DNA of 64,000 nt. It comes from an uncultured Tateyamaria sp. Its GTDB lineage: Bacteria; Pseudomonadota; Alphaproteobacteria; Rhodobacterales; Rhodobacteraceae. Below are positions 1-64,000 of this stretch, one piece after another (within the stretch, counting starts at the first letter, position 1; each line of letters opens with the position of its first letter). Both the position numbers and the translations under genes were made by a program. Under the pieces are notes generated by a model that was not told the origin of the DNA, did no database searches, and saw only the letters and a list, made by a program, of their open reading frames with translations. The stretch lies in NCBI RefSeq assembly GCF_947503045.1, contig NZ_CANNCF010000001.1, forward strand, positions 1,054,001-1,118,000, in the 5' to 3' direction.

Positions 1-350
1 AGCGCCTGACCGTGGATGGCGAGCATTGCCTTGTTGGCGGTGACCACGTCCTTGCCTGCGGCGATGGCCGCTTCGACCGAGGCCTTGGCCGGGCCATCGG
101 TGCCGCCCATCAACTCGACATAGACATCCACATCATCGCGGGTGGCCAGGGCGACGGGATCGTCTTCCCAGGCATAGGCCGAGAGTGAGACGCCGCGATC
201 CTTGTTTGCATCGCGCGCACTGACCGCAGTGATCGAGATGTCGCGCCCGGTGCGGGCGGCAAGCAGAGCACGGTGCTGGCGCACGATCTTGACCACGCCG
301 ATACCGACCGTTCCCAATCCGGCAATGCCGAGGCGCAGGGGTGCGTTCAT
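1..350 (-). CDS. hom: Homoserine dehydrogenase, N-terminal part (cut by window edge)
   Basis: The first 116 residues run off the left edge. They begin MNAPLRLGIAGLGTVGIG, a Rossmann GxGxxG nucleotide-binding motif (residues 9-16). A stretch follows in which a divergence into DVDVYVELMGG and then a KDVVTANKAML segment matches the conserved core of homoserine dehydrogenase. The enzyme reduces aspartate semialdehyde to homoserine with NAD(P)H, on the route to threonine, methionine and isoleucine. The ATG at 348-350 is the only sensible start before the glycine motif. The C-terminal catalytic and possible ACT domains are outside the window, so feedback regulation cannot be judged. Confidence 0.9.
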   Translation of the reverse strand, partial: MNAPLRLGIAGLGTVGIGVVKIVRQHRALLAARTGRDISITAVSARDANKDRGVSLSAYAWEDDPVALATRDDVDVYVELMGGTDGPAKASVEAAIAAGKDVVTANKAMLAIHGQA

Positions 351-446
351 GTCGGTGTCCTTTGTTTGTATCCGGGGCCGTTTCACGGGCTGTCGCTGGC
401 GATGTAGCGGGTTCCGTGCAGGGGTGCAATTGCTGCGCGCACCTTG

Positions 447-728
447 TCAGTTGCGCACTGTGTCGAGCCGGGTCTGATCGTCTGCACCCACGATTTCGCG
501 CCGTTGCAAGGCGGCCGCGCGCGCGCGCAGGGCGGCGATACGTGCATCAAGCGCTGTTGTGGTTTCTTCGGGGTCCGTGCGGGTGGCGCCCCCCGCGCCC
601 AACTGGGCAGAGGGCACAAAGTCGGGAAAGTCCGCGTTTTCCAGATTTGGTGGGACCGTGCCGTCAAGGTCGGGAAACTGCGTGCAGGCCGCAAGGGCCA
701 GACAGAGGGTTAGGATCGCGCTGCGCAT
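447..728 (-). CDS. Small lipoprotein of unknown function
   Basis: About 93 residues. It starts MRSAILTLCLALAAC, a signal peptide ending in a lipobox LAAC, so Cys15 should become the lipidated N-terminus. The mature part is short and acidic, then ends in an Arg/Ala-rich stretch (about residues 60-85) that could form a helix or short coiled coil. An upstream in-frame start exists at 785, but it would put the signal peptide internally, so 728 was chosen. It lies convergent-free between hom and a divergent TetR gene and may be under that regulator. I do not recognise the family. Confidence 0.7.
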   Translation of the reverse strand: MRSAILTLCLALAACTQFPDLDGTVPPNLENADFPDFVPSAQLGAGGATRTDPEETTTALDARIAALRARAAALQRREIVGADDQTRLDTVRN

Positions 729-812
729 CACCTGGCAGGTCTCCGCTTGGGGCCGAAGTGTCGGGGAAAGTGATGCACCATGCACCGGGCCCGCGCAAGC
801 GCCGCTTGGTTT

Positions 813-826
813 TGAACAAGCGTTCA
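813..826. promoter_or_regulatory. Dyad TGAAC-N4-GTTCA, candidate TetR operator
   Basis: TGAAC AAGC GTTCA is an inverted repeat with perfect 5-bp arms. It lies 15 bp upstream of the TetR start codon and in the divergent gap towards the lipoprotein gene. Dyads of this GAAC-N4-GTTC kind are common autoregulatory sites of TetR-family repressors. Binding by this particular repressor is inferred from position only. Confidence 0.55.
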
Positions 827-841
827 GTTAAACCAAGGCCC

Positions 842-1444
842 ATGGCCCGCACCACAGGTTCCCATTCCGACATCACCGGCCCGCGCGTGCGCGCAGCGGC
901 GCTGAAACTGTTTGCGCGTGACGGCTTTGCCGCCGTGTCGATGCGCCAGATTGCCCGCGAGGTCGGTGTGCAGGCGGGGGCGTTGTACAACTACACGCCG
1001 GACAAACAGACGCTGCTTTTTGATCTGATGCGCACCCATATGGAGGAGTTGCTGGAGGCGCTGCCTGCCCCTGCCGATGCCTCCGTCATGGACCGGCTTG
1101 AGGAGTTTGTGCGGTTTCACATCGCCTTTCACCACGAACGCCCCGATGCGGTGTTCATCGCCTACATGGAGCTGCGCAGTCTGGAGCCGGAGAACTTTGC
1201 CCGGATCGAAGCGTTGCGGCGGCGGTATGAAACGGCGCTGGAGGATATTCTCGCCGCGGGAGCAGCGCAGGATGTGTTTGTCGTGGCTGACACCAAGATC
1301 ACCACGTTGGCCGTGATTGCGATGCTGACCGGCGTCACCACGTGGTTTCGCGCCGGTGGGCGGCTGAGCCTTGGGGCCGTGCAGGATCAGTATTGGGACA
1401 TGGTGCGGCGCATGGTGACGCGCCCGCCCGGCGGGACTGTTTGA
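842..1444 (+). CDS. TetR/AcrR family transcriptional regulator
   Basis: 200 residues, normal for the family. The N-terminal HTH is clear: AALKLFARDGFAAVSMRQIA followed by VGVQAGALYNYTPDKQTLL (about residues 18-58). The C-terminal ligand/dimer domain (about 70-190) is helical and shows no motif that would tell the inducer. The ATG at 842 was chosen because it begins just before the HTH; the frame stays open upstream without a convincing ribosome site. A TGAAC-N4-GTTCA dyad lies directly upstream, which suggests autoregulation, possibly together with the divergent lipoprotein gene. Confidence 0.9.
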   Translation: MARTTGSHSDITGPRVRAAALKLFARDGFAAVSMRQIAREVGVQAGALYNYTPDKQTLLFDLMRTHMEELLEALPAPADASVMDRLEEFVRFHIAFHHERPDAVFIAYMELRSLEPENFARIEALRRRYETALEDILAAGAAQDVFVVADTKITTLAVIAMLTGVTTWFRAGGRLSLGAVQDQYWDMVRRMVTRPPGGTV

Positions 1445-1445
1445 C

Positions 1446-1482
1446 CCTGCGGGCCAAAGGCGCCCGCCCGCCGACCCGCAGG
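1446..1482 (+). terminator. Hairpin after the TetR gene
   Basis: CCTGCGGG (1446-1453) pairs with CCCGCAGG (1475-1482), starting two bases after the TetR stop. There is no T-run, so it is a weak intrinsic terminator at best or an RNA-stabilising hairpin. Its loop contains CGCCCGCCCGCCGACCC, a 17-mer that recurs exactly at 32642-32658 beside another gene end. Confidence 0.45.
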
Positions 1483-1778
1483 CCTGTTCTGAGGGGAAAG
1501 CGACGGGAACCACCACAGCCGTTTGGTTCTCTCATTCCCGAGGACCTGTATATACAGGTGGGTGCCAGGTAAACGGACCAGGATCCGCACAGAGCCAGCT
1601 CCCTCGGAATTGCTTAAGGCCACCGGAATGCAACCTGTCACGAGATGGGCAGAACCCGTCAATGAGGTAGATAGGGTGTCGGGTGCTGCGCGGCAATAGC
1701 GCTGTTGCGTCCTTGGGTGACGGGCCCTCCGGGGGGGATTTTTTGAAATCAGAGAAGGGGGCTCTGGCGGGTGTTGCG
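1483..1778. other. Gene-free stretch rich in dyads, possible structured RNA
   Basis: I see no credible coding sequence here. GAACCA (1507-1512) pairs with TGGTTC (1524-1529). ATTCCCGAGG (1534-1543) pairs with CCTCGGAAT (1602-1610), with one bulge. Inside this closing stem lie a perfect 16-bp palindrome ACCTGTATATACAGGT (1544-1559), a CGGA/TCCG hairpin (1574-1587) and a GAG/CTC hairpin (1592-1601), together a compact multi-branch fold of 77 bases. It could be a small RNA on either strand or a protein-binding site. I could not match it to 6S RNA, SRP RNA, tmRNA or RNase P signatures. Confidence 0.4.
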
Positions 1779-2207
1779 CTATGTGGTGTTGGGCGCGCCT
1801 TGTGCGCCGTTGAGGTGGTCGCGCAGGCTGGTTTCAAAGAAGTGCTGCCAGCCCCGCATGCAGATGTCGAAACAGGGCAGGGTGGGGACGAGGCCGCGAT
1901 GGGTCAGTTGGATTTGGCTCCCCGTATCTGTGCCTGTGATCTGCCAGAGCAGCGTTGTCCCGACCCATTCGGCGCGGTCATCGACGCCGTCCATGATCAT
2001 ATGCGCATCCGTGCAGGTCCAGCTGAAGGCCGTGTCCGATCTTTCGGGATCAAAATGGAACGTGGCGTGGCTGTTGTTGAAACGGGTGGTAAAGCCTGTG
2101 TCTGTGCGTTCGATCCGTGTCGACCACCACTGTTCCAGATCGTGTGTGATGGCGTGCGCCGCCCGATCCAGCGGCGCAGTGGTTGTGATGGTGGCGCTGT
2201 AGTCCAT
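1779..2207 (-). CDS. AHSA1/SRPBCC-family protein
   Basis: 142 residues with the START/Bet v1-like layout of the SRPBCC fold: an N-terminal strand with ITTTAPLDRAAHAITHDLEQWW, a central SDTAFSWTCTDAHMIMD strand region, and a C-terminal amphipathic helix MRGWQHFFETSLRDHL. Such proteins bind hydrophobic ligands; the substrate is unknown. It is the last gene of a four-gene operon, its ATG overlapping the upstream stop as TGATG. A second member of the same superfamily lies immediately upstream, and with an ArsR regulator in front this is the usual ArsR-AHSA1 arrangement. Confidence 0.8.
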   Translation of the reverse strand: MDYSATITTTAPLDRAAHAITHDLEQWWSTRIERTDTGFTTRFNNSHATFHFDPERSDTAFSWTCTDAHMIMDGVDDRAEWVGTTLLWQITGTDTGSQIQLTHRGLVPTLPCFDICMRGWQHFFETSLRDHLNGAQGAPNTT

Positions 2208-2629
2208 CAGTCGTCACCACCGTGCAGGGCAGCGCGCATCTGCATGAAGTGGTCGTCCCAGCCCTTGTCGAGCGCGAGGGTCAGGCCAAACGCTTCGGCC
2301 CCTTGTGGCAGGCCCTCATGTTCGAGCGACAGTTCCGTCCCGCCCGGCACATCGCGCAGGTTCCATTTGACTGTGCTGGTCGCGTCGCCCATTGGGCCGA
2401 CCGTGAACGTGTATTCCAGGTAGTCGGGTGCGCGTGCGGCGATCACCTCACCCCGGATCAGCAGATCGCCACTGGTGGTGCCGAACATTTCCAGCTTTTC
2501 GCCCTGTGCCAGCGCGGATTTCGGCGCGTGGAACCATTTTGCCAGATGTTCGGGCTGGGTCAGGTAGTCCCAGACCATGGCCCGTGGTGCCTTGAGGTAG
2601 ATGGTTTTGCGCAGCTTCGTGTCGGTCAT
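2207..2629 (-). CDS. AHSA1/SRPBCC-family protein
   Basis: 140 residues, a clear AHSA1 domain: LRKTIYLKAPRAMVWDYLT, then LAKWFHAP (the Trp-Phe landmark), DYLEYTF, GTELSLEHEGLP and a C-terminal GWDDHFMQMRAAL helix. This last motif, with W and the helix closing the hydrophobic cavity, is typical of AHSA1 proteins co-encoded with ArsR regulators. Its function is probably ligand binding or a response to the regulator's signal; no enzyme activity can be read. It overlaps the ArsR gene upstream by 4 bp and the next AHSA1 gene by 1 bp, so translation is probably coupled. Confidence 0.87.
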   Translation of the reverse strand: MTDTKLRKTIYLKAPRAMVWDYLTQPEHLAKWFHAPKSALAQGEKLEMFGTTSGDLLIRGEVIAARAPDYLEYTFTVGPMGDATSTVKWNLRDVPGGTELSLEHEGLPQGAEAFGLTLALDKGWDDHFMQMRAALHGGDD

Positions 2630-2946
2630 TGGATGTCCTTTTCAATGGCGGTTTTGAGGGCAGCGAGGCGGTCGTCCCAGAAGTGATCGAAGATTTCGAA
2701 CCAGGACAGGACCGGCGCGAGGCCGATGGGGTTGAGGCGATTGATACGTTCGCGGCCGCGTGGTTCGACCTGGATGAGGCCGCCATCGCTGAGCACTGTG
2801 AGGTGCTTTTTGACAGCGGCGCGGGTCATGTCGAAGCGGTCTGAGACCTGCGCAATTGTCATGTCCTCGTGGCTGAGCAGGCGCAGGATGTCGCGCCGCG
2901 TCGGGTCTGCCAGCGCGCGAAAGGCGTTTTGGGCCGGATCGCTCAT
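2626..2946 (-). CDS. ArsR-family winged-helix regulator
   Basis: 106 residues. The winged helix is obvious: FRALADPTRRDILRLLSHEDMTIAQVSDRF, then MTRAAVKKHLTVLSDGGLI with wing VEPRGRERINRLN. The C-terminus IFDHFWDDRLAALKTAIEKD is the usual tail of ArsR regulators paired with AHSA1 proteins. No CxC metal-binding motif is present in the recognition helix, so arsenic or metal sensing in the classical site is unlikely. It overlaps the cupin gene upstream (ATGA) and the AHSA1 gene downstream, and probably represses its own operon through the dyads at 3373-3412. Confidence 0.9.
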   Translation of the reverse strand: MSDPAQNAFRALADPTRRDILRLLSHEDMTIAQVSDRFDMTRAAVKKHLTVLSDGGLIQVEPRGRERINRLNPIGLAPVLSWFEIFDHFWDDRLAALKTAIEKDIQ

Positions 2947-3365
2947 GGCTGCACCGGGACAAAGTCAAAGGCGCCGTCCTGATAGAGCATCGTGACGCAG
3001 GGCGTGTCCGACACGCAGGACGAGATGTGAGGCAGGTGGGCTGGCACATGGTAGTAGCTGCCCGGCCCGATGATTGTCGGGTCTTTCTGACCGAGCGTGG
3101 CGTGAGTCATTTGCCCTTCGACCATCACGCCGAACATGTCTGCAGATTTCACATGGGGCGGGCTGATGGTGCCGCCGGGCAGGCGCACCATGGCAAAGTA
3201 GGCCTCGCTCCATCGGTCCCCGGAGAGGGCGGCAAAGGCGACCCCTTCCGGGGTGGTTTCCCAAGCAAGGGACTGGGGCGGCGCGACGGTGATATCGGGG
3301 TCTGCAAGCGCAGGTGTGGCTGCGGCGATCAGGGCGAGGGCAAGATGTTTCACGATGGGGTCCAT
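2943..3365 (-). CDS. Exported cupin-domain protein
   Basis: 140 residues. The N-terminus MDPIVKHLALALIAAATPALAD is a Sec signal peptide (cleavage near residue 22). The rest is a single cupin barrel: FGVMVEGQMTHAT and PGSYYHVPAHLPHISSC carry the glycine, proline and histidine landmarks. The family binds a metal or small ligand; the specific role is unknown. A GTG at 3389 would add eight residues before the signal peptide, so the ATG at 3365 was preferred. It is the first gene of the cupin-ArsR-AHSA1-AHSA1 operon, unusual in placing an exported protein ahead of the regulator. Confidence 0.8.
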   Translation of the reverse strand: MDPIVKHLALALIAAATPALADPDITVAPPQSLAWETTPEGVAFAALSGDRWSEAYFAMVRLPGGTISPPHVKSADMFGVMVEGQMTHATLGQKDPTIIGPGSYYHVPAHLPHISSCVSDTPCVTMLYQDGAFDFVPVQP

Positions 3366-3372
3366 TCTTGTG

Positions 3373-3412
3373 ATACCGTTTGGTTTCACTACGATGGAGT
3401 ACCAAATGGTAT
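3373..3412. promoter_or_regulatory. Paired ACC-N4-GGT dyads upstream of the cupin/ArsR operon
   Basis: ATACCGTTTGGT (3373-3384) and ACCAAATGGTAT (3401-3412) are inverted copies of each other with one mismatch, and each is itself a small dyad (ACC-N4-GGT). Their centres are 28 bp apart. The pair lies just before the cupin start, where the promoter of the operon must be. Likely operators of the ArsR protein encoded second in the operon, or of an unlinked repressor; this is inference. Confidence 0.5.
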
Positions 3413-3466
3413 TATGTCAAGGCGTGAAATTGCACTTTATGTGCTGCATTAATTTGGAAGCTTAGA

Positions 3467-4231
3467 TTATTGATTTTCAGTCAGGAAATTGTATTTTTCT
3501 AACTCGTCTGGCAAAAGCACATAGATTTCATCCGGCGGTGTCGACAGCGCATGCTGCATTACCAGCGGGTCGATTCCCATCTCGTCGAGATAGGTCATGA
3601 CCTCGCCCTGACCGCGCTGGATGTCCTCGACCGCGAAGGCGGCGGGCAAGAATGTGTTTTCGCCGAAATAGTGCTGATGGACGCCCACCGAAGCGTCGTT
3701 AGAGATGTCCCGTTTGGTGCCAGCGGCCAGCAGATACGGGCAGGCCGAATAGCAGAATTCGCCCGCCAGCATCTGGGTGTCGATCCCTTGGGCGCGGATA
3801 TGCCGTCCCAGTGTCAGCGCGTCACCGACCGAGCCGCCAGGGCTTTGCAGGATCAGTGTCTCGGGGGCGGGGTCGGCCGCTTCAAGCAGCCCGATCAGGC
3901 GCTCGGCGTCGCCGGCACGAATGCCGCCTTCGAGCCGGTAAGTTGTCCCATCTGACACACTCAGCACCAGACGGTCGGGCAATTCGCCGGGATCGCGCGC
4001 GGGCTGCACCACGGGGCGGTCGCGGTCGGGGCGGAAGGTGCGCCGCTGGTCGCCGGGGCGCACGGGTTCGGTCAGGCGCGGGGCGTCGGGACCGAAGCTT
4101 GGCAGGCGCAGCCCTTGCATGTCGCCGATCACCAGCAGACCGCCAAGGCCGAGTTGAAAGATCAGGATGCCCATGAGCACCCGCGCCACGGGGCTGCGCT
4201 GTTTGGGTAGGGTGTCTTGCGTGTCGTTCAT
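3467..4231 (-). CDS. Membrane-anchored ClpP-like serine protease
   Basis: 254 residues. One membrane segment at about 17-36, a Pro/Arg-rich linker to about 85, then a ClpP/crotonase-fold domain. SPGGSVGDALTLGRHIR (residues 130-146) is the oxyanion/substrate loop of ClpP-like enzymes; the nucleophile would be Ser162 in FCYSACPYLLAAG and the base His185 in SVGVHQHYF. This matches the periplasmic ClpP-like group (COG3904-type) rather than cytoplasmic ClpP. The N-in orientation puts the protease outside the inner membrane. It overlaps by 4 bp with the upstream coiled-coil membrane protein, which suggests a functional pair. Confidence 0.8.
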   Translation of the reverse strand: MNDTQDTLPKQRSPVARVLMGILIFQLGLGGLLVIGDMQGLRLPSFGPDAPRLTEPVRPGDQRRTFRPDRDRPVVQPARDPGELPDRLVLSVSDGTTYRLEGGIRAGDAERLIGLLEAADPAPETLILQSPGGSVGDALTLGRHIRAQGIDTQMLAGEFCYSACPYLLAAGTKRDISNDASVGVHQHYFGENTFLPAAFAVEDIQRGQGEVMTYLDEMGIDPLVMQHALSTPPDEIYVLLPDELEKYNFLTENQ

Positions 4232-5502
4232 TCGGCGGCCCGGTGCGGCACTGGTCGCGGCGCGGGCATATCGCGCTCGTGCATCGTGTCCTCGACCTCG
4301 CGCATGGCCGCCATGGCAGCGCGCAATTCGGCGAGGGTCAGCGTGTCTTCGATGGCGGTGCCTTCGCGCCCGCCGCGGATCGCGGATTGGGTGATGGCGA
4401 GGATGAAGACCAGCACGGCTGGCAACAGATCGATGGCGATGGCCCCGGCCCAGGACGGCACGAAATTGCGCGCATATAGGATCACGGCATCCGCTGAGGA
4501 AATGGGTGTATAGGTCACGTCCGTGACCGGCTGCATCGCCTGCACGGCTTGGGCGGCGCGTTCGAGCGTGGTGGCGCGTTGGGCGAGCACTTCGAGCACG
4601 GAAGAGATGGTCGCCGCCTGATCGGCGCGCCCTTCGGTGGTGGAGCCGTCAAGTTCGGGCAGCACCACGGACGCGGCGAGGTCTTGTGCGGCCCGTTCGA
4701 CCAGAGGGGCCACGGACAACTGGCGCAATTGAGTGATCAGGCCAGCGAGGCGCACGGCCTGTTCGGAAAATTCGACGCTACGCGCCTCGACCGGGCCGGG
4801 TTCGACGGTGAGGGCGCGCATGCGCGACAGGATCGCGTTGCCTTCGGTAAAGGACGCCTCGACCAGCGGAGTTTGCGCGCTGATCTGCCCTTCAAGCCCC
4901 GAAAGCTCCGCCGCCTTTTGTCGCAACACGCGGAAAACGGCACCCCGGCCTGCGAGGCCCGACAGCGAGCCTGCCGCCTCTTGCTCGCTCAGATCCTCGA
5001 ACGACTGGCGCACGCGCGCCACATCCCGTTCCAGCGATTGCGCGGTCAGGGCGACCTCGTGGGCGCGCTCAAGACTGACCTGATAGTCCTGCACGGTCTT
5101 GGCCAGATGCTGTTCGACGGCCGCCGATCCGGCGAGGGCAGCCGCGTTTAGCCATGACGACATCGCCACAATGGCAAGCGAGCCTGCGCCCATGGCCACC
5201 ATCAACCCGATCCGCGCACGTGCCGAACGCACGGCGGGAAAGAGGCGCATCATGTAGGACCAGAAGACAAAAATCCCCACCGACACAGCCACCGAATAGG
5301 CGATGGCCGCAAAGACCGACATGGCGCCGTTTTCATCAAGCAGCGAGGACACCCCGAGATAGGTATAGATGCCCGACGCCGTGGCCAGCACCCCAAGGGC
5401 AGTGCCCGAAAACGTATCGAGCCATCCCAGATGCCCCTCAAGCTCGCGCGCATAGCGCACGCCGCGGGCTTGCGCCTCGGTCAGGCGGGTGTCGTTGGTC
5501 AT
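4228..5502 (-). CDS. Four-TM membrane protein with long periplasmic coiled coil
   Basis: 424 residues of no family I can name. Membrane segments are predicted at about 31-50, 61-83 and 98-118, followed by roughly 230 residues rich in Ala, Glu, Gln and Arg with heptad-like patterning (coiled coil), and a last segment near 352-375 before a charged tail. The big coiled-coil part should sit on one side of the membrane, probably outside. The gene is translationally coupled (ATGA) to the ClpP-like protease behind it, so it may be its scaffold or substrate presenter. Divergent from mmcB. Confidence 0.7.
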   Translation of the reverse strand: MTNDTRLTEAQARGVRYARELEGHLGWLDTFSGTALGVLATASGIYTYLGVSSLLDENGAMSVFAAIAYSVAVSVGIFVFWSYMMRLFPAVRSARARIGLMVAMGAGSLAIVAMSSWLNAAALAGSAAVEQHLAKTVQDYQVSLERAHEVALTAQSLERDVARVRQSFEDLSEQEAAGSLSGLAGRGAVFRVLRQKAAELSGLEGQISAQTPLVEASFTEGNAILSRMRALTVEPGPVEARSVEFSEQAVRLAGLITQLRQLSVAPLVERAAQDLAASVVLPELDGSTTEGRADQAATISSVLEVLAQRATTLERAAQAVQAMQPVTDVTYTPISSADAVILYARNFVPSWAGAIAIDLLPAVLVFILAITQSAIRGGREGTAIEDTLTLAELRAAMAAMREVEDTMHERDMPAPRPVPHRAAE

Positions 5503-5581
5503 GTCGCTCCCCCGGTTGGTTGGGGATAAGGTAGGCGCACAAGGGTCTTACGCCAAGGCCCCGCGATGTGCGCTTGCTTTT

Positions 5582-5596
5582 GTTCAGGTTTTGTTC
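5582..5596. promoter_or_regulatory. LexA (SOS) box, alphaproteobacterial type
   Basis: GTTC AGGTTTT GTTC fits GTTC-N7-GTTC exactly, the direct-repeat LexA site known from alphaproteobacteria such as Rhodobacter and Caulobacter. It ends 12 bp before the mmcB start codon, where bound LexA would block transcription. Confidence 0.85.
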
Positions 5597-5608
5597 ATAT
5601 TTGTGAAC

Positions 5609-6079
5609 ATGCAAAATGTCCTCGATCCCGCCCCTTTGGCGCCCGACCTCATGCCCGGCCAGTTGCTGGCGCGCGGCGTGGCGCGTCATCTGGCGAGCCT
5701 TGGCTGGGTGAGCGTCGAGGAGCTGGTGCCTGCGCGCGGTTTGCGCGTTGATGTGATGGCCCTTGGCCCCAAGGGCGAGATCTGGGTGATCGAGTGCAAA
5801 TCCAGCCGCGCCGATTTCATGAGCGATTCCAAGTGGGAGGGGTATCTTGAGTGGTGTGACCGGTTTTTCTGGGCCGTGGACGGAGATTTCCCAGTTGATC
5901 TGCTGCCCGAGGACAGCGGGTTGATCATTGCCGATGCCTATGACGCCGAAATCATCCGCATGGCCCCCGAGGACAAGCTGGCCGCCGCCCGGCGCAAGGT
6001 CATGGTGCAGAAATTCGCCACCCATGCGGCGCGTCGGTTGCACAGCTTGCGCGATCCGGGCGCGGGGCTGGGCTGGTAA
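5609..6079 (+). CDS. mmcB: MmcB-type DNA repair protein (PD-(D/E)xK-like)
   Basis: 156 residues. The core RGLRVDVMALGPKGEIWVIE followed by CKSSRADFMSD has the D-x(n)-E-x-K pattern of PD-(D/E)xK nucleases (Asp48, Glu62, Lys64). KWEGYLEWCDRFFWAVD behind it matches the MmcB family, named for a mitomycin-C-inducible, SOS-controlled gene in Caulobacter. Role: probably processing damaged DNA. The ATG at 5609 fits the conserved N-terminus (MPGQLLARGVARHLASLGW). A perfect LexA box directly upstream supports both the start and the identification. An extended frame upstream to 5489 reads through the LexA box and is rejected. Confidence 0.9.
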   Translation: MQNVLDPAPLAPDLMPGQLLARGVARHLASLGWVSVEELVPARGLRVDVMALGPKGEIWVIECKSSRADFMSDSKWEGYLEWCDRFFWAVDGDFPVDLLPEDSGLIIADAYDAEIIRMAPEDKLAAARRKVMVQKFATHAARRLHSLRDPGAGLGW

Positions 6080-6083
6080 CGGG

Positions 6084-6668
6084 CTAGCGCCCTTGACCGT
6101 ATCGCCTCCACAAGACCCAGGCCAGACTGACGGCGGCAGTCGCACAAAGCGCCAGTTTCGAATACCAGCCCATCGTGCCTTCGATCTGCACGGCATGGAT
6201 GATGGTTGCGGCAACAATCAGGATCGCAAGACATGTATGCACGGCCCGCCATACGCGCGGTGGCAGGCGCAGGCGGCGCCATGTGGCGGCCAGCAGTGCG
6301 GTGGCCAGAATGGCCCACATCCCCACCACCCCGTAGACCGAAAACGGAGTGGGCGAGACCAGCAGCAGCGCATCTAGCGCATCCGGCGGACTGGTCAGGT
6401 ACAGGCCACCGACGTGCAGGCCCACAAGGATCAGCAGGCTGGCGCCCAGCCGTTGGTGCCACTTGCGCTGCTGTGGCGGCGCGATATCGGGCATACGCCC
6501 GCGCGCCAGCAACGGTTGCAGGGTCAAGAGGCCAAGGGCCGCGACTCCGGCAAGGCTCGCCACCACATAGGCCGCGTTACGGCTGGCTTGCAGTGGGCTG
6601 CTTGCGGCGATTGCAAGCGGAACAAGCACCAAAAGGGCCAGCCCGCCCCAGATCGCAACTCTAGCCAT
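6084..6668 (-). CDS. Ferric-reductase-like transmembrane protein
   Basis: 194 residues with about six membrane segments (for example 5-22, 30-52, 72-93, 104-128, 139-165, 170-186). Histidines in WHQRLGASLLILVGLHVGG and in VHTCLAILIVAATIIH are spaced as in the heme-binding four-helix core of the ferric-reductase-like transmembrane domain, related to MsrQ. It should carry b-type heme and pass electrons across the inner membrane. No flavin or NAD(P)H domain is attached, so it needs a partner. It lies 17 bp behind the Tat-exported protein gene and probably forms one operon with it. Confidence 0.78.
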   Translation of the reverse strand: MARVAIWGGLALLVLVPLAIAASSPLQASRNAAYVVASLAGVAALGLLTLQPLLARGRMPDIAPPQQRKWHQRLGASLLILVGLHVGGLYLTSPPDALDALLLVSPTPFSVYGVVGMWAILATALLAATWRRLRLPPRVWRAVHTCLAILIVAATIIHAVQIEGTMGWYSKLALCATAAVSLAWVLWRRYGQGR

Positions 6669-6685
6669 TGCGCTGTGCGTCTGGA

Positions 6686-7177
6686 TCAGGCCGGGGCAAG
6701 GACGAAATCGGCGGCCACGCTGGTGTCGGAGGCGCTGGGCATGACCGGGCGCAGGAACACGGTTTTAAAGTCCGGATCGTCATAGGCCAGATGCGCGTGG
6801 GGCTGGCCAAAGTTCGGAACGATCTGCTCCATTTCGAGGCGGTAGCTGCCGTCCGCTTGCGTCAGCACGCTGCCGTGGTTGCGCGGCTCGCGCTCTCCGC
6901 CCAGCGTGGTGGCGGCCCAGATCTGGATGCGCACACCGCTGAGCGGGGCACCATCCGTCGCCGCGCGTACGCTGCCATAGACGAAAAAGCCGCTGCCGAG
7001 CTTGTCGACCAACGGTGCGTTGGGGCGGTAGTTGTTGCTGCCCCCGCGCATGGTTTGTGTGGGTTCAAGCGCCGTTGCCGCACGGGCGGGCCGGATCAGG
7101 GCAGGGGCGGCAAGGCTGGCGGTAAAGGCGGTGGCACCGATCAGAAGGGACCGGCGGGATGGGTCGGGGCGATGCAT
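6686..7177 (-). CDS. Tat-exported protein with intradiol-dioxygenase-like fold
   Basis: 163 residues. The N-terminus DPSRRSLLIGATAFTASLA has a twin-arginine motif (RRSLLIG) and hydrophobic core with cleavage after ARA. The mature part resembles an intradiol ring-cleavage dioxygenase: VYGSVRAATDGAPLSGVRIQIW, HGSVLTQADGSYRLEME and PHAHLAYDDPDF. Two histidines (HAH) of the iron site are present, but the usual tyrosine ligand regions are not clear, so catalysis is doubtful. It may work with the heme membrane protein encoded next. Function unknown. Confidence 0.75.
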   Translation of the reverse strand: MHRPDPSRRSLLIGATAFTASLAAPALIRPARAATALEPTQTMRGGSNNYRPNAPLVDKLGSGFFVYGSVRAATDGAPLSGVRIQIWAATTLGGEREPRNHGSVLTQADGSYRLEMEQIVPNFGQPHAHLAYDDPDFKTVFLRPVMPSASDTSVAADFVLAPA

Positions 7178-7303
7178 CTTGTCTTTCCTTGGTATGTGCG
7201 TTGGGCGGAAGTGTAGCGCAATGCGCGTGCAGAAACAGCCCGCCTTACGGGGTTGTGAGCGGTGCAGGCGCGGTGTCGCCTGAAATCTGGGAAAGAGTGA
7301 GGT

Positions 7304-7492
7304 CTAGCGAGAGATCGCGGCGGCTGCCTTGGCGGCGGCGCGGATTTCATCAGCGATTTCGTTGGCCTCGTCCGGGTCAAAGTCCATCGGAATCTCGACG
7401 CCCTTGGATTCAACGTAGATGCGCACCATGCCCTGATCTGTCGGGCCGATCTGCATGTTGGCTTCGATGTCGCGTTCGCTGTTGATACCCAT
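7304..7492 (-). CDS. Small conserved acidic protein (DUF6324-like)
   Basis: 62 residues: MGINSERDIEANMQIGPTDQ, then a strand VRIYVESKGVEIPMDF and an acidic helix DPDEANEIADEIRAAAKAAA. It looks like a small cytosolic protein found widely in Rhodobacteraceae, which I believe is filed under DUF6324 (not certain). Function unknown. It is divergent from the acetyltransferase gene with about 80 bp between starts. The 126 bp before the Tat gene start contain nothing further I can call. Confidence 0.7.
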   Translation of the reverse strand: MGINSERDIEANMQIGPTDQGMVRIYVESKGVEIPMDFDPDEANEIADEIRAAAKAAAAISR

Positions 7493-7573
7493 ACTCGCCT
7501 CCGGGTTGACGTGCGGTGTCTGCTAGCCCGTGTGGGCTTGAAAGGCAAGATGAGCAAAGGCAGGGTGCGGGGC

Positions 7574-8056
7574 ATGAGTGATGTGACCCTGCGCCCGTTC
7601 GAACCGCGTGATGTCGACTGGCTGGTCGAGCGTCACGCGACCCTTTATGCGCAGTCCGAGGGGTTTGACGAGACGTTCGGCCCCTTGGTGCGTTCGATCC
7701 TTGACGGGTTTGTTGCGGATCATGATGAGGCCTGTGAGGCGGGCTGGATTGCGATGGACGGCGCGGACCGTCTGGGGTCGATCTTTTGTGTGCGCCATGA
7801 TGAGAGCACGGCCAAGCTGCGCCTGTTTCTGCTTGTCCCCGAGGCGCGTGGGAAGGGAGTGGGCCGCCTGTTGCTGGAGCGTTGCATGGGGTTTGCCCGC
7901 GAGGCCGGATATGCCGGTATGCAGCTTTGGACTCACGAAAGCCATCGTGCAGCCTGTGCCCTTTACGTCCGTACGGGCTGGAGCCTGACCGAGTCGCATC
8001 CGGTCCATTCCTTTGGGCAGGATCTGGTGGAGCAGACGTGGATTTATCGCTTTTGA
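7574..8056 (+). CDS. GNAT-family N-acetyltransferase
   Basis: 160 residues. The acetyl-CoA pyrophosphate loop is the standard VPEARGKGVGRLLLERCMGFA (Q/R-x-x-G-x-G/A), followed by GYAGMQLWTHESHRAACALY and TGWSLTES, the motif A-B region of GNAT enzymes. The N-terminal VTLRPFEPRDVDWLVERHATLY resembles the MarR-linked and stand-alone GNATs that act on small molecules or protein N-termini; the substrate cannot be told. Start is ambiguous between 7550 (AAGG at good spacing) and 7574; 7574 fits the family N-terminus better. Confidence 0.85.
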   Translation: MSDVTLRPFEPRDVDWLVERHATLYAQSEGFDETFGPLVRSILDGFVADHDEACEAGWIAMDGADRLGSIFCVRHDESTAKLRLFLLVPEARGKGVGRLLLERCMGFAREAGYAGMQLWTHESHRAACALYVRTGWSLTESHPVHSFGQDLVEQTWIYRF

Positions 8057-8099
8057 CGGTCTTGCAATCGGGCTTTGCGAGGGGTATTTGAGCGTCAGT

Positions 8100-8176
8100 G
8101 CCGCCTTAGCTCAGTAGGTTAGAGCGCTTGATTGTGGATCAAGAGGTCCCTGGTTCGAGACCAGGAGGTGGTACCA
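8100..8176 (+). tRNA. tRNA-His (anticodon GTG), alphaproteobacterial type without G-1
   Basis: A full cloverleaf of 77 bases with encoded CCA. Acceptor GCCGCCT (8100-8106) pairs with AGGTGGT (8166-8172); anticodon stem CTTGA/TCAAG holds the GTG anticodon; T-arm is CCTGG TTCGAGA CCAGG. The base before the acceptor is T, not the G-1 that nearly all tRNA-His genes encode, and the discriminator is A73. This combination is the known peculiarity of alphaproteobacterial tRNA-His, whose HisRS does not use G-1. Confidence 0.95.
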
Positions 8177-8205
8177 CTCCTTTTTCTCAAAGCGAAAAAG
8201 AGTGG
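8174..8205 (+). terminator. Hairpin directly after tRNA-His
   Basis: CCACTC-TTTTTC (8174-8186) pairs with GAAAAA-GAGTGG (8194-8205), loop TCAAAGC. The stem starts inside the tRNA CCA end. There is no long T-run after it, so it may act in 3' processing as much as in termination. Confidence 0.5.
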
Positions 8206-8332
8206 TTGTGGGGTTAAGAGTGTTTGCAAGGCAAACGCGCGGCCCCACACAGATGATCCATAAAGCCCGTGTTTTTTTCGTGTCGCCCGGTGCACTCTTT
8301 GCTGTCGCAAATTCGCCCACCCGCCGGCCCGT

Positions 8333-8650
8333 TTACTCCAGCACGATTGTCTGGCGCAGTGTCCCTGTCACCTGATCATAGATCAGAATCTCGTCGTCTT
8401 CGGTCACCACGCCGAACCAGTCTGAGCCCACGGTAAAGGCCGTCGCGGTCGCCCCGTCGGGCAGCGTCACCCGGTCAGGCAGGGTCAGGGATGCCGGTGC
8501 TTCATTCAGGCGGATGACAAGCAGCGAGACCACCGTTACAACGCCGCCAATCATGATGACGGTCAGCACCGTCACCAATCGCCGCAGGAACCGCAGATTT
8601 GCCGGTTCAATAGGGATCTCGATGTCGTCCAACCGCCTGTCCTTTGTCAT
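8333..8650 (-). CDS. Small single-pass membrane protein (DUF6476-like)
   Basis: 105 residues: a charged N-terminus (MTKDRRLDDIEIPIEP), a membrane segment at about 25-48 (LVTVLTVIMIGGVVTVVSLLVI), and an extracytoplasmic part with short beta repeats (TLPDGATATAFTVGSDWFGVVT, then EILIYDQVTGTLRQTI). It looks like the small DUF6476 family of Rhodobacterales, whose function is not known. Its start codon lies inside the first codons of the divergent pseudouridine synthase gene: the two coding regions overlap head to head by 29 bp. Confidence 0.75.
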   Translation of the reverse strand: MTKDRRLDDIEIPIEPANLRFLRRLVTVLTVIMIGGVVTVVSLLVIRLNEAPASLTLPDRVTLPDGATATAFTVGSDWFGVVTEDDEILIYDQVTGTLRQTIVLE

Positions 8651-9644
8651 TGCGGATGATCCGCCCGCACGTCTTGATAAGGCGATTGCGCGCGACGTGC
8701 CAGAGGGCGCGGCCCTGTCGCGCACCCGGCTGGCCAAGCTGATGGCCGAAGGGGTGGTGACAGTCGATGGCGCCGTGGCGACCGACCCCAAGGCCCGTGT
8801 GGCCGCCGGGGCCGTGATCCGCGTCGAGATGCAGGAGGCTCAGGAGAGCCACATCCTGCCCGAGCCCATCCCGCTGGACGTCGTTTACGAGGACGGTGAT
8901 CTGATTGTGGTCAACAAACCTGCGGGCATGGTGGTCCACCCGGCCCCCGGCTCGCCCTCTGGCACGCTGGTCAATGCGCTGATGCACCATTGCGGCGACG
9001 ATCTGTCCGGGGTGGGGGGCATGAAACGCCCGGGCATCGTGCATCGCATCGACAAGGACACCAGCGGGTTGCTGGTTGTTGCCAAGTCCGACGCCGCCCA
9101 TCACGGGCTGGCCGCTCAATTCGCCGCCCACACGGTCGAGCGGTACTATCGCGCGCTGGTTTATGGTGTGCCGGACGCCAATGATCCACGCCTGCGCGGC
9201 ATCAAGGGGGCGAGTTTCGAGCCGGGCAATGTGCTCAAGCTCACCACGCAACTGGCCCGCCACAAGACTGACCGACAGCGGCAGGCGGTGCTGTTTCAGG
9301 GCGGGCGGCACGCGGTGACGCGTGCGCGCCTTGTGGCCCGCTATGGCACGCCCGAGGTGTTGGCGCAGGTCGAATGCTGGCTGGAAACCGGGCGTACCCA
9401 CCAGATCCGCGTGCATATGGCCCATGCGGGCCACGGCCTTGTGGGTGATCCTGTCTATGGCGGGCGGCGCAAGCTGGCGCGTGGCGCGCTGAGTGAGGCG
9501 GCGGCGGAGGCCATTGCGGGATTTGGCCGTCAGGCGCTGCACGCGGCGGTGTTGGGTTTCGTGCATCCGGTGTCGGGTGAGGCCATGCGCTTTGAAGCGC
9601 CCTTGCCAGAGGATTTTCAGGCCCTGCTGGATGTGCTTGGCTGA
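8622..9644 (+). CDS. rluD: RluA/RluD-family 23S rRNA pseudouridine synthase
   Basis: 340 residues. N-terminal S4 RNA-binding domain (about 15-70: ARLDKAIARDVPEGAALSRT), then the synthase domain with VVNKPAGMVVHPAPG and the catalytic HRIDKDTSGLLVVAK, in which Asp144 is the nucleophile. TGRTHQIRVHMAHAGHGLVGDPVYG closes the active site. The family converts uridines in the 23S rRNA helix-69 region; RluD is the best match because of the S4 domain and length, but RluC cannot be fully excluded. No later in-frame ATG precedes the S4 domain, so the start at 8622, inside the divergent small gene, stands. Confidence 0.88.
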   Translation: MSSNRLSFVIADDPPARLDKAIARDVPEGAALSRTRLAKLMAEGVVTVDGAVATDPKARVAAGAVIRVEMQEAQESHILPEPIPLDVVYEDGDLIVVNKPAGMVVHPAPGSPSGTLVNALMHHCGDDLSGVGGMKRPGIVHRIDKDTSGLLVVAKSDAAHHGLAAQFAAHTVERYYRALVYGVPDANDPRLRGIKGASFEPGNVLKLTTQLARHKTDRQRQAVLFQGGRHAVTRARLVARYGTPEVLAQVECWLETGRTHQIRVHMAHAGHGLVGDPVYGGRRKLARGALSEAAAEAIAGFGRQALHAAVLGFVHPVSGEAMRFEAPLPEDFQALLDVLG

Positions 9645-9814
9645 ACGTGCGGACCCCATTCTGTAACAATTCGAGTTCGAAACCGGTCGGTACAGAACAG
9701 AAATCCCGAATTTGACCCCGTTTTTGCAACGAACAGCACATGCGCGTGAGGGCACAGTCGTGGCCCTGCCGTCCGCCCTTCGCATATGTCAGATTACGAA
9801 CAAGCGCTTTTGCC

Positions 9815-9844
9815 CTTGTCGGGGCGCGGGCGCGGACCCATATA
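9815..9844 (+). promoter_or_regulatory. Candidate heat-shock (sigma-32) promoter of rpoH
   Basis: CTTGTC (9815-9820) and CCCATATA (9837-9844) are separated by 16 bp and resemble the sigma-32 consensus CTTGAA with CCCATnT. The position, 55 bp before the rpoH start, fits autoregulation, which is known for rpoH genes in several alphaproteobacteria. Match is by eye only. Confidence 0.45.
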
Positions 9845-9898
9845 GATGTTAAGCCCATAAACATCCCCGAAAAGGATGGGGCATTCAGGAGGGACCAC

Positions 9899-10795
9899 AT
9901 GGCCAATTACGCAAATCTGCCCGCTCCCACGCCAGAAGGTGGGTTGAACCGGTACATGCAGGAAATCCGCAAGTTTCCGCTGCTGGAGCCCGAAGAGGAA
10001 TACATGCTGGCCAAGCGCTGGGTCGAGGAACAGGACACTGAGTCCGCCCACCGCATGGTCACAAGCCACCTGCGCCTCGCTGCCAAGATCGCCATGGGCT
10101 ATCGCGGCTATGGCCTGCCACAGGCCGAGGTGATTTCCGAGGCCAATGTGGGCCTGATGCAGGCGGTCAAACGCTTTGATCCCGAAAAAGGGTTTCGTCT
10201 GGCGACCTATGCGATGTGGTGGATCCGCGCCTCGATCCAGGAATATATCCTGCGCTCGTGGAGCCTTGTGAAGCTTGGCACAACATCGGCTCAGAAAAAG
10301 CTGTTCTTCAACCTGCGCAAGGCCAAGAACAAGATTGGCGCGTTGGAAGAGGGCGATATGCGGCCCGAAAACGTACAACGGATTGCGACCGATCTGGGCG
10401 TGACCGAAGCCGAAGTCATCAGCATGAACCGCCGTCTGTCGGGCGGGGATGCGTCGCTGAACGCGACCGTCGGCTCCGAAGGCGAAGGGACCATGCAATG
10501 GCAGGACTGGCTTGAGGACGAAAGTGCCGATCAGGCGGGCGACTACGAGGCGCGCGACGAGTTGGAAGTGCGCCGCGAGATGCTGGCCGAGGCACTGGAT
10601 GTGCTCAATGACCGCGAAAAGGACATCCTGACCCAGCGCCGTCTCGCCGAACAGGTGATCACGCTGGAGGACCTGTCCGAGCAATACGGCGTCAGCCGCG
10701 AACGTATCCGCCAGATCGAGGTCCGTGCATTTGAAAAACTGCAGAAAAAGATGCGCGAGATCGCGAGGGCCAAGGGGTTGATGGCGACAGCCTGA
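9899..10795 (+). CDS. rpoH: RNA polymerase sigma-32 factor RpoH
   Basis: 298 residues, standard length. Region 2 is GYGLPQAEVISEANVGLMQA with KRFDPEKGFRLATYAMWWIR; the RpoH box QKKLFFNLR is at 132-140, which separates RpoH from other sigma-70 members; region 4 ends in YGVSRERIRQIEVRAFEKL. It directs RNA polymerase to heat-shock and, in Rhodobacterales, oxidative-stress promoters. AGGAGGGA at 9887-9894 fixes the ATG at 9899. Many Rhodobacterales have two rpoH copies; whether this is RpoHI or RpoHII cannot be settled here. Confidence 0.96.
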   Translation: MANYANLPAPTPEGGLNRYMQEIRKFPLLEPEEEYMLAKRWVEEQDTESAHRMVTSHLRLAAKIAMGYRGYGLPQAEVISEANVGLMQAVKRFDPEKGFRLATYAMWWIRASIQEYILRSWSLVKLGTTSAQKKLFFNLRKAKNKIGALEEGDMRPENVQRIATDLGVTEAEVISMNRRLSGGDASLNATVGSEGEGTMQWQDWLEDESADQAGDYEARDELEVRREMLAEALDVLNDREKDILTQRRLAEQVITLEDLSEQYGVSRERIRQIEVRAFEKLQKKMREIARAKGLMATA

Positions 10796-10820
10796 CCTTC
10801 TTATGCTACGGTTTTGGAAA

Positions 10821-10849
10821 GGCCCCGCCGGTTGCGCGGGGCCTTTTTT
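10821..10849 (+). terminator. Intrinsic terminator of rpoH
   Basis: GGCCCCGC (10821-10828) pairs with GCGGGGCC (10836-10843), followed by six T. Textbook rho-independent terminator 25 bp after the rpoH stop. Confidence 0.93.
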
Positions 10850-11092
10850 CGTTGAGAAATGATATGCGTCAGGCGCGCGTTGACGAATGCGCGGCAAGTG
10901 TGTCCGCGCCTTCGGTTTGTTCCGTTCCAGGTGCTTCGAGGTGATGGCGCCATGAAAGGCGGCTCCGAGCCCAAAATTCTTGACGCAGCATGCACTGCAA
11001 TTGGCCGCTTCGAAAATTTCGTGGCAGGTTGGAGCGATGCGCGACCACTGATATGTTTCGCAGAACAGTGCTCGGGGCGAGATAGTGTGAGA
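10850..11092. other. Gene-free leader before the GT51-like gene
   Basis: About 240 bp without recognisable coding content although a frame is open through it. Base composition drops in the second half (AT-richer than the flanks), marking the left edge of a probably acquired islet that continues to about 12.05 kb. No clear promoter or dyad was found. Confidence 0.4.
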
Positions 11093-11755
11093 ATGAAGCG
11101 CTTTGCGAAATATTTTGCGTTCTTGGTCGTTCTCTGCGTCGCCGCTGGTTTTGGATATGGCGTGATGGGTTACCGGGACGCGGTACGTCAGTCGGACGAA
11201 TACGCCGAGCGGGCAAGAGCACTGATCGCGGGTGGTCGTGGGCCAGCGAGGTTAGGTGCCGAACGTCTCCGGCAACTTATCCTGGTGCAAGACCCCGGAT
11301 ATCTCGAGCATTGGGGTCTCGACCTTTCGACACCAGGTGCCGGGCTGACAACGATCTCTCAATCGCTTTCCAAACGCCTGGGGTTCGATGATTTTCAACC
11401 TGGTATCGGAAAGATACGCCAAACCGGTTTTGCTTTGGGCCTGGAAAGCCGCCTCGACAAGGATCAGATACTGACGCTTTGGCTTGATACCGTCGAAATG
11501 GGGCGCGGTCCTGACGGCTGGATGACCGGGTTTTTCCATGCAAGTGATAACCTCTACGGCAGGCCTCCGGTAAATCTGACAGATTACGAGTTTCATCGCC
11601 TCCTCGCTGTTCTCATTGCACCAGGTCAGTACCGACTGCTCGAAGACGATCAGTCGCTTGAGGAGCGTGTTTCTAGGATCGCCAGGCTCGTGTCGGGAAA
11701 TTGCAGTCCCAATGATCAAAGAGATGTCTGGCTTGTGGGTTGCGCAGCGTCCTAG
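11093..11755 (+). CDS. GT51-like protein with both catalytic glutamates replaced
   Basis: 220 residues. One N-terminal membrane segment (about 7-26), then a domain that follows the peptidoglycan glycosyltransferase (GT51) motifs in order: QDPGYLEHWG (66-75) where the family has E-D-x-x-F-x-x-H-x-G; GLTTISQSLSKRL where it has GGSTITQQ; GKIRQTGFALGLE (106-118) where it has R-K-x-x-E-x-x-x-A-x-x-L-E; then SDNLYGRPPVNLTDYEFHRL. The two catalytic glutamates (motif 1 and motif 3) are Gln66 and Gln110. It is thus probably not an active transglycosylase but may bind lipid II or glycan. No transpeptidase domain. AT-richer than its neighbours; likely acquired. Confidence 0.75.
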   Translation: MKRFAKYFAFLVVLCVAAGFGYGVMGYRDAVRQSDEYAERARALIAGGRGPARLGAERLRQLILVQDPGYLEHWGLDLSTPGAGLTTISQSLSKRLGFDDFQPGIGKIRQTGFALGLESRLDKDQILTLWLDTVEMGRGPDGWMTGFFHASDNLYGRPPVNLTDYEFHRLLAVLIAPGQYRLLEDDQSLEERVSRIARLVSGNCSPNDQRDVWLVGCAAS

Positions 11756-12067
11756 AGCATCGTGCAAATACTATTGATTGATTTCTAACACTTAAGAGCG
11801 GACATTCCGAGGTGATGGTCGAATGCTCGCTTCGTCCGGCTCAACAGATTGCTGCTAAACCATAAATATTGGAATCGCAGCGCATCTCCATCATCCTTCG
11901 TCGGATCCTTTTCTGGAACATTGAGGCAAGCTTGGTAATCCGCTTCATATCCGCCGGGCCGCGTTTTGGTAAATCGGCCCACTGGGGGGATAACAGAATA
12001 GATGAGACTTGCGCGTGTGATCCGGGCCGGGTTTTGATTTGCCCCTCTTGCAGGTAGCGTCCTGTCC
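11756..12067. other. 312-bp AT-richer gap without a convincing gene
   Basis: A 94-codon frame on the minus strand (11785-12069) is open but has no domain, no ribosome site and a composition unlike real genes here, so it is not called. No terminator or dyad stands out. It forms the right part of the AT-richer islet around the GT51-like gene. Confidence 0.45.
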
Positions 12068-12988
12068 ATGACGCAGATGGTGTTTCACGTGCCGCGCAGT
12101 TGGCTGAGTTTCAGGGGCGAGGGGTTGGCGCCGTTCTATCTGCGCCTGATTGAGGGGCTGGAGGCGCGGGATGTGTCTTACGCCGTCGAGGTGCTGGACC
12201 GGGACGCCCTGCCGGACCGGTTGATGCGTGATGAGGCCGTTCACGTGGTTCATCATGGCCGCTTTGCCCATCCGCGCGTGCGCAATGCGGATGTCGCCTA
12301 TATCTACCCGTTCTGGAATTTTGATCCCAAGGGCATCCGCGCCTTTTCCTCGATCGCGGATATGCCTTTTGAGCAGAACAGTATTGACCCGGACATTGCC
12401 CGTCCGTTTTTTCGTCGTTTGCGCAAGCGGATGGTGGGCAAGCGCACGTCGCGCTATGCCCAGCCCGACGCGGTGAGCGATCTGGGCCCGGTTGCAGCGG
12501 CCGTGTTCCTGCAATCGGAAGGGCACCGGGTGGTGGGGGAGACCTGCTATCTCGACCGGTGGGAAATGTTGGATGGGGTTTGTGCAGCTCTTGACGGCCC
12601 CATTGTCGTCAAACCGCACCCCCGCGACCGCGATCCGGCGACGCAAGCCGGGCTGCGGGAACGCCTTGCTCGCTTTCCGCATCTGCGCGTCAGCGACGGC
12701 AACATCCACGATCTGATCGCGGCGGCTGCACGGGTGGTGACCATCAACTCGGCCGTTGGAATCGAAGCCTACCTGCATCGCACGCCCGTTGTGTTGTGTG
12801 GCCAGTCCGATTTTCATCACATCGCGGATGTGGCGCGCTCGGGTGCCGACCTGGCTGCGATCCTGGGTCGACGCCCGCGCAAACGCGCCTATGACAAGTT
12901 CATCTGGTGGTATTTTGCCGATCAGTGTCTGAGCAGCGTGGACGGTGATCTGGCGGACCGGGTGATGGCGCGCTGCGGGTTGAACTGA
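12068..12988 (+). CDS. Capsule-polysaccharide-type glycosyltransferase (KpsS/KpsC-like)
   Basis: 306 residues. The C-terminal half has the signature of the capsule synthesis family (PF05159): IVVKPHPRDRD, then DLIAAAARVVTINSAVGIEA with YLHRTPVVLCGQSDFHHIAD. In that family these residues form the CMP-Kdo donor site; whether this enzyme uses Kdo cannot be read. It acts on cell-surface polysaccharide, probably at the cytoplasmic face of the inner membrane. It stands alone, without capsule export genes nearby, followed 46 bp later by an unrelated oxidoreductase. Confidence 0.75.
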   Translation: MTQMVFHVPRSWLSFRGEGLAPFYLRLIEGLEARDVSYAVEVLDRDALPDRLMRDEAVHVVHHGRFAHPRVRNADVAYIYPFWNFDPKGIRAFSSIADMPFEQNSIDPDIARPFFRRLRKRMVGKRTSRYAQPDAVSDLGPVAAAVFLQSEGHRVVGETCYLDRWEMLDGVCAALDGPIVVKPHPRDRDPATQAGLRERLARFPHLRVSDGNIHDLIAAAARVVTINSAVGIEAYLHRTPVVLCGQSDFHHIADVARSGADLAAILGRRPRKRAYDKFIWWYFADQCLSSVDGDLADRVMARCGLN

Positions 12989-13034
12989 CCTGTCTGGCCG
13001 CTATGGTGGCGCTAACAAGCGCGAGGAGAGTGAT

Positions 13035-14021
13035 ATGGGCGAACCGGTGAGATGGGGTATTCTTGGGGCGGCGAATTTTGCCCGCCAACACATGGCTCCG
13101 GCCATTCATGCCGCAAAGGGCGCGAAACTGGTGGCGCTGGCGACCTCGAGCCCGGCCAAGGCCGATGGGTTCAAGGCGTTCTGCCCGGACCTGTTTGTCC
13201 ATGACAGCTATGACGCGCTGCTCGCCGATCCGGGCGTGGACGCGGTCTATATCCCGCTGCCCAACCACCTGCATCTGGAATGGTCGCTCAAGGCGCTTGC
13301 CGCAGGCAAGCACGTGCTGTGCGAAAAACCGATGGCGATGGCGGCGGACCAATATGAGGAGCTGATCGCGGCCCGCAATGCCTCGGGCTGTTTCGCAACT
13401 GAAGCCTACATGATCGTGCACCACCCCCAGTGGCAGCATGCCCGCGCGCTCTATCAGGAGGGGTCCATTGGCGACCTCATCCATGTCGAGGGGCTGTTTT
13501 GCTATGACAACGGTTCTGACCCCGGCAATGTACGCAACAAGCCTGACACCGGCGGTGGCGGCATTCCAGACATCGGCGTCTATACCTACGGTGCCACCCG
13601 CTGGCTGAGCGGGGAAGAACCCGACACCATCACCCACGCGGATGTGGATTTCGAGAACGGTGTGGACGTGCTGGCCCGCGTCTCGGCCCGGTTCCCGTCC
13701 TTTTCGGCGCATTGGGTCAACTCGATGCGGATGCACCCGTTTCAACAGATGACTTTTGTCGGCTCGAAAGGCGTGATCAAGCTGACGGCCCCGTTCAATG
13801 CGGGCGTGTCCAGCACTGCGCGGGTCGAGTTGCAGGACAATATGGCGCACCCCCCCGTGATGACCGAAACCCGCTATCCGGGCGTGAACCACTACGTGCT
13901 GCAGGTCGAAGCCTTTGGCGCACATGTGCGCGACGGAGCTGCTTATCCCTGGACCCTTGAGGATGCGCGCAGCACGCAGGCAATGATTGACGCGATCTTT
14001 GCAAAGGTCAATTCTGGCTGA
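13035..14021 (+). CDS. Gfo/Idh/MocA-family NAD(P)-dependent oxidoreductase
   Basis: 328 residues. N-terminal Rossmann domain with WGILGAANFAR (about 7-17), VDAVYIPLPNHLH and the family landmark AGKHVLCEKPMAM, whose EKP lysine lies near the catalytic site. The C-terminal domain carries GGGIPDIGVYT, the region with the conserved Asp/His of this family. It oxidises or reduces a sugar, inositol or related polyol with NAD(P); the closest look is to D-xylose/glucose-fructose type dehydrogenases, but the substrate is open. GAGGAGAG ahead of the ATG supports the start. Confidence 0.88.
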   Translation: MGEPVRWGILGAANFARQHMAPAIHAAKGAKLVALATSSPAKADGFKAFCPDLFVHDSYDALLADPGVDAVYIPLPNHLHLEWSLKALAAGKHVLCEKPMAMAADQYEELIAARNASGCFATEAYMIVHHPQWQHARALYQEGSIGDLIHVEGLFCYDNGSDPGNVRNKPDTGGGGIPDIGVYTYGATRWLSGEEPDTITHADVDFENGVDVLARVSARFPSFSAHWVNSMRMHPFQQMTFVGSKGVIKLTAPFNAGVSSTARVELQDNMAHPPVMTETRYPGVNHYVLQVEAFGAHVRDGAAYPWTLEDARSTQAMIDAIFAKVNSG

Positions 14022-14066
14022 TGTGCCCGGTGCGGCACGTTTGACCGGCAGGAGGCATGTGGGATC

Positions 14067-14336
14067 ATGGCAGGAGGATGGGCCAAGGACGGCGCGGTGT
14101 CAGAACAGATCGAAGCCTCGATCTCGGACGAGCTGGCGCGCATGAAAGCGCGGCGCGCGCCAGTGGGCGAGAGCCTGACCCATTGCGCCGAATGCGAAGA
14201 GCCGATTCCCGAGGCCCGTCGTAAGGCCCTGCCTGGGGTCAAACTGTGCGTGGACTGCGTGGCCGAACGAGATGCGGAATATCAGCGGCGCGGTGGGATC
14301 AATCGGCGTGGGAGCAAGGATTCACAGCTCAAGTGA
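14067..14336 (+). CDS. DksA/TraR-family C4 zinc-finger protein
   Basis: 89 residues. The four cysteines are in HCAECEEPIPEARRKALPG followed by VKLCVDCVAERD (C-x2-C-x(n)-C-x2-C), the TraR/DksA zinc finger. An N-terminal helix (about 10-35) replaces the long coiled coil of full DksA, so this is the short TraR/YbiI-like form. These bind in the secondary channel of RNA polymerase and alter promoter response; some act without ppGpp. An AGGAGG lies 11 bp ahead of the ATG, slightly far. Followed by a terminator at 14359. Confidence 0.85.
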   Translation: MAGGWAKDGAVSEQIEASISDELARMKARRAPVGESLTHCAECEEPIPEARRKALPGVKLCVDCVAERDAEYQRRGGINRRGSKDSQLK

Positions 14337-14358
14337 CGCGGAGTGCGCGGCTCCAAGT

Positions 14359-14388
14359 CGCCGATTTTCGGAATCGGCGCGTCTTTTT
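14359..14388 (+). terminator. Intrinsic terminator after the DksA-like gene
   Basis: CGCCGATT (14359-14366) pairs with AATCGGCG (14372-14379), loop TTCGG, followed by CGTCTTTTT. It overlaps the first of the repeated candidate operator motifs. Confidence 0.8.
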
Positions 14389-14402
14389 CAGAAATTGGCG
14401 CG
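14365..14402 (+). promoter_or_regulatory. Two direct repeats TTTTC-N6/7-GGCGCG upstream of the AraC-type gene
   Basis: TTTTC GGAATC GGCGCG (14365-14381) and TTTTC AGAAATT GGCGCG (14385-14402) are direct repeats starting 20 bp apart, about two helical turns, the spacing typical of AraC-family operators. A third copy lies just downstream of the AraC-type gene at 15533-15549. Confidence 0.5.
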
Positions 14403-14464
14403 CGTCCTGCCGCTCAATCGTTTAAGATCGGGTCAGCAATTCGGGCTGTCGAAGGGGTGAGTCC

Positions 14465-15532
14465 ATGATCTACCTTGACCTTGCACTGCGCGGCGGTGGC
14501 ATCACGCTGTTGCTCTTGCTGGCGTTTCTGCTGTGGCGCGCACCCATCGGGCTGGAAGGCCGGGTCGCCGTGACGGCCCTTGCCATATCCAAGGCCGCCT
14601 TTCTGATCACGACCGCGGCCATCCCGCTGGATCTGCCGCCGCTTGTTCTGTCCAACATCACCTTTCTTTCCGTTCTGACGCCCGCGGCGATCACATGGCT
14701 GATCGTGAGCATATTCCTTGATCCGCCATGGTGGCGGTGGCCGTGGATTGCGGCAGGTCTGGCAACGTCCGGCGCGCTTTATGCACACACGATGTTTCCC
14801 GAAACGACGCCCTATTGCCTGACGATGGGCGTGGGGCTGTATGGGGCGCTGTTCCTGCTTGCGCTTTGGTCGGCGCGGGATGATCTGGTGGAATGCCGAT
14901 GCCGGGCGCGGCCGGGCTTTGCCTCTGCAATTGCGGGGCTTGCGCTGTTTTTGACCGGGGCACAAGCGGTTGGAGCCCTTGAGGAAGGCACAGTCGTGCT
15001 CGCACTGTTTCAGGCCATCGGGGTCTTTGCCGTCACACTGGCCTTTGCGATCTGGCTGTTACGCCCCGATGCCGACCGCTGGCCGGGAGAGCAGGAACCA
15101 GTGGCCGATACGGCGCGTCCTTCGCCCGAGGATGCGCTGGATGCAGCCCTGATTGCGCGGATCAATGCGGCGATGGCCGGTGGGATCTGGCGCGAAGAGG
15201 GGCTGACAATCGGGGCATTGGCCAATTCGCTTGCCGTGCCCGAACACCGTCTGCGTCGGGCGATCAATCAGGGCCTCGGCCACCGGAACTTTTCCAGCTT
15301 CATCAACCGGGCGCGCATTGATGCCGCACGCACGACGCTGCAGGACCCGGCGCGGATGAACACCACCGTGCTTGAAATCGCCTATGATGTCGGCTTTGCC
15401 TCGGTTGGTCCTTTCAACCGGGCCTTCCGCGCCGAAGTGGGCCAAAGCCCGACCGAATACCGGCGCGCCGCGATGTCGGGCACCTTTGCCGATTCTGAAA
15501 ATTCCGCGCCGATCGTTGCAAACCTGCACTGA
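14465..15532 (+). CDS. AraC-family regulator with N-terminal membrane domain
   Basis: 355 residues. The first ~205 residues form about seven membrane segments (starting LALRGGGITLLLLLAFLLW), in place of a soluble sensor. The C-terminal ~100 residues are a normal AraC double HTH: LTIGALANSLAVPEHRLRRA and the second-helix signature VLEIAYDVGFASVGPFNRAF followed by GQSPTEYRR. It is thus a membrane-tethered one-component regulator sensing an envelope or external signal. The repeated TTTTC-N6/7-GGCGCG motifs on both sides are candidate sites for it, and the small secreted peptide behind it is a candidate target. Confidence 0.88.
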   Translation: MIYLDLALRGGGITLLLLLAFLLWRAPIGLEGRVAVTALAISKAAFLITTAAIPLDLPPLVLSNITFLSVLTPAAITWLIVSIFLDPPWWRWPWIAAGLATSGALYAHTMFPETTPYCLTMGVGLYGALFLLALWSARDDLVECRCRARPGFASAIAGLALFLTGAQAVGALEEGTVVLALFQAIGVFAVTLAFAIWLLRPDADRWPGEQEPVADTARPSPEDALDAALIARINAAMAGGIWREEGLTIGALANSLAVPEHRLRRAINQGLGHRNFSSFINRARIDAARTTLQDPARMNTTVLEIAYDVGFASVGPFNRAFRAEVGQSPTEYRRAAMSGTFADSENSAPIVANLH

Positions 15533-15549
15533 TTTTCGAATGCGGCGCG
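15533..15549 (+). promoter_or_regulatory. Third TTTTC-N6-GGCGCG repeat, between AraC-type gene and small peptide
   Basis: TTTTC GAATGC GGCGCG, the same pattern as the pair at 14365-14402. It starts at the AraC gene stop and lies about 60 bp before the small secreted peptide gene, so it could control that gene. Confidence 0.45.
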
Positions 15550-15607
15550 CGGTGCGCCACTTCCATGGGCATCTCTTGGGTATCGATCCAACCACAGGAG
15601 ATGACCC

Positions 15608-15766
15608 ATGCGTGAACTTGCCCTTGCCTTTCTGATTGCCGTCGCCAGCTATGGCCCCGTTCAGGCGATGGGGAACGTGACAATGCCCCCGTCGACCTAT
15701 CCCGCGCCGGACGCCTTTTGCGGCTTTATGCAGCCCTGTTCCGGCAAGGCCGCCCAAAAGCGGTAA
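15608..15766 (+). CDS. Small secreted peptide (52 aa)
   Basis: 52 residues: MRELALAFLIAVASYGPVQA is a convincing Sec signal peptide, leaving a mature peptide of about 32 residues with two cysteines (FCGFMQPCSG) that could form a disulfide. AGGAG at 15596-15600 sits at ideal distance from the ATG. It follows the membrane AraC-type regulator by 75 bp, with a candidate operator between. I do not recognise a family; short exported peptides of this kind occur as signals or envelope components, but the function here is unknown. Confidence 0.65.
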   Translation: MRELALAFLIAVASYGPVQAMGNVTMPPSTYPAPDAFCGFMQPCSGKAAQKR

Positions 15767-15896
15767 CAAGAACGACTTGATGTGACATGTGGTGGGCGGC
15801 GTCGCCCATCACCTTCCCGAATTTCCGCGCAGATGCCCGGACGACTTCGCGGGCGCCCTCACTGCTATTCCCGCAAACAGCGAATTAAGGGATGAT

Positions 15897-15925
15897 ATTG
15901 CAGATCGATACCTGCAATTTCAGGT
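15897..15925. promoter_or_regulatory. Overlapping dyads upstream of the VPLPA-CTERM gene
   Basis: ATTGCAG-N8-CTGCAAT (15897-15918) is a perfect 7-bp-arm inverted repeat, and it overlaps a second one, ACCTG-N6-CAGGT (15910-15925). They lie about 100 bp before the GTG start. A transcription-factor site is likely; the factor is unknown. The rest of the 253-bp gap shows nothing else. Confidence 0.5.
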
Positions 15926-16019
15926 CGATTGGACATTCCCTTTCCAAAATGCGACCTAACTTTGGTCAGGGCGTAAGGGAAACGCGCCCCGGGGGTATTA
16001 ATGGGGAAAGGGAATTTAC

Positions 16020-16868
16020 GTGACACAATTCAATTCAACCTGGCTCGCCACGGCGGGTGCGGCTGCGACTGTGCTGGCCTTTACGGCGATGAGCGCCTCG
16101 GCGGCGTCGGTCACCAGCAATGCGATCTTCGGGTCTGGCAATGCCAATGGCGGGTTCACGATTGACACGGGCATCTATGGCGACCCTGTCGTTCTGGGGA
16201 ATGATCTGCCCGTCGCTGAGCTGGGTTTGCGGGCCAAACTTCGCTTTGACGAGAACAACCAGCCGCAGAACGAATTCAACTACGACGGTGTCGACACCTA
16301 CACGTTTACCGCTGGCTTGCCTCCGTCCGGTTTCGGATTTGCCCCCGGCAGCACGGGCACGGCGACATGGAACTTTGAGTGGAGTATTGGGTCCGACAGC
16401 CAGTTTCCCGGACTTCCGCTGGAGAATGTCACGTCGGTCAACGCGCTGACCTATGAGTTGCGCATTGACGGGGATGCAGGCGCGGGCACTGATTTCCTTG
16501 TTTTTGATCCGATCAACGTGCCCTTTGCGGATCATTCCTTTGGCACGTCTGTGACCGGTGCGGGGGCAGGGGTCGAGGCCGTAGATGGGGCGGATTATGC
16601 CAACCTGATCGCGACAAGTTCGCTGGCCCAGAATTCGTGGAACTACGAATTCTTCAACAATCCCGGCTCGCCGCTGGCGTTTTTTGATGCGCGCAATGCG
16701 GGCAGCTACCGGATCGAGCTTGAGGCCTTTTCGAACGGCGTGAGCATTGCCAGCACGGGGATCAACGTCAATGTCGTGCCTGCCGTGCCGCTGCCTGCTG
16801 GCCTTGGCCTTCTGCTGGGCGGTCTGGGCGTCTTTGGTCTGATGGCACGGCGTCGAAAGACGGCCTGA
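16020..16868 (+). CDS. Secreted VPLPA-CTERM protein
   Basis: 282 residues. Signal peptide at 1-28 (LATAGAAATVLAFTAMSASA), a beta-rich mature domain without a recognised family, then the sorting tail VPAVPLPAGLGLLLGGLGVF followed by GLMARRRK. The VPLPA motif, a membrane helix and a basic end define the VPLPA-CTERM class, a Rhodobacterales variant of PEP-CTERM, processed by an exosortase. The protein should be exported, sorted and released to the surface or matrix. It starts with GTG at 16020 behind a GGGGAAAGGG ribosome site. Own terminator follows at 16896. Confidence 0.85.
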   Translation: MTQFNSTWLATAGAAATVLAFTAMSASAASVTSNAIFGSGNANGGFTIDTGIYGDPVVLGNDLPVAELGLRAKLRFDENNQPQNEFNYDGVDTYTFTAGLPPSGFGFAPGSTGTATWNFEWSIGSDSQFPGLPLENVTSVNALTYELRIDGDAGAGTDFLVFDPINVPFADHSFGTSVTGAGAGVEAVDGADYANLIATSSLAQNSWNYEFFNNPGSPLAFFDARNAGSYRIELEAFSNGVSIASTGINVNVVPAVPLPAGLGLLLGGLGVFGLMARRRKTA

Positions 16869-16895
16869 ACCGTCACCAGCGTTTGAAATGACAAG

Positions 16896-16924
16896 GGCGA
16901 CTCCAGCGCGGGGTCGCCTTTTTT
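16896..16924 (+). terminator. Intrinsic terminator of the VPLPA-CTERM gene
   Basis: GGCGAC-t-CC (16896-16904) pairs with GG-g-GTCGCC (16910-16918), followed by six T. Confidence 0.9.
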
Positions 16925-16974
16925 CGTGCTGGGATGCAATGAACGGGGGATACGTGCGCTGAGCCGCGTGCGGC

Positions 16975-16990
16975 TTAACGCGCTATCAAC
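16975..16990 (+). promoter_or_regulatory. Near-consensus CtrA half-site pair
   Basis: TTAA CGCGCTA TCAAC matches TTAA-N7-TTAAC with one mismatch. It lies 44 bp before the MCP-tip-like gene. CtrA controls motility and chemotaxis genes in Rhodobacterales, which makes the position plausible; such short matches also occur by chance. Confidence 0.3.
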
Positions 16991-17033
16991 CAATGCCTTG
17001 TTATGCAGGGGCGACCCTTTAGAGGAAGTTGAC

Positions 17034-17777
17034 ATGCTGCAGGGCGCACAATCTGTTCAGACGACACCGACCTATTACGAACCCGAAACAAAGTCAGGCG
17101 ACGTAGAACAGCACAAATTGCGGGTTCTGATCGACGAGGTTGCGACGCTGCGCGGGCTGACCATTCAAATGGCCCTGCGCCTTATGTCGCTTGCGGCGGC
17201 TGATACCGACGCACAGCGCGCCGACCTCGTGCAGGAATTTCGCACGCTGTTTGCCCAATTTCAAAAGAACATGGACATGCTGTTCAGCTCGGACCCCCCG
17301 AGTTCCGAGCAATGCGAGAATGTCGAATGGATCAGGTCCATTGTTCAAAGCGATACCGAAAGGTCCGGACAGCTGCGCGACGTTGTGGCGACCGTCAAGA
17401 ACATGGAAAGGTCGCTGATGTCCGGCAAGGTGCCCAGCTTTGACGAAGCGCGCGGCTTTTTTGATAAGAACTGGCCGATCGTGCGGGACAAGATGACCCA
17501 GATCATTTGGGATCTCTGGGCGGATCTGGACGACCGAAAATCAGACGCGATGAACGAAAACGCGTCCCTGAAATCGACCCTCAAGGTCACGCTGTCCGAC
17601 ATCAAACGCTTTTCAACGGCGATCCGCATGATTGCGATCAACACGGCCGTGCTGGCCTCGCGCCCGCAGGAATCGGGCGCCGGGTTCAAGGTGATTTCGC
17701 AAGAAGTGAAACAGCTGTCCGAGGATATTGATCAAAGCACGGGCCGCGCCAATGACGCCTTGTCCGGAATGCTCTGA
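17034..17777 (+). CDS. Short soluble protein with methyl-accepting-chemotaxis-like tip
   Basis: 247 residues, mostly helical, no membrane segment. Near the C-terminus (about 195-235) IKRFSTAIRMIAINTAVLAS and the following GAGFKVISQEVKQLSEDI resemble the signalling hairpin tip of chemoreceptors (I-x-x-IA-x-x-TNxLALNAxIEAARAGE-x-GxGFxVVAxEVRxLA). The glutamate/arginine pattern EAARAGE is replaced by ASRPQES, so contact with CheW/CheA may be altered. The N-terminal part has no known domain. RBS AGAGGAAG supports the ATG at 17034. It may be a cytoplasmic receptor remnant or adaptor; no che genes are nearby. Confidence 0.7.
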   Translation: MLQGAQSVQTTPTYYEPETKSGDVEQHKLRVLIDEVATLRGLTIQMALRLMSLAAADTDAQRADLVQEFRTLFAQFQKNMDMLFSSDPPSSEQCENVEWIRSIVQSDTERSGQLRDVVATVKNMERSLMSGKVPSFDEARGFFDKNWPIVRDKMTQIIWDLWADLDDRKSDAMNENASLKSTLKVTLSDIKRFSTAIRMIAINTAVLASRPQESGAGFKVISQEVKQLSEDIDQSTGRANDALSGML

Positions 17778-17841
17778 CACGTCACCGTGGCGCCTTGCCA
17801 TGACCGCAGGCGGTCGATGATGGACGTCATTTCAGCGCGGT

Positions 17842-19662
17842 TCAGCTCTCCATCGCTTCCAATTCGTCGATAAAGCCCGAAATCATGCTCAGCCCCTTAT
17901 CCCAGAATTTCGGATCAGACGCATCAAGGCCAAAGGGCGCCAGCAATTCCTTGTGGTGCTTGGATCCACCCGCCTTGAGCATATCGAAGTATTTCTCCTC
18001 AAAACCCTGCGTGCCCTCGGCGTAAACCGAGTAAAGCGCGTTCACGAGCCCGTCGCCAAATGCGTAGGCATAGACGTAAAAGGGCGAGTGTACGAAATGG
18101 GGAATATAGGCCCAGAATGTCTCGTAACCGTCCATGAATTCAAAGGCAGGCCCAAGGGATTCGGCCTGCACCGACATCCACAGCGCGTTGATATCGTCCG
18201 GCGTCAGTTCTCCGCCGCGACGGGCCTCGTGTAATTTGCATTCAAAGTCGTAAAACGCGATCTGGCGCACCACCGTGTTGATCATATCCTCGACTTTACC
18301 CGCCAGCATCACCTTGCGCTGAGCGTCATCCTTGGCGCCGTCCAGCATCTTGCGGAAGGTGAGCATTTCGCCAAAGACCGATGCCGTTTCGGCCAATGTA
18401 AGGGGGGTCGAGGACAGCATCTCGCCCTGACCCGCGGCAAGCACCTGATGCACGCCGTGGCCCAATTCATGCGCCAGCGTCATCACATCGCGCGGTTTGC
18501 CCAAGTAGTTGAGCATCACGTAGGGGTGCACATCCGTCACCGTGGGATGCGCAAAGGCACCCGGCGCTTTGCCCGGTTTGACGCCCGCGTCGATCCAGCC
18601 TTTTTTGAAAAACGGCTGGGCCAATTCGCCCATGCGCGGGTCAAATGCGGTGTAGGCGTCCATCACCGTCTTTTCCGCCTCGTCCCAGCCGACAATACGC
18701 GGGTCTTCCATCGGCAGCGGCGCGTTGCGGTCCCAGACCTGCATGACATCCAGACCCAGCCATTTGCGCTTGAGCTCGTAATACCGGTGGCTGAGTTTCG
18801 GATAGGCGGCGACAACGGCGTTGCGCAGTGCCTCGACCACTTCGGGTTCGACCTGGTTGGACAGATGCCGCCCGGTCTGCGCCGTCGGCATGCCGCGCCA
18901 GCGGTCCATGATCTCTTTTTCCTTGGCTTGCGTGTTGTGAACGCGGGCAAAGGTTTTGATATTGCTGGAAAACACCTCGGCCAACTCGCGCGCCGCGGTT
19001 TCACGCTTCTTGCGATCGGGATCGGTTAGAAAGTTCAGCGTGCCTTCGATGTTGAGCGCGTCGCCGTCGATATTGAATTCGAGCCCGGCAATGGTTTCGT
19101 CAAACAACCGCTCCCACGCATCGCCCACCACACCGAGGTCGTGCAGGAACTTCTCCATCTCGTCAGACAGCTGATAAGGTTTCATCGCGCGGATGCGATC
19201 AAAGATCGGCTTGTAGCGGGCAAGGTCCGCGTTTTGTGTCAGCAGCCCGCTCAGGTGATCGTCCTCAAGCCGGTTCAGTTCGAGTGTGAAGAAGACCAGC
19301 GGCGTGGTGTAATTGGTCACGCTTTCCTGCACGTCGGACATGAATTTCGCCCGGTCTGCATCCGTGGTCAGCTGGTAATAGCGCAGGCCGGCAAAGGACA
19401 TGATCCGCCCGGCAATCTGGTTGATCCGTTCCTGGCGCCGGATGCAGTCCAGTAAACCTGCGGCATCCAGATCAGCCAGTTTCCCCTCGTAATCGGCGGC
19501 GAAGCTGGCGCAGGCCGATTCCAGCCAGTCGAGGTCGCGTTTCAGCTCCGGAGCGTCTTCGCCGGTGTAGAGGTCATCAAGGTTCCATTCAGGCAGGTCG
19601 CCCAGCGGTTCATCCCCGTTGGAAGCATTAACGTCGCGGACGGGGAAGGGCAGGTGAAACAT
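17842..19662 (-). CDS. pepF: Oligoendopeptidase F (M3 family)
   Basis: 606 residues, the usual size. The zinc site is LAHELGHGVHQ (H-E-x-x-H), with the third ligand Glu in ETASVFGEML about 25 residues on. N-terminal helical domain EWNLDDLYTGEDAPELKRDL is typical of M3B enzymes. It cleaves short peptides in the cytoplasm. The ATG at 19662 (MFHLPFPVRD) was chosen because the conserved region begins soon after; an open stretch upstream to 19914 overlaps the neighbouring gene and a GC hairpin and is not coding. Confidence 0.94.
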   Translation of the reverse strand: MFHLPFPVRDVNASNGDEPLGDLPEWNLDDLYTGEDAPELKRDLDWLESACASFAADYEGKLADLDAAGLLDCIRRQERINQIAGRIMSFAGLRYYQLTTDADRAKFMSDVQESVTNYTTPLVFFTLELNRLEDDHLSGLLTQNADLARYKPIFDRIRAMKPYQLSDEMEKFLHDLGVVGDAWERLFDETIAGLEFNIDGDALNIEGTLNFLTDPDRKKRETAARELAEVFSSNIKTFARVHNTQAKEKEIMDRWRGMPTAQTGRHLSNQVEPEVVEALRNAVVAAYPKLSHRYYELKRKWLGLDVMQVWDRNAPLPMEDPRIVGWDEAEKTVMDAYTAFDPRMGELAQPFFKKGWIDAGVKPGKAPGAFAHPTVTDVHPYVMLNYLGKPRDVMTLAHELGHGVHQVLAAGQGEMLSSTPLTLAETASVFGEMLTFRKMLDGAKDDAQRKVMLAGKVEDMINTVVRQIAFYDFECKLHEARRGGELTPDDINALWMSVQAESLGPAFEFMDGYETFWAYIPHFVHSPFYVYAYAFGDGLVNALYSVYAEGTQGFEEKYFDMLKAGGSKHHKELLAPFGLDASDPKFWDKGLSMISGFIDELEAMES

Positions 19663-19750
19663 GAAAAACCTCTTTGGTGTGTCGCGCCATAGGTATTGCC
19701 GGATTGGGGCGGGGGCAAGTGTTTCGCCGCTGTTGTGCAGCGGCGACCGA

Positions 19751-19770
19751 CCGGGGGGCCAGCCCCCCGG
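19751..19770. terminator. GC-rich hairpin between amidohydrolase and pepF
   Basis: CCGGGGGG (19751-19758) pairs with CCCCCCGG (19763-19770) around a 4-base loop. It is followed on the plus strand by CCCCCCGTGGTATTTTTGG. Hairpins of exactly this make are frequent between genes in Rhodobacteraceae genomes; here it ends the amidohydrolase transcript on the minus strand. Confidence 0.6.
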
Positions 19771-19801
19771 ACCCCCCGTGGTATTTTTGGTCAGAAGAAG
19801 A

Positions 19802-20659
19802 TCAAGGCAGGAAAAGCCGATCGGGGTTGGCACACAGGATTTTCTGGCGTTCCTCGGCGCTGGTGATGGCGCTGAAACTGTCGGCCAGCGCGCTGGCATG
19901 TGGCATGTGCACACCGTTGAGCATCAGGTAAGGCCAGTCCGACCCCCACAGGCAATGATCCGGGTTTGCGTCGATCAGGCGTCGGATCAGCGGGGTGGCG
20001 GCATTCCAATCCGCGCAGAACCGGTAGGGGGCTGAGAGTTTGACATAGACCTGCCGCTCGCTTAGCAAGGCGCAAAGCGTGTCGATGGCGGGGGTATCCA
20101 CGGCCATATCGGTGGGCCAGCCGCAATGATCGATCACGACCGGAACGGGCAGGGCGCGAATATCGTCGGCAATCTGCTCGATATGTTTGTCCGCATGGAT
20201 GAGGATCTGGAGATGCATGCCGTGATCGGCAAGTGCGGCGGCCATATCCCGCGCGCCCTCCCAGGACAGCAACCCACCATGCACGTAGTTGAGGCGCACG
20301 GCGACCATGTTGGCCGCAGCGAAGGCTTTGACCTCCTGTGCGCTTGCCCCGTCCGGCAGCAAGCCGACCCCCTTGAACCCGTCGCCCATTGCACTGACCG
20401 CTTCGCGCGTCACGCTGATATCGCCGCCGTAAAGGATGGTATGCACGATCAGCCCTTTGTTGCATCCAAGGGCGGCCAGATGGGCGCGGTACATCGCCAG
20501 CCAATCGTCGAAATCGTAACCGGGCGCCGGGTTCTCCACGCGTGTGGGTGACAGCAGATGCTGAGGTCCACCCAGAAGATGCACGTGGGCGTCCCATGCT
20601 CCCTGAGGAAACGGTTTGGCGGGCGGCGTCGGGGCGAAGGGTGGGTTTGAATTATCCAA
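19802..20659 (-). CDS. Amidohydrolase-2 family, pyrone-dicarboxylate-hydrolase-like
   Basis: 285 residues. TIM-barrel metal hydrolase: AWDAHVHLLGGP holds the H-x-H, VVIDHCGWP a further His, and CLWGSDWPYLML the conserved Asp. The arrangement resembles LigI (2-pyrone-4,6-dicarboxylate lactonase) and related lactone or decarboxylating enzymes. Substrate unknown. The start is TTG at 20657-20659 with GGAG four bases ahead; no in-frame ATG is available before the metal motif. The start region lies in a dyad CAAATGT-N5-ACATTTG (20657-20675) that covers the ribosome site and may be regulatory. Confidence 0.85.
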   Translation of the reverse strand: MDNSNPPFAPTPPAKPFPQGAWDAHVHLLGGPQHLLSPTRVENPAPGYDFDDWLAMYRAHLAALGCNKGLIVHTILYGGDISVTREAVSAMGDGFKGVGLLPDGASAQEVKAFAAANMVAVRLNYVHGGLLSWEGARDMAAALADHGMHLQILIHADKHIEQIADDIRALPVPVVIDHCGWPTDMAVDTPAIDTLCALLSERQVYVKLSAPYRFCADWNAATPLIRRLIDANPDHCLWGSDWPYLMLNGVHMPHASALADSFSAITSAEERQKILCANPDRLFLP

Positions 20660-20841
20660 ATGTCTCCAACATTTGATCGAGGGCAGCGACGGTCAAAACA
20701 AGTAAGTTGCCCAGTGCCTTAAATTTGTCGCCAATACTGACGAAGTAGGTTCTTCTTGGCGAAGAAAGTTATCGAATTGCCATCTGACGCGACCACACGC
20801 GAGCAGCAGGAAAAGCGTCACAACATTCGGCCATCATATGG

Positions 20842-21546
20842 TTATTGCTTTGGGCTTGGGTACATGTCCTCCGACACGTCTCCCGGAACCAAGTCCCATT
20901 TCAGTTTGGATTTGTCATAGGGGCCAGTTTTGCGCGCAACACTGAACACAACGCCATTCAATTTGTGCTTGTACATGTCCTGCATTGCCGGATCGGTCGT
21001 CAATGCGATAGGGCGCATACCAAGGCCTTCGTCCGATGCCAGCAGCTCGAAACCTGTGATGGGGTTGAAAAGGCCGCGAAAGGCGTTCTTTGGAAACCGC
21101 CAGAAATCCCAGGGCATTTCATGTTCGGGCCAAGCCGGGTGTGTGATGGTAAAAACATAGCCGCCTGGTTTCAGGACGCGGTTTATTTCCATTGCCGCCT
21201 TCCACGGAAACATCAAGTGCTCGAAAACAGCAACTGAATACACTACATCAAAATGATTGTTCGGCACCAGAGAAGAAAGCGCGTGCGCATCGCCCACAAT
21301 ATCCACATTCTCACCGGGAAGAACGTCCATGCCCACGTACTCGGTTGCTTTTGGAAAACTCTTGTGCCCGATATGACCGGTGACATTACGCGACCCGACT
21401 TCAAGCACTTTCAGGTCGTCGATTTCATTCGCCTTGGCTATCCATCGATCGAACTCCACCTTGGCGGGCTCAAGGTTGTGGTCCGACCTTGATGATTTGG
21501 ACATGGAGTTGAGAATCTTCAGGAGCTTGAGGTGAACTTTTTTCAT
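20842..21546 (-). CDS. SAM-dependent methyltransferase (class I)
   Basis: 234 residues. Motif I LKVLEVGSRNVTGHIG, motif II VDIVGDAHALSSL, and the methyltransferase-11-type segment FDVVYSVAVFEHLMFPWKAA with INRVLKPGGYVFTI identify a class I fold. The group includes enzymes acting on lipids, quinones and surface sugars. The ATG at 21546 (MKKVHLKL) was chosen for its AAGG ribosome site; in-frame ATGs at 21597 and 21615 are possible. The gene and about 180 bp on its downstream side are clearly AT-richer than their surroundings, a sign of acquisition. Confidence 0.8.
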   Translation of the reverse strand: MKKVHLKLLKILNSMSKSSRSDHNLEPAKVEFDRWIAKANEIDDLKVLEVGSRNVTGHIGHKSFPKATEYVGMDVLPGENVDIVGDAHALSSLVPNNHFDVVYSVAVFEHLMFPWKAAMEINRVLKPGGYVFTITHPAWPEHEMPWDFWRFPKNAFRGLFNPITGFELLASDEGLGMRPIALTTDPAMQDMYKHKLNGVVFSVARKTGPYDKSKLKWDLVPGDVSEDMYPSPKQ

Positions 21547-21725
21547 TCGGGACCTTGATGTAATGTAAAGCCGTCTGTGTGATCGAGGTTCAGTCATAGC
21601 TGAGCGTCTTTCCATTGGAAAGCGTGGATACTAAATGGGCATCGTTCTCCGCGTGGACCGTCAACACGACTGGGAAGGTTCGGCTGGGGCAAGGCGGAGA
21701 TGCAATGTACTCCGAGTCACGCGTG

Positions 21726-23318
21726 TTATCCGAAGGTGTTCAGCATGTCATTGAGGTCATCGAGGCTGTTGGCCTCGTTTATCGGCTTATCATGGCGCCA
21801 GCGCGACATGCGGGGAAAGCGCAAGGCGACGCCGGATTTGTGCCGGGGCGAGGCCTGGATGCCTTCGAAGGCAATCTCGAACACGTGTTCGGGCGTGACG
21901 CTGCGCACCGGGCCAAACCGCTCACGCGTGTTCTTTTTCACCCATGCGGTGATCCGGCGAAACTCGTCGTCGGTGAGCCCGGAATAGGCCTTGGTGAAGG
22001 GGATCAGCTCGTTTCCTTTCCAGACTGCAAATGTGAAATCGGTGAACAGGTTGGCGCGCCGTCCGTGCCCGGATTGGGCGTAGATCATCACGGCGTCGAT
22101 TGTGAGCGGGTCGAGCTTCCATTTCCACCAGTCGCCTTTCTTGCGGCCCGTAAGATAGGGGCTGTCCAGACGTTTCAGCATCAGCCCTTCGGCTGACGCA
22201 TCGCGCGCGGTTGCGCGGATGGCGGCGAGCGCCTCCCAACTGTCAAATGCCACGCTGGGAGAGAGCTTGACAGGTGTATCTGAGGGGAGATTATCACATA
22301 GATCGCAGAGGGTTGCGCGTCGTTTCGCAAGTGGTTTTTGCCGGATATCGTCGCCCTGCCATTCCAGCAGATCATAGGCGTAAAGGATGACTGGAGCTTC
22401 GCTCAGCAGTTTTTTCGGGACCGTCTTGCGCCCGATCCGTTTTTGTAAGGCGTTGAAGGATTGCAGCCCGTCGCTGCTCCAGACCAGCAGTTCGCCGTCC
22501 AGAACGGTGCCATCGGGGATGAAATCCAGCGCACGGGCGAGTTCGGGAAAGCGGTGGGTCATCAACTCTTCGCCGCGTGACCAGACATAGTGAGCGCCGT
22601 CCCGCAGGATCAATTGGCCGCGGATGCCGTCCCACTTCCATTCTGCTTGCCACTCCTCTGGCTCACCGAGGGTTTCGGCAGCCGCATCAAGCCCATAGGC
22701 GAGGTAGAACGGGTAGGGGCGCGAGGCGTCGGAAGTGGGATCTTCCGCCTCGATCAGCTGTTCCCACGTGGTGCTGGCCGGATCCCAGTCGCCCATCAGG
22801 CGGTGCGCCATTTCGGCCTCGCCCCGGCCTGTGGCGCGGGCCAGTGCGCGGGTCATCAGTTTCTGGCTGATGCCGATGCGAAAACCACCAGTCAGCAGCT
22901 TGTTGAACAGGAACCGCTGGGTGGTATCGAGGCTGTCCCATGCGCTGAGTACCTCGGTCTTGCGCGCGTCTTCATCCACATCAGAAAGGCTGCGCAACAG
23001 ATTGATCCAGTGAGATAAACCATGGTCTGTATCGGACGCTGGTGGCGGCAGCACCAGCGCGATGGTTTCGGCCAGATCACCGACGATTGGGTAGGACTCC
23101 TCGAACAGCCACAGGGGGATGCCCGCCACCTCGGCGCCCCATTCGCGCAGGCGCGTTGTTGTCACCGCTCGCTTGGGGCGGCGGCCAGAGAAGATGGCGA
23201 TGGTCCAGATCCGGTCGGTTTCGGGTGCGGTCTGGAAGTAGTCTGCCAAGGCCGCAACCTTGACCGTGGTCTTTGTGGATTGGTCGATGGCGTTGAACAG
23301 GGCAGCAAAGGATTTCAT
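21726..23318 (-). CDS. ATP-dependent DNA ligase (second-type, LigB/LigC-like)
   Basis: 530 residues. The adenylation motif is WQAEWKWDGIRGQL (K-x-D-G with the AMP-accepting Lys in EWKWDG). Motif III VLDGELLVW, motif IV SAEGLMLKRLDSPY and motif V DWWKWKLD follow, then an OB domain. The N-terminal ~190 residues are the DNA-binding domain of the larger bacterial ATP ligases. It is distinct from the replicative NAD ligase and probably serves repair. It overlaps by 4 bp with the MBL nuclease gene upstream, the standard ligase-nuclease pair; the helicase usual in this module is not here. Confidence 0.93.
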   Translation of the reverse strand: MKSFAALFNAIDQSTKTTVKVAALADYFQTAPETDRIWTIAIFSGRRPKRAVTTTRLREWGAEVAGIPLWLFEESYPIVGDLAETIALVLPPPASDTDHGLSHWINLLRSLSDVDEDARKTEVLSAWDSLDTTQRFLFNKLLTGGFRIGISQKLMTRALARATGRGEAEMAHRLMGDWDPASTTWEQLIEAEDPTSDASRPYPFYLAYGLDAAAETLGEPEEWQAEWKWDGIRGQLILRDGAHYVWSRGEELMTHRFPELARALDFIPDGTVLDGELLVWSSDGLQSFNALQKRIGRKTVPKKLLSEAPVILYAYDLLEWQGDDIRQKPLAKRRATLCDLCDNLPSDTPVKLSPSVAFDSWEALAAIRATARDASAEGLMLKRLDSPYLTGRKKGDWWKWKLDPLTIDAVMIYAQSGHGRRANLFTDFTFAVWKGNELIPFTKAYSGLTDDEFRRITAWVKKNTRERFGPVRSVTPEHVFEIAFEGIQASPRHKSGVALRFPRMSRWRHDKPINEANSLDDLNDMLNTFG

Positions 23319-24313
23319 GCGGCGTCCTCGGCCTCATCCCCGCCGAATTCGGTTGGGACCACCTGCGCGTTCCAGCCGGATTCACTCAGATAGCGCGCGA
23401 AGATGTCTGTGTAACCGTGCGTAACATATATGTTTTCTGCGCCAGTGGCTTTGATCGCCTCAAGCAGTCCCGACCAGTCCGGATGGTCAGAGATGACAAA
23501 CCCCCGATCCCCTGAGCGTCGCCGCCTGATACCGCGCAGGGCCATCCAGCCGCTGGCAAAGGCGGTCTCGTTCGGGCCGAACTTGCGCGCCCATGCGGAA
23601 TCGAGCGCTGAGGGCGGCGCAAGCACAAGCGCACCGGGATGATCCTTGGGCACAAGGTCGGGGCCTGCCAGAACCGTTGTGGGCAGGTCGATGCCCTGCG
23701 CGCGCATCACGGCATTGGTGTTCTCTATGGCGGTGTGGGTCAGGATCTGGCCGATCTCGGGGTCCAGCAGGGTCAGCAAGCGCTGCGCCTTGCCAAGCGC
23801 GTAGCAGCCCAGAAAGGCCGTCTTTCCTGCCGCCGCGCACCCGGCCCACCATGCATTGATCTGCGCGGCGATCTCGCGTTGGTCCTGCCAGCGGAATACG
23901 GGCAGGCCGAACGTGCTTTCGGTGATGAAGTGATGGCAGGTCACCGGCTCGAACGGGGTCGAAAGCCCGTCATCGACCACCTTGTAGTCACCTGAGGCCA
24001 CCCAGACCTCGCCTGCGACTTCGACACGGATCTGGGCGGAACCGGGCACATGGCCTGCTGGGTGAAAGGACACCGATGCCCCGCCAATCTGGCGCACTTC
24101 GCCGTAACTCACTGTTTCAAGGGGGATATCACCCAACCGATGGCGCATGACCGGGGCGGCCAGATCCGTTGCAAGATACGCCCCCATACCGCCGCGCGCG
24201 TGATCGGCGTGGCCATGGGTGATCAGCGCCCGGGGTACGGGCCGCCACGGGTCGATGTAGAAATCGCCAGCGGGGCAATAGATGCCGGAAGGGGTGAAGG
24301 TCAGCGCGCTCAT
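23315..24313 (-). CDS. Ligase-associated metallo-beta-lactamase-fold DNA exonuclease
   Basis: 332 residues. Metallo-beta-lactamase core ALITHGHADHARGGMGAY (H-x-H-x-D-H), VSFHPAGHVPGSAQIRVE with a further His, and VASGDYKVVDD; then a beta-CASP-like part ending in VISDHPDWSGLL and ENIYVTHGYTDIFARYL. This is the SNM1/Pso2-like nuclease found beside ATP-dependent ligases. Ligase and nuclease presumably act together in repair of damaged or broken DNA. The two genes are translationally coupled (ATGA). No SOS box was seen upstream. Confidence 0.92.
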   Translation of the reverse strand: MSALTFTPSGIYCPAGDFYIDPWRPVPRALITHGHADHARGGMGAYLATDLAAPVMRHRLGDIPLETVSYGEVRQIGGASVSFHPAGHVPGSAQIRVEVAGEVWVASGDYKVVDDGLSTPFEPVTCHHFITESTFGLPVFRWQDQREIAAQINAWWAGCAAAGKTAFLGCYALGKAQRLLTLLDPEIGQILTHTAIENTNAVMRAQGIDLPTTVLAGPDLVPKDHPGALVLAPPSALDSAWARKFGPNETAFASGWMALRGIRRRRSGDRGFVISDHPDWSGLLEAIKATGAENIYVTHGYTDIFARYLSESGWNAQVVPTEFGGDEAEDAA

Positions 24314-24351
24314 GGGCGCAAACCTAGCATGGGATCAGCGCGACGCCAGCC

Positions 24352-25293
24352 TCAGGCGGCCTGTGCGAAGCGGTCGGCGATGGTGTCAAAGATGTCAGCG
24401 CGCGCCTCGGGGCCTTCCATCAACACTTCGTGTTCGCCGCCGGGGATGACGTGCAGGGTACCGTTGGACCAGCTTTCCATGCGCGCCTCGATGCGGCCGA
24501 TATGCACGATGCGTTCGTTGGTGCCCAGAAATGCGTCCGCCTGGACCGCAGGGGCGGGCATGCGTGCAAGAGCGAGCGTTTCGGCCAGTGCCTCGCGCAG
24601 CCACACGAAGCTGGGCCCGCCCAGTTCCAATTCGGGATGAGCGAGCAACTGGGCGCGCATCATCTCGAACATCTCTTCATCGGAGGTCAGCAGGTTGTCC
24701 TCGAACGGGGCGGTCAGCACATAGGAGTCAAGGACCCGTCCGGGCGGCAGGCGGTGCCCATGGCCGATGGCAGGCATGACCTGCCCAAGGGCCCACGCGA
24801 CGGGGCGCAGTGGGGCAGCGATGCGAATGCCCCACATTGGACCGGTAAAGGCGGCGGCCGCCACCTCGAGCCCTTCGTGTAGCGAGCGCAAGCCGATGCA
24901 GCCGCCCATCGAATGACCAAGCAGATAGAACGGTTCGGGCAGGCCAAGCTCGCGCGCCGCTTCGACCATTGCGTCCACGTCTTTTTGGTAGTCGGCAAAC
25001 AGGCCGACATGACCGACGCGGTTTTCGTCCAGCAACCGGTCGGCAAGGCCCTGACCGCGCCAGTCGATGATCAGGCTCGCAAAACCGCGCGCCGCAAGGT
25101 CACCGGCGGCAGGCGCGTATTTTTCAACATATTCGGTGCGCCCGGGAAACAGGAGGACAGTGCCTTTGGCCTGATCCGGGCGATAGACGCCCAGCCGGAT
25201 GCGCACGCCGTCGCTGGCGTGTACCCAATAGGCGGCCCCGTCCAGTGGTGCGGGGCTCACATCGGTAAAGAGGGGGGCCGCCGCAAGGGTCAT
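24352..25293 (-). CDS. Alpha/beta hydrolase, lysophospholipase (PldB) type
   Basis: 313 residues. Alpha/beta-hydrolase core: GTVLLFPGRTEYVEKYAPAA, FASLIIDWRGQGLADR, and the nucleophile elbow YLLGHSMGGCIGLRSL with the catalytic Ser. A late IPGGEHEVLMEG supplies the His of the triad. The domain order fits serine aminopeptidase S33/lysophospholipase PldB; monoglycerides or lysophospholipids are likely substrates. The start overlaps the stop of the SCP2 gene upstream (TCATCA), so the pair is co-translated, possibly linking lipid binding with lipid hydrolysis. Confidence 0.88.
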   Translation of the reverse strand: MTLAAAPLFTDVSPAPLDGAAYWVHASDGVRIRLGVYRPDQAKGTVLLFPGRTEYVEKYAPAAGDLAARGFASLIIDWRGQGLADRLLDENRVGHVGLFADYQKDVDAMVEAARELGLPEPFYLLGHSMGGCIGLRSLHEGLEVAAAAFTGPMWGIRIAAPLRPVAWALGQVMPAIGHGHRLPPGRVLDSYVLTAPFEDNLLTSDEEMFEMMRAQLLAHPELELGGPSFVWLREALAETLALARMPAPAVQADAFLGTNERIVHIGRIEARMESWSNGTLHVIPGGEHEVLMEGPEARADIFDTIADRFAQAA

Positions 25294-25583
25294 CAGGCCA
25301 GGACAGATGCCAGTGTCATCGCCATGCCCATGTCGCCATCAACTTTCAGCTTGCCGGTCATGAAGGCAGATGTGGGGTTGGTTTCACCCGAAAGGATCGA
25401 CTTGAACGTTTCGGCATCCGCAGACAGGGTCACATCCGCAGGCTCGTCACCCGCGCGCGCGCCAGAGGCGTCCATCATCACGGCACCTTCGCCTTCGATG
25501 TCGAACTTCGCAGTGCCGGTAAAATCGGCGCCGGCCAGCTTTTCGTTCAGCACGACGACAGCTTCGTTCACGGTGTCACTCAT
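25293..25583 (-). CDS. SCP2 sterol-binding domain protein
   Basis: 96 residues, a free-standing SCP-2 domain: ADFTGTAKFDIEGEGAVMMD, DVTLSADAETFKSILSGETN and PTSAFMTGKLKVDGDMGMAM. The last motif (tGklk..Gd) is the family hallmark. Such domains form a tunnel for fatty acyl or sterol-like lipids. It lies just upstream of, and overlapping, the lysophospholipase-like gene and divergent from the TPR-protein gene (75 bp between starts). Confidence 0.93.
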   Translation of the reverse strand: MSDTVNEAVVVLNEKLAGADFTGTAKFDIEGEGAVMMDASGARAGDEPADVTLSADAETFKSILSGETNPTSAFMTGKLKVDGDMGMAMTLASVLA

Positions 25584-25657
25584 CTTTGATGCCCTTTTTG
25601 GCTGCGACCGCCTATGCGTCTCTGGAATTTACCGCGCGGCCTGTTACATTCATCGTT

Positions 25658-26215
25658 ATGGGCACACATTTGCGTAAACTCTACCCTGTCGTCACGGCAC
25701 TTTTACTGACAGTAGGGAATTCCTTACCCGGGCACGCGCAATCTTCTCTTGACGAGATGATGCAGTCGCTGCGCAAGGCACAACCTGCAGAGGCCATTCG
25801 CCTCAGCCGCGAGATCGAGCGGGAGTGGGCCAAATCGGGGTCCACCTCGCTGGATATGCTGCTGCGCCGGGGCCGCGAGGCGCTGGAGGAAGAGCAGATC
25901 GACATCGCCATCGAGCACCTGACGGCCGTGACCGATCACGCCCCAGAATTTGCCGAAGGCTGGCATGCCCGCGCCACCGCGTTTTACATGAAAGGCCTTT
26001 ATGGCCCCGCCCTGGATGACCTGCAGCGCGCGTTGATCCTGAACCCGGAAAACTACAACGCCCTATTTGGTCTGGGCGTGATGTTGCAGGAATTCGGCGA
26101 TGATGCGCGGGCGCGGGACGCGTTCCGGCAGGTTCTCGACTTGCATCCCAACCACGAAAACGCCAGCAAGGCGCTTGAGCAGCTCAAAACCAGAGGCATC
26201 GGCCTCGAGCTTTAA
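25658..26215 (+). CDS. Exported tetratricopeptide-repeat protein
   Basis: 185 residues. Signal peptide 1-27 (KLYPVVTALLLTVGNSLPGHAQ), then three TPR-like helix pairs between about 60 and 175 (for example AIEHLTAVTDHAPEFAEGWH, ALDDLQRALILNPENYNALF, ARDAFRQVLDLHPNHENASK). A periplasmic adaptor-type protein; the partner is unknown. An in-frame ATG at 25586 would precede the signal peptide and overlap the SCP2 promoter region, so 25658 was chosen. The helicase gene follows 30 bp later. Confidence 0.82.
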   Translation: MGTHLRKLYPVVTALLLTVGNSLPGHAQSSLDEMMQSLRKAQPAEAIRLSREIEREWAKSGSTSLDMLLRRGREALEEEQIDIAIEHLTAVTDHAPEFAEGWHARATAFYMKGLYGPALDDLQRALILNPENYNALFGLGVMLQEFGDDARARDAFRQVLDLHPNHENASKALEQLKTRGIGLEL

Positions 26216-26245
26216 CAAGTACCGAGCCATCGGGGGGATCAGCCC

Positions 26246-29104
26246 ATGTCGGGCGACGCACGCGTGGTGGCCGTTCTCGGCCCCACCAACACAGGCAAGA
26301 CCACCTATGCCATTGAACGGATGCTGGGCCACCGCACAGGTGTGATCGGCCTGCCGCTGCGCCTGCTCGCGCGCGAAGTCTATGACCGTATTGTTGCGCT
26401 GCGCGGTCCATCTGTCGTGGCCCTTGTCACGGGCGAAGAACGTATCGTGCCGCCCCGCACCCAGTATTGGGTCTGCACGGTCGAGGCGATGCCGGACGGC
26501 ATGGGCGTCGATTTTCTGGCTGTGGACGAAATCCAGCTCTGTGCCGATCCAGAACGGGGCCATGTGTTCACCGACCGTCTGCTGCGCGCGCGCGGCCTGC
26601 ACGAAACCCTGTTTCTGGGGGCCGACACCATGCGCGGCCCGATCCGCGCGCTGGTGCCCGAGGCGCAGTACATGCACCGCGAACGCATGTCCCAGCTGGT
26701 CTATTCGGGTCAGAAGAAGGTCAGCCGCATGCGCCCCCGCTCGGCCATCGTGGGGTTTTCGGTCGACAACGTCTATGCCATCGCCGAGCTGATCCGCCGT
26801 CAAAAGGGCGGGGCGGCGGTGGTGATGGGCGCGCTGTCCCCGCGCACCCGCAACGCGCAGGTGGACATGTACCAGAACGGCGAGGTCGACTTTCTGGTGG
26901 CCACGGATGCCATCGGCATGGGCCTGAACCTCGACATCGATCATGTCGCGTTTTCGTCGCTGTCCAAATTCGACGGGCGCCGGATGCGCCCGCTGGCTCC
27001 CAATGAACTTGCCCAGATCGCGGGCCGCGCCGGGCGGGGCCAAAAGGATGGTACGTTCGGAGTGACGGGCGATGTGCGCCCGCTCGATGACGGTACGGCG
27101 CAGGCGATCATGGATCACCGGTTCACGCCGCTGCAAAAGCTGCAATGGCGCAACCATGCGCTGCAATTCGGCACTATCGACGCCCTTGTCCGCAGCCTTG
27201 AGTCACCGCCCGATCACGAGGTGCTGGTGAGGGCGCGTGAGGCGGACGACGTCATGGCGCTGAAATCGCTGGCCGAAAGTGCGGAAGTTACCGCGCGCTG
27301 CACCGACGGCCCGTCAGTGCGCCTGCTCTGGGATGTCTGCCGGGTGCCCGATTTTCGCGGCATCAGCCATCAGGAACATTCCGGGCTGCTGGACGTTGTG
27401 TTTCGATACCTGCACGAACGCGGCTCCATCCCCAATGACTGGATGGCGCGCCAGATCAAGCGCATTGACCGCTCGGACGGCGACATCGATGCGATCAGCA
27501 AACGACTGGCGTTTATCCGCACATGGACCTATGTGGCGCAACGCAAGGGGTGGGTGGACGATATAGACCATTGGCGCAGCGAGACGCGCCATGTAGAAGA
27601 CCGCTTGTCAGATGCTCTTCATGAAAAGCTGACACAAAGATTTGTAGACCGGCGCACTTCTGTGTTGTTGCGCCGGCTGGGCCAGAAGGAGGCCATGGTG
27701 GCCGAAGTAAACGATCAGGGTGAAGTGAGCGTCGAGGGCGAGTTCGTCGGCAAGTTGGACGGGTTCCGGTTCTCTCAGGACAAGGGCGCAGGTGCAGCCG
27801 AGGCCAAGACGATCAAGACTGCGGCCTTGCAGGCGCTGGCCCCCCATTTCCATCTGCGTGCGGATCGCTTTTACAACGCTCCTGACACCGAAATCGACTT
27901 TACCGAGCAAGGTGGCCTGATGTGGGGTTCCGCTGCCGTGGGCAAGCTGGTTGCCGGGTCGGATGCGCTGAAGCCCCAAGTCGAAGTGTTTGTGGACGAT
28001 GTCGCTGGCCCCGAGGTTGCCCAGAAAGTGCAGCGCCGGGCGCAGCATTTCATCGACCGCAAGGTGGCGGCCCTGTTCGAACCACTTTTGAACATGCAGC
28101 GCGACGAGGCGCTGACGGGCCTTGCCAAGGGCTTTGCCTTTCGTCTGATCGAAGCGCTTGGCGTGCTGCCCCGCGCGGCTGTGGCGGACGAGGTCAAGGC
28201 ATTGGATCAGGACGCGCGCGGCGCGCTGCGCAAGCATGGCATCCGCTTTGGCCAGTTCACCATCTTCATGCCCTTGCTGCTGAAACCCGCCCCGACACGC
28301 TTGCGTCTGGTGCTGTGGTCACTCTCCAAAAACTTGGGCGAGTTCCCCGAATCCCCACCCCCCGGTCTGGTCACCATTCCTGCGATGAAAGACGCAGGCG
28401 AAGGTGCCGACACGATGGCCGGGTATCGCAACGCAGGTGAACGCGCGATCCGCATCGACATGCTGGAACGTCTGGCGGACATGCTGCGGGCCGAGGATTC
28501 GCGCGGCGGCTTCGAGGCCAAGGCCGACATGTTGTCGATCACCGGCATGACGCTGGAACAGTTTGCGAGTCTCATGGAAGGACTTGGCTACAAGGCTGAA
28601 AAGGGCGAACGGGAGAAGGTAAAACCTGTTACAGCCGTTGTGACCGAAGAACCCAAGGCCGATGCGCCAGTTATGGATGCAGACGCCCCTGCCGATGTGC
28701 CGGAGGGCGTTGCCGATATCCCCGACGAGGGTCAGGCCCCGGTAATGGCCGAAGCCGCAGAAACCCCCGAAGTGCCCGCCGAGATCCCGGCCGTATCTGA
28801 CACCGAAGTCGAACCGGGTACAGCCGCTGATGCAGAGGTCGCAGCCCCTGAGATCGAGGTGTTCTACACCTTTACCTGGGGTCGTGCCCCTGCGGCCAAT
28901 CGTGGCCGCCCGGCGCAAGGCGGCAAACCGCGCGGCAAGGGCGGGCAGGGTGGCAAGCCCAAAGGCAAGGGCAAGGGCCCGCGCCGGGACGGCGATGGCG
29001 GCAAGGGGCAGAACTTTTCCGCCCGTCCGCCTCGTAAGGAAAAGCAGATCGATCCCGACAACCCCTTTGCGGCAGCCCTCATGGGGCTCAAGGACAACAA
29101 GTAG
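26246..29104 (+). CDS. Suv3-like SF2 RNA helicase with low-complexity tail
   Basis: 952 residues. Helicase core: Walker A LGPTNTGKTTYAIERML, LPLRLLAREVYD, Walker B FLAVDEIQLCADPERG (DEIQ where most have DExH), LFLGADTM, and motif VI QIAGRAGRGQKDG. This is the pattern of the Suv3/SUPV3L1 family, in mitochondria a degradosome helicase. After about residue 780 the protein becomes Ala/Glu/Pro-rich, then Gly/Lys/Arg-rich (GGKPRGKGGQGG and similar), an RNA-binding-like disordered tail. Role: RNA unwinding in turnover. The S4 gene starts immediately at its stop. Confidence 0.9.
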   Translation: MSGDARVVAVLGPTNTGKTTYAIERMLGHRTGVIGLPLRLLAREVYDRIVALRGPSVVALVTGEERIVPPRTQYWVCTVEAMPDGMGVDFLAVDEIQLCADPERGHVFTDRLLRARGLHETLFLGADTMRGPIRALVPEAQYMHRERMSQLVYSGQKKVSRMRPRSAIVGFSVDNVYAIAELIRRQKGGAAVVMGALSPRTRNAQVDMYQNGEVDFLVATDAIGMGLNLDIDHVAFSSLSKFDGRRMRPLAPNELAQIAGRAGRGQKDGTFGVTGDVRPLDDGTAQAIMDHRFTPLQKLQWRNHALQFGTIDALVRSLESPPDHEVLVRAREADDVMALKSLAESAEVTARCTDGPSVRLLWDVCRVPDFRGISHQEHSGLLDVVFRYLHERGSIPNDWMARQIKRIDRSDGDIDAISKRLAFIRTWTYVAQRKGWVDDIDHWRSETRHVEDRLSDALHEKLTQRFVDRRTSVLLRRLGQKEAMVAEVNDQGEVSVEGEFVGKLDGFRFSQDKGAGAAEAKTIKTAALQALAPHFHLRADRFYNAPDTEIDFTEQGGLMWGSAAVGKLVAGSDALKPQVEVFVDDVAGPEVAQKVQRRAQHFIDRKVAALFEPLLNMQRDEALTGLAKGFAFRLIEALGVLPRAAVADEVKALDQDARGALRKHGIRFGQFTIFMPLLLKPAPTRLRLVLWSLSKNLGEFPESPPPGLVTIPAMKDAGEGADTMAGYRNAGERAIRIDMLERLADMLRAEDSRGGFEAKADMLSITGMTLEQFASLMEGLGYKAEKGEREKVKPVTAVVTEEPKADAPVMDADAPADVPEGVADIPDEGQAPVMAEAAETPEVPAEIPAVSDTEVEPGTAADAEVAAPEIEVFYTFTWGRAPAANRGRPAQGGKPRGKGGQGGKPKGKGKGPRRDGDGGKGQNFSARPPRKEKQIDPDNPFAAALMGLKDNK

Positions 29105-29491
29105 GTGTCCGACCCAAGCGACAAACTGCGGCTGGACAAATGGCTGTGGTTTGCGCGCTTTTTCAAGACGCGATCCCTCTCGGCGGCCCGTGTGGCCGCA
29201 GGCGATGTGCGTGTGAATGGCGAGCGGGTCACCAAGCGGGCCACAACCATTTCGGCAGGCGATGTGCTGACCTTTGCGATCGGCGATCGCGTGCGCATCA
29301 TCGAGGTGGTTGCCATCGGCACACGGCGCGGTCCTGCGCCCGAAGCACAGACGCTTTACTCCGATATGTCCCCCGAAGCGGCCCCGCGCGAAACGCCCGT
29401 TTCGGAAAATCCGCGCTTTGAGGGAAAAGGGCGGCCAACCAAGCGGGACCGACGGCAGGGCGATCTTTCCCGTGCCCGCCACCTTGAATGA
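29105..29491 (+). CDS. S4-domain RNA-binding protein (Hsp15-like)
   Basis: 128 residues. The S4 domain is [20 protein letters not shown] with [20 protein letters not shown], close to Hsp15/RlbA heat-shock proteins, which bind stalled 50S-peptidyl-tRNA complexes. The C-terminal part is basic ([17 protein letters not shown]), like Hsp15. The GTG at 29105 follows the helicase stop (TAG GTG) without a gap, so translation is likely coupled. Together with the Suv3-like helicase it suggests RNA/ribosome quality control. Confidence 0.85.
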
Positions 29492-29543
29492 TACGTCACA
29501 CTCATTTACCTACCCCGCTGACCCATATGATACGAGCGCCCGC

Positions 29544-29879
29544 ATGACCTATATCGTCAATGATTCCTGCATTGCCTGCAAATACACCGACTGCGTCGAA
29601 GTCTGCCCGGTGGATTGCTTTTATGAAGGCGAGAACATGCTGGTGATCCATCCGGACGAATGCATCGACTGCGGTGTGTGCGAACCCGAATGCCCCGCTG
29701 ACGCGATCCGCCCGGACACGGAGCCGGACATGGAAAAGTGGGTCGAGTTCAACCGCAAGTATTCCGAGATGTGGCCGGTCATCATCACCAAGAAAGACCC
29801 GCTGCCCACCGCCGACCAGATGGACGGCAAGGAAGGCAAGATGGAGATGTTCTCCGAAGCGCCGGGCGAGGGTGGCTGA
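29544..29879 (+). CDS. fdxA: 7Fe ferredoxin FdxA
   Basis: 111 residues. [18 protein letters not shown] supplies the [3Fe-4S] site and part of the [4Fe-4S] site (C-x7-C-x3-CP), and [15 protein letters not shown] the second cluster (C-x2-C-x2-C-x3-CP). The C-terminal extension from [15 protein letters not shown] is standard in FdxA of proteobacteria. It is a soluble electron carrier; the partner is not evident. The ATG at 29544 precedes TYIVNDSCI, as in homologues. Confidence 0.95.
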
Positions 29880-30185
29880 GCCAGTCCGAATCGCCTGATA
29901 GGGGTCGAATTTCTGCACCTGCGGCATGAACTGCGCGGCGTAAGGGGCTGAAAAACAGCCAGCTTTCCACCTGTGCCTCAAGGTAAGCTTTCGAATCTTC
30001 GATTTTTGTGTTATGTTACCGTTACAACTGACAGACGGATGCACCCTTGGCCGGTCGACCACCGACGCTGGCCCGCTGAAAAACTCGACCCGAACCGCAC
30101 CTTAGGCGTGGCATGCTTGCCCCGGCTGATGCGGATTTGACTGTCGAAAAAGGGCCGCGTTCGATGCGTCTTATGAGGATCAAGA
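29880..30185. other. 306-bp gap carrying the carD promoter region
   Basis: No coding sequence is seen. The middle (about 29990-30030) is AT-richer. A TTGACT box lies at 30137-30142, but the matching -10 (TTCGAT, 30160-30165) is poor, so the promoter is only tentative. GAGGATC before the carD ATG is its ribosome site. Confidence 0.35.
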
Positions 30186-30698
30186 ATGACAAAATCAAAG
30201 AAACTCGACTTTCGCCCCAATGAATTTGTGGTCTACCCCGCGCATGGTGTTGGCCAGATCATTTCGGTTGAAAGCCAGGAAGTGGCAGGCATTTCACTCG
30301 AGCTGTTCGTGATCTCGTTCGAAAAGGACAAGATGACGCTGCGCGTACCCACCAACAAGGCGACCGAAATCGGGATGCGCGCCCTGTCGAGCCCGGATGT
30401 CATTGCGCACGCCATGAAGACCCTGAAGGGCAAGGCCAAGGTCAAACGCGCCATGTGGTCGCGCCGTGCACAGGAATACGAACAAAAGATCAACTCGGGC
30501 GACCTGATCGCGATTGCCGAAGTGGTCCGCGACCTGCACCGCACCGATGATCAGCGCGAGCAAAGCTATTCCGAGCGTCAGCTTTACGAAGCGGCTCTTG
30601 AGCGTTTGACCCGCGAAGTCGCGGCCGTATCGGGTGGCGACGAGGTTGCGGCCTCCAAGGAAGTGGGTGATGTGCTGACCAGCCGCGTCGCGGCCTGA
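30186..30698 (+). CDS. carD: CarD-family RNA-polymerase-binding regulator
   Basis: 170 residues. The N-terminal RNA-polymerase interaction (Tudor-like) domain is FRPNEFVVYPAHGVGQIISVESQ and KMTLRVPTNKA; the C-terminal helical DNA-binding part includes MWSRRAQEYEQKINSGD and a Trp near position 100, the wedge residue of CarD. It binds the beta subunit and stabilises open complexes, and in alphaproteobacteria (CdnL) it affects rRNA and growth genes. Length and all landmarks are normal. Own terminator follows. Confidence 0.95.
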   Translation: MTKSKKLDFRPNEFVVYPAHGVGQIISVESQEVAGISLELFVISFEKDKMTLRVPTNKATEIGMRALSSPDVIAHAMKTLKGKAKVKRAMWSRRAQEYEQKINSGDLIAIAEVVRDLHRTDDQREQSYSERQLYEAALERLTREVAAVSGGDEVAASKEVGDVLTSRVAA

Positions 30699-30723
30699 TC
30701 CACGCACCTTAGCGAATTTGACA

Positions 30724-30751
30724 AAGCGCGCCTCGTCGGGGCGCGCTTTTT
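30724..30751 (+). terminator. Intrinsic terminator of carD
   Basis: AAGCGCGCC (30724-30732) pairs with GGCGCGCTT (30740-30748), continuing in T to 30751. It directly abuts the cobS stop and may serve both convergent genes. Confidence 0.9.
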
Positions 30752-31513
30752 CTATATAAGGGCGGCGAGGGTCAGCAGGACGGCGATTTCCGTGCAGACT
30801 TGTGCAGCCCCCAGAATGTCACCCGTCTGACCGCCGATCTTGGCTTTTGCCAGCGCCCCGATCCCTGCGGCCACACCACCCGCGATGATCAGCGCTACCA
30901 GACCCGGCCCTCCGGCAAGGACGATCCCGCAGGTGGCTGCGATTAGCATGGCCGTGATAACGGGGCCCGCGTCCGGCCGCCCGACACTATGGGCCAGCCC
31001 GGTTTCGCGCGCATGGGGCAGGGCCAGCATCAACGGCGTCATCATGGCGCGAGACATGACCAAGGCGGCGACCAGCCCGCCCGCGCCCACCTCGGCCAGC
31101 CCCAGCCAGCGCAGACCCATCGCGAGGATCAGCGCAAGCATGCCGTAGGCCCCGATCCGGCTGTCTTTCATGATCTCGAGCCGTCGCGCTGCGTCTTGCC
31201 CACCCCACAGCCCGTCAGCGGTGTCGGCCAGGCCGTCCTCGTGCATGGCACCCGTCAGCAGCACCAGCGCCGCCAACATCAGCCCCGCGGCGAGCATCGG
31301 CGAAAGACCGATCAGCAGGGCCACCCAACCGATCAGGGCCGCCATCCCACCGAGCACCAGCCCCACCAGCGGATAGGCCCAGACGGCCCGCGCCCCTTGG
31401 GCAAAGGCGTGATTGGGCAGGCGCGGCAGCGGCAGGCGCGTGAGCAGCACAAAGGCCGCAGGCACGTCCCATAGGCGCTGTTGCACGGTGGTGTCGGTTT
31501 CTTCGGCTGCCAT
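30752..31513 (-). CDS. cobS: Adenosylcobinamide-GDP ribazoletransferase CobS (CobV)
   Basis: 253 residues. VPAAFVLLTRLPLPRLPN, the AMHEDGLADTADGLWGG motif with its Asp residues for metal and substrate, and RLEIMKDSRIGAYG are all hallmarks of cobalamin synthase. About six membrane segments follow. It joins alpha-ribazole to adenosylcobinamide-GDP in the last steps of B12 synthesis, in the inner membrane. The ATG at 31513 (MAAEETD) gives the family length; the long open frame upstream overlaps the divergent cobT. No B12 riboswitch fits in the 72-bp gap. Confidence 0.95.
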   Translation of the reverse strand: MAAEETDTTVQQRLWDVPAAFVLLTRLPLPRLPNHAFAQGARAVWAYPLVGLVLGGMAALIGWVALLIGLSPMLAAGLMLAALVLLTGAMHEDGLADTADGLWGGQDAARRLEIMKDSRIGAYGMLALILAMGLRWLGLAEVGAGGLVAALVMSRAMMTPLMLALPHARETGLAHSVGRPDAGPVITAMLIAATCGIVLAGGPGLVALIIAGGVAAGIGALAKAKIGGQTGDILGAAQVCTEIAVLLTLAALI

Positions 31514-31585
31514 GTCCGGTCCTGACTTGCGGCTGGGTTTGCATTGGGTAAAGAGCATGGGACAAACAGGCAAGGACCAGACGCG

Positions 31586-32593
31586 ATGAGCTTTGACACA
31601 TTGGACGGATTGCGTGCCCTTTTGGGCGACATGCCGGGGCAGGACGCTGCAGCAGTGGCCGGGGCCGAGGCGCGCAACGGGCAGTTGACCAAACCCCCCG
31701 GCGCGCTGGGGCGTCTTGAGGATCTGGCGATCTGGTATGCGGGCTGGCGCGGTGATGCGCGCCCTGCGATTAACGCGCCACAAGTCATTGTCTTTGCGGG
31801 CAATCACGGGGTGGCAGCGCGCGGCGTGTCTGCATTTCCGCCTGAGGTGACCGTGCAGATGGTGGCAAATTTCGAACATGGCGGTGCGGCGATCAACCAG
31901 TTGGCCAAGGCATTTGGCGCGCGCATGGACGTGGTGGCGCTGGACCTTGAGACACCGACAGCAGATTTCACAACTGGCCCTGCGATGCGCGAGACCGAGG
32001 TGGTCGCGGCCCTGCGCGCGGGCTGGGATGCAGTTGATGAAGGCAGCGATCTGTTGGTCGTGGGCGAGATGGGTATTGGCAACACAACTTCGGCTGCGGC
32101 CATCGCCGCGCGTCTATTTGGTGGCGACGGGGCCGACTGGACCGGGCGGGGCACCGGCGTCGAGGGTGACGCGCTGGCGCTGAAAACCCAGGTGGTGAAT
32201 GATGCGCTGGCCGCGCACAGTGATGCGGGCGACGGGCTGGATGTCCTGATGTGTCTTGGCGGGCGCGAGTTGGCTGGCATGGCCGGTGCCATCGCGCGCG
32301 CGCGGTCCTTGCGCATTCCGGTGATCATGGACGGGTTCATCTGCACCGCCGCTGCCGCCTGTCTGGAACACACCACGCCGGGTGCGCTTGATCACGTTGT
32401 GGCTGGTCATCAAAGTGCTGAAGGGGCGCATCCGCGTATGCTGGAGGCCTTGGGCAAGGCACCGCTTTTGTCGCTGGGCCTGCGCCTAGGTGAAGGATCG
32501 GGGGCGGCGCTGGCAATTGGCGTGTTGAAAGGGGCCGTCGCCTGCCATTCGGGCATGGCCACCTTTGCCGAGGCCGGTGTGGCGGACGGATAA
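31586..32593 (+). CDS. cobT: Nicotinate-nucleotide--dimethylbenzimidazole phosphoribosyltransferase CobT
   Basis: 335 residues. [50 protein letters not shown] and the catalytic Glu near the end in [14 protein letters not shown] are all conserved in CobT. It makes alpha-ribazole phosphate, the lower-ligand precursor of B12, and so works directly before CobS, encoded divergently 72 bp away. Together they are the nucleotide-loop part of the pathway; the remaining cob genes are not in this window. Confidence 0.95.
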
Positions 32594-32600
32594 GGGTGCC

Positions 32601-32650
32601 GGGCGGCTCTGTTTTCATGGCGCTGAAAGCGCATGAAAAGACGCCCGCCC
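32601..32650. terminator. Long nested palindrome between convergent cobT and antiporter gene
   Basis: GGGCGG (from 32601) pairs with CCCGCCC (from 32644) on the outside; inside, TTTTCATG (32612-32619) pairs with CATGAAAA (32632-32639) and CGCT (32621-32624) with AGCG (32628-32631). A bidirectional terminator by position. Its right edge carries the 17-mer CGCCCGCCCGCCGACCC also found at 1461-1477. Confidence 0.75.
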
Positions 32651-32667
32651 GCCGACCCACGCACGGC

Positions 32668-34545
32668 TCAGGCCCGTTTGGGTTCGTCCTGCCGGGCGGA
32701 GAGTGAAACTTCGAGGTCCTTTTCCAACTCGCGCGCGCGCGCCACATAGGCGTCGTTCTTGGAGGTGGGGATGCTTGGATCCCACAGCTCGGCGAGTTGA
32801 CGCACCGCGTCCCGGTCATGGGTATAGAACAGGTGTTCGGCCTCGGCCGCTTCGTATTCGCTGAGACCCAGGTTTTCGAGCGCATAGCGCCCGGCCCGCA
32901 GCGAGGAATCAAACATCTCGCGCACGATATCATCCGCCCCCGCTTGATAGAGGTTGTAGACATGCACCCGGTCATAGGCCCGCGCGATGATATGGATGTC
33001 GGGCCGCACCTTGCGCGCATAGGCCACAAGCCGCGTGGCGGCCTTTGCATCATCGAGCGCAACCACGAGGATGCTGGCGGTGTCGATTCCGGCGGCATGC
33101 AGAATGTCGGGGCGGCTGGGATCACCCAGAAAACTCTTGAACCCGAACCGGCGCATCAGGGCGATGGTTTCCATGTCGTGATCCAGCACCACCGTCTTGA
33201 AGCCCGTGCCTTGCAGCAGCCGGTTCACGATCTGCCCAAACCGCCCGATCCCTGCGATGATGACAGGGCCTTGTTCATCGATCTCGTCGGCCTCGATTTC
33301 GCCATGGCTTTCGGCCATGCGTTTGGAAATCACCTCATAAAGGATGAACAGCAGCGGTGTGATCAGCATCGTCAGCGCAATGACCAGCAGCAGGGTTTCG
33401 GCCACCGATTGCGGGATGACACCCTGACCGACCGAAAACGCGGCCAAAACAAAGCCAAACTCGCCCGCCTGCGCAAGGCCGAGAGTGAACAGCCAGCGAT
33501 CCCGCCCCCTGATTTTGAAGGTGACGGCCAGAATATAAAGCACAAGTCCCTTGAGAAAGATCACCAGCAGCGCCATCGACAACAGTGCAGGCCAGTCCGC
33601 AAACAGAAGGGCAAAGTTGATGCCCGCCCCTACGGTGATAAAGAACAGACCCAGAAGTAGGCCCTTGAACGGTTCGAGGTCGGTTTCCAGCTCGTGACGG
33701 AATTCAGAGCTGGCCAGCACCACACCGGCCAGAAACGCTCCCAGCGCAGGCGAGAGGCCCACGAGCATCATCAGGAACGAAATCGACACGACGATCAGCA
33801 GGGCAAGGGCCGTGTACATCTCGCGCAGGCGCGCGGCGTGGATAAAGCGGAACACGGGCCGGGTGAGGAAAATGCCCGCCAGAATGACTGCCGCCACTGC
33901 GCCGATGGTCACAAGGGTCACACCCCATGCAGGCAGCCCGTCCACAAGGCTGAGCGTGCCGTGCCCGTGGCCGCCGCCGTGATCGTCATTGGCCAGCCCG
34001 ATCGATCCGTCAGGTGCGATCTGCACCGGCAGGGTGACCGCGATCAGCGGCAGAAAGGCAAGGATCGGGATCACCGCGATGTCCTGCGTCAGCAGCACCG
34101 AGAACACGGAGCGTCCGCCGCCCGTCTGCATCAGCCCCTTTTCCGACAGGGTCTGCAGCACGATGGCCGTCGAGGACAGGGCCAGCGTGAGGCCAATGGC
34201 CAGCGCCACGCCCCAGGGCTGGTCGTAGGCCATCGCCACGCCCATCAGTGCAAGCGTCGACAGCACCACCTGCGCGCCGCCCAGCCCCAGCAGCTTGTGC
34301 CGCATGTCCCAAAGCGCGCGGGGTTCAAGCTCGAGCCCGATCAGGAACAGCATCATCACCACGCCAAATTCGGCAAAGTGCTGCAAATCCTCGGTCTCGG
34401 CCCCGACGAGGCCCAGAACCGGCCCGATCAGGATGCCAGCTGCCAGATAGCCCAGCACCGAGCCCAACCCAAGCCGCGCGGCTATGGGCACGGCCAGCAC
34501 GGCGGCTGCCAGATAGATCGATGCCTGATAGAGAAAGCTTTCCAT
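32668..34545 (-). CDS. Kef-type monovalent cation:proton antiporter (CPA2) with RCK domain
   Basis: 625 residues. The first ~395 form the CPA2 transporter core of about 12 membrane segments, with LGYLAAGILIGP, LTQDIAVIPILA (the Asp of the ion site) and AFLAGVVLASSEFRHELETD. A histidine/glycine-rich loop (DDHGGGHGHG) lies near residue 200. From about 420 a Rossmann-like RCK/TrkA-N domain follows (VIIAGIGRFGQIVNRLLQGT). It expels K+ in exchange for protons, gated by nucleotide or glutathione adducts. ATG 34545 has AGGGG at good spacing; 34551 is the alternative. Confidence 0.92.
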   Translation of the reverse strand: MESFLYQASIYLAAAVLAVPIAARLGLGSVLGYLAAGILIGPVLGLVGAETEDLQHFAEFGVVMMLFLIGLELEPRALWDMRHKLLGLGGAQVVLSTLALMGVAMAYDQPWGVALAIGLTLALSSTAIVLQTLSEKGLMQTGGGRSVFSVLLTQDIAVIPILAFLPLIAVTLPVQIAPDGSIGLANDDHGGGHGHGTLSLVDGLPAWGVTLVTIGAVAAVILAGIFLTRPVFRFIHAARLREMYTALALLIVVSISFLMMLVGLSPALGAFLAGVVLASSEFRHELETDLEPFKGLLLGLFFITVGAGINFALLFADWPALLSMALLVIFLKGLVLYILAVTFKIRGRDRWLFTLGLAQAGEFGFVLAAFSVGQGVIPQSVAETLLLVIALTMLITPLLFILYEVISKRMAESHGEIEADEIDEQGPVIIAGIGRFGQIVNRLLQGTGFKTVVLDHDMETIALMRRFGFKSFLGDPSRPDILHAAGIDTASILVVALDDAKAATRLVAYARKVRPDIHIIARAYDRVHVYNLYQAGADDIVREMFDSSLRAGRYALENLGLSEYEAAEAEHLFYTHDRDAVRQLAELWDPSIPTSKNDAYVARARELEKDLEVSLSARQDEPKRA

Positions 34546-34673
34546 GACCATGGCCCCTGAGGTTGGCCTGAGGATGTGAGGCTTTGGCCCCGAGTACAAC
34601 CGGCAACACGCATGAAAGGCCGACAAAGCCATGCAATCGGTGACGCGATGCGCGATTTTGTGCGAGGGTCGGC

Positions 34674-35129
34674 TCAGGTCGGCAAGGGGCCGTCCCGTTT
34701 CAGCTGGTCCATCACGATCTGGCTGTGCACCCGCGCGACGGCAGGGTGGGGCAGCAGCACGTCGTGGATCAACCGGTTAAGCGCGCTCAGATCGGCGCAA
34801 TAGACCCGCAAGAGGTAATCCGCATCGCCGGTCATCGCCCAGGCGCTGGTAATTTCGGGCCGTGTGTCGAGCAGGCGGGCAAAGCTGGCAGAATGTTCCG
34901 GCCCGTGGGTGCTGAGGTGGACCTGCACGAACCCCTGCACACTCAGTCCCAGCCGCGTGGCATCAAGGCGAGCGACATAACCTTCGATATAGCCCTCGGC
35001 CTCCAGCCGCTGGCGACGGCGCCCGATCTGGCTGGCCGACAGGTTCAGCTGCTCGCTCAACTCTTGGGCGGTGAGGTGGGCATTGTGCTGAAGAGCGGCC
35101 AGAAGGCGGGAATCAGTGGAATCAAGCAT
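34674..35129 (-). CDS. Lrp/AsnC-family regulator
   Basis: 151 residues: N-terminal HTH (LDSTDSRLLAALQHNAHLTA with LNLSASQIGRRRQRLEAEGYI) and a RAM ligand-binding domain (VQGFVQVHLSTHG, ITSAWAMTGDADYLLRVYCA). It is divergent from hpd, the usual place of the Lrp-type regulator of tyrosine catabolism, so it probably controls hpd in response to an aromatic amino acid. The 137-bp intergenic region is comparatively AT-rich but shows no single clear operator. Confidence 0.92.
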   Translation of the reverse strand: MLDSTDSRLLAALQHNAHLTAQELSEQLNLSASQIGRRRQRLEAEGYIEGYVARLDATRLGLSVQGFVQVHLSTHGPEHSASFARLLDTRPEITSAWAMTGDADYLLRVYCADLSALNRLIHDVLLPHPAVARVHSQIVMDQLKRDGPLPT

Positions 35130-35266
35130 GTGCGATCATTCCTGCATGGTTGTAGGGAATTATGCGGGAAGCGTGCATGATTTGGAAGTTCGGAGCGTTG
35201 ATTTGCGCACAAAATGCACCGATGGCGGTGTAAACTGCGCGAAATCGCCTTGTCAGGAGACGCAGC

Positions 35267-36361
35267 ATGGGTCCTTTTCCGCACGATGCCCCGAAATCAG
35301 AGATCACCGAAGCCAACCCAATGGGCACGGACGGGTTCGAGTTTGTCGAATTCGCCCATTCCGACCCAGAAGAGCTGCGCACCGTGTTCACGCGCATGGG
35401 ATACAAGAAGGTGGCCCGTCACAAGACCAAGGCCATCGAGCTGTGGCAGCAGGGCGACATCACCTATGTGCTGAACGCCGAGCCGAACAGCTTTGGCGCG
35501 CGCTTTGTCGAGGCGCACGGGCCCTGCGCGCCGTCCATGGGCTGGCGGATCGTGGATGCGCAGGCCGCCTTTGAGCGGGCGCTGTCACTCGGGGCTGAGC
35601 CTTACGAGGGCGATGACAAGGTCCTGGACGTGCCTGCGATCTACGGGATCGGGGGCAGCCTGATCTATTTCGTGGACCAGTATTATGACACCTCGCCGTA
35701 CAATGACGAATACGAGTGGCTCGAACAATCCAAGCCGCGCGGCGTCGGGTTCTTCTACCTCGATCACCTCACCCACAACGTCCACAAGGGCAATATGGAC
35801 ACGTGGTTCCGTTTTTACGGAGACCTGTTCAACTTCAAGGAAATCCGCTTTTTCGACATCGAGGGCAAATTCACCGGGCTGCTCAGTCGGGCGCTGACCT
35901 CGCCTTGCGGTCGCATCCGTATCCCGATCAATGAAGACCGGGGCGAGACCGGGCAGATCGTGGCCTATCTCAACAAATACAAGGGCGAGGGCATCCAGCA
36001 CATCGCAGTGGGCTCGGACGACATCTATGACAGCACCGACGCGATTGCGGAAAACGGGCTCAAGTTCATGCCCGGTCCACCGGATGCCTACTACGATCTG
36101 AGCAAATCGCGCGTTGTCGGCCATGAAGAGCCGCTGGACCGGATGCGCAAGCACGGCATCCTGATTGATGGCGAAGGCGTCGTGGATGGCGGTGAGACCA
36201 AGATCCTGCTGCAGATATTCTCGAAAACCGTGATCGGACCGATCTTTTTCGAGTTCATCCAGCGCAAAGGCGATGACGGTTTCGGAGAGGGGAACTTCAA
36301 AGCGCTCTTCGAAAGCATCGAGCAGGAACAGATCGACAGCGGAGAGCTGGCCGCCGAGTAG
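35267..36361 (+). CDS. hpd: 4-Hydroxyphenylpyruvate dioxygenase
   Basis: 364 residues. Two vicinal-oxygen-chelate domains; the iron ligands are His in YLDHLTHNVHKG, His in GIQHIAVGSDD and Glu in GPIFFEFIQRKGD. It converts 4-hydroxyphenylpyruvate to homogentisate in tyrosine breakdown. CAGGAGA ahead of the ATG is a good ribosome site. Divergent from the Lrp-type gene, its likely regulator. Maleylacetoacetate-pathway genes (hmgA and others) are not adjacent. Followed by two hairpins. Confidence 0.96.
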   Translation: MGPFPHDAPKSEITEANPMGTDGFEFVEFAHSDPEELRTVFTRMGYKKVARHKTKAIELWQQGDITYVLNAEPNSFGARFVEAHGPCAPSMGWRIVDAQAAFERALSLGAEPYEGDDKVLDVPAIYGIGGSLIYFVDQYYDTSPYNDEYEWLEQSKPRGVGFFYLDHLTHNVHKGNMDTWFRFYGDLFNFKEIRFFDIEGKFTGLLSRALTSPCGRIRIPINEDRGETGQIVAYLNKYKGEGIQHIAVGSDDIYDSTDAIAENGLKFMPGPPDAYYDLSKSRVVGHEEPLDRMRKHGILIDGEGVVDGGETKILLQIFSKTVIGPIFFEFIQRKGDDGFGEGNFKALFESIEQEQIDSGELAAE

Positions 36362-36367
36362 GGCGGC

Positions 36368-36411
36368 GTTTTCTGATATCAGAAAACCGGGCGGAAACCG
36401 TGCCGGTTTCC
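36368..36411. terminator. Two hairpins between convergent hpd and the PilM/PilP-like gene
   Basis: GTTTTCTGATATCAGAAAAC (36368-36387) is a perfect 20-bp palindrome starting 6 bp after the hpd stop. GGAAACCG (36393-36400) pairs with CGGTTTCC (36404-36411), 2 bp from the opposing gene's stop. A bidirectional termination region. Confidence 0.75.
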
Positions 36412-36413
36412 GT

Positions 36414-39056
36414 TCAGCCCTGCGGCATCTTCAGCACCAGATTGCGCCCGCTTTTCTGATAGCGCAGCTCGGAATCGCCAATGGCTGATACACGGCCTCC
36501 GTCGAAACGATCCCCCACTTCGACCTTTTGATACCGCCCGTTTGGCAGGCGCACCAAAGCGCGCCGGTTGGACGGGGTGCCATAGACCCCGATCAGGTTC
36601 ACGCGACGCAGGTTGATCGCGTTGCGCACGGTTGCTTCGCGCGCAACGGAAGCCGTGGAGGGAATGGAAGGTGTGACCGTGCGCGGCGCAACGGAGGCCA
36701 CGCGCGCAGGCGCCGGGGTCGCTGCCGGTGCGGGGGTGGCGCGCGCGACGATCCGCTGGAAATTGCGTGGCCGGGTTTCTGGGCGCAGAGAGGAGGCTGC
36801 GGCAAGGGCTGAAGGTGGTGCCTCTTCCTCGACCTCTTCGCGCTGCAAATCATCCGCCTCTTGCGGTGCTTGCGGGCGCAGGCGCGGGCGCAGACCGGCC
36901 AGTTCGCTGCGCGACAGCCCGCCCAGCGTGGCCCGTTCGTTCTGTTCGACCAAATCGGTCGGGCGCAGTTGCGGACGTATTTGGGTCACGACGGATATGT
37001 TGGGGTTCACCGCCTCGCCGGTTTCAAGCCGCACAAGCGACGCGGGCGGTTCGACCGGGGGACGTCCCAGATAGACGGTAAACCCATCCGGGCTGAGCGC
37101 GCCCTCGATTGTCGGAATGATGCGCCCTTGCGCGTCGCGGGCGAAATTCGTACCCGCTGCCGCCGGAGAGGTCACAAGCGCCAACTGGCGGTCCGTCTGG
37201 AACGAGGCTGCGCTGGGCAGGGCAACCGCATCAAGCGCCGGACTGACCGGGTCGATGCCGGTCACATAGAGGTCTTCGATCTCGATCAGGCCGGTGGGGG
37301 CGGGCACCTCTGGTGCCTTGGGCCAGATGCCGGTGACCGCATAACGCGCCTCGAGTGCTGCGGCGTCCAGTTCTTCGGGTGCAACCGGGTCGGGCAACGG
37401 GTCGCGCAGCGCGTCGAGCACGGCGGCATCCTCGGCACTCAGCCCATCCTCGCTGAGGCTGTCGTTGAGTGCGGCCACAACGACGCCATCAGCCGCTGCC
37501 TCGACATCCGGTTCCAATTCGGTGGTCGCCCCGACATCTTCGGCCAAAGACGCGCGGGTGTCGTCCGGGAGGGTCGAAGCCAGCGTGCGTTCCTGACGGG
37601 GGAACAGGCGCGCGAGCCCCTCATCCAGAAACACCGAAGCCCAGGCCGCGACACCGGCCAGAAACACCAGCAGCACCGCCATCAGGATCAGGCCCAGATA
37701 GCGGGGCTTTCCACCCACAGCACCGTCGCCGCGCGCGCCAAACACGGTCATCCGCTCGGTTTCGAGCGTCGCTTTTCCGGACCGGTCGGCATTTGCGACA
37801 ACGCGGGCGGCGGCACGCGGGCTTGCCTCGTCCGTTGTTGGAGGTGCCTTGCGCCGCGACAGGAACCCGCCGGCGCGGGATTTGGCGGGCGTGACCAGCG
37901 GGGGCGCGGCCCGGTCTTCGGGCGCTGCCGCCAGAGGGGGCGGGCTTGGGCGCAGGCTGTCGGTTGCCGATTTGGGAGGTACAGACAGGTTGATCTCTTC
38001 CGGCGCCTTGCGGGGCGGCGGCGGGTCTGCATCGGTGGCTTTGTCTTGCCCCGATGGAGGCGCAGTCAGCGGCGGTGTTGTGCGCGCAGGTGCTTTGTCT
38101 CGCGACACACCGCCAAGGCGCAGAGGCGCGGCGGTGGAGGACGGATCCTGTCGCCGCCGCGTGGCGAACCCAAGCAGCGGCGGGGTTGTCGTTTCAACTT
38201 CTGCTTCGGCGGCACTTGGGGTGTCATCCGCTGCTTGAGGTGCCGCATCTGTTGCGGGCTCGTCGATGGGCAGGACCGGCGCAGTGACGTTGGCTGCAAT
38301 GACGGGTGAGACTTCGGGCGTTTCCGCCTCTGGTTCGTCTTCAGGTGCAGGTGCGGGGGGAGCGGGCTCAGGCGCAGCTTCGCTCTCTTCCGGCTCTGGC
38401 GTTGCCTCGCTCACTTCGGGGGCGGGATCAGGCGGTGTGTCCTCTTTGACGGGCTCCGGCGCGGGTGCCTCTGCAATTGGCTCAACGACTGGCGGCGCGG
38501 ATTCTTCCGGCTTGTCCACGATGACAACGCGCACGCCATCAGGCTCGACCTCGGTACCGGGCGGTAGGGCCGTTCCGGCATGGGCGGTGGGGCCAAAGAA
38601 CGGCTCGCCCAGAAACTCCGCCCCGATCCCGGCGGCAACAAAGCTGAGCGGGGTAAAACCGTGCTGGACGGCAAAGTCTTCGGCCTCTTGCAGGGTCTCG
38701 CGGGCAACGGCGGCCACGTGGGTCGCATCGCCATCGGGCGAGATGTCAAAGGCCAGCGCGTCCACCGGGTAGGGGGTCGCGCCGTCCAGGGCCACGCGCG
38801 CAGCGGCGCGCCGGGCCGCGTCGTCCATGCCGGGAGTATCGATGGTCAGATATTTGATCTGCTCATCCGGGATGATCAGCTTGGTGCTGAGCGTTCCGGA
38901 GGCCACCGCCTCACCGCTTTTGCGCAGGTCGGCCAGCGCATCGCCCAAGGTTGGGTCGGACACCGACACTTCGCCCAAGCGATGCCAGCCACCCGCAGCG
39001 CGCTGCAGCAGGCGGATCCCGTCAAAGGACAAGGACAGCGCAAATTCAGGCTTCAT
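36414..39056 (-). CDS. Large single-pass protein with PilM-like N-terminus and PilP-like C-terminus
   Basis: 880 residues. The first ~165 (LSLSFDGIRLLQRAAGGWHR, TKLIIPDEQIKYLTIDTPGM, TPYPVDALAFDISPDG) resemble the actin-like ATPase fold of PilM/GspL. Then comes a very long Pro/Ala/Glu-rich linker (about 180-430), one membrane segment near 455-475 (LGLILMAVLLVFLAGVAAWA), a further acidic stretch, and a C-terminal domain LIGVYGTPSNRRALVRLPNG with YQKVEVGDRFDGGRVSAIGD like PilP/GspC. It would link cytoplasm and periplasm as in type IV pilus or type II secretion assembly, yet no pilus genes are nearby. I know homologues in roseobacters mis-named as translation initiation factor 2. Confidence 0.72.
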   Translation of the reverse strand: MKPEFALSLSFDGIRLLQRAAGGWHRLGEVSVSDPTLGDALADLRKSGEAVASGTLSTKLIIPDEQIKYLTIDTPGMDDAARRAAARVALDGATPYPVDALAFDISPDGDATHVAAVARETLQEAEDFAVQHGFTPLSFVAAGIGAEFLGEPFFGPTAHAGTALPPGTEVEPDGVRVVIVDKPEESAPPVVEPIAEAPAPEPVKEDTPPDPAPEVSEATPEPEESEAAPEPAPPAPAPEDEPEAETPEVSPVIAANVTAPVLPIDEPATDAAPQAADDTPSAAEAEVETTTPPLLGFATRRRQDPSSTAAPLRLGGVSRDKAPARTTPPLTAPPSGQDKATDADPPPPRKAPEEINLSVPPKSATDSLRPSPPPLAAAPEDRAAPPLVTPAKSRAGGFLSRRKAPPTTDEASPRAAARVVANADRSGKATLETERMTVFGARGDGAVGGKPRYLGLILMAVLLVFLAGVAAWASVFLDEGLARLFPRQERTLASTLPDDTRASLAEDVGATTELEPDVEAAADGVVVAALNDSLSEDGLSAEDAAVLDALRDPLPDPVAPEELDAAALEARYAVTGIWPKAPEVPAPTGLIEIEDLYVTGIDPVSPALDAVALPSAASFQTDRQLALVTSPAAAGTNFARDAQGRIIPTIEGALSPDGFTVYLGRPPVEPPASLVRLETGEAVNPNISVVTQIRPQLRPTDLVEQNERATLGGLSRSELAGLRPRLRPQAPQEADDLQREEVEEEAPPSALAAASSLRPETRPRNFQRIVARATPAPAATPAPARVASVAPRTVTPSIPSTASVAREATVRNAINLRRVNLIGVYGTPSNRRALVRLPNGRYQKVEVGDRFDGGRVSAIGDSELRYQKSGRNLVLKMPQG

Positions 39057-39199
39057 GGTCGGCCCTTAGCAAGTTTGGTGCAGGGATGAAACGCACCTCT
39101 CAGTCGTACTTAGGATAAAGCAGGACTTTGCCCATGCAAAGTAAAAGCCGTGTACGGCCCTGCGCGCCCAATCGGGTACATGCGCAGGGACGCATAGGG

Positions 39200-40492
39200 T
39201 TAGCTCGCGGCCTTGGACAGGGCCTGATCCAGATCTGCGATCAGGTCGTTGACATCTTCGGTCCCGATCGAGACGCGCACGACTTCGGGGGCGGCCCCGG
39301 CAGCGCGCTGTTGTTCGACCGTCAACTGGCGGTGCGTGGTCGAAGCCGAGTGGATGATCAGCGAACGCGCATCCCCAAGGTTGGCCACGTGGCTGAAGAT
39401 CTCCAGCGCGTTGACAAGCTTGACGCAGGCCTCGTAGCCACCCTTGATCGCAAAGGTGAACAGCCCGCCCGCACCGCGCGGGCAAATCTTGGCCACACGG
39501 TCATAATAGGGCGAGGATTTCAGACCTGCATAGGTGACGTATTCGACCCGGTCATCCGCTTCGAGCCAGTTGGCGATCTTGACCGCGTTTTCGACATGGC
39601 GGTCCATGCGCAGGGAAAGGGTTTCGGTGCCCATCAGCGTATAGTGTGCTGCTTGCGGGTTCATCGTCATACCCAGATCGCGCAAGCCGATGGCGATCCC
39701 GTGGAAGGTAAAGGCGAGCGGGCCGAACGTCTCGTGAAACTTGAGCCCGTGATAGGCCTGTTCCGGCTGGGACAGGGATGGGAACTTGTCATTTGCGGAC
39801 CAGTCGAACTTGCCGGAATCCACCACGCAGCCGCCCGTCACGGTGCCGTTGCCGGTGAGGTATTTGGTGGTCGAGTGCACAACCAGCGTGGCGCCGTGTT
39901 CGATCGGGCGGCACAGGTAAGGTGTGGCTGTGGTGTTGTCGACTATCAGCGGGATCTCAGCTGCATCCGCAATGGCCGCAATGGCATCGAGATCGGTGAT
40001 GTAGCCGCCGGGGTTGGCGATGGATTCGCAGAAGACCGCGCGGGTCTTGTCGTTGATCGCTGCCTTGACCGCATCGAGATCGTCAAAGTCGACAAATGTC
40101 GCCTCCCAGCCGAAGCGTTTGATGGTGTGGCTGAACTGCGTGACGGTGCCGCCGTAAAGGCGGGTCGAGACGACAACGTTCATGCCCGGCGACATCAGCG
40201 GAAACAGCGCCATGATCTGCGCTGCGTGACCCGAGGAGCAGCACACGCCGCCCACGCCGCCTTCGAGCGTGGCAATGCGTTCCTGCAGCACGGCGACCGT
40301 GGGGTTGGTCAGGCGGGAATAGATGTATCCGACCTCCTGCAGGTTAAAGAGGGCGGCGGCGTGTTCGGCGTCGCGAAACACATAGGCCGTGGTCTGATAG
40401 ATCGGCGTCTGGCGCGACCCGGTGGCCGGGTCAGGGCGGGCGCCTGCGTGAATTTGAAGGGTGTCAAAGCCGTATTTCGGACCGTCGGTCAT
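39200..40492 (-). CDS. metY: O-acetylhomoserine sulfhydrylase (MetY)
   Basis: 430 residues, the length of the O-acetyl-L-homoserine branch of Cys/Met PLP enzymes. The PLP lysine is in VVHSTTKYLTGNG; YSRLTNPTVAVLQERIATLE and SSGHAAQIMALFPLM are typical. It makes homocysteine (or methionine) from O-acetylhomoserine and sulfide in the cytoplasm, and so is a step downstream of the hom product seen at the left edge. A hairpin lies directly before the ribosome site (40503-40544). No classical SAM-II or SAH riboswitch motif could be recognised. Confidence 0.93.
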   Translation of the reverse strand: MTDGPKYGFDTLQIHAGARPDPATGSRQTPIYQTTAYVFRDAEHAAALFNLQEVGYIYSRLTNPTVAVLQERIATLEGGVGGVCCSSGHAAQIMALFPLMSPGMNVVVSTRLYGGTVTQFSHTIKRFGWEATFVDFDDLDAVKAAINDKTRAVFCESIANPGGYITDLDAIAAIADAAEIPLIVDNTTATPYLCRPIEHGATLVVHSTTKYLTGNGTVTGGCVVDSGKFDWSANDKFPSLSQPEQAYHGLKFHETFGPLAFTFHGIAIGLRDLGMTMNPQAAHYTLMGTETLSLRMDRHVENAVKIANWLEADDRVEYVTYAGLKSSPYYDRVAKICPRGAGGLFTFAIKGGYEACVKLVNALEIFSHVANLGDARSLIIHSASTTHRQLTVEQQRAAGAAPEVVRVSIGTEDVNDLIADLDQALSKAAS

Positions 40493-40502
40493 GTCTGTCT
40501 TC

Positions 40503-40544
40503 CTTTGCCATGGGGCGCTGTGGTTGCGCTATCGATAGGCAAAG
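40503..40544 (-). promoter_or_regulatory. Hairpin in the metY leader, adjacent to the ribosome site
   Basis: On the minus strand CTTTGCC (40544-40538) pairs with GGCAAAG (40509-40503), with an inner GCGC/GCGC stem; the GGAAG ribosome site follows at once. The structure is near enough to affect translation of metY. Not a recognised riboswitch class; covariance is untested. Confidence 0.35.
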
Positions 40545-40620
40545 CGGACGGTCTGGGCAAGGTGGTGGCGCAAGAATTGGCCGCGATCAGCGCAAGGCAG
40601 GGGCCCAGCACCGGGGGATG

Positions 40621-41049
40621 TCAGGCGATCTTGGGCATCGCGATACTGGCGGGCACTTCGGGAAAGGCGAGGACGGTATATTCGACCAATTCGATCCGTG
40701 GAAACAGCGCGCCCGCATCGCGATAGAACACGTAATGCACCTGGCTGGTGCGCAGGCAGACCCCGTCGGCGTTGATGTGATCCCACTCGACCCATACGTT
40801 GGAGTATCCATTCACCGTCAGGCCTTCGGCCAGAATGCGCGGGTTCATCCGGACAATCCCGGCCCGGATGGCCGCATCGCGGTACAGCGACAAGCCCTCT
40901 TTGAGGGTGCAGGCGGCCCCGAACACCTGCAATCCGTCATCTGCATAAAGCGGCATGGGATATGCGAAATGCTCGGCAACAGAATCCAGCCGGTTTTCCC
41001 AAAAGTTCCGTGCCATATTTTCAAGAAATCGAAGGTTGAGATGTGCCAC
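40621..41049 (-). CDS. NTF2-like (SnoaL-type) protein
   Basis: 142 residues. A cone-like alpha+beta NTF2 fold is suggested by ENMARNFWENRLDSVAEHFA followed by YPMPLY, then ILAEGLTVNGYSNVWVEWDH and VCLRTSQVHYVFYRDAG with a final PRIELVEYTVLAFP. The family includes isomerases, hydrolases and non-catalytic ligand binders; no catalytic set can be recognised. It lies upstream of metY on the same strand with a 128-bp gap, so co-transcription is possible but not certain. Confidence 0.7.
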   Translation of the reverse strand: MAHLNLRFLENMARNFWENRLDSVAEHFAYPMPLYADDGLQVFGAACTLKEGLSLYRDAAIRAGIVRMNPRILAEGLTVNGYSNVWVEWDHINADGVCLRTSQVHYVFYRDAGALFPRIELVEYTVLAFPEVPASIAMPKIA

Positions 41050-41166
41050 GACGACGCTCCACCAAAGGTTTTAATTAACTCGCCAGTCAAATAACATTTG
41101 CGCGTCAGTTTTTCACCCGCGTAAATTGAATTGATCGCGGATTCCGAATTTTACGTCGCGTCACAT

Positions 41167-42177
41167 CTAGCGCATCCAGAATCCGTTGGACTTGATGCGG
41201 TTTCGGATCGCCTGTTCCCGGCGGGGCATGGCGTTCTGATCGAACAGGGCGCGCACCTTTGCGCCGCGTCCCTGAAAGACCATGCGCTTGATCGGATCGT
41301 AGCCTTTGAGCACTTTTTTGATCTTGTTGGGGCTGCAAACCTCTTCGAGCGTGTCGATGACAGTTTGTTTTTCGCGCGCGTAAAGCAGCGGGAACAGGCG
41401 GTAGTGACAACTGACGGGCCCGTCGAGATAGGCATGTACATCGCTGTTGCGCCCGCCGCCTAGGCTGTGGATGACCAGCGGCAGCGCCACCTGATCCAGC
41501 CACGGGTCAAGCGACTGGCAGACCAGCGCATCAGGCGGCGTGTCGCGGATATGCAGCGCGTATTCAAGAAACCTTTCGCCAAAGACATGCGGGCATTTGC
41601 CAAAGAAATAGCCCGCATTGAAATAGAGATATCGCTTCCAGTATTCGTCCGGCTCGCTCAGATCGAGGCTGCTTTCGAAATCGAGATCGAAGGCGTCATA
41701 TAACGATTTCCAGATTTCGGTATAGCCGGGTCCATAAAGTTCCAATTTCGGCCACGTGTCGGTGCGCCGCATCGAGGCACTGGGCCGCGCGAAATCGAAT
41801 GGGACATCGGCCAGTTCGCCGGTGATCAGTGTGTCGCTGTCAAAGAATACGAACGGTTCTCCCTTGGGCAAGGCGGAGAGCATTTCGATCTTATTGCCGG
41901 GGGGATAGGTCTGGCCGAAGTGTTTGGACTGAAACGGCACAATTTCCGCACCCTGTTCGGCCAGCGCGTCGCGCACGTCCACCGCATCGATACGCGGATC
42001 CTTGGGCCACAAGGGTCCAGGCTGGGGTTCGCAGATCAGCACCCGTCCTTTGAACTTGGGACTTTTGGCGCGCAGGGACGTCACGAACAGCAACGCTTCA
42101 TAGCTCAGCCGTCCGGATTGGCCGACAAGCGCCACGTTAAACGGTTTTGCCGCCTTTTTTGCGGGTTTGCGTGCCAT
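41167..42177 (-). CDS. Glycosyltransferase-like protein with DxD motif
   Basis: 336 residues. The N-terminus is Lys/Ala-rich (MARKPAKKAAKPFN), then VALVGQSGRLSYEALLFVTS begins a Rossmann-like nucleotide-sugar domain. PFVFFDSDTLITGELAD holds a D-x-D as in retaining family-8-type transferases, and RYLYFNAGYFFGKCPHVFG has the N-A-G seen in that fold. Function in surface glycan synthesis is likely, donor unknown. No glycan cluster is around it. The 72 bp on its upstream side are AT-rich. Family assignment is by pattern only. Confidence 0.6.
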   Translation of the reverse strand: MARKPAKKAAKPFNVALVGQSGRLSYEALLFVTSLRAKSPKFKGRVLICEPQPGPLWPKDPRIDAVDVRDALAEQGAEIVPFQSKHFGQTYPPGNKIEMLSALPKGEPFVFFDSDTLITGELADVPFDFARPSASMRRTDTWPKLELYGPGYTEIWKSLYDAFDLDFESSLDLSEPDEYWKRYLYFNAGYFFGKCPHVFGERFLEYALHIRDTPPDALVCQSLDPWLDQVALPLVIHSLGGGRNSDVHAYLDGPVSCHYRLFPLLYAREKQTVIDTLEEVCSPNKIKKVLKGYDPIKRMVFQGRGAKVRALFDQNAMPRREQAIRNRIKSNGFWMR

Positions 42178-42249
42178 GTTCGCCTGCTCTGAATTCTTTG
42201 TCTTTGGCGCAACTATACAATCATAAGTATTCCGATAAAGCCTCGATCT

Positions 42250-42513
42250 CTATTCCGGCGGCGGGTTCAGCCGGTCGTAGAGTTTTTGCAGCACTGTCAG
42301 CACCAGAAAGGCGCCAACCGCCCAGATCAGCAGTTCGAAGGGGGCGAAATCCGTACCCCGCAGCCATTGACCCACAAGGCTGCCCTGCGGACGCAGCGCC
42401 TCGATCCCGAACAACCCGCTGCGCGGCCAGAGCGACAGGGTCCAGAACCGCGAGAGGTAAAAGAACACGGCCGCCACCACGAGTACAAAAGCCATCCAGA
42501 TCAGGCGTTTCAT
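42250..42513 (-). CDS. Small two-TM membrane protein, last gene of redox operon
   Basis: 87 residues with membrane segments at about 4-22 (WMAFVLVVAAVFFYLSRFW) and 60-78 (ELLIWAVGAFLVLTVLQKL). No known family. Its ATG overlaps the stop of the upstream gene by 4 bp, so it is made with the Rieske/ferric-reductase-like proteins and is probably a small subunit or assembly factor of the same membrane complex. Confidence 0.68.
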   Translation of the reverse strand: MKRLIWMAFVLVVAAVFFYLSRFWTLSLWPRSGLFGIEALRPQGSLVGQWLRGTDFAPFELLIWAVGAFLVLTVLQKLYDRLNPPPE

Positions 42514-43265
42514 GGCGTCACCTTGATTGTGTCGGTGTCGATTTCCCAGACCAGCAGGTCGCCGCGTCTGGTGATTTCGCCCTCGGCTGTGATGAATTGC
42601 GCCACATAGTCATAGGCCGCGCGGGGCAGGCGGGTGCCGTCCGGGCCGGTCACCAGCAGGAATTCTTCGCCCAGAACGGGCTGGGACGACACGAAAATGG
42701 GCGGCACATCCCCCAAGAGGCACAAATTCGCACAAGCCTTGTGCGCAAGTCCCCGCCCGGGACGCATCGCACCTGCGAGACACTTTCCGTCGCAAATCTC
42801 GCCGGTCAACTGCCAGCGGCCCTGCGGTTCGGCGACTATCTCGGGCGCGTCACCTTCGGCAGCCTTGAGCCCGTTGCGCCCTCCGCGCAACTGCATCATG
42901 TAAAGGTCGCCACGTTCGAGGATGATACCGGACACTTCGGCCAGTTGCCCGTTCAGCGGCATTGCGCGGCTGTCGACACCGGATTTGCCACCTGCCGTCA
43001 TCATGAAACTGTCGCCCGGTTTGATCCGGTCATTGCCTTTTGTGACATGGATCACCGGGTAGGGGGTCATTTCCACCACGCCCGTTACCGTCTGGCGACC
43101 ATAGTCAAAGCGGAACGCGCCGGGGCCGGGATCGTCCTGAGTCACACCCATGATATATCCGGCCGCCGCCAGACCACCGATCAGCACCACGCAGACCGAC
43201 AGCAGGAAGATGCGCAAAGGGCCGGGGACGGGCAGGTAGCCGACGAAAAAGGGCTTGTCGCTCAT
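42510..43265 (-). CDS. Membrane-anchored extracytoplasmic protein of redox operon
   Basis: 251 residues. A single membrane segment (about 18-40, FLLSVCVVLIGGLAAAGYIMG) followed by a roughly 210-residue outside domain rich in beta strands. It contains several cysteines (EICDGKCLAGAM, HKACANLCLLGD) that could hold a cofactor or disulfides. No family recognised. Translationally coupled at both ends (ATGA overlaps with the Rieske gene and with the two-TM gene), which points to a subunit of the same complex. Confidence 0.65.
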   Translation of the reverse strand: MSDKPFFVGYLPVPGPLRIFLLSVCVVLIGGLAAAGYIMGVTQDDPGPGAFRFDYGRQTVTGVVEMTPYPVIHVTKGNDRIKPGDSFMMTAGGKSGVDSRAMPLNGQLAEVSGIILERGDLYMMQLRGGRNGLKAAEGDAPEIVAEPQGRWQLTGEICDGKCLAGAMRPGRGLAHKACANLCLLGDVPPIFVSSQPVLGEEFLLVTGPDGTRLPRAAYDYVAQFITAEGEITRRGDLLVWEIDTDTIKVTP

Positions 43266-44329
43266 GCGGGCTCTCCTTGCGGCAGGGGGGTGGCTTCGGG
43301 CAGGGGCAGGGGGTCGACATAGGTGCCCGGCGGATTGGCGTCCGGGTGCACCTCGACAACGCCATCCTCAAGGCGCAGGCGGTAGGTCGGCACCATTTCG
43401 GTGAACGGCGCAGGCGAGCGGCCCGAGCGCACGTCATATTGGAACCCGTGCCACGGGCAGGTCACAAGGCAGTCGATCACGCGTCCCTCGCCCAAGGGGC
43501 CGTTCTGGTGCGCGCAGGCGTTCGAGATGGCCGACAACTGTCCCTCCATCAGATAGACAGCGACGCGGTCGCCGTTGGGCAGGCGGGTGATCTTGGCAAA
43601 GCCTTCGCGAAAGGCCTCTGGGCGCGCCACTTTGATCCAGGCGCCGTCGCGGGCGGCGGCATCGCCACGTTCCGACCACCAGGCCGCAAGGTGCAACACA
43701 ATCACCGCCGCTGCCCCGACAAGGAACATCGCGGTGAACACGTGGTTTTGCTGGTCCTGCAGAATGCCGAGGCTGATATGGGCCGCAACCGAGAAATAGG
43801 CCGCATAGATCAGGTAATGCAGCCGTTTCCAAACGGGCGGTGTGAGGAACTTGAGCCAGAAATCATGGCTGGTCGTGGCCAGAACCAGCAGGCAGATCAG
43901 GGCGAAAATCCCAAAGAGTTCAAAGGGAAAGCCCGCGATCTGGCCAAAGCTGGAATTTGCATAAAGCAGGCCGACATATTTATTCGAACTGGAAAAGGCG
44001 AAGTACCAGTTGAGGATATATCCCGCATGGGTGATCGCCACAAAGGTGGTCATGACGCCGAAATGTCGCCGGTTGTAGAGCAGCGGCAGGAACCGCCTGT
44101 TCAGCCGCGCGGCAGGGCCGATGCACAGAATGATCGTCAGCATCACAAAAGCACAGGCCCCAAAGGCCCGGGCGTTGTGGATCTGCGGGTTGATGGCTGG
44201 CTCGTAGCTGAGGACCTCGGGCGTGATGTAAAGAAAGATCCACAGAAAGGCGGCGACCCCGGCGAGCATCACGCCGTCATAGATCCACTTGTTCCGGTTC
44301 CACTGAACGGGGGTATATTTGACGCTCAT
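43262..44329 (-). CDS. Fusion of heme-binding membrane domain and Rieske [2Fe-2S] domain
   Basis: 355 residues. The first ~235 residues form six or seven membrane segments with histidines in FVAITHAGYILNWY, LHYLIYAAYFSVAAH and ISLG, as in the ferric-reductase-like transmembrane family (b heme). The last ~110 carry a Rieske domain: NACAHQNGPLGEG and CPWHGFQYDV give C-x-H and C-x2-H. The fusion suggests electrons pass between a Rieske centre and membrane heme. The Rieske centre follows the last segment; which side it faces depends on topology. Second gene of a four-gene overlapped operon. Confidence 0.85.
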   Translation of the reverse strand: MSVKYTPVQWNRNKWIYDGVMLAGVAAFLWIFLYITPEVLSYEPAINPQIHNARAFGACAFVMLTIILCIGPAARLNRRFLPLLYNRRHFGVMTTFVAITHAGYILNWYFAFSSSNKYVGLLYANSSFGQIAGFPFELFGIFALICLLVLATTSHDFWLKFLTPPVWKRLHYLIYAAYFSVAAHISLGILQDQQNHVFTAMFLVGAAAVIVLHLAAWWSERGDAAARDGAWIKVARPEAFREGFAKITRLPNGDRVAVYLMEGQLSAISNACAHQNGPLGEGRVIDCLVTCPWHGFQYDVRSGRSPAPFTEMVPTYRLRLEDGVVEVHPDANPPGTYVDPLPLPEATPLPQGEPA

Positions 44330-44697
44330 TGGCTGTCACCGGTGCTGAGCTGCACGGGCTCTGCGTCGGCAGGCCAGGTCTGGCGCACAGCAAAGCCGGT
44401 GATGACAACGGCGACAATGGCGATGCTCATCGCGATGACGGACACGCCATACCATCCTCGCACGGCACGGTAACGACCAGCCCATCCTGCGGCCTCGGTT
44501 TCGATCTGCCACCAGCGCCACAGCACGATGGGCCAGATCAGCAAGACGCCGGGGATCAACAGAGGACGAAAGATGTAGGCACCACGGGCATCCTCGTCGA
44601 TGCGATCCATACCGATGGTCAGAAACACAGCCGCCACAAGGCCGCCGATGATGCCCCATGTTTGCATTGCCATAACAAGGGCCTGTGCAGCATCCAT
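44326..44697 (-). CDS. Four-TM membrane protein, first gene of redox operon
   Basis: 123 residues with membrane segments at about 9-27, 39-57 and 77-100. The ATG at 44697 (MDAAQALVMAMQ) has GGAG six bases ahead; an open frame upstream to 44967 lacks membrane or domain features and overlaps the neighbouring promoter, so it is not used. No known family, although WPIVLWRWW gives a cation-rich loop. Overlaps the Rieske fusion by 4 bp. It is divergent from the betaine-binding protein gene. Confidence 0.7.
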   Translation of the reverse strand: MDAAQALVMAMQTWGIIGGLVAAVFLTIGMDRIDEDARGAYIFRPLLIPGVLLIWPIVLWRWWQIETEAAGWAGRYRAVRGWYGVSVIAMSIAIVAVVITGFAVRQTWPADAEPVQLSTGDSQ

Positions 44698-44999
44698 GCG
44701 GCGGTTCTCCAGTTTTGTCTTTTGTTCCAGTGCTGCGGCGACCCTAACAAGGGGATCGGCCGGGGCAAAGTGCAGAAGTCGCGGATTTTCGCGCAGGGTG
44801 GCAATTGTGATCTTGCGCAGAGGCCGACGCCAGCCCGGATGTCGGCACGCTGTTTCGGGTGCCGCTGCGGCAGGATTTGACCCGGGATGGTGTCGCAGCC
44901 ACCCAAAAAACGGCGCAATTGCACTGGTCCCGGCGTGTTTTATTGGTTTATCAAAGCGCATCACCAAACAAATACAGCCAAAAAACAGGGAACAAGATC

Positions 45000-45965
45000 A
45001 TGAAAAAGCTCGCTTTTGCCGCCACATTGATGATGGGGACGTCTGCGGCCTCCATCGCCGCCGCCGATTGTGGCGAAGTGTCGATCACCGAAATGGACTG
45101 GGCTTCGTCGGCCGTTGTGACCTATGTCGCCAAGTTCCTGCTGGAGCAGGGTTATGGGTGCGCGGTCAGCACTGTGCCCACCACAACGGAGCCTGCGATG
45201 GCCTCGGTCGCCGAAACTGGACAACCCGATATCCTGACCGAGCTTTGGACCAGCTACACCTCGGTTTATGAAGAGTTGCGCGAGGCAGGCAAGCTGGTCG
45301 AACTGAGCAAGGTGCTTTCCGATGGCGGCGTCGAGGCATGGTGGATCCCCGCCTATCTCGCCGAGGCCCACCCCGAACTGACCACCCTTGAAGGCATCAA
45401 GGCCAATCCCGAACTGGTTGGCGGACGCTTCCATGACTGCCCGTCGGGCTGGGGCTGCGACATCACCAACCATAACAACTTCAAGGCCGCAGGCCTCGAT
45501 CAGGCGGGTGTCGAACGCTTCCAGCATGGATCGGGCGAGACGCTGGCCACCGCTATCGCCGCTGCGGCTGAGGCCAAGGAGCCATGGTTCGGTTATTACT
45601 GGGCGCCCACATCCGTGTTGGGCAAGTACCCGATGGTGCAGGTTGAAATGCCCGCCTATGACGCCGACACCCATATCTGCAACGGGCTTGAGGATTGCGC
45701 CACGCCGGGCCTGTCCGCCTATCCCGTCTCGAACGTGGTGACGGCCGCAACGCAGGCCTTTGTCGACCGCGAGCCCGATGCGGCGGCTCTGATGCAAAAC
45801 CTCACCTTCACCAACGCCCAGATGGGTGACGTGCTGGCATGGCAGGAAAACAACCAGGCCTCTTACGAAGAGGCGGCGGTCTATTTCCTGACCACCTACA
45901 AGGACACCTGGGGTGGCTGGCTGAACGATGAGGCCCGCGAAAAGCTGGCAGCCCTGCTGCAATAA
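45000..45965 (+). CDS. Glycine-betaine-type ABC transporter, periplasmic binding protein
   Basis: 321 residues. Signal peptide 1-21 (KLAFAATLMMGTSAASIAAA), then a type II periplasmic binding protein of the OpuAC family: ITEMDWASSAVVTYVAKFLL, and tryptophans (DILTELWTSY, VEAWWIP, EPWFGYYWAP, DTWGGW) that could form the aromatic cage for a quaternary amine. Four cysteines (CPSGWGC, CNGLEDC) suggest disulfides. Substrate: glycine betaine, choline or proline betaine; not decidable here. First gene of a transporter operon, followed by a stable hairpin. Confidence 0.9.
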   Translation: MKKLAFAATLMMGTSAASIAAADCGEVSITEMDWASSAVVTYVAKFLLEQGYGCAVSTVPTTTEPAMASVAETGQPDILTELWTSYTSVYEELREAGKLVELSKVLSDGGVEAWWIPAYLAEAHPELTTLEGIKANPELVGGRFHDCPSGWGCDITNHNNFKAAGLDQAGVERFQHGSGETLATAIAAAAEAKEPWFGYYWAPTSVLGKYPMVQVEMPAYDADTHICNGLEDCATPGLSAYPVSNVVTAATQAFVDREPDAAALMQNLTFTNAQMGDVLAWQENNQASYEEAAVYFLTTYKDTWGGWLNDEAREKLAALLQ

Positions 45966-45980
45966 GCGCCACGACACCAG

Positions 45981-46010
45981 CCCTGCGCGCCACACATTTG
46001 GTGCGCAGGG
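45981..46010 (+). terminator. Intercistronic hairpin after the binding-protein gene
   Basis: CCCTGCGC (45981-45988) pairs with GCGCAGGG (46003-46010), with an inner CCA/TGG pair. There is no T-run. Such hairpins after periplasmic binding-protein genes usually protect the upstream mRNA and allow more binding protein than permease. Confidence 0.75.
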
Positions 46011-46054
46011 TTCAACAACAAGCCCGATAACGGGCGCTGGGACGGGAACATTCC

Positions 46055-47089
46055 ATGGCGCGCTATGACGCTTTTTTCGACACGCTCGGGCTTCGTGACT
46101 GGTGCGATGCGGACAAGACCGACGCGCCTTTGTCCATGGCTCAACTTCTCGCGCAGGCCCAGGGCGATGGCGGAGAGGTGGAGACACCGGGGCTGCCTTT
46201 TCCGTCGCTGGATGAGTTGCATCAGGCCTGCTCCAAGATCGGCCAGACCCGTGATCTGACCGAGGGGCTGGAAAACGGATTCCTGTCGATCCGGTCCGAA
46301 TTGAAATACGTCCTCGACCCGATCACGCAGCCCCTGTCATGGATGCTGGACGGCACGCTGTTTGTATTTGAGTCCGCGCCGTGGTGGGTGATGATGCCCG
46401 CGCTTTTGCTGCTCACATGGTTTGTCAGCCGCTCGCGTGCGGTAACGTGGTTTGTCACCTTTGTGCTGCTGTTTTTTGCCTTCATCGACCACTACGAAGT
46501 GGCGATGCAGACGCTGGCCATCGTCTTTGTCTGTACCGGCATTTCCGTGGCCTTTGGCGTGCCCATTGGTATCGGAATGAGCAAATCGGACACCGCGCAA
46601 CGCAGTATTGTCCCGCTGCTTGACCTGCTGCAGACTTTGCCGACCTTTGTCTATCTGATCCCGTTGATTTTCCTGTTTCCTGTCACGGAATCAAAGCTTT
46701 ATGGCATTGCCATCATCCTTTACGCGATCGTCCCCGTCATCCGTCTAACCGATCTGGGCATACGGCTGGTCGACAAGGACGTGATCGAGGCGGCCAACGC
46801 CTTTGGCCTGACCTCGTGGCAAAAACTGACGCGGGTGGAACTCCCCCTGGCCCTGCCCAACATCATGGCGGGCGTGAACCAGACCATCATGATGAGCCTT
46901 GCGATGGTTGTGATCGCCTCGCTTGTGTCGGCCCCCGGACTGGGTGTGCTGGTGCTGCGTGGCATCCGGGCGCTGGATCTGGGCGTGGGGATTGTAGCGG
47001 GCCTCGGCATTGTGCTGCTGGCCGTGGTCCTTGACCGGGTGTCCAAGGCGGCCCTCAACCGCGTCGATACGCGCGCGAAAACGAAATAG
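46055..47089 (+). CDS. Glycine-betaine-type ABC transporter permease (ProW-like)
   Basis: 344 residues. A hydrophilic N-terminal ~100 residues, as in ProW, then about six to seven membrane segments. The permease-ATPase contact loop is EAANAFGLTSWQKLTRVELPLA (the EAA motif), preceded by LLQTLPTFVYLIPLIFLF, a characteristic of the ProW/OpuAB family. It forms the channel for the amine bound by the upstream binding protein. 11 bp separate it from the ATPase gene. Confidence 0.92.
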   Translation: MARYDAFFDTLGLRDWCDADKTDAPLSMAQLLAQAQGDGGEVETPGLPFPSLDELHQACSKIGQTRDLTEGLENGFLSIRSELKYVLDPITQPLSWMLDGTLFVFESAPWWVMMPALLLLTWFVSRSRAVTWFVTFVLLFFAFIDHYEVAMQTLAIVFVCTGISVAFGVPIGIGMSKSDTAQRSIVPLLDLLQTLPTFVYLIPLIFLFPVTESKLYGIAIILYAIVPVIRLTDLGIRLVDKDVIEAANAFGLTSWQKLTRVELPLALPNIMAGVNQTIMMSLAMVVIASLVSAPGLGVLVLRGIRALDLGVGIVAGLGIVLLAVVLDRVSKAALNRVDTRAKTK

Positions 47090-47100
47090 GAGGCCGAGCC

Positions 47101-48138
47101 ATGACACCCAAAGTCTCCATTCGCGGTCTTTACAAGATCTTTGGTGCCGACGCCAAATCCCTTGTGCCGCTTGTGCAGGGGGGTATGGACAAGGCCACGC
47201 TCTTGGATCAGCACCGCCACGTGTTGGGCTTGCAGGACATCAATGTCGATATGCAGCCCGGTGAAATCACAGTGATCATGGGCCTGTCGGGTTCGGGCAA
47301 GTCCACGCTGATCCGCCACCTCAACCGGCTGATTGACCCCACTGCGGGCGAAATTCTGGTTGATGGCACGGATGTGATGTCGCTGGACGGCGATGCACTG
47401 CGCCAAATGCGGCAAAAACGCATGTCGATGGTGTTTCAGAAATTCGCGCTGTTGCCGCACAAGACGGTGCTGGAAAACGCCCAACTTCCCCTCAGCGTGC
47501 AGGGCGCCGAGCGAAAGCAGCAGGATGAAGAGGGGCGCAAATGGCTGGCCCGCGTTGGTCTGGATGGGTTCGAGGGACGCTATCCCGCGCAACTGTCCGG
47601 CGGCATGCAGCAGCGGGTGGGTATTGCGCGCGCGCTGACGGCCAATACCGATATCATGCTGATGGACGAGGCGTTCTCGGCCCTTGATCCGCTCATTCGC
47701 ACCGACATGCAGAACCTGCTCTTGGAACTGCAGAAAGAATTGCAAAAGACCATCATCTTTATCACCCATGATCTCGATGAGGCGCTGAAACTCGCCGACC
47801 ACCTCGTGATCCTCAAGGACGGCGCGGTGGTGCAGCAGGGCGAGCCGCAAGGCATCCTGCTCAACCCGGCTGATCCCTACATCGAAGACTTTGTCAGCGA
47901 CATCAACCGCGCCCGCGTGCTGCGGGTGCGGTCGGTCATGCGCCCGCTCAGCCGGGACAGTTTTGACGGGGATGTGGCGGCCAATTCGAACCTCGAGGAT
48001 ATGATCGGCCTCTCGGATGGCGACACAAGCCTGACCTACCGGGTGATGGACGGGGACGAGGCTGTAGGCCAGCTCGATATGAAGGACCTGGTCAAGGCGC
48101 TGGTGCCTCGGGTTTCGGGGCAGGACACCGCTGCCTGA
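47101..48138 (+). CDS. Glycine-betaine-type ABC transporter ATP-binding protein (ProV-like)
   Basis: 345 residues. Walker A GLSGSGKSTLIRH, Q-loop MVFQKFALLPH, signature LSGGMQQRVGIARAL, Walker B DIMLMDEAFSALD and H-loop FITHDLDEA are all intact. The N-terminal insert between KIFGADAKSL and the Walker A is typical of ProV-type ATPases. The C-terminal ~80 residues are a shortened accessory region that could be a degenerate CBS part. It drives the betaine transporter. AGGAGG overlapping the permease stop is the ribosome site. Confidence 0.94.
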   Translation: MTPKVSIRGLYKIFGADAKSLVPLVQGGMDKATLLDQHRHVLGLQDINVDMQPGEITVIMGLSGSGKSTLIRHLNRLIDPTAGEILVDGTDVMSLDGDALRQMRQKRMSMVFQKFALLPHKTVLENAQLPLSVQGAERKQQDEEGRKWLARVGLDGFEGRYPAQLSGGMQQRVGIARALTANTDIMLMDEAFSALDPLIRTDMQNLLLELQKELQKTIIFITHDLDEALKLADHLVILKDGAVVQQGEPQGILLNPADPYIEDFVSDINRARVLRVRSVMRPLSRDSFDGDVAANSNLEDMIGLSDGDTSLTYRVMDGDEAVGQLDMKDLVKALVPRVSGQDTAA

Positions 48139-48269
48139 ACGTGCGCACGCACAAGACGACATTGACGCGCATCCCCTTTCCGGCAACTCTGGGTTGGCGT
48201 AGCAGCATGCCGGGATTTAGCCGGTGACAGCCTGCATGTGCGCCTCATTTGAGACCAAGGAATTGAGAT

Positions 48270-50993
48270 ATGTGCGCTGCCAAGCCCCCGAATGTTCCCA
48301 CCGGTCCTGACGCTGTCGCCGCGCACAAGTTCCTGACCGAAATCCTGACCCGCGTCGCCACGCAACGCCTGCATTTCAGCGAAGGCGATGAAAAGGTCGC
48401 TCTCGACAGCCTTTACGAGCTGTTTGGGCTCGCCCGCAAGACGATCTCGGACAATGTCGGCTGCACCGAGTTCTCAGAGGTGACAGTCGCGTTTTTGAAT
48501 GGCGACTTTCGCGCCTTCATGGCCAAATGGCATCGCAAACGTCTGGCGGGAGAGTTGGACACCCGCGACGGGGCGGTCGAGTTCCGCACTGCCCTGCGCG
48601 GCATTCAGGACGAATTCCGTGCCTTTGCCAAAGTGCTGCACAAGATGGCGCACGGCCCGGACCTGCCCGACTTCCCCCCCGATCGCAATGACAAGGCCTT
48701 TCCAGACGCGCCGCTGGTCTTTGGCATTCCAAAGAACCCAAAGGAAGGGATGGTCCCACAGGAACACGGCGACCGGAATCCCATCCATATCGTGGATCGC
48801 ATCAACGCCTCCGAGGCCGAGGCCATCACCAAACGTCGTGCCCGGTTTACGCCACCCCCTCCCGACGAAGACAAGGGGCCGCTTACAGATGTGGCTGGAT
48901 TGGCGCTCTCGGGGGGCGGAATCCGCTCGGCCAGTTTCAGCCTTGGGGTGGCGCAGGTGTTGGCAAAGCATTCCAAGATCATGAACAGCATCGACCTGAT
49001 GTCGACGGTTAGCGGGGGTGGATTCACCGGCGCGTTCCTCTCGCGCCGTATCGCCGATGGTGGCACAGAAGCTGTGGCCAACCCCGAGGGGCCGGATACA
49101 GAGGCGGTGCGCTATCTGCGCCAGCGGGCCAACTACCTCACCACCGGCAATGCCATGATCACGCTGGGTCTGATGTTCAACCTGCTGGCTGGCATGATCC
49201 TGAACTGGACGGCCCCGGCGGCGCTGATCGCGGTGCTGGTGTCGGTCATGCATCTGCTTGAGGTGTTTGATCTACCGGCCATGGCGCTGGGTCTGCTGGC
49301 GAGTGTGTGCCTCGCCGTGACGGCCACGACGCTGTTGATGGCCCCGTATTCGCTTGGGCGGGTTCGGGATTTCGGCATCTGGTTCTTTTCGCTCAGCGCA
49401 GGCGGGTTGCTGGCCATGCTGCTATTCAAATTCGACTACCAGAATCTGGTTCTGTTCAGCGCGGTGTCAGCCGGTGTCGCCTTTGTGACCTATGCATGGC
49501 TGCCCTACAGTCTGGGCCGATTACGCCTTGGGGCGATGTGGTTCTTTTCTCTGGCCGCTGCGTTCCTGTTGGCGCTGTTCCTCGTGGATCAGGGTTACCA
49601 GTTGTTTGAGACTATGGTCGAGAACGAGTGGGCGGTGACAAGCGCCTCTTTGGCCACGGTTGCGGCGGCCCTTCCGGCCATATCGCGGGTGTTGCCGATG
49701 CTGGGGCAGGCCTGGGTGCGCATGATCGGCAACCGGATCGTGATGACCATCGCCTCCATCGCCGTGCCGTTGCTGGCGCTCATGGCGGGCTATGCGCTGT
49801 ATTACCTCGGGACGAGCACTGAGTTCGGGGTGCCTATGGCCTTTCTGGACGCACAGATCAAACCCGGTTTGACAGTGGTGCTGATCATCGCGGCGGGCCT
49901 TGTCGTGACCGCGCTGGGCGTGATCAACATCAATGCGACGGGACCGCACTGGCTCTATCGCCAGCAACTGGCCAACACCTTTGTGCGGCTGGATCAGAAC
50001 GGATCAACGGATGTGCCTCTGTCCGATCTCGACCCAGAGCAAAAGGCGCCTTACCTGCTGCTCAACGCCGTGGTGAACCTGCCCAACTCCGAACGGATCG
50101 AGATGCGCGAACGACGCGGGGATTTCTTTGTGTTTTCAAAGAATTGGTGCGGCTCTCCGGTGACGGGGTATCGGCCCACCGGCCACTGGCTGCGCTGGCC
50201 CAAGACCAAGCTTGACCTTGCCACGGCCGTGGCCACCTCGGGCGCTGCGGTGGCACCGCATATGGCACTGTTGTCGATGTCTTCGGCGCGCGCGCTTTTG
50301 TCATTCCTCAACATCCGCCTCGGGTTCTGGGTGCGTCGTCCAAGCCTTGACCAGACGGGTCCCGTGGGGACGGGCGGGCGACCTGGGGCGTGGATGCTGC
50401 TGCGCGAAATGCTTGGCTTTGCCATGGATGAAAAGCGAGAGTGGATGATGCTGACGGATGGCGCGCATCTGGAAAACTCGGCCATCTACGAGTTGCTGCG
50501 CCGTCGCTGCAAATTCATCGTGGCCGTCGATGCAAGTGCCGAGAAGGATGGCAGCTTTCGCACCATCCTCACGCTTGTGCGTCATGCGGGCGTCGATTTT
50601 GGCGTGCGCATCCACACCGACCTCAAGGAGTTGCGCGCAGACCCCGAAACCGGGTTGTCGCGTGCCCATGGCGGGCTGTGCGAGATCGACTATCCGGGGG
50701 TCGACGGCCAGCCAGCGGGCAAGGGGCTGCTGCTGATCATGAAACTGTCCATGACCGGCAACGAAAGCGAGTTGGTCAATGCCTACCGCCACGCCAATCC
50801 CGCCTTTCCCAATGTCTCGACCGCCGATCAGTTCTTTGACGAGCACCAGTTCGAGGCCTTTCGCCAGCTGGGCGCGCACGCGGCGCAGTCCATGTTGGAG
50901 CCTGCCCTCGTGGGCGATGGCGGCGAGGTGAGCAGCGTCGCGGACTGGCTCACACGGCTCTATCAGCGCATTCCGCCTGATCTGGATCGGTGA
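48270..50993 (+). CDS. Patatin-like phospholipase with multi-pass membrane insert
   Basis: 907 residues. After a ~200-residue N-terminal part of unknown fold come the patatin landmarks: LALSGGGIRSASFSLGVAQV (oxyanion loop, Gly215-Gly217, and Arg219) and DLMSTVSGGGFTG with the nucleophile Ser248. The dyad Asp lies far away in MLTDGAHLENSAIYELL (Asp730). Between them (about 290-555) are eight or nine hydrophobic segments, so the catalytic fold is split by a membrane domain. Further typical patatin pieces are FFVFSKNWCGSPVTGYRP and LNIRLGFWVRRP. Predicted action: hydrolysis of membrane lipids. The gene runs tail to tail (19 bp) with the STAND operon. AAGGA precedes the ATG. Confidence 0.85.
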   Translation: MCAAKPPNVPTGPDAVAAHKFLTEILTRVATQRLHFSEGDEKVALDSLYELFGLARKTISDNVGCTEFSEVTVAFLNGDFRAFMAKWHRKRLAGELDTRDGAVEFRTALRGIQDEFRAFAKVLHKMAHGPDLPDFPPDRNDKAFPDAPLVFGIPKNPKEGMVPQEHGDRNPIHIVDRINASEAEAITKRRARFTPPPPDEDKGPLTDVAGLALSGGGIRSASFSLGVAQVLAKHSKIMNSIDLMSTVSGGGFTGAFLSRRIADGGTEAVANPEGPDTEAVRYLRQRANYLTTGNAMITLGLMFNLLAGMILNWTAPAALIAVLVSVMHLLEVFDLPAMALGLLASVCLAVTATTLLMAPYSLGRVRDFGIWFFSLSAGGLLAMLLFKFDYQNLVLFSAVSAGVAFVTYAWLPYSLGRLRLGAMWFFSLAAAFLLALFLVDQGYQLFETMVENEWAVTSASLATVAAALPAISRVLPMLGQAWVRMIGNRIVMTIASIAVPLLALMAGYALYYLGTSTEFGVPMAFLDAQIKPGLTVVLIIAAGLVVTALGVININATGPHWLYRQQLANTFVRLDQNGSTDVPLSDLDPEQKAPYLLLNAVVNLPNSERIEMRERRGDFFVFSKNWCGSPVTGYRPTGHWLRWPKTKLDLATAVATSGAAVAPHMALLSMSSARALLSFLNIRLGFWVRRPSLDQTGPVGTGGRPGAWMLLREMLGFAMDEKREWMMLTDGAHLENSAIYELLRRRCKFIVAVDASAEKDGSFRTILTLVRHAGVDFGVRIHTDLKELRADPETGLSRAHGGLCEIDYPGVDGQPAGKGLLLIMKLSMTGNESELVNAYRHANPAFPNVSTADQFFDEHQFEAFRQLGAHAAQSMLEPALVGDGGEVSSVADWLTRLYQRIPPDLDR

Positions 50994-51012
50994 TGGGTGC
51001 GGCAGTGCTGCC

Positions 51013-52908
51013 TTAGTCGTCGTCATTCAACGGGGCTGCGTTCGGCGCCCATTTAAGTTCGACCATGAACACCAGATCGGCAGCCTCCCGGGCCACGCCG
51101 CTGCGGGCGGTCATGTTCAGTGGCATGTAGGTGTTCATCACGTAAGCGATCTTCGTCTGGAAATGAGCGATGATATCGACAAAGTCGACCGTCCGTTTCT
51201 GCATATCCGCAATGAGAATGGTTTCGCCTTTCGCGATCTCCTGTTGAAACAGTTCCGGGTCGCGCCATGGGCGTTCGTCGATTTCTACTCCGTTCACCCA
51301 GATCACCAACTCGGTCACGCGCCCATTGCGCATGGCAGTCACCGACAGGTCCAGTTCGCCCTCGCTGTCAGCAGTCATGACCACCCTGTCGGACCGCTTG
51401 AATTCAAAGAACTCGCTGATGGCCACAGGTCCGGCCGCCTCGACACGATCCGCCAGGAGATAAACTTCGCCCGCCCGTTCTTCGAAAACGCCTGATAGGT
51501 CGCCGGGCATTTCCGGCCGGTAAACCGCGTTCAGAAGATCATCCGCCAGCTCGCGCAATCGGCGTGCGGATGGCCCGTCTTCGATCTCGTCCACGATGTT
51601 CTGGACATCAAGAACCAGTTGGCGGTTCTTGCCATCCGTTTCCAATTGTTCCCTGAGATGGCTCAGGTTCTCGACGACCAGTTTTTCCCATGCCCGCATC
51701 AGCGTACGGGCGGATTCCTTGGCCTTCAGGTCCTCGGGGCTGGCTTGGCGCAAGGCAATCGGTATCGCTTCGCCACGCCCCGGTGGGGACAGACCCGAAC
51801 CGGGCGCAAGGGTCACAATGGCCATGAAGACCACCGCCAACCCGGCTAGCGACATCCACAGCACCTTGTTGTAAAACAGCGAGTGTTTCGTCTCGCCGGT
51901 ATGCCTGACCTGATTGCCGAAACTGCCTTTGTGGATCGCCATGAACAGCGCAATCGGCACCGTGAACAGAAGAAATCCGCTCATGGTTTCGCCGTAGTCA
52001 TACCAGTCCGGCTCGATCGCATCGAATATCCACAGCAGGCAGGAATAGACCAGTATCAACACGCCGAGGGTCACCAGACACAAAAGCAGCGGATAGGCCA
52101 CGCGTTGCCGAATTCGCGTTGCAACGTTGAGCGCGAGGCGCACAAAGAACAGCGGGACGACGACGTAAAGGATCACGGGCCAATAGAATTCACTGTCCAG
52201 TGGTTCACCGACGATCCAGGCAAACAGCGTGACCAAGACAATGGGAATGACCGAGAATTTGACCACCGACATCGCATCCACATAGGCAATCACGCTGCGT
52301 CGGAAGGCCAGCGTGGGCGGGGCAAAGACCGTGGCCAGCGGAACACCGATGAACAACACACAGCCAATGGCCGCAAAAGGCCCGACGATGTAGATGTCCT
52401 CGTCAGGATTGTCGATCAACAGCCAACCCACGAACAAGGTCAGCACAACCGCCATGATCATTGCGATCAGCAATTGTCGGTTCAGTATCCGCGCCATGAA
52501 CCCGAATTCGTTCTTGCGCGAAAACAGCAGTTGGCGGTTGAGTTTGCGTGTGGCGCGCGCCTCCTGCCACCAGTTTCCAAAGCCAGCAAACAGCGAGGTG
52601 TCCGTGCCCTTTGCGACCCGGTCCGCGCTGCGCACCCAGTTCAGGATGTGAGGCTTGCCTTTTTGTGGTGCAAAGCGCTGGGCGAGGGTGGGCTGGACGG
52701 CCTGCAATTGGGCCGGGCTCAGGGTTGTGATCTGGTCCGTCGCACAGGCGTTGACCTGCGGGTCGTCGTCTTGCATCGCAAGATCAAGCAGCAGTTCAGC
52801 CGCCTCCGGCGTGCCATCTGCCACCAGCGCGTCGCACAGGTTGCGCCGCACGGCCGGATCATCGGCGTTCGCGTATTGCTGCATGATGGAAAGGACGTTG
52901 CTGCTCAT
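51013..52908 (-). CDS. HEAT-like/seven-TM protein, third gene of TIR-SIR2/STAND operon
   Basis: 631 residues. The first ~80 residues look like HEAT-repeat helices (DDPAVRRNLCDALVADGTPE, AAELLLDLAMQDDDPQV). Seven membrane segments follow at about 146-165, 172-195, 215-233, 243-261, 272-295, 309-325 and 348-368. The last ~260 residues are soluble, helical first and then strand-rich (YLLADRVEAAGPVAISEFFE, AMRNGRVTELVIWVNGVEID). With a cytoplasmic N-terminus the odd number of segments would put the C-terminal domain outside. No known family. The start overlaps the STAND gene stop (ATGA), so it should act with that NTPase, perhaps as membrane receptor or effector. Confidence 0.75.
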   Translation of the reverse strand: MSSNVLSIMQQYANADDPAVRRNLCDALVADGTPEAAELLLDLAMQDDDPQVNACATDQITTLSPAQLQAVQPTLAQRFAPQKGKPHILNWVRSADRVAKGTDTSLFAGFGNWWQEARATRKLNRQLLFSRKNEFGFMARILNRQLLIAMIMAVVLTLFVGWLLIDNPDEDIYIVGPFAAIGCVLFIGVPLATVFAPPTLAFRRSVIAYVDAMSVVKFSVIPIVLVTLFAWIVGEPLDSEFYWPVILYVVVPLFFVRLALNVATRIRQRVAYPLLLCLVTLGVLILVYSCLLWIFDAIEPDWYDYGETMSGFLLFTVPIALFMAIHKGSFGNQVRHTGETKHSLFYNKVLWMSLAGLAVVFMAIVTLAPGSGLSPPGRGEAIPIALRQASPEDLKAKESARTLMRAWEKLVVENLSHLREQLETDGKNRQLVLDVQNIVDEIEDGPSARRLRELADDLLNAVYRPEMPGDLSGVFEERAGEVYLLADRVEAAGPVAISEFFEFKRSDRVVMTADSEGELDLSVTAMRNGRVTELVIWVNGVEIDERPWRDPELFQQEIAKGETILIADMQKRTVDFVDIIAHFQTKIAYVMNTYMPLNMTARSGVAREAADLVFMVELKWAPNAAPLNDDD

Positions 52909-54899
52909 GCGACATCCTCTTGGTCTTCATCCGTCTTGGAGCCGCGCCGCAAAGTTGCCTGACGGATCGAAAACAGTTTCTGGAACCCTTCGACGGACAG
53001 CCCTTTCTGGATGGCCGCGTGGATCACGAGGTCCACGACTTCGGGGGTCCAGTGGCAGCGATCCGCGTTTTCGAGCAACGCGACCACCGCGTTGCGGGTC
53101 AGGTTCTCGGCCCGTTGGGCAAGGTCAACGTCGGCTTTGTCCCCGCGCGTGGCAAAGGCGTTTGCCACCGACCGCTGGGCAAAGCGGAACAGCTTTTCGG
53201 ATGGATTGACGTGATGCACGATTTCCGACTGCAGCGGATCGATCAGGAATTCATGCGCGATTTCCACAAATTGGCTACCCATGCGGGCCTCTTGACGGAC
53301 AATGCCGCTGGCCTGCATGTCAAGGATCAGAGCGGCCCGCTTGCTTGCATCGCGCAGCGCACCACCAACAAGAGTGCTGTATTCCACCACGTTGCGCTTG
53401 CTGCTTTGGGTCAACAGGTCCGACAGCATGTCGAGGATTTCGAGCTGGTCTGCGCGTTCGAACGTGTCGAGGATTTCCTTGAAATACTCCTGCTGAATCC
53501 GAACCGTGCCACCGGTCTTCTTCATGAAGTCGTCATAGGAAATTTGCGGAATGGACTTGCCCGGGTGGTGCGTCAGCTCGGCCCCGAACAGCTGCCAGAT
53601 CTTGTCACAGACGATCTGGATATGGGCCGGTTCGACAAACCGGTCCTCTTTCTTGAGCGCGTTGATCACTTCGCCATAGATTTCGTCGCCATAACTGTAG
53701 CCAAAGGCCTCGGCGGGGTTCTGGATGGCGGCGCGCGCATCGTTGATGGTGAGATAATCCAGCCGGTAGCGCGAAGTTTGCCGCTTGGACGCAATATCGG
53801 GGACGGCGGCAAGCTGGCCGATATACTCGTCGCGCATCGACAGAACGACCGAGATCGGCAGCACCGTGCCGTGCGGTCCAATCGGTTTCAGCAGGCGGCG
53901 CAGCTCATCAAAGAAACTGGGGCGCAGCCGCCAGTCGGGCTTGTCCTCTTCGGCCACGCCGGGCTGGGCGTCATCGGTATAAAGCGTAAAGATCTGTTCG
54001 AACTGGTCGATGACCAGGCACAGCGCATACCCCGCCTGATGATCCGCCCATTTCTCGCAGAAGTGTTTGAAAAATTGCACGAATCCGAATTCGGGCAGGT
54101 CCAGGATTTCGATCCACTCGCGATGGGCCGCACGGGCGTGGGGCGAGTCCATGAGCGTATGAATCTCGCGCAAGGTGGCGCCTTTCCAAAGGTCGTCCTC
54201 GATGCCTTGGCCGATCTCGTCCAAGGAAAAGAACATGCGGAAATGGCGCCAATAGGCGCGGATATCCATGGTCCCGGCCAGCAGTTTGCAAAAGAAAGGC
54301 GTCGTGCGCCCGCCGCGATGGCGGTATTCGTCGAACGAAAGCTTGCTGACCTCAAAGGCGGCCAGCAGGTTGCGCCGGGCCGGGTTCTCACTTTCGATGG
54401 CGTCAAAACGCTCGAGCACCGCTTCGAGCGGTTGGTCGGCAAGGTCGGGGTCGAATTCCAGCATCGCCGCAATTGCATCGGCCTCGCATTCGGGGGGCGG
54501 GATCAGTTGCAGGATCGAGGCCACGCGCACGGCCTCAAGCGGGTCGCTTTGCGGGGTCAGGCGCACCGTGTGAATGCCGGTTTCCTCGATCCGCGGGATC
54601 ACGCGGGCATTGAGGATCGAGGTTTTCCCGGCCCCTGACTGCGCATGCAGAATGCACAGCTGACCCTTGAGGAACAGCGAGGCCATCTCGCGTTCTTCGC
54701 GCACACGCCCGAAAAACAGCGGTGAATCCTCGAACTGGTAGCTGTCGGTGCCCTTGTAGGGTTCTTCGCCGACTGTGGCGCGGGTGTATTCCAGCTTCAG
54801 TTTCTCGGCCCGTGCGCCATAACCCTCAGGCGGGGCGCGCAAACCATCCAGGCGCCCTCGCTTTGGCGCGCTTGGCGGTGCGGGGGCCTCGGGGTTCAT
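52905..54899 (-). CDS. STAND-type NTPase (nSTAND1-like)
   Basis: 664 residues. Walker A LCILHAQSGAGKTSILNARV (Lys92-Thr93; the first glycine is Ala86), Walker B LCLVIDQFEQIFTLY (Asp298, Glu301), and VVLSMRDEYIGQL (351-363) as the sensor/arginine segment. This is the pattern of the novel STAND NTPases linked to bacterial conflict systems. The C-terminal ~200 residues are a winged-helix and helical region (QYGT-type DYLTINDARAAIQNPAEAFG). No C-terminal repeats typical of ligand-sensing Avs proteins are evident, so sensing may come from the partners. Overlaps both flanking genes (TGATG and ATGA). Confidence 0.88.
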   Translation of the reverse strand: MNPEAPAPPSAPKRGRLDGLRAPPEGYGARAEKLKLEYTRATVGEEPYKGTDSYQFEDSPLFFGRVREEREMASLFLKGQLCILHAQSGAGKTSILNARVIPRIEETGIHTVRLTPQSDPLEAVRVASILQLIPPPECEADAIAAMLEFDPDLADQPLEAVLERFDAIESENPARRNLLAAFEVSKLSFDEYRHRGGRTTPFFCKLLAGTMDIRAYWRHFRMFFSLDEIGQGIEDDLWKGATLREIHTLMDSPHARAAHREWIEILDLPEFGFVQFFKHFCEKWADHQAGYALCLVIDQFEQIFTLYTDDAQPGVAEEDKPDWRLRPSFFDELRRLLKPIGPHGTVLPISVVLSMRDEYIGQLAAVPDIASKRQTSRYRLDYLTINDARAAIQNPAEAFGYSYGDEIYGEVINALKKEDRFVEPAHIQIVCDKIWQLFGAELTHHPGKSIPQISYDDFMKKTGGTVRIQQEYFKEILDTFERADQLEILDMLSDLLTQSSKRNVVEYSTLVGGALRDASKRAALILDMQASGIVRQEARMGSQFVEIAHEFLIDPLQSEIVHHVNPSEKLFRFAQRSVANAFATRGDKADVDLAQRAENLTRNAVVALLENADRCHWTPEVVDLVIHAAIQKGLSVEGFQKLFSIRQATLRRGSKTDEDQEDVA

Positions 54900-56638
54900 C
54901 AGGCTGTCTGCGCCATCGAGGGCGCAGTGCCTTTTGGTTCAAACTCCTTTTCCAACGCCCGTAAAAACGCTTCCTGCCCGGGTTTGACCTCGATGAGGTT
55001 CAGGGTGCTTGCATGGTGTTTGAGGTTGTCGCGCATGGCTTCTTCCATCTGCAAAAGCCAGCCGTCCCGGAACCGCTTGGTCAGCCCCTCGCGCGCGCGC
55101 GGCACCACGTAGCGGTTGATACGCGTGGCGCGGAAGGGCACCCGCCAGACGGCTTCGGCGGCCTGTTGCACTTCGGTCAGCAAAAACGACGTACCAAACA
55201 CCACGGAGGGCGCGATTTTGAGCCGTTCTTCGACCGCGGATGGCACCAAATCCTCGATCCGGGTCAGTTCAAACAGTTGTTCGTTGTTTACGACGCAACT
55301 GTCATCGACATCGATGGAGCCGTGGTATTTGAACAGGATGCAGCCTTCCATGTCGTCAAAACTCAGATCGCGCGCAGTCGAGGGCTGGGTGTAATCGTCC
55401 ACCCCGCCGCGGTAGCCCTGGCGTGTGGAACTGGCATAGCGGTTGGCGTTTTCGGGCAAGGCGTCGGCGAGAAAGTTAAGCGCCTGTTCTTCGGCATCAT
55501 CCCCGTCGCGCGGAAGGATCAGCGGCTGGCTGTCTTCGTCGAACGCATCGCTCAGGATCAGGGTTTCACCCTGAATTTGCGAACGCACGCTTTGGATGAT
55601 CAGACAGTCGGGCAGCTTGACGGTCACCCGCGTGAAGTCCACGCCGTGATACATCATGTGCCATTCGAGGTTGGTGCCAAAGTTCGTGGTAAAGATCATC
55701 GGGGCAGGGGTGCGCCGTCGCCGCGTTGTCTCGGCCGTTTCCAGAAGCAATCTCAGCACTTTGGCCAACTGGTCGTAAAAACCGCTGTTGCGCTTTTGCC
55801 TTGTGTTGAGAATGGTTTTGAGGCGTGACTGCACAAGGCGGGAATCCCCTTTGCCCATGGACAGCCAACTGGCCACCAGTTCCAGCGGCAACACACCGGA
55901 ATCCTCGTCGTCCTGGGGCAAGAAATCGCCTTTTTCCTTGATCAGATGCGCGACCTCCCACGGGCTGGGTTCACCGGATTCCGGCCAGCGCAGGTTCTGC
56001 TCCTGACCAAAATCCTCGCCCGAGGGCGCTTCCATCCCGGTCAGCGGGCCGATCAGAAAGTTCAGCCCGAATTGGCGCACATCGCGGCGCAATTGTTCGG
56101 GGATGCCGTGATAGGGGTCTTCTTCGGTCGCGGCGGCATCATGACGGTTCTGGCGCGATCGGTGTGCGGGTTGTGCAACGGGGCCGCTGCCGTCGCCGGC
56201 ATCACGTGGCGGCAAATTGCGCTCGCCGCGTACCCGGTCCACGACCCGCAGGATTTTCTGGATGGGTACGGTGTCTTCAAGGTGACTGAAGATGATAGGT
56301 GGAAAGCTGCGGAACCGCGCCCCCGGATCGGCAGGCGTGGCACCTGGCAGGATGACGGTGATCAGTGAGAACTTGGAATCAATGGCGAAATTGAACCCCA
56401 TATCCAGTTCAAAATTCTGATATCGCCCGACCCCGGCAGGCCCCCAACAGCCTGCAAACACAAGCGTTTTGTCAAAGGCGGCATCGATTTCCGAACCGGC
56501 AATGCGGTCGTTTTCCATGTCCTGATCGTCAAAGAACACAGAACACCCGGCCTCGGTCAACGCTGTGCAAAGGGCGCGTGCGGCAGGTTTGTCTCTGGAG
56601 TTGTGCGACAGGAATACGTCGTAAAAATCTGCAGTCAT
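54899..56638 (-). CDS. TIR-SIR2 fusion protein
   Basis: 579 residues. TIR domain at about 5-150: YDVFLSHNSRDKPAARALCT, GCSVFFDDQDMENDRIAGSE and GRYQNFELDMGFNFAIDSKF, where Glu77 is in the position of the NADase glutamate (the usual preceding Trp is Tyr73). From about 190 a SIR2-like domain: LNFLIGPLTGMEAPSG in place of the GAG motif, PMIFTTNFGTNLEWHM with Asn319, ILFKYHGSIDVDDSCVVNNE with His439, and a late VVFGTSFLLTEV. So Asn and His of the SIR2 active site remain, while the GAG loop and the Asp after TNF are changed. Two NAD-consuming folds in one chain. First gene of the operon with a promoter/operator upstream. Confidence 0.85.
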   Translation of the reverse strand: MTADFYDVFLSHNSRDKPAARALCTALTEAGCSVFFDDQDMENDRIAGSEIDAAFDKTLVFAGCWGPAGVGRYQNFELDMGFNFAIDSKFSLITVILPGATPADPGARFRSFPPIIFSHLEDTVPIQKILRVVDRVRGERNLPPRDAGDGSGPVAQPAHRSRQNRHDAAATEEDPYHGIPEQLRRDVRQFGLNFLIGPLTGMEAPSGEDFGQEQNLRWPESGEPSPWEVAHLIKEKGDFLPQDDEDSGVLPLELVASWLSMGKGDSRLVQSRLKTILNTRQKRNSGFYDQLAKVLRLLLETAETTRRRRTPAPMIFTTNFGTNLEWHMMYHGVDFTRVTVKLPDCLIIQSVRSQIQGETLILSDAFDEDSQPLILPRDGDDAEEQALNFLADALPENANRYASSTRQGYRGGVDDYTQPSTARDLSFDDMEGCILFKYHGSIDVDDSCVVNNEQLFELTRIEDLVPSAVEERLKIAPSVVFGTSFLLTEVQQAAEAVWRVPFRATRINRYVVPRAREGLTKRFRDGWLLQMEEAMRDNLKHHASTLNLIEVKPGQEAFLRALEKEFEPKGTAPSMAQTA

Positions 56639-56655
56639 TATACTCAGCGGTCCAA

Positions 56656-56696
56656 ATAATATTTCAACCCTAGGCAGAAGGTTAATGCAGATTAAC
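56656..56696 (-). promoter_or_regulatory. Promoter with overlapping operator for the TIR-SIR2 operon
   Basis: On the minus strand TTAACC (56685-56680) and TATTAT (56661-56656) with 18 bp between look like a -35/-10 pair in a locally AT-rich stretch 18 bp before the start codon. GTTAAT-N4-ATTAAC (56681-56696), a perfect 6-bp-arm dyad, covers the -35. This suggests repression by a dimeric regulator. Assigned by eye. Confidence 0.5.
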
Positions 56697-56788
56697 GGAT
56701 TTGCACAGCCCTCAGTGCGGACAGGTGCTGATCAAAAGGCAAAACCGGAGGCCGCATACCGAGCGCGTGCACGAGTGCTGCAGCACCG

Positions 56789-57691
56789 TCAGGGGTTCCA
56801 CGTGGTCGGAATGCCAAGGTTGGGTTTGCGGTTGTTCAGCGCGTCGATATAGGCGTCCATATTGTGGTTGAGCCCACCCCTTGGCGATTTGTGGCGCAGA
56901 ATACTTGTCTGGCCCATCCGGTGAAAACTGCTGGGCAGAAAGCAGACGATATCGTCATCGCGGCAGATCGACAGCGACAACTCTTCCAGCGCAATCGGAC
57001 CGTTGGATTTGCGCGGCCGTGGCGCGGCAAAGCCGATGGCAGGCGTCGCCCAGGTCTTGGACAGGATCTGCGCCGAGGCCGCGCCCAGGGAATGGCCAAT
57101 GATCATCGTTGGCCAGTCGTTGGGGTCATCCCCGATCCAGGTGCGGATCTTGTTGGCGTGCTGAAAGAACCCCTGATGCCAGACCGTGCGCGAAAACCCG
57201 AGCCGCGTGCGGGTGTCCACCTTTTGCCGCTTGGCCTCTTGCCGAAAGGACAGCTTGCGTTTGCCGACGCCCCAAAGCCGCAGGTTAAAGCGCAAATAAT
57301 CGTTCAGTGAATTGCTGCCCGGGATCAGCAGGCAGCGGTTGTTAAGCATATAGGCTTCGACCCCGGGCTTCGTGCAGCGCTTGGTGACGTGCAGCCCGTA
57401 AGTGGTCTTGATCAGCGTATCGCCCGCCGTCGCGTGGCGCGGGTGCAGCTTGTAGGCCGCGGCCGCCATATGTGCGGCGGTCATGACGGACATCGCATGG
57501 GGCCGTCGGTTGCCGAACAGTGCGCGATAGGTCTGGCTGCCCACGACACCGTCCACCACCAACCCGGCGCGCCGTTGAAAGGCCCGCACCGCCGCGTCCG
57601 TCTTGGCCCCCCAGACCCCGTCGATGGGGCCGGGCGTGTAGCCCAGCGTGGTCAGGCGGCGCTGTATGCTTTTCCAGTCTCTGGCTGACAA
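56789..57691 (-). CDS. Peptidoglycan-binding/class 3 lipase protein
   Basis: 300 residues. N-terminal peptidoglycan-binding repeat (about 5-60: SIQRRLTTLGYTPGPIDGVW and AVRAFQRRAGLVVDGVVGSQ), then a class 3 lipase: TMIIGHSLGAASAQIL with the nucleophile Ser, RDDDIVCFLPSSFHRM with the Asp and LNHNMDAYIDAL with the His. All triad residues are present. No signal peptide is visible, so the protein may work in the cytoplasm or be released by another route. TTG start at 57691 behind AGGAG (9 bp); an upstream TTG at 57751 adds only an unconserved stretch. Same strand as the TIR-SIR2 operon with a 150-bp gap. Confidence 0.82.
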   Translation of the reverse strand: MSARDWKSIQRRLTTLGYTPGPIDGVWGAKTDAAVRAFQRRAGLVVDGVVGSQTYRALFGNRRPHAMSVMTAAHMAAAAYKLHPRHATAGDTLIKTTYGLHVTKRCTKPGVEAYMLNNRCLLIPGSNSLNDYLRFNLRLWGVGKRKLSFRQEAKRQKVDTRTRLGFSRTVWHQGFFQHANKIRTWIGDDPNDWPTMIIGHSLGAASAQILSKTWATPAIGFAAPRPRKSNGPIALEELSLSICRDDDIVCFLPSSFHRMGQTSILRHKSPRGGLNHNMDAYIDALNNRKPNLGIPTTWNP

Positions 57692-57844
57692 GGTGCGTGT
57701 CTCCTGCAGGTGGGTCCGGTGAACTCTATGGGCGCTTTCCCCGTCGTGCAACGTATGGTCGTGCTGTCCGAATGCGCCCGGCGCACAGGCCCAAACTGTA
57801 GTTCTGCGCCCCCCACATGTGCGTTAAATCTTGCGTGCCTGTCC

Positions 57845-57886
57845 AAATGTGGTCACTCTGCCGGTGGGGAAATGTGGCCAATCCAC
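57845..57886. promoter_or_regulatory. Direct repeat AAATGTGG(T/C)CA and dyad before the adenylate cyclase
   Basis: AAATGTGGTCA (57845-57855) and AAATGTGGCCA (57870-57880) repeat with a 25-bp period, and the second is part of GTGG-N5-CCAC (57874-57886). They lie in the 215-bp divergent gap, 20-60 bp before the cyclase start. A possible regulator site for both divergent genes. Confidence 0.4.
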
Positions 57887-57906
57887 TTTGGCACCGGGGG
57901 TACATT

Positions 57907-59586
57907 ATGCAACGCAGTCTGGCTGCCGTCCTTGTCGCGGATGTGGCGGGCTATTCCGAGTTGATGGGCGACAATGCCGAGGCCACGCTGAGCGCCCTCA
58001 AACGCCTTCGGACCGAGATTTTTCGCCCCGCTGTCGCCTCGCGCAGTGGCCGTGTGGTCAAAAGCATGGGGGATGGCTGGATCGTGCTGTTTTCCGCAGC
58101 GGCGGATGCGGCGACATGCGCGCTGCAGATACAGGAGTTGCTGGCCACTGACCCGACCCATCATGACCCCAAGATGCTGCTGCGTCTGGGCGTGCATTTG
58201 GGTGATGTGATCGAAGATGAGGAAGACGTGTTCGGCGATGGTGTGAATGTCGCCGCCCGTCTCGAGGAATTTGCCCGCCCTGGCACCATAGCCATATCGG
58301 ATGCGGTGTTTGGCAGCCTTGATGGCACGCTGCGCCCCTCCTTTGACGATGCGGGCGAGCGGCTGCTCAAGAACATCGCCAAGCCCGTGCGCGTGTGGAC
58401 CGGCGGCAGTGCCCCCGACGCCTCTTATGCAGGGGCGGCCAAGGCCGACCGGCCTCACGTGGTCATCCAGCCTGTGCAAACCTCGGACACCCGCACCGAG
58501 GTGATCGAGCTTGCGGACGCCCTTACGGGCGATGTGCTGACCTATCTCGGCGCCACGCACTGGCTGTCGGTGACCAGCGGAGCCAGCCATGATCACGCCT
58601 ATTCCCTGACCTCGCGCCTGCGGGCCAGTGGCGCGCGCTTGCGCCTTGAAGTGCGCCTTGTTGGCCCCATGGGGGCCGAGTTGTGGGCGACCAAGATCGA
58701 CGGCGATATGGAAGATGCCTTTGACTGGCAGGACAGCACGGGCGAAACCCTTGTCTCGCATGTGCTGGCGGCCGTGTTCGATGCTGAGCGGCGTGTGCTC
58801 GACAAGCTGAGCCTGCCCGAGATGAGCGCCAATCAGTGCGAATTGCGCGGCCAACTGGCGCTCGATCATCTGGACCCCGAGGCCTTTGCCGCAGCACTCA
58901 CCTATTCCAGTGCAGCCATCGAAAAAGATCCCGCATCTGCGCCTGCACTGGCGCTCGCGTTGGTGTCCTACCTGTCGGCGGCTGTGATGGGCTTTGACAG
59001 CGTCACCGCCCCATATGCCCGTTCGATCCCGAAATGGTGTGCGGCTGCGGCACCGCTGGCCCCTGATCACGCACATCTGCATCTTGCCCTTGGCGTTACC
59101 GCTTATGCCGAGGCGCGCGACCCGGTCACCTTGCGCAAGATCATCGACAAGGCCCTGCGCCAATCCTCATCCGACTATGTGACGCTGGTGCTGAGCGGTT
59201 GGGCCTATGTCTGGATCGGCGATCACCGCGCGGCCGTCGACTGCCTGTCCAAGGCCTGGACCTTTGGCCGTCAAAGCCCGTGGTCGCTGGCGATCAAGGG
59301 CGGGCTTGCCTTTGCCTCGCTGCAGACGGGCGATGATGCAGGCGCGATTGCCCATGCCCGCGAGGGGCTGGAGACAAGCGCGGACTACGCGACGCTGCAC
59401 CGGGTGTTGGCGGCGGCCCATGCCCATCAGGGCGAGGAAGAGGCCGCACAGGCCGCACTGGCCGCAGCCTTGGCCGCCGACCCGCAGGATTCCATCCGCG
59501 CGATCCGGGCGCGCAACCTTTTTGCCGATTATGACAGCGGCAATCGCTATCTGGACGGGCTGCGCTTGGCGGGAATGCCGGAATAG
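57907..59586 (+). CDS. Class III adenylate cyclase with TPR-like C-terminus
   Basis: 559 residues. N-terminal cyclase catalytic domain (about 5-165): VLVADVAGYSELM with metal Asp12, VVKSMGDGWIVLF with Lys52 and metal Asp56, and EDVFGDGVNVAARLEEFA with Asp107, Asn114 and Arg118. All residues for metal, adenine recognition and the transition state are in place, so cAMP production is likely. The rest, to the end, is helical with tetratricopeptide-like repeats (VDCLSKAWTFGRQSPWSLAI, ALAAALAADPQDSIRAIRAR). This architecture is common in rhizobia and roseobacters. Divergent from the lipase gene, so it shares an intergenic control region with the possible conflict cluster. Confidence 0.88.
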   Translation: MQRSLAAVLVADVAGYSELMGDNAEATLSALKRLRTEIFRPAVASRSGRVVKSMGDGWIVLFSAAADAATCALQIQELLATDPTHHDPKMLLRLGVHLGDVIEDEEDVFGDGVNVAARLEEFARPGTIAISDAVFGSLDGTLRPSFDDAGERLLKNIAKPVRVWTGGSAPDASYAGAAKADRPHVVIQPVQTSDTRTEVIELADALTGDVLTYLGATHWLSVTSGASHDHAYSLTSRLRASGARLRLEVRLVGPMGAELWATKIDGDMEDAFDWQDSTGETLVSHVLAAVFDAERRVLDKLSLPEMSANQCELRGQLALDHLDPEAFAAALTYSSAAIEKDPASAPALALALVSYLSAAVMGFDSVTAPYARSIPKWCAAAAPLAPDHAHLHLALGVTAYAEARDPVTLRKIIDKALRQSSSDYVTLVLSGWAYVWIGDHRAAVDCLSKAWTFGRQSPWSLAIKGGLAFASLQTGDDAGAIAHAREGLETSADYATLHRVLAAAHAHQGEEEAAQAALAAALAADPQDSIRAIRARNLFADYDSGNRYLDGLRLAGMPE

Positions 59587-59590
59587 AGCG

Positions 59591-61321
59591 CTAGTGGATG
59601 TCGGGTTCCGGCACCGGCGCGCCGAACCCGGTTTCGAGATAGTCGAAATCACAGCCCTTGTCGGCCTGCTGGATATGACGCGCAAACATCCAGCCATATC
59701 CGCGCTGATAGCGTGGGGCAGGGGCGGTCCAGGCGGCGCGGCGTTCGTCCAGTTCCGTATCGCTCAGTTGCACGTTCAGGGTCCGGTTGGGCACATCCAG
59801 TTCGATGATGTCCCCCGTCTTGATCAGCGCCAGCGGCCCGCCGATGAATGCCTCGGGTGCGACATGCAGGATGCAGGCCCCGAAGGACGTGCCTGACATC
59901 CGCGCATCCGACAGGCGCACCATGTCGCGCAGACCCAGTTTCAGCAGGGCCTTGGGCATCGGGATCATGCCCCATTCGGGCATGCCCGGCCCGCCCTGAG
60001 GTCCTGCATTCCTCAGCACCAGCACGCTGTCGGGGGTCATGGGATAGTCTTCGTCGTTGATGATCTCCTTAAGCGCCTCATAGCTGTCAGCCACGATGGC
60101 GGGCCCTGTGTGCGTCTGGAATTTGGGGTCCATGGCGGCGGGTTTGATCACCGCCCCGTCGGGCGCAAGATTGCCGCGCAGCACGGCGAGCGATCCTTCG
60201 GCGTAGACCGGGTTGGTGAGGGGTCGGATGACGTCAATGTTGAAGTTTTTTGCGTGCGCAATGTCCTCGCCCAGCGTCTTGCCGGTCACGGTTGTGACGG
60301 ACAAATCAAGCTTGTCCCCCAGCTCCTGCATCAAGGCAGGCAAGCCGCCTGCATAGAAAAAGTCCTCCATCAGGTATTCGGTGCCTGAGGGGCGGATATT
60401 GGCGATGACGGGCGTGGTGCGCCCCACCGCGTCGATATCATCAAGACCCAGCGGCACACCGGCACGCCGTGCCATTGCGATGAGGTGAATGATCGCGTTG
60501 GTCGAACAGCCTGTGGCCATGGCAACGGTGACCGCGTTGCGGGTGGCGGCTTGGGTGATGATCTTGTTTGGCGTCAGATCCTCCCAGACCATGTCGACGA
60601 TGCGTCGCCCGCAGGCCGCGGCCATGCGCTTGTGCCCTGCATCCGGGGCCGGGATCGACGAGGCCCCGGGCAGGGTCAGCCCGAACCCTTCGGCAATCGA
60701 CATCATGGTCGAGGCGGTGCCCATGGTCATGCAGGTGCCGTAGGAACGCGCGATACCGCCCTGTACACCCTCCCATTCCGCCGCGCCAATGTTGCCTGCA
60801 CGCCGCTCGTCCCAGTATTTCCACACATCCGTGCCCGAGCCGAGCTTTTGCCCCGCGTAGTTTCCCCTTAGCATCGCGCCCGCAGGCATGAAGATCATCG
60901 GCAGCCCCATGGACACCGCGCCCATGACCAGCGCCGGAGTGGATTTGTCACACCCCCCCATCAGCACCACGCCGTCGACGGGATGGCTGCGCAGGGTCTC
61001 TTCGACCTCGATGGCACCGAGATTGCGGTAGAGCATCGAAGTTGGTTTCAGGAACTGTTCGGCAAAGTCGTGCACGGGCAGCTCGGCAGGCGTGCCCCCA
61101 GCCTGCAGGATGCCGCGTTTCACCCATTCGGCGCGGTCGCGCAGGTGGTGATGGCAGGGGGACAGGTCCGACCACGTGTTGATGATGGCGATGACCGGCT
61201 TGCCGTTCCAATCTTCGCCGGTCCAGCCCATCTGGGCCGCGCGGCTGCGATGGCCCATGGAACGCAGATCATCCGGGGCGAACCAACGGGCGGAACGCAG
61301 GTCTTTGGCATCTTTGGGCAT
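59591..61321 (-). CDS. IlvD/Edd-family dehydratase, sugar-acid (L-arabinonate) type
   Basis: 576 residues. Iron-sulfur cysteines are in INTWSDLSPCHHHL (Cys56), VVLMGGCDKSTPALVMG and SYGTCMTMGTASTMMS. ATGCSTNAIIHLIAMARR and MSGTSFGACILHVAPEA are family landmarks. The length and cysteine placement suit sugar-acid dehydratases such as L-arabinonate dehydratase (with [2Fe-2S]) better than valine/isoleucine dihydroxyacid dehydratase. Probably removes water from a pentonate or hexonate to give a 2-keto-3-deoxy acid. ATG 61321 gives family length. Convergent with the adenylate cyclase (4 bp between stops). Confidence 0.88.
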   Translation of the reverse strand: MPKDAKDLRSARWFAPDDLRSMGHRSRAAQMGWTGEDWNGKPVIAIINTWSDLSPCHHHLRDRAEWVKRGILQAGGTPAELPVHDFAEQFLKPTSMLYRNLGAIEVEETLRSHPVDGVVLMGGCDKSTPALVMGAVSMGLPMIFMPAGAMLRGNYAGQKLGSGTDVWKYWDERRAGNIGAAEWEGVQGGIARSYGTCMTMGTASTMMSIAEGFGLTLPGASSIPAPDAGHKRMAAACGRRIVDMVWEDLTPNKIITQAATRNAVTVAMATGCSTNAIIHLIAMARRAGVPLGLDDIDAVGRTTPVIANIRPSGTEYLMEDFFYAGGLPALMQELGDKLDLSVTTVTGKTLGEDIAHAKNFNIDVIRPLTNPVYAEGSLAVLRGNLAPDGAVIKPAAMDPKFQTHTGPAIVADSYEALKEIINDEDYPMTPDSVLVLRNAGPQGGPGMPEWGMIPMPKALLKLGLRDMVRLSDARMSGTSFGACILHVAPEAFIGGPLALIKTGDIIELDVPNRTLNVQLSDTELDERRAAWTAPAPRYQRGYGWMFARHIQQADKGCDFDYLETGFGAPVPEPDIH

Positions 61322-61546
61322 GGGCGTACGGGTCCGTTTCTTATTCTGGGCACAGGGCCTGCGCCTCAGGCTAGCACCTTGCCCGCAGCCTTGCCACAGC
61401 GCTGCAACCACCTGCTCAAGACAGGGGCACCTGAGGTTGTTCAGCTTACTTGCTGCTATTGAGCGGCGGGCTGATCCAATTGATTTATTGCAATATTTGA
61501 TCCGTGCTGTACCACTTTGGGCTGTATACTGCTTCTGGGGGAAGAA

Positions 61547-64000
61547 ATGGTACACCAAAAGACAGCGACGCCCGCGTCGCCTGAGGCCACGCCTGTGCAG
61601 TTCATTCTGAATGGCGCTCATGTCAGTCTGGACGATGTTTCACCCCATGCGCTGCTGATCGATTACCTCTATTCCCCTGCCGTTGGTCTCAAGGGGCCCA
61701 AGCTCGTTTGTGGTGAGGCCGGGTGCGGTGCCTGTACGGTCATGGAGACCTCGTGGGACGAGCAGGCGGGCTGTTTCGTCAAGCGCGCGGTCAATTCCTG
61801 TGTGCGCCCGCTGGCCTCTCTGGACGGGGCGATGATCACCACCACCGAAGGGATCGGATCAACGCGCGAGGGGCTGGACAAGGTGCAATACGCGCTGGCC
61901 GCGCATAATGGGTCACAATGCGGGTTCTGCTCAGCGGGGTTCGTGATGAACATGTACACGCTGCTGCAAAACGCCCAAGGCGGTTTGAGCGAGGCCGAGA
62001 TCGAGCAGAGTTTCGACGGGCACATCTGCCGCTGCACCGGCTATCGCCCCATTCTGGACGGGTTTAAGACCTTTGCCGATGACTACAACGCCCCTGACAC
62101 GCCCCAGCAGATCGAAGTGGCCAAGGGCTGGTTACCTGCCGTCGATCTTGGCGACCGGGCCTTGCCGCCGCCAGGCAAGTTCGTGGGCTATATGCGGACC
62201 CCGAACCTCGCGCTCTATGAGAACGGCTATCAAAGCTATGCGCGCGCCACGGATCACGACACATTGCTGGGCCTGCTGTCGGAGCCTGCGCCTTATCCGG
62301 GCGGGCGGCGGCTGGTTCTGGGCAACACCAGCATCGGGATTTACAAAACCGTGGCGATCTATGGCGAGGCGGCGATCAGCCCGCCCAACCATGTCGATGT
62401 TTCGCGCGTGGCCAGCCTGCAGGGCGTGGCACCGCTCAGCACCGAAGCAGACGGCGCAAACCTGCTTGATATCGGCGCAGGGGTGACGCTTGCGCAACTG
62501 ATCGACACGCTGGAAGCGCAGGTCGCCGCCGCGCCCGAAGGCCATGTGCGCGCCTATGTCGGCATGCTGCGCCACTTGCGCATCGTCGCCAACCTGCAGG
62601 TGCGGGCCGTGGCATCCGTCGGCGGCAATATCGCGATGGCAACGAATTACGGCTTTGCCTCGGATGTCATTGTGCTGCTGGCCGCCCTGCGCAGCATGGT
62701 GACGGTGCACGCTGTGGGCACGACGGACGCACCCAGGCAGGTGCCGGTTCTGGACCTGCCGCAACAGGACCCCGAGGCTGAAACGTTCCATGTCTACACC
62801 CGCTTTGCCCCCACCACCGGGGTTGGGCCGGACTGGTATTTCTCCAGCCACAAGGTGCGCGCGCGCCCCGACAACTCTCATGCAATCGTCAACAACGCGT
62901 TGTCTGTCAAGCTGAGCGGTGGGCAGGTGAGCGAAGCCTCGTTGGTCTTCAATGGGCTCAAGCCCATGCTGCAGGACGGCGTTGTGCGCAGCTTTGGCGG
63001 CAACCCTGCGTTTCAGGCCGTGCAGATGGAGGCGGTCGAAGAGGCACTCATCTGCCACGCCTGGGACGACACCGCTTTGCAAGCCGGGCTGGCCGCCCTA
63101 GAGGCGGAGTTGGAGCGCGTGGTTCCGAATGACTTGCCACCTGTCGAAACGGTGCCTTGGGCCTATCGCAAGTCGCTGGCGCGGGCGTTGTTTTTCAAAT
63201 CCTTTGTCGAGATCGCAGATCAGGCCGGGGCACAGGTGAGCGAGGCCAGTCAGAGTGCGGCAGGCCCGATCCTGCGCGGTGTGTCGGGCGGGCGGCAAAG
63301 CTATAATGATTACCCCGAGGAATTGCCGCTATCGGCGCCGCTGATCAAGCTGTCGGCCTTCATGCAGACCACCGGTGAGGCGGAATACACCCAGACGCTG
63401 GAGGCCCCGCAGGCCACCTGGGACGGGGCCTATGTTTATTCCCGCGCGCCTTTGGGGCGATTTCATTTCCAGACGTCCGACGGCAAACGCGCGACGCCCG
63501 CCGAAGTGGTGGCGGACATGCAGGCGCAGGGCTTTGAGCAGCTTTTGGGCATGGTTACTTATGACGATGTGCCCAACAAGGTGGGCAACTGGGCGGGCAT
63601 GGGTTTTGACGAGCCGATTTTTGTGCCCGCCGATGGGACGGAACTCCCGAATTCTGTGACAAAGGCCGCGGCGCAAGAGGCGACGTTCCAGCCCGGCGCG
63701 TTTACCTCATCCGGTGCGCCGCTCGCGCTGGTCTTTGCCAAGGACGCGCAAACGGCGCGGCAATTGGCGGCCTATATCCGGTTCAACCACGTGGTCGAAT
63801 TGCCGGACGATGCGCCTGTGTTGTCGCTGGAAGAGGCAATTGCCCAGGACAAGGCATTCCCCGACGACCCCGTGACAAGCCCGACGCTCAGCCATATCCA
63901 GTCCATCACCCGGCCCGGCAGCGACCGCGACTGGCTCGACAGCCCGGACAAGACCATTGCGGGGTGCACCACTATCACCGGCAGCCACAGCACCGGGGCG
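61547..64000 (+). CDS. Xanthine dehydrogenase/aldehyde oxidase-like single-chain enzyme (incomplete)
   Basis: 818 residues are visible before the right edge. Domain order is that of the eukaryotic-type single chain: N-terminal [2Fe-2S] domain KLVCGEAGCGACTVMET with CVRP, second [2Fe-2S] domain SQCGFCSAGFVMNMYT and ICRCTGYRPILDG, FAD-binding domain with LVLGNTSIGIYKTVAIYG and VASVGGNIAMATNYGF, then the start of the molybdopterin domain (LIKLSAFMQTTGEAEYTQTL). Bacterial enzymes usually split these over two or three genes. The substrate cannot be told. GGGGGAAG precedes the ATG at 61547; 225 bp separate it from the dehydratase. Confidence 0.86.
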   Translation, partial: MVHQKTATPASPEATPVQFILNGAHVSLDDVSPHALLIDYLYSPAVGLKGPKLVCGEAGCGACTVMETSWDEQAGCFVKRAVNSCVRPLASLDGAMITTTEGIGSTREGLDKVQYALAAHNGSQCGFCSAGFVMNMYTLLQNAQGGLSEAEIEQSFDGHICRCTGYRPILDGFKTFADDYNAPDTPQQIEVAKGWLPAVDLGDRALPPPGKFVGYMRTPNLALYENGYQSYARATDHDTLLGLLSEPAPYPGGRRLVLGNTSIGIYKTVAIYGEAAISPPNHVDVSRVASLQGVAPLSTEADGANLLDIGAGVTLAQLIDTLEAQVAAAPEGHVRAYVGMLRHLRIVANLQVRAVASVGGNIAMATNYGFASDVIVLLAALRSMVTVHAVGTTDAPRQVPVLDLPQQDPEAETFHVYTRFAPTTGVGPDWYFSSHKVRARPDNSHAIVNNALSVKLSGGQVSEASLVFNGLKPMLQDGVVRSFGGNPAFQAVQMEAVEEALICHAWDDTALQAGLAALEAELERVVPNDLPPVETVPWAYRKSLARALFFKSFVEIADQAGAQVSEASQSAAGPILRGVSGGRQSYNDYPEELPLSAPLIKLSAFMQTTGEAEYTQTLEAPQATWDGAYVYSRAPLGRFHFQTSDGKRATPAEVVADMQAQGFEQLLGMVTYDDVPNKVGNWAGMGFDEPIFVPADGTELPNSVTKAAAQEATFQPGAFTSSGAPLALVFAKDAQTARQLAAYIRFNHVVELPDDAPVLSLEEAIAQDKAFPDDPVTSPTLSHIQSITRPGSDRDWLDSPDKTIAGCTTITGSHSTGA

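Follow-up and report, generated by a model that had tools for sequence, protein, structure and literature searches.

A rare three-gene TIR-SIR2, nSTAND1 and HEAT/seven-TM operon, a candidate STAND-gated conflict system, beside a split patatin in Tateyamaria

We analyzed a stretch of 64,000 nucleotides from an uncultured Tateyamaria sp. (hereafter, the window), in which an earlier note had claimed six genes with parts that recur in bacterial immunity. All six ORFs are present at the positions claimed. Three of them follow one another on the minus strand: a TIR-SIR2 fusion of 579 aa (P0004, 54899..56638), which is the first gene of the operon, an nSTAND1 NTPase of 664 aa (P0003, 52905..54899) and a protein of 631 aa with HEAT repeats, seven hydrophobic segments and a C-terminal part (P0002, 51013..52908). 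The note described these genes as overlapping by 1-4 bp, and the junctions agree, with a 1-bp overlap between TIR-SIR2 and nSTAND1 (TGATG) and a 4-bp overlap between nSTAND1 and the HEAT/seven-TM gene (ATGA). Convergent to the operon, with 19 bp between, is a patatin of 907 aa on the plus strand (P0001, 48270..50993). On the other side, a PGB-lipase-like gene on the same strand as TIR-SIR2 (56789..57751, minus) ends 150 bp upstream of it, followed by a class III cyclase with a TPR part on the plus strand (P0006, 57817..59586). The 150-bp gap 5' of TIR-SIR2 (56639..56788, minus strand) contains a possible promoter, TTAACC-18-TATTAT at 56685-56656; the evidence for it is weak, because the number of promoter-like sites in 48000-57900 (three) is barely above the mean in shuffled sequence (2.3).

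The domain assignments of the note hold up as well. In P0004, the Pfam family TIR_2 reaches 39.5 bits, above its cut-off of 28 (E 9.4e-10), and SIR2_2 scores 18.4 bits, below its cut-off of 24.5 (E 0.0024); in a distant relative described below (L034), SIR2_2 is above that cut-off at 29.6 bits. No other family is listed for P0004 at E <= 1. With domain limits set by eye, the TIR domain spans about residues 5-125 and the SIR2-like domain about 185-565. Glu77 of the TIR domain (in NFELD), which by its motif position may be the catalytic Glu, is conserved in L034.

The SIR2 domain departs from the familiar pattern. The canonical glycine motif of sirtuin-type NADases is GAGxS; P0004 has GPLTG at 197, followed by TTNFG at 317 (NFG 319-321) and YHGSID at 438 (HG 439-440), and L034 has GPFTG, TTNFG and YHGSID. 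Compared with the sirtuin-type set of GAGxS, NxD and HG, the pocket in both relatives therefore keeps the Asn and the His of HG and lacks GAGxS and the Asp of NxD. Because these are missing from both proteins, NADase activity of the SIR2 domain is doubtful, and the domain may be a receptor. Around the His, 20 of 20 residues (LSFDDMEGCILFKYHGSIDV) are identical to L034, versus 37-39% identity overall; these 20 residues indicate selection on the pocket, whatever its function. For the defence NADase ThsA of Thoeris, N112 and H152 are reported to matter (PMC7272460). For Avs5, N110 and D112 are reported to matter, with D112A abolishing defence, and HG is reported to be often replaced by NG with activity kept (PMC12931631); as far as that source goes, departures from the motifs therefore need not mean inactivity.

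The identity of P0003 as a STAND NTPase is clear, with nSTAND1 at 112.2 bits against a cut-off of 27.1, and both its Walker A (88-94) and Walker B-like (296-304) motifs are conserved in the L034 alignment. No sensor repeats (TPR, WD40, HEAT, FGE) appear among the six Pfam families listed for it at E <= 1, and no effector was recognised as fused to the NTPase. The HEAT repeats sit instead on the third protein, P0002, where HEAT_2 scores 27.6 bits, just under the cut-off of 27.7; the repeats of its L034 relative likewise fall just below. Hydropathy places seven hydrophobic stretches within residues 137-375 of P0002, so the note's description of a seven-TM protein with a HEAT-like start is apt.

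The relative comes from a scan of the contigs of 84,980 species with six short peptide patterns from P0004, in which 15 stretches matched and one encoded a relative; being based on such patterns, the scan misses remote relatives. This single full-length relative found by the pattern-limited scan, L034, lies in a distant Alphaproteobacteria MAG, KW1-S21_141, whose order is represented by one genome in the collection searched. There, TIR-SIR2, nSTAND1 and the start of the HEAT/seven-TM gene occur in the same order as in the window, with identities of 37% for TIR-SIR2, 45% for nSTAND1 over residues 27-654, and 26% for the HEAT/seven-TM protein over 155 residues (5-159, E 5e-8). The last comparison covers the N-terminal part only, since the L034 gene runs into the contig end before the remaining TM segments and the C-terminal region. 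The two junctions there are a gap of 9 bp and an overlap of 17 bp (ORF coordinates), and the upstream ORF is no patatin but, by eye, resembles ubiG. Most likely this MAG is the genome G860, in which the patatin has no match at E <= 1e-20 (93% complete, 810 contigs; two of eight first-look candidates scored). On these comparisons, and with a single relative of the full operon, the three genes are a conserved unit that appears to travel together, as expected of the coupled set that the note saw in them, and the patatin is probably not required, because L034/G860 has the trio with no patatin match.

The patatin and the operon occupy what we interpret as a lineage-specific segment of about 8.7 kb (48120..56785, about 48.12-56.79 kb), bounded on the left by an ABC transporter and on the right by the PGB-lipase; loss elsewhere is also possible. 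The bounds are composite, because none of the congeners has the two flanks around an empty site. On the right, the DNA of G240, a genome of the same genus, matches the window in pieces over 29.8-44.7 kb and picks up again at 56,786 after 132 bp; at this place G240 has the PGB-lipase (68%) and the cyclase (83%), and none of the patatin, the operon or the ABC transporter. On the left, five congeners, examined out of 12 others with the transporter, are syntenic to 47.97-48.12 kb, transporter included, and then break. Absence from G240 had suggested the transporter as a part of the island, which we reject because these five congeners keep it syntenic without the segment. What follows the transporter varies among them: L104 and L105 share one ORF, and L107 and L108 share others. 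Ten such ORFs from four congeners include, by Pfam, a C5-methylase (in L105, within 6 kb of the transporter), an ABC ATPase, a FecCD permease, a LysR regulator and two PUCC proteins; the remaining four match nothing in Pfam at 1e-5. In the window, the segment has no large genes apart from the patatin and the three operon genes, and its composition is like that of its neighbours (GC 0.585-0.619). No integrase or mobile gene was recognised among these four genes, nor any further defence gene nearby (PADLOC on six genes, 48.27-59.59 kb; Pfam on nine, 46.06-61.62 kb).

The earlier note also counted the lipase and the cyclase as members of the system. Pfam finds PG_binding_1 in the former (72.3 bits), with Lipase_3 at 15.3 bits below its cut-off of 22, and Guanylate_cyc in the latter (46.2 bits). 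As G240 has both side by side and in synteny without the operon, we reject their membership as far as one genome allows, and consider the two probably bystanders and not system parts. The possibility raised in the note that they are coincidental neighbours, present in related genomes regardless of the operon, is borne out in one genome, G240, and for the cyclase does not extend to the other congeners. All 20 genus genomes match the cyclase, but a close relative (83-84%) is found only in G240 of the 19 congeners, the next-best matches being 43, 39 and 39%; in the five congeners, neither protein matches any ORF in the roughly 7 kb that follow the transporter. The cyclase's own genome gives 16 matches including itself; 13 of these cover the cyclase domain, and the other three are confined to the TPR part. 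Judged in this way, the pair is common to the window and G240, independent of the operon there, and not a genus-wide core, because the close cyclase relative is confined to G240. Pycsar is defined by a class III-type cyclase paired with an effector; P0006 does match a PycC model (E 1.6e-9), but its counterpart occupies the corresponding position in G240, which lacks the operon.

Relatives of the operon proteins are scarce at every taxonomic level searched. Full-length TIR-SIR2 was found in one of 295 family genomes and one of 398 phylum genomes, in both cases its own, with one further family genome and four further phylum genomes matching the TIR part only. The HEAT/seven-TM protein matches one of 244 order genomes (again its own). 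For nSTAND, five of 248 family genomes match, four of these over a short stretch near residues 42-122, and a two-row profile matches 18 of 357 class genomes, at full length only in its own genome and G860. None of the three proteins has a match in G240. In viral contigs there were no relatives of P0004, P0002 or profiles A2 and A1, and the HEAT/seven-TM protein had no match in phages or plasmids. Plasmid matches to TIR-SIR2 are limited to the TIR part and those to nSTAND are partial; at the DNA level, no match to the segment appears among the 20 listed of 26 plasmid records hit by a 16-kb query. A search of solved structures returned three TIR entries for profile A2 and nothing useful for P0002 and profile A1, and AlphaFold models from two-row alignments were unusable (mean pLDDT 46.8 and 36.8). 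We conclude that the three-gene operon is probably rare, acquired and horizontally spread.

The patatin has a different distribution. It is found in one of 20 genus genomes (its own) and matches in nine of 381 class genomes, where all eight other loci were examined; by tblastn, relatives occur in 40 plasmid records (30 listed), of which 12 loci were examined. PF01734 scores 27.9 bits in P0001, just above the cut-off of 27.7, and the label of a split patatin is justified by a hydrophobic stretch inserted at about 293-558, which separates the Ser248 half (GGGIRS) from the Asp730 half; both halves follow an N-terminal domain. In three listed plasmid records, the match also covers this N-terminal domain: L064 (Rhizobium beringeri), L060 (Mesorhizobium) and L061 (Sinorhizobium chiapasense). 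These form a clade with the window protein (support 100/99), which sits on a long branch with a best identity of 33%; Ser248 and Asp730 are invariant in all four aligned patatins.

All three plasmid patatins of this clade lie among several TIR genes, of the ThsB type in L060 and L064 (Pfam); L064 also has SLOG and 5-hmdU-DNA-kinase-helical-domain proteins, L061 a thymidylate synthase and L060 a uracil-DNA glycosylase. Using a TIR profile of seven sequences from outside the patatin plasmid loci (including the TIR domains of the window and L034), we found TIR ORFs at E < 0.01 in all three clade loci and in none of the 17 further split-patatin loci examined (L062, L065-L072, L084-L091), where the best E is 0.1, noting that the clade was chosen after two of its loci had been seen. 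The flanking DNA covered was 6 kb for L060-L062 and some 8 kb for the rest, with short contigs in L085 and L089; L063 is not a patatin locus. Near eight other split patatins, no TIR family is among the 25 listed of 41 Pfam families (49 neighbours). No STAND, TIR-SIR2 or HEAT relative was found in L060, L061 or L064 by blastp at E <= 1e-4, a weak test that misses even the loci's own TIR genes.

How the patatin relates to the operon can be read in more than one way. A serious possibility, which we place a little short of even, is that the two were acquired independently at a site of variable content and do not work together. The changing content after the transporter in the five congeners, one of them with a C5-methylase, fits this account, as does G860 with the operon genes and no patatin match; on the other hand, the TIR association of the patatin's clade would then be a coincidence here. 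Separate arrival is compatible with our main reading of the three genes. Less likely, in our view, is a four-gene system in which the patatin is the true effector, gated by a TIR-derived nucleotide or a STAND complex and killing through lipid cleavage. The shared segment with no other large genes, the TIR-rich loci of the other clade members and the invariant catalytic pair speak for it, but the patatin is convergent and not co-transcribed with the operon, finds no counterpart in G860, and is accompanied by no detected STAND, TIR-SIR2 or HEAT protein in the three plasmid loci. The note's inclusion of the patatin thus stands in part, on the shared segment and the TIR-associated clade, and is weakened by G860, because of which the patatin is probably not obligatory for the three-gene system; it is a candidate accessory or effector.

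We regard as very unlikely a housekeeping role in which STAND and HEAT/seven-TM proteins act as sensors of envelope or osmotic stress and TIR-SIR2 tunes the NAD pools: a chromosome-size contig (1.68 Mb), ordinary composition, an adjoining transporter of the glycine-betaine type and the lack of a recognised mobile gene in the segment would suit it, but the operon proteins are rare and patchy, the patatin occurs in a single genus genome, G240 matches none of the operon proteins, and five congeners carry the transporter without the segment.

The reading that we prefer, with a chance that we put at about even, is that the three genes form a STAND-gated, NAD-targeting conflict operon of the abortive-infection type, most likely directed against phages or plasmids, with a separate TIR-SIR2 effector and a membrane partner. 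We favour it because gene order and tight spacing are kept in the remote L034, the Walker motifs and the 20 residues around the SIR2 His are kept, the distribution is patchy, the island has recognisable boundaries, and published work on nSTAND1 systems and Avs5, discussed below, offers a context; we count against it the single relative, the SIR2 motif losses, the absence of an integrase and the ordinary composition. Under such a conflict operon, nSTAND1 would act as an ATP-driven switch, as its Walker A and B-like motifs suggest, and an invader would be sensed by nSTAND1 alone or through the HEAT repeats of the membrane partner. The NTPase would then assemble and activate the separately encoded TIR-SIR2, whose TIR domain, with its conserved Glu77, may cleave NAD+, leading to NAD+ depletion or an ADP-ribose-type signal; STAND gating of NAD use, as the note proposed, is in this sense plausible. 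The SIR2 domain could be an additional NADase whose pocket is altered, or it could bind the TIR product, and the HEAT/seven-TM protein may bring the complex to the membrane, possibly damaging it. The split patatin would lie outside the core, contributing at most an accessory arm of the island that cleaves lipids.

A bolder version, which we consider a long shot, has the TIR domain making an ADP-ribose signal that is bound in cis by the remodelled SIR2 pocket under the STAND switch, and the clade's split membrane patatins acting as a new type of lipase effector gated by TIR signals, a Thoeris-like branch that attacks membranes and not NAD+. If the conflict-operon model is true, a STAND switch controls an effector in which both NAD-handling folds of bacterial immunity share one chain, with a dedicated membrane partner, and the operon would be a natural setting in which to ask if a SIR2 domain of a defence system that has lost the usual motifs still acts as an enzyme or serves as a receptor. 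The split patatins linked to TIR likewise point to a branch of TIR signalling that attacks membranes, and few genes would suffice to test it.

The note held that no known system has this gene set, and no PADLOC or NCBIfam protein model closely fits the three operon proteins. With PADLOC models, the best match to the TIR part of P0004 is PDC-S66 (E 2.3e-6, residues 5-52), two SIR2 models match weakly (E 0.014 and 0.017), the HEAT/seven-TM and nSTAND proteins are matched weakly and in part (E 0.00076 and 0.034, respectively), PycC models hit the cyclase, and the patatin and lipase match nothing; with NCBIfam, nothing reaches its cut-off. We found no published description of the gene set in a search in which the strings TIR-SIR2 and SIR2-TIR were absent, with other wordings and most subscription journals outside its scope.

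Among known systems, CBASS places a CD-NTase next to an effector, and its patatins are known as CapV. Like CapV and other split patatins, P0001 is a patatin hydrolase in a possible conflict setting; it differs from CapV in that a membrane insert splits the catalytic domain, and no nucleotidyltransferase family is found among the segment's four genes (Pfam). In Thoeris, ThsA joins SIR2 to a SLOG or Macro sensor, ThsB is a separate TIR gene, and the product of TIR activates the cleavage of NAD+ by SIR2. Thoeris thus also combines TIR and SIR2 in one system, and Asn112 and His152 of ThsA likely correspond to Asn319 and His439 (PMC7272460). In the window, however, TIR and SIR2 share one chain, STAND and HEAT/seven-TM proteins are added, and GAGxS and the NxD Asp are missing. 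There is no SLOG or Macro domain on P0004 (Pfam, E <= 1) and no separate ThsB-type TIR gene, the TIR domain being fused and ThsB models matching P0004 weakly (best E 0.0031).

In Avs systems, by definition, a single chain holds the effector, the STAND part and the repeat sensor, which in Avs5 is C-terminal. The window has three chains, and P0003 matches a single PADLOC model at E <= 1, PtuA (0.034). Avs5 (AVAST type 5), a STAND protein, is reported to hydrolyse NAD+ through its SIR2 domain, and the likeness to the window is a SIR2 effector under a STAND NTPase; in Avs5 the two form one chain, whereas the window uses three chains and adds TIR (PMC12931631). On plasmid pB of Ensifer adhaerens (L063), SIR2_2 stands beside an nSTAND1 protein similar to P0003 (E 7e-15), but no TIR or HEAT/seven-TM gene was seen there and the STAND protein has its own beta-propeller-like C-terminus. 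Also close are the counter-invader systems in which nSTAND1 is named among the central NTPases; the same paper also names TIR and SIR2 among exchangeable effectors, possibly not in the same systems (PMC8195603). The window shares with them an nSTAND1 switch with intact Walker motifs and TIR/SIR2 effectors, the coupling being visible in a TIR-SIR2 gene directly upstream of nSTAND1, in the same order in L034. What is known, then, is an nSTAND1 switch with TIR or SIR2 effectors; what is new is an effector that is a separate TIR-SIR2 fusion, a STAND protein that is unfused and free of recognised sensor repeats, and a HEAT/seven-TM protein as third partner.

The start listed for the dehydratase open reading frame (window 59591-61621) is probably too early, because similarity to G240, a same-genus genome without the operon, is seen only from residue 96 onward. 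Elsewhere in the window's own genome, a search with the window cyclase returned four cyclase-domain matches next to one another (G000:C3:363042-366495).

At the congener locus L105, a C5 cytosine DNA methylase gene (15000-16166) lies ~4.7 kb downstream of the transporter, the same transporter that is followed in the window by the island. The surroundings of split patatins on rhizobial plasmids are TIR-rich in Rhizobium beringeri (L064 2072-18494), Mesorhizobium (L060 57-9294) and Sinorhizobium chiapasense (L061 1-11494), and within these spans the mix recurs with a DNA-base metabolism gene in each locus: a 5-hmdU DNA kinase helical domain gene in L064, which also holds a SLOG protein gene, a uracil-DNA glycosylase gene in L060 and a thymidylate synthase gene in L061.

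On Ensifer adhaerens plasmid pB (L063 4370-9372), an nSTAND1 gene, whose product has a beta-propeller-like C-terminus, sits directly downstream of a SIR2_2 gene, and these two genes form a two-gene cousin of the SIR2/nSTAND1 pairing in the window.
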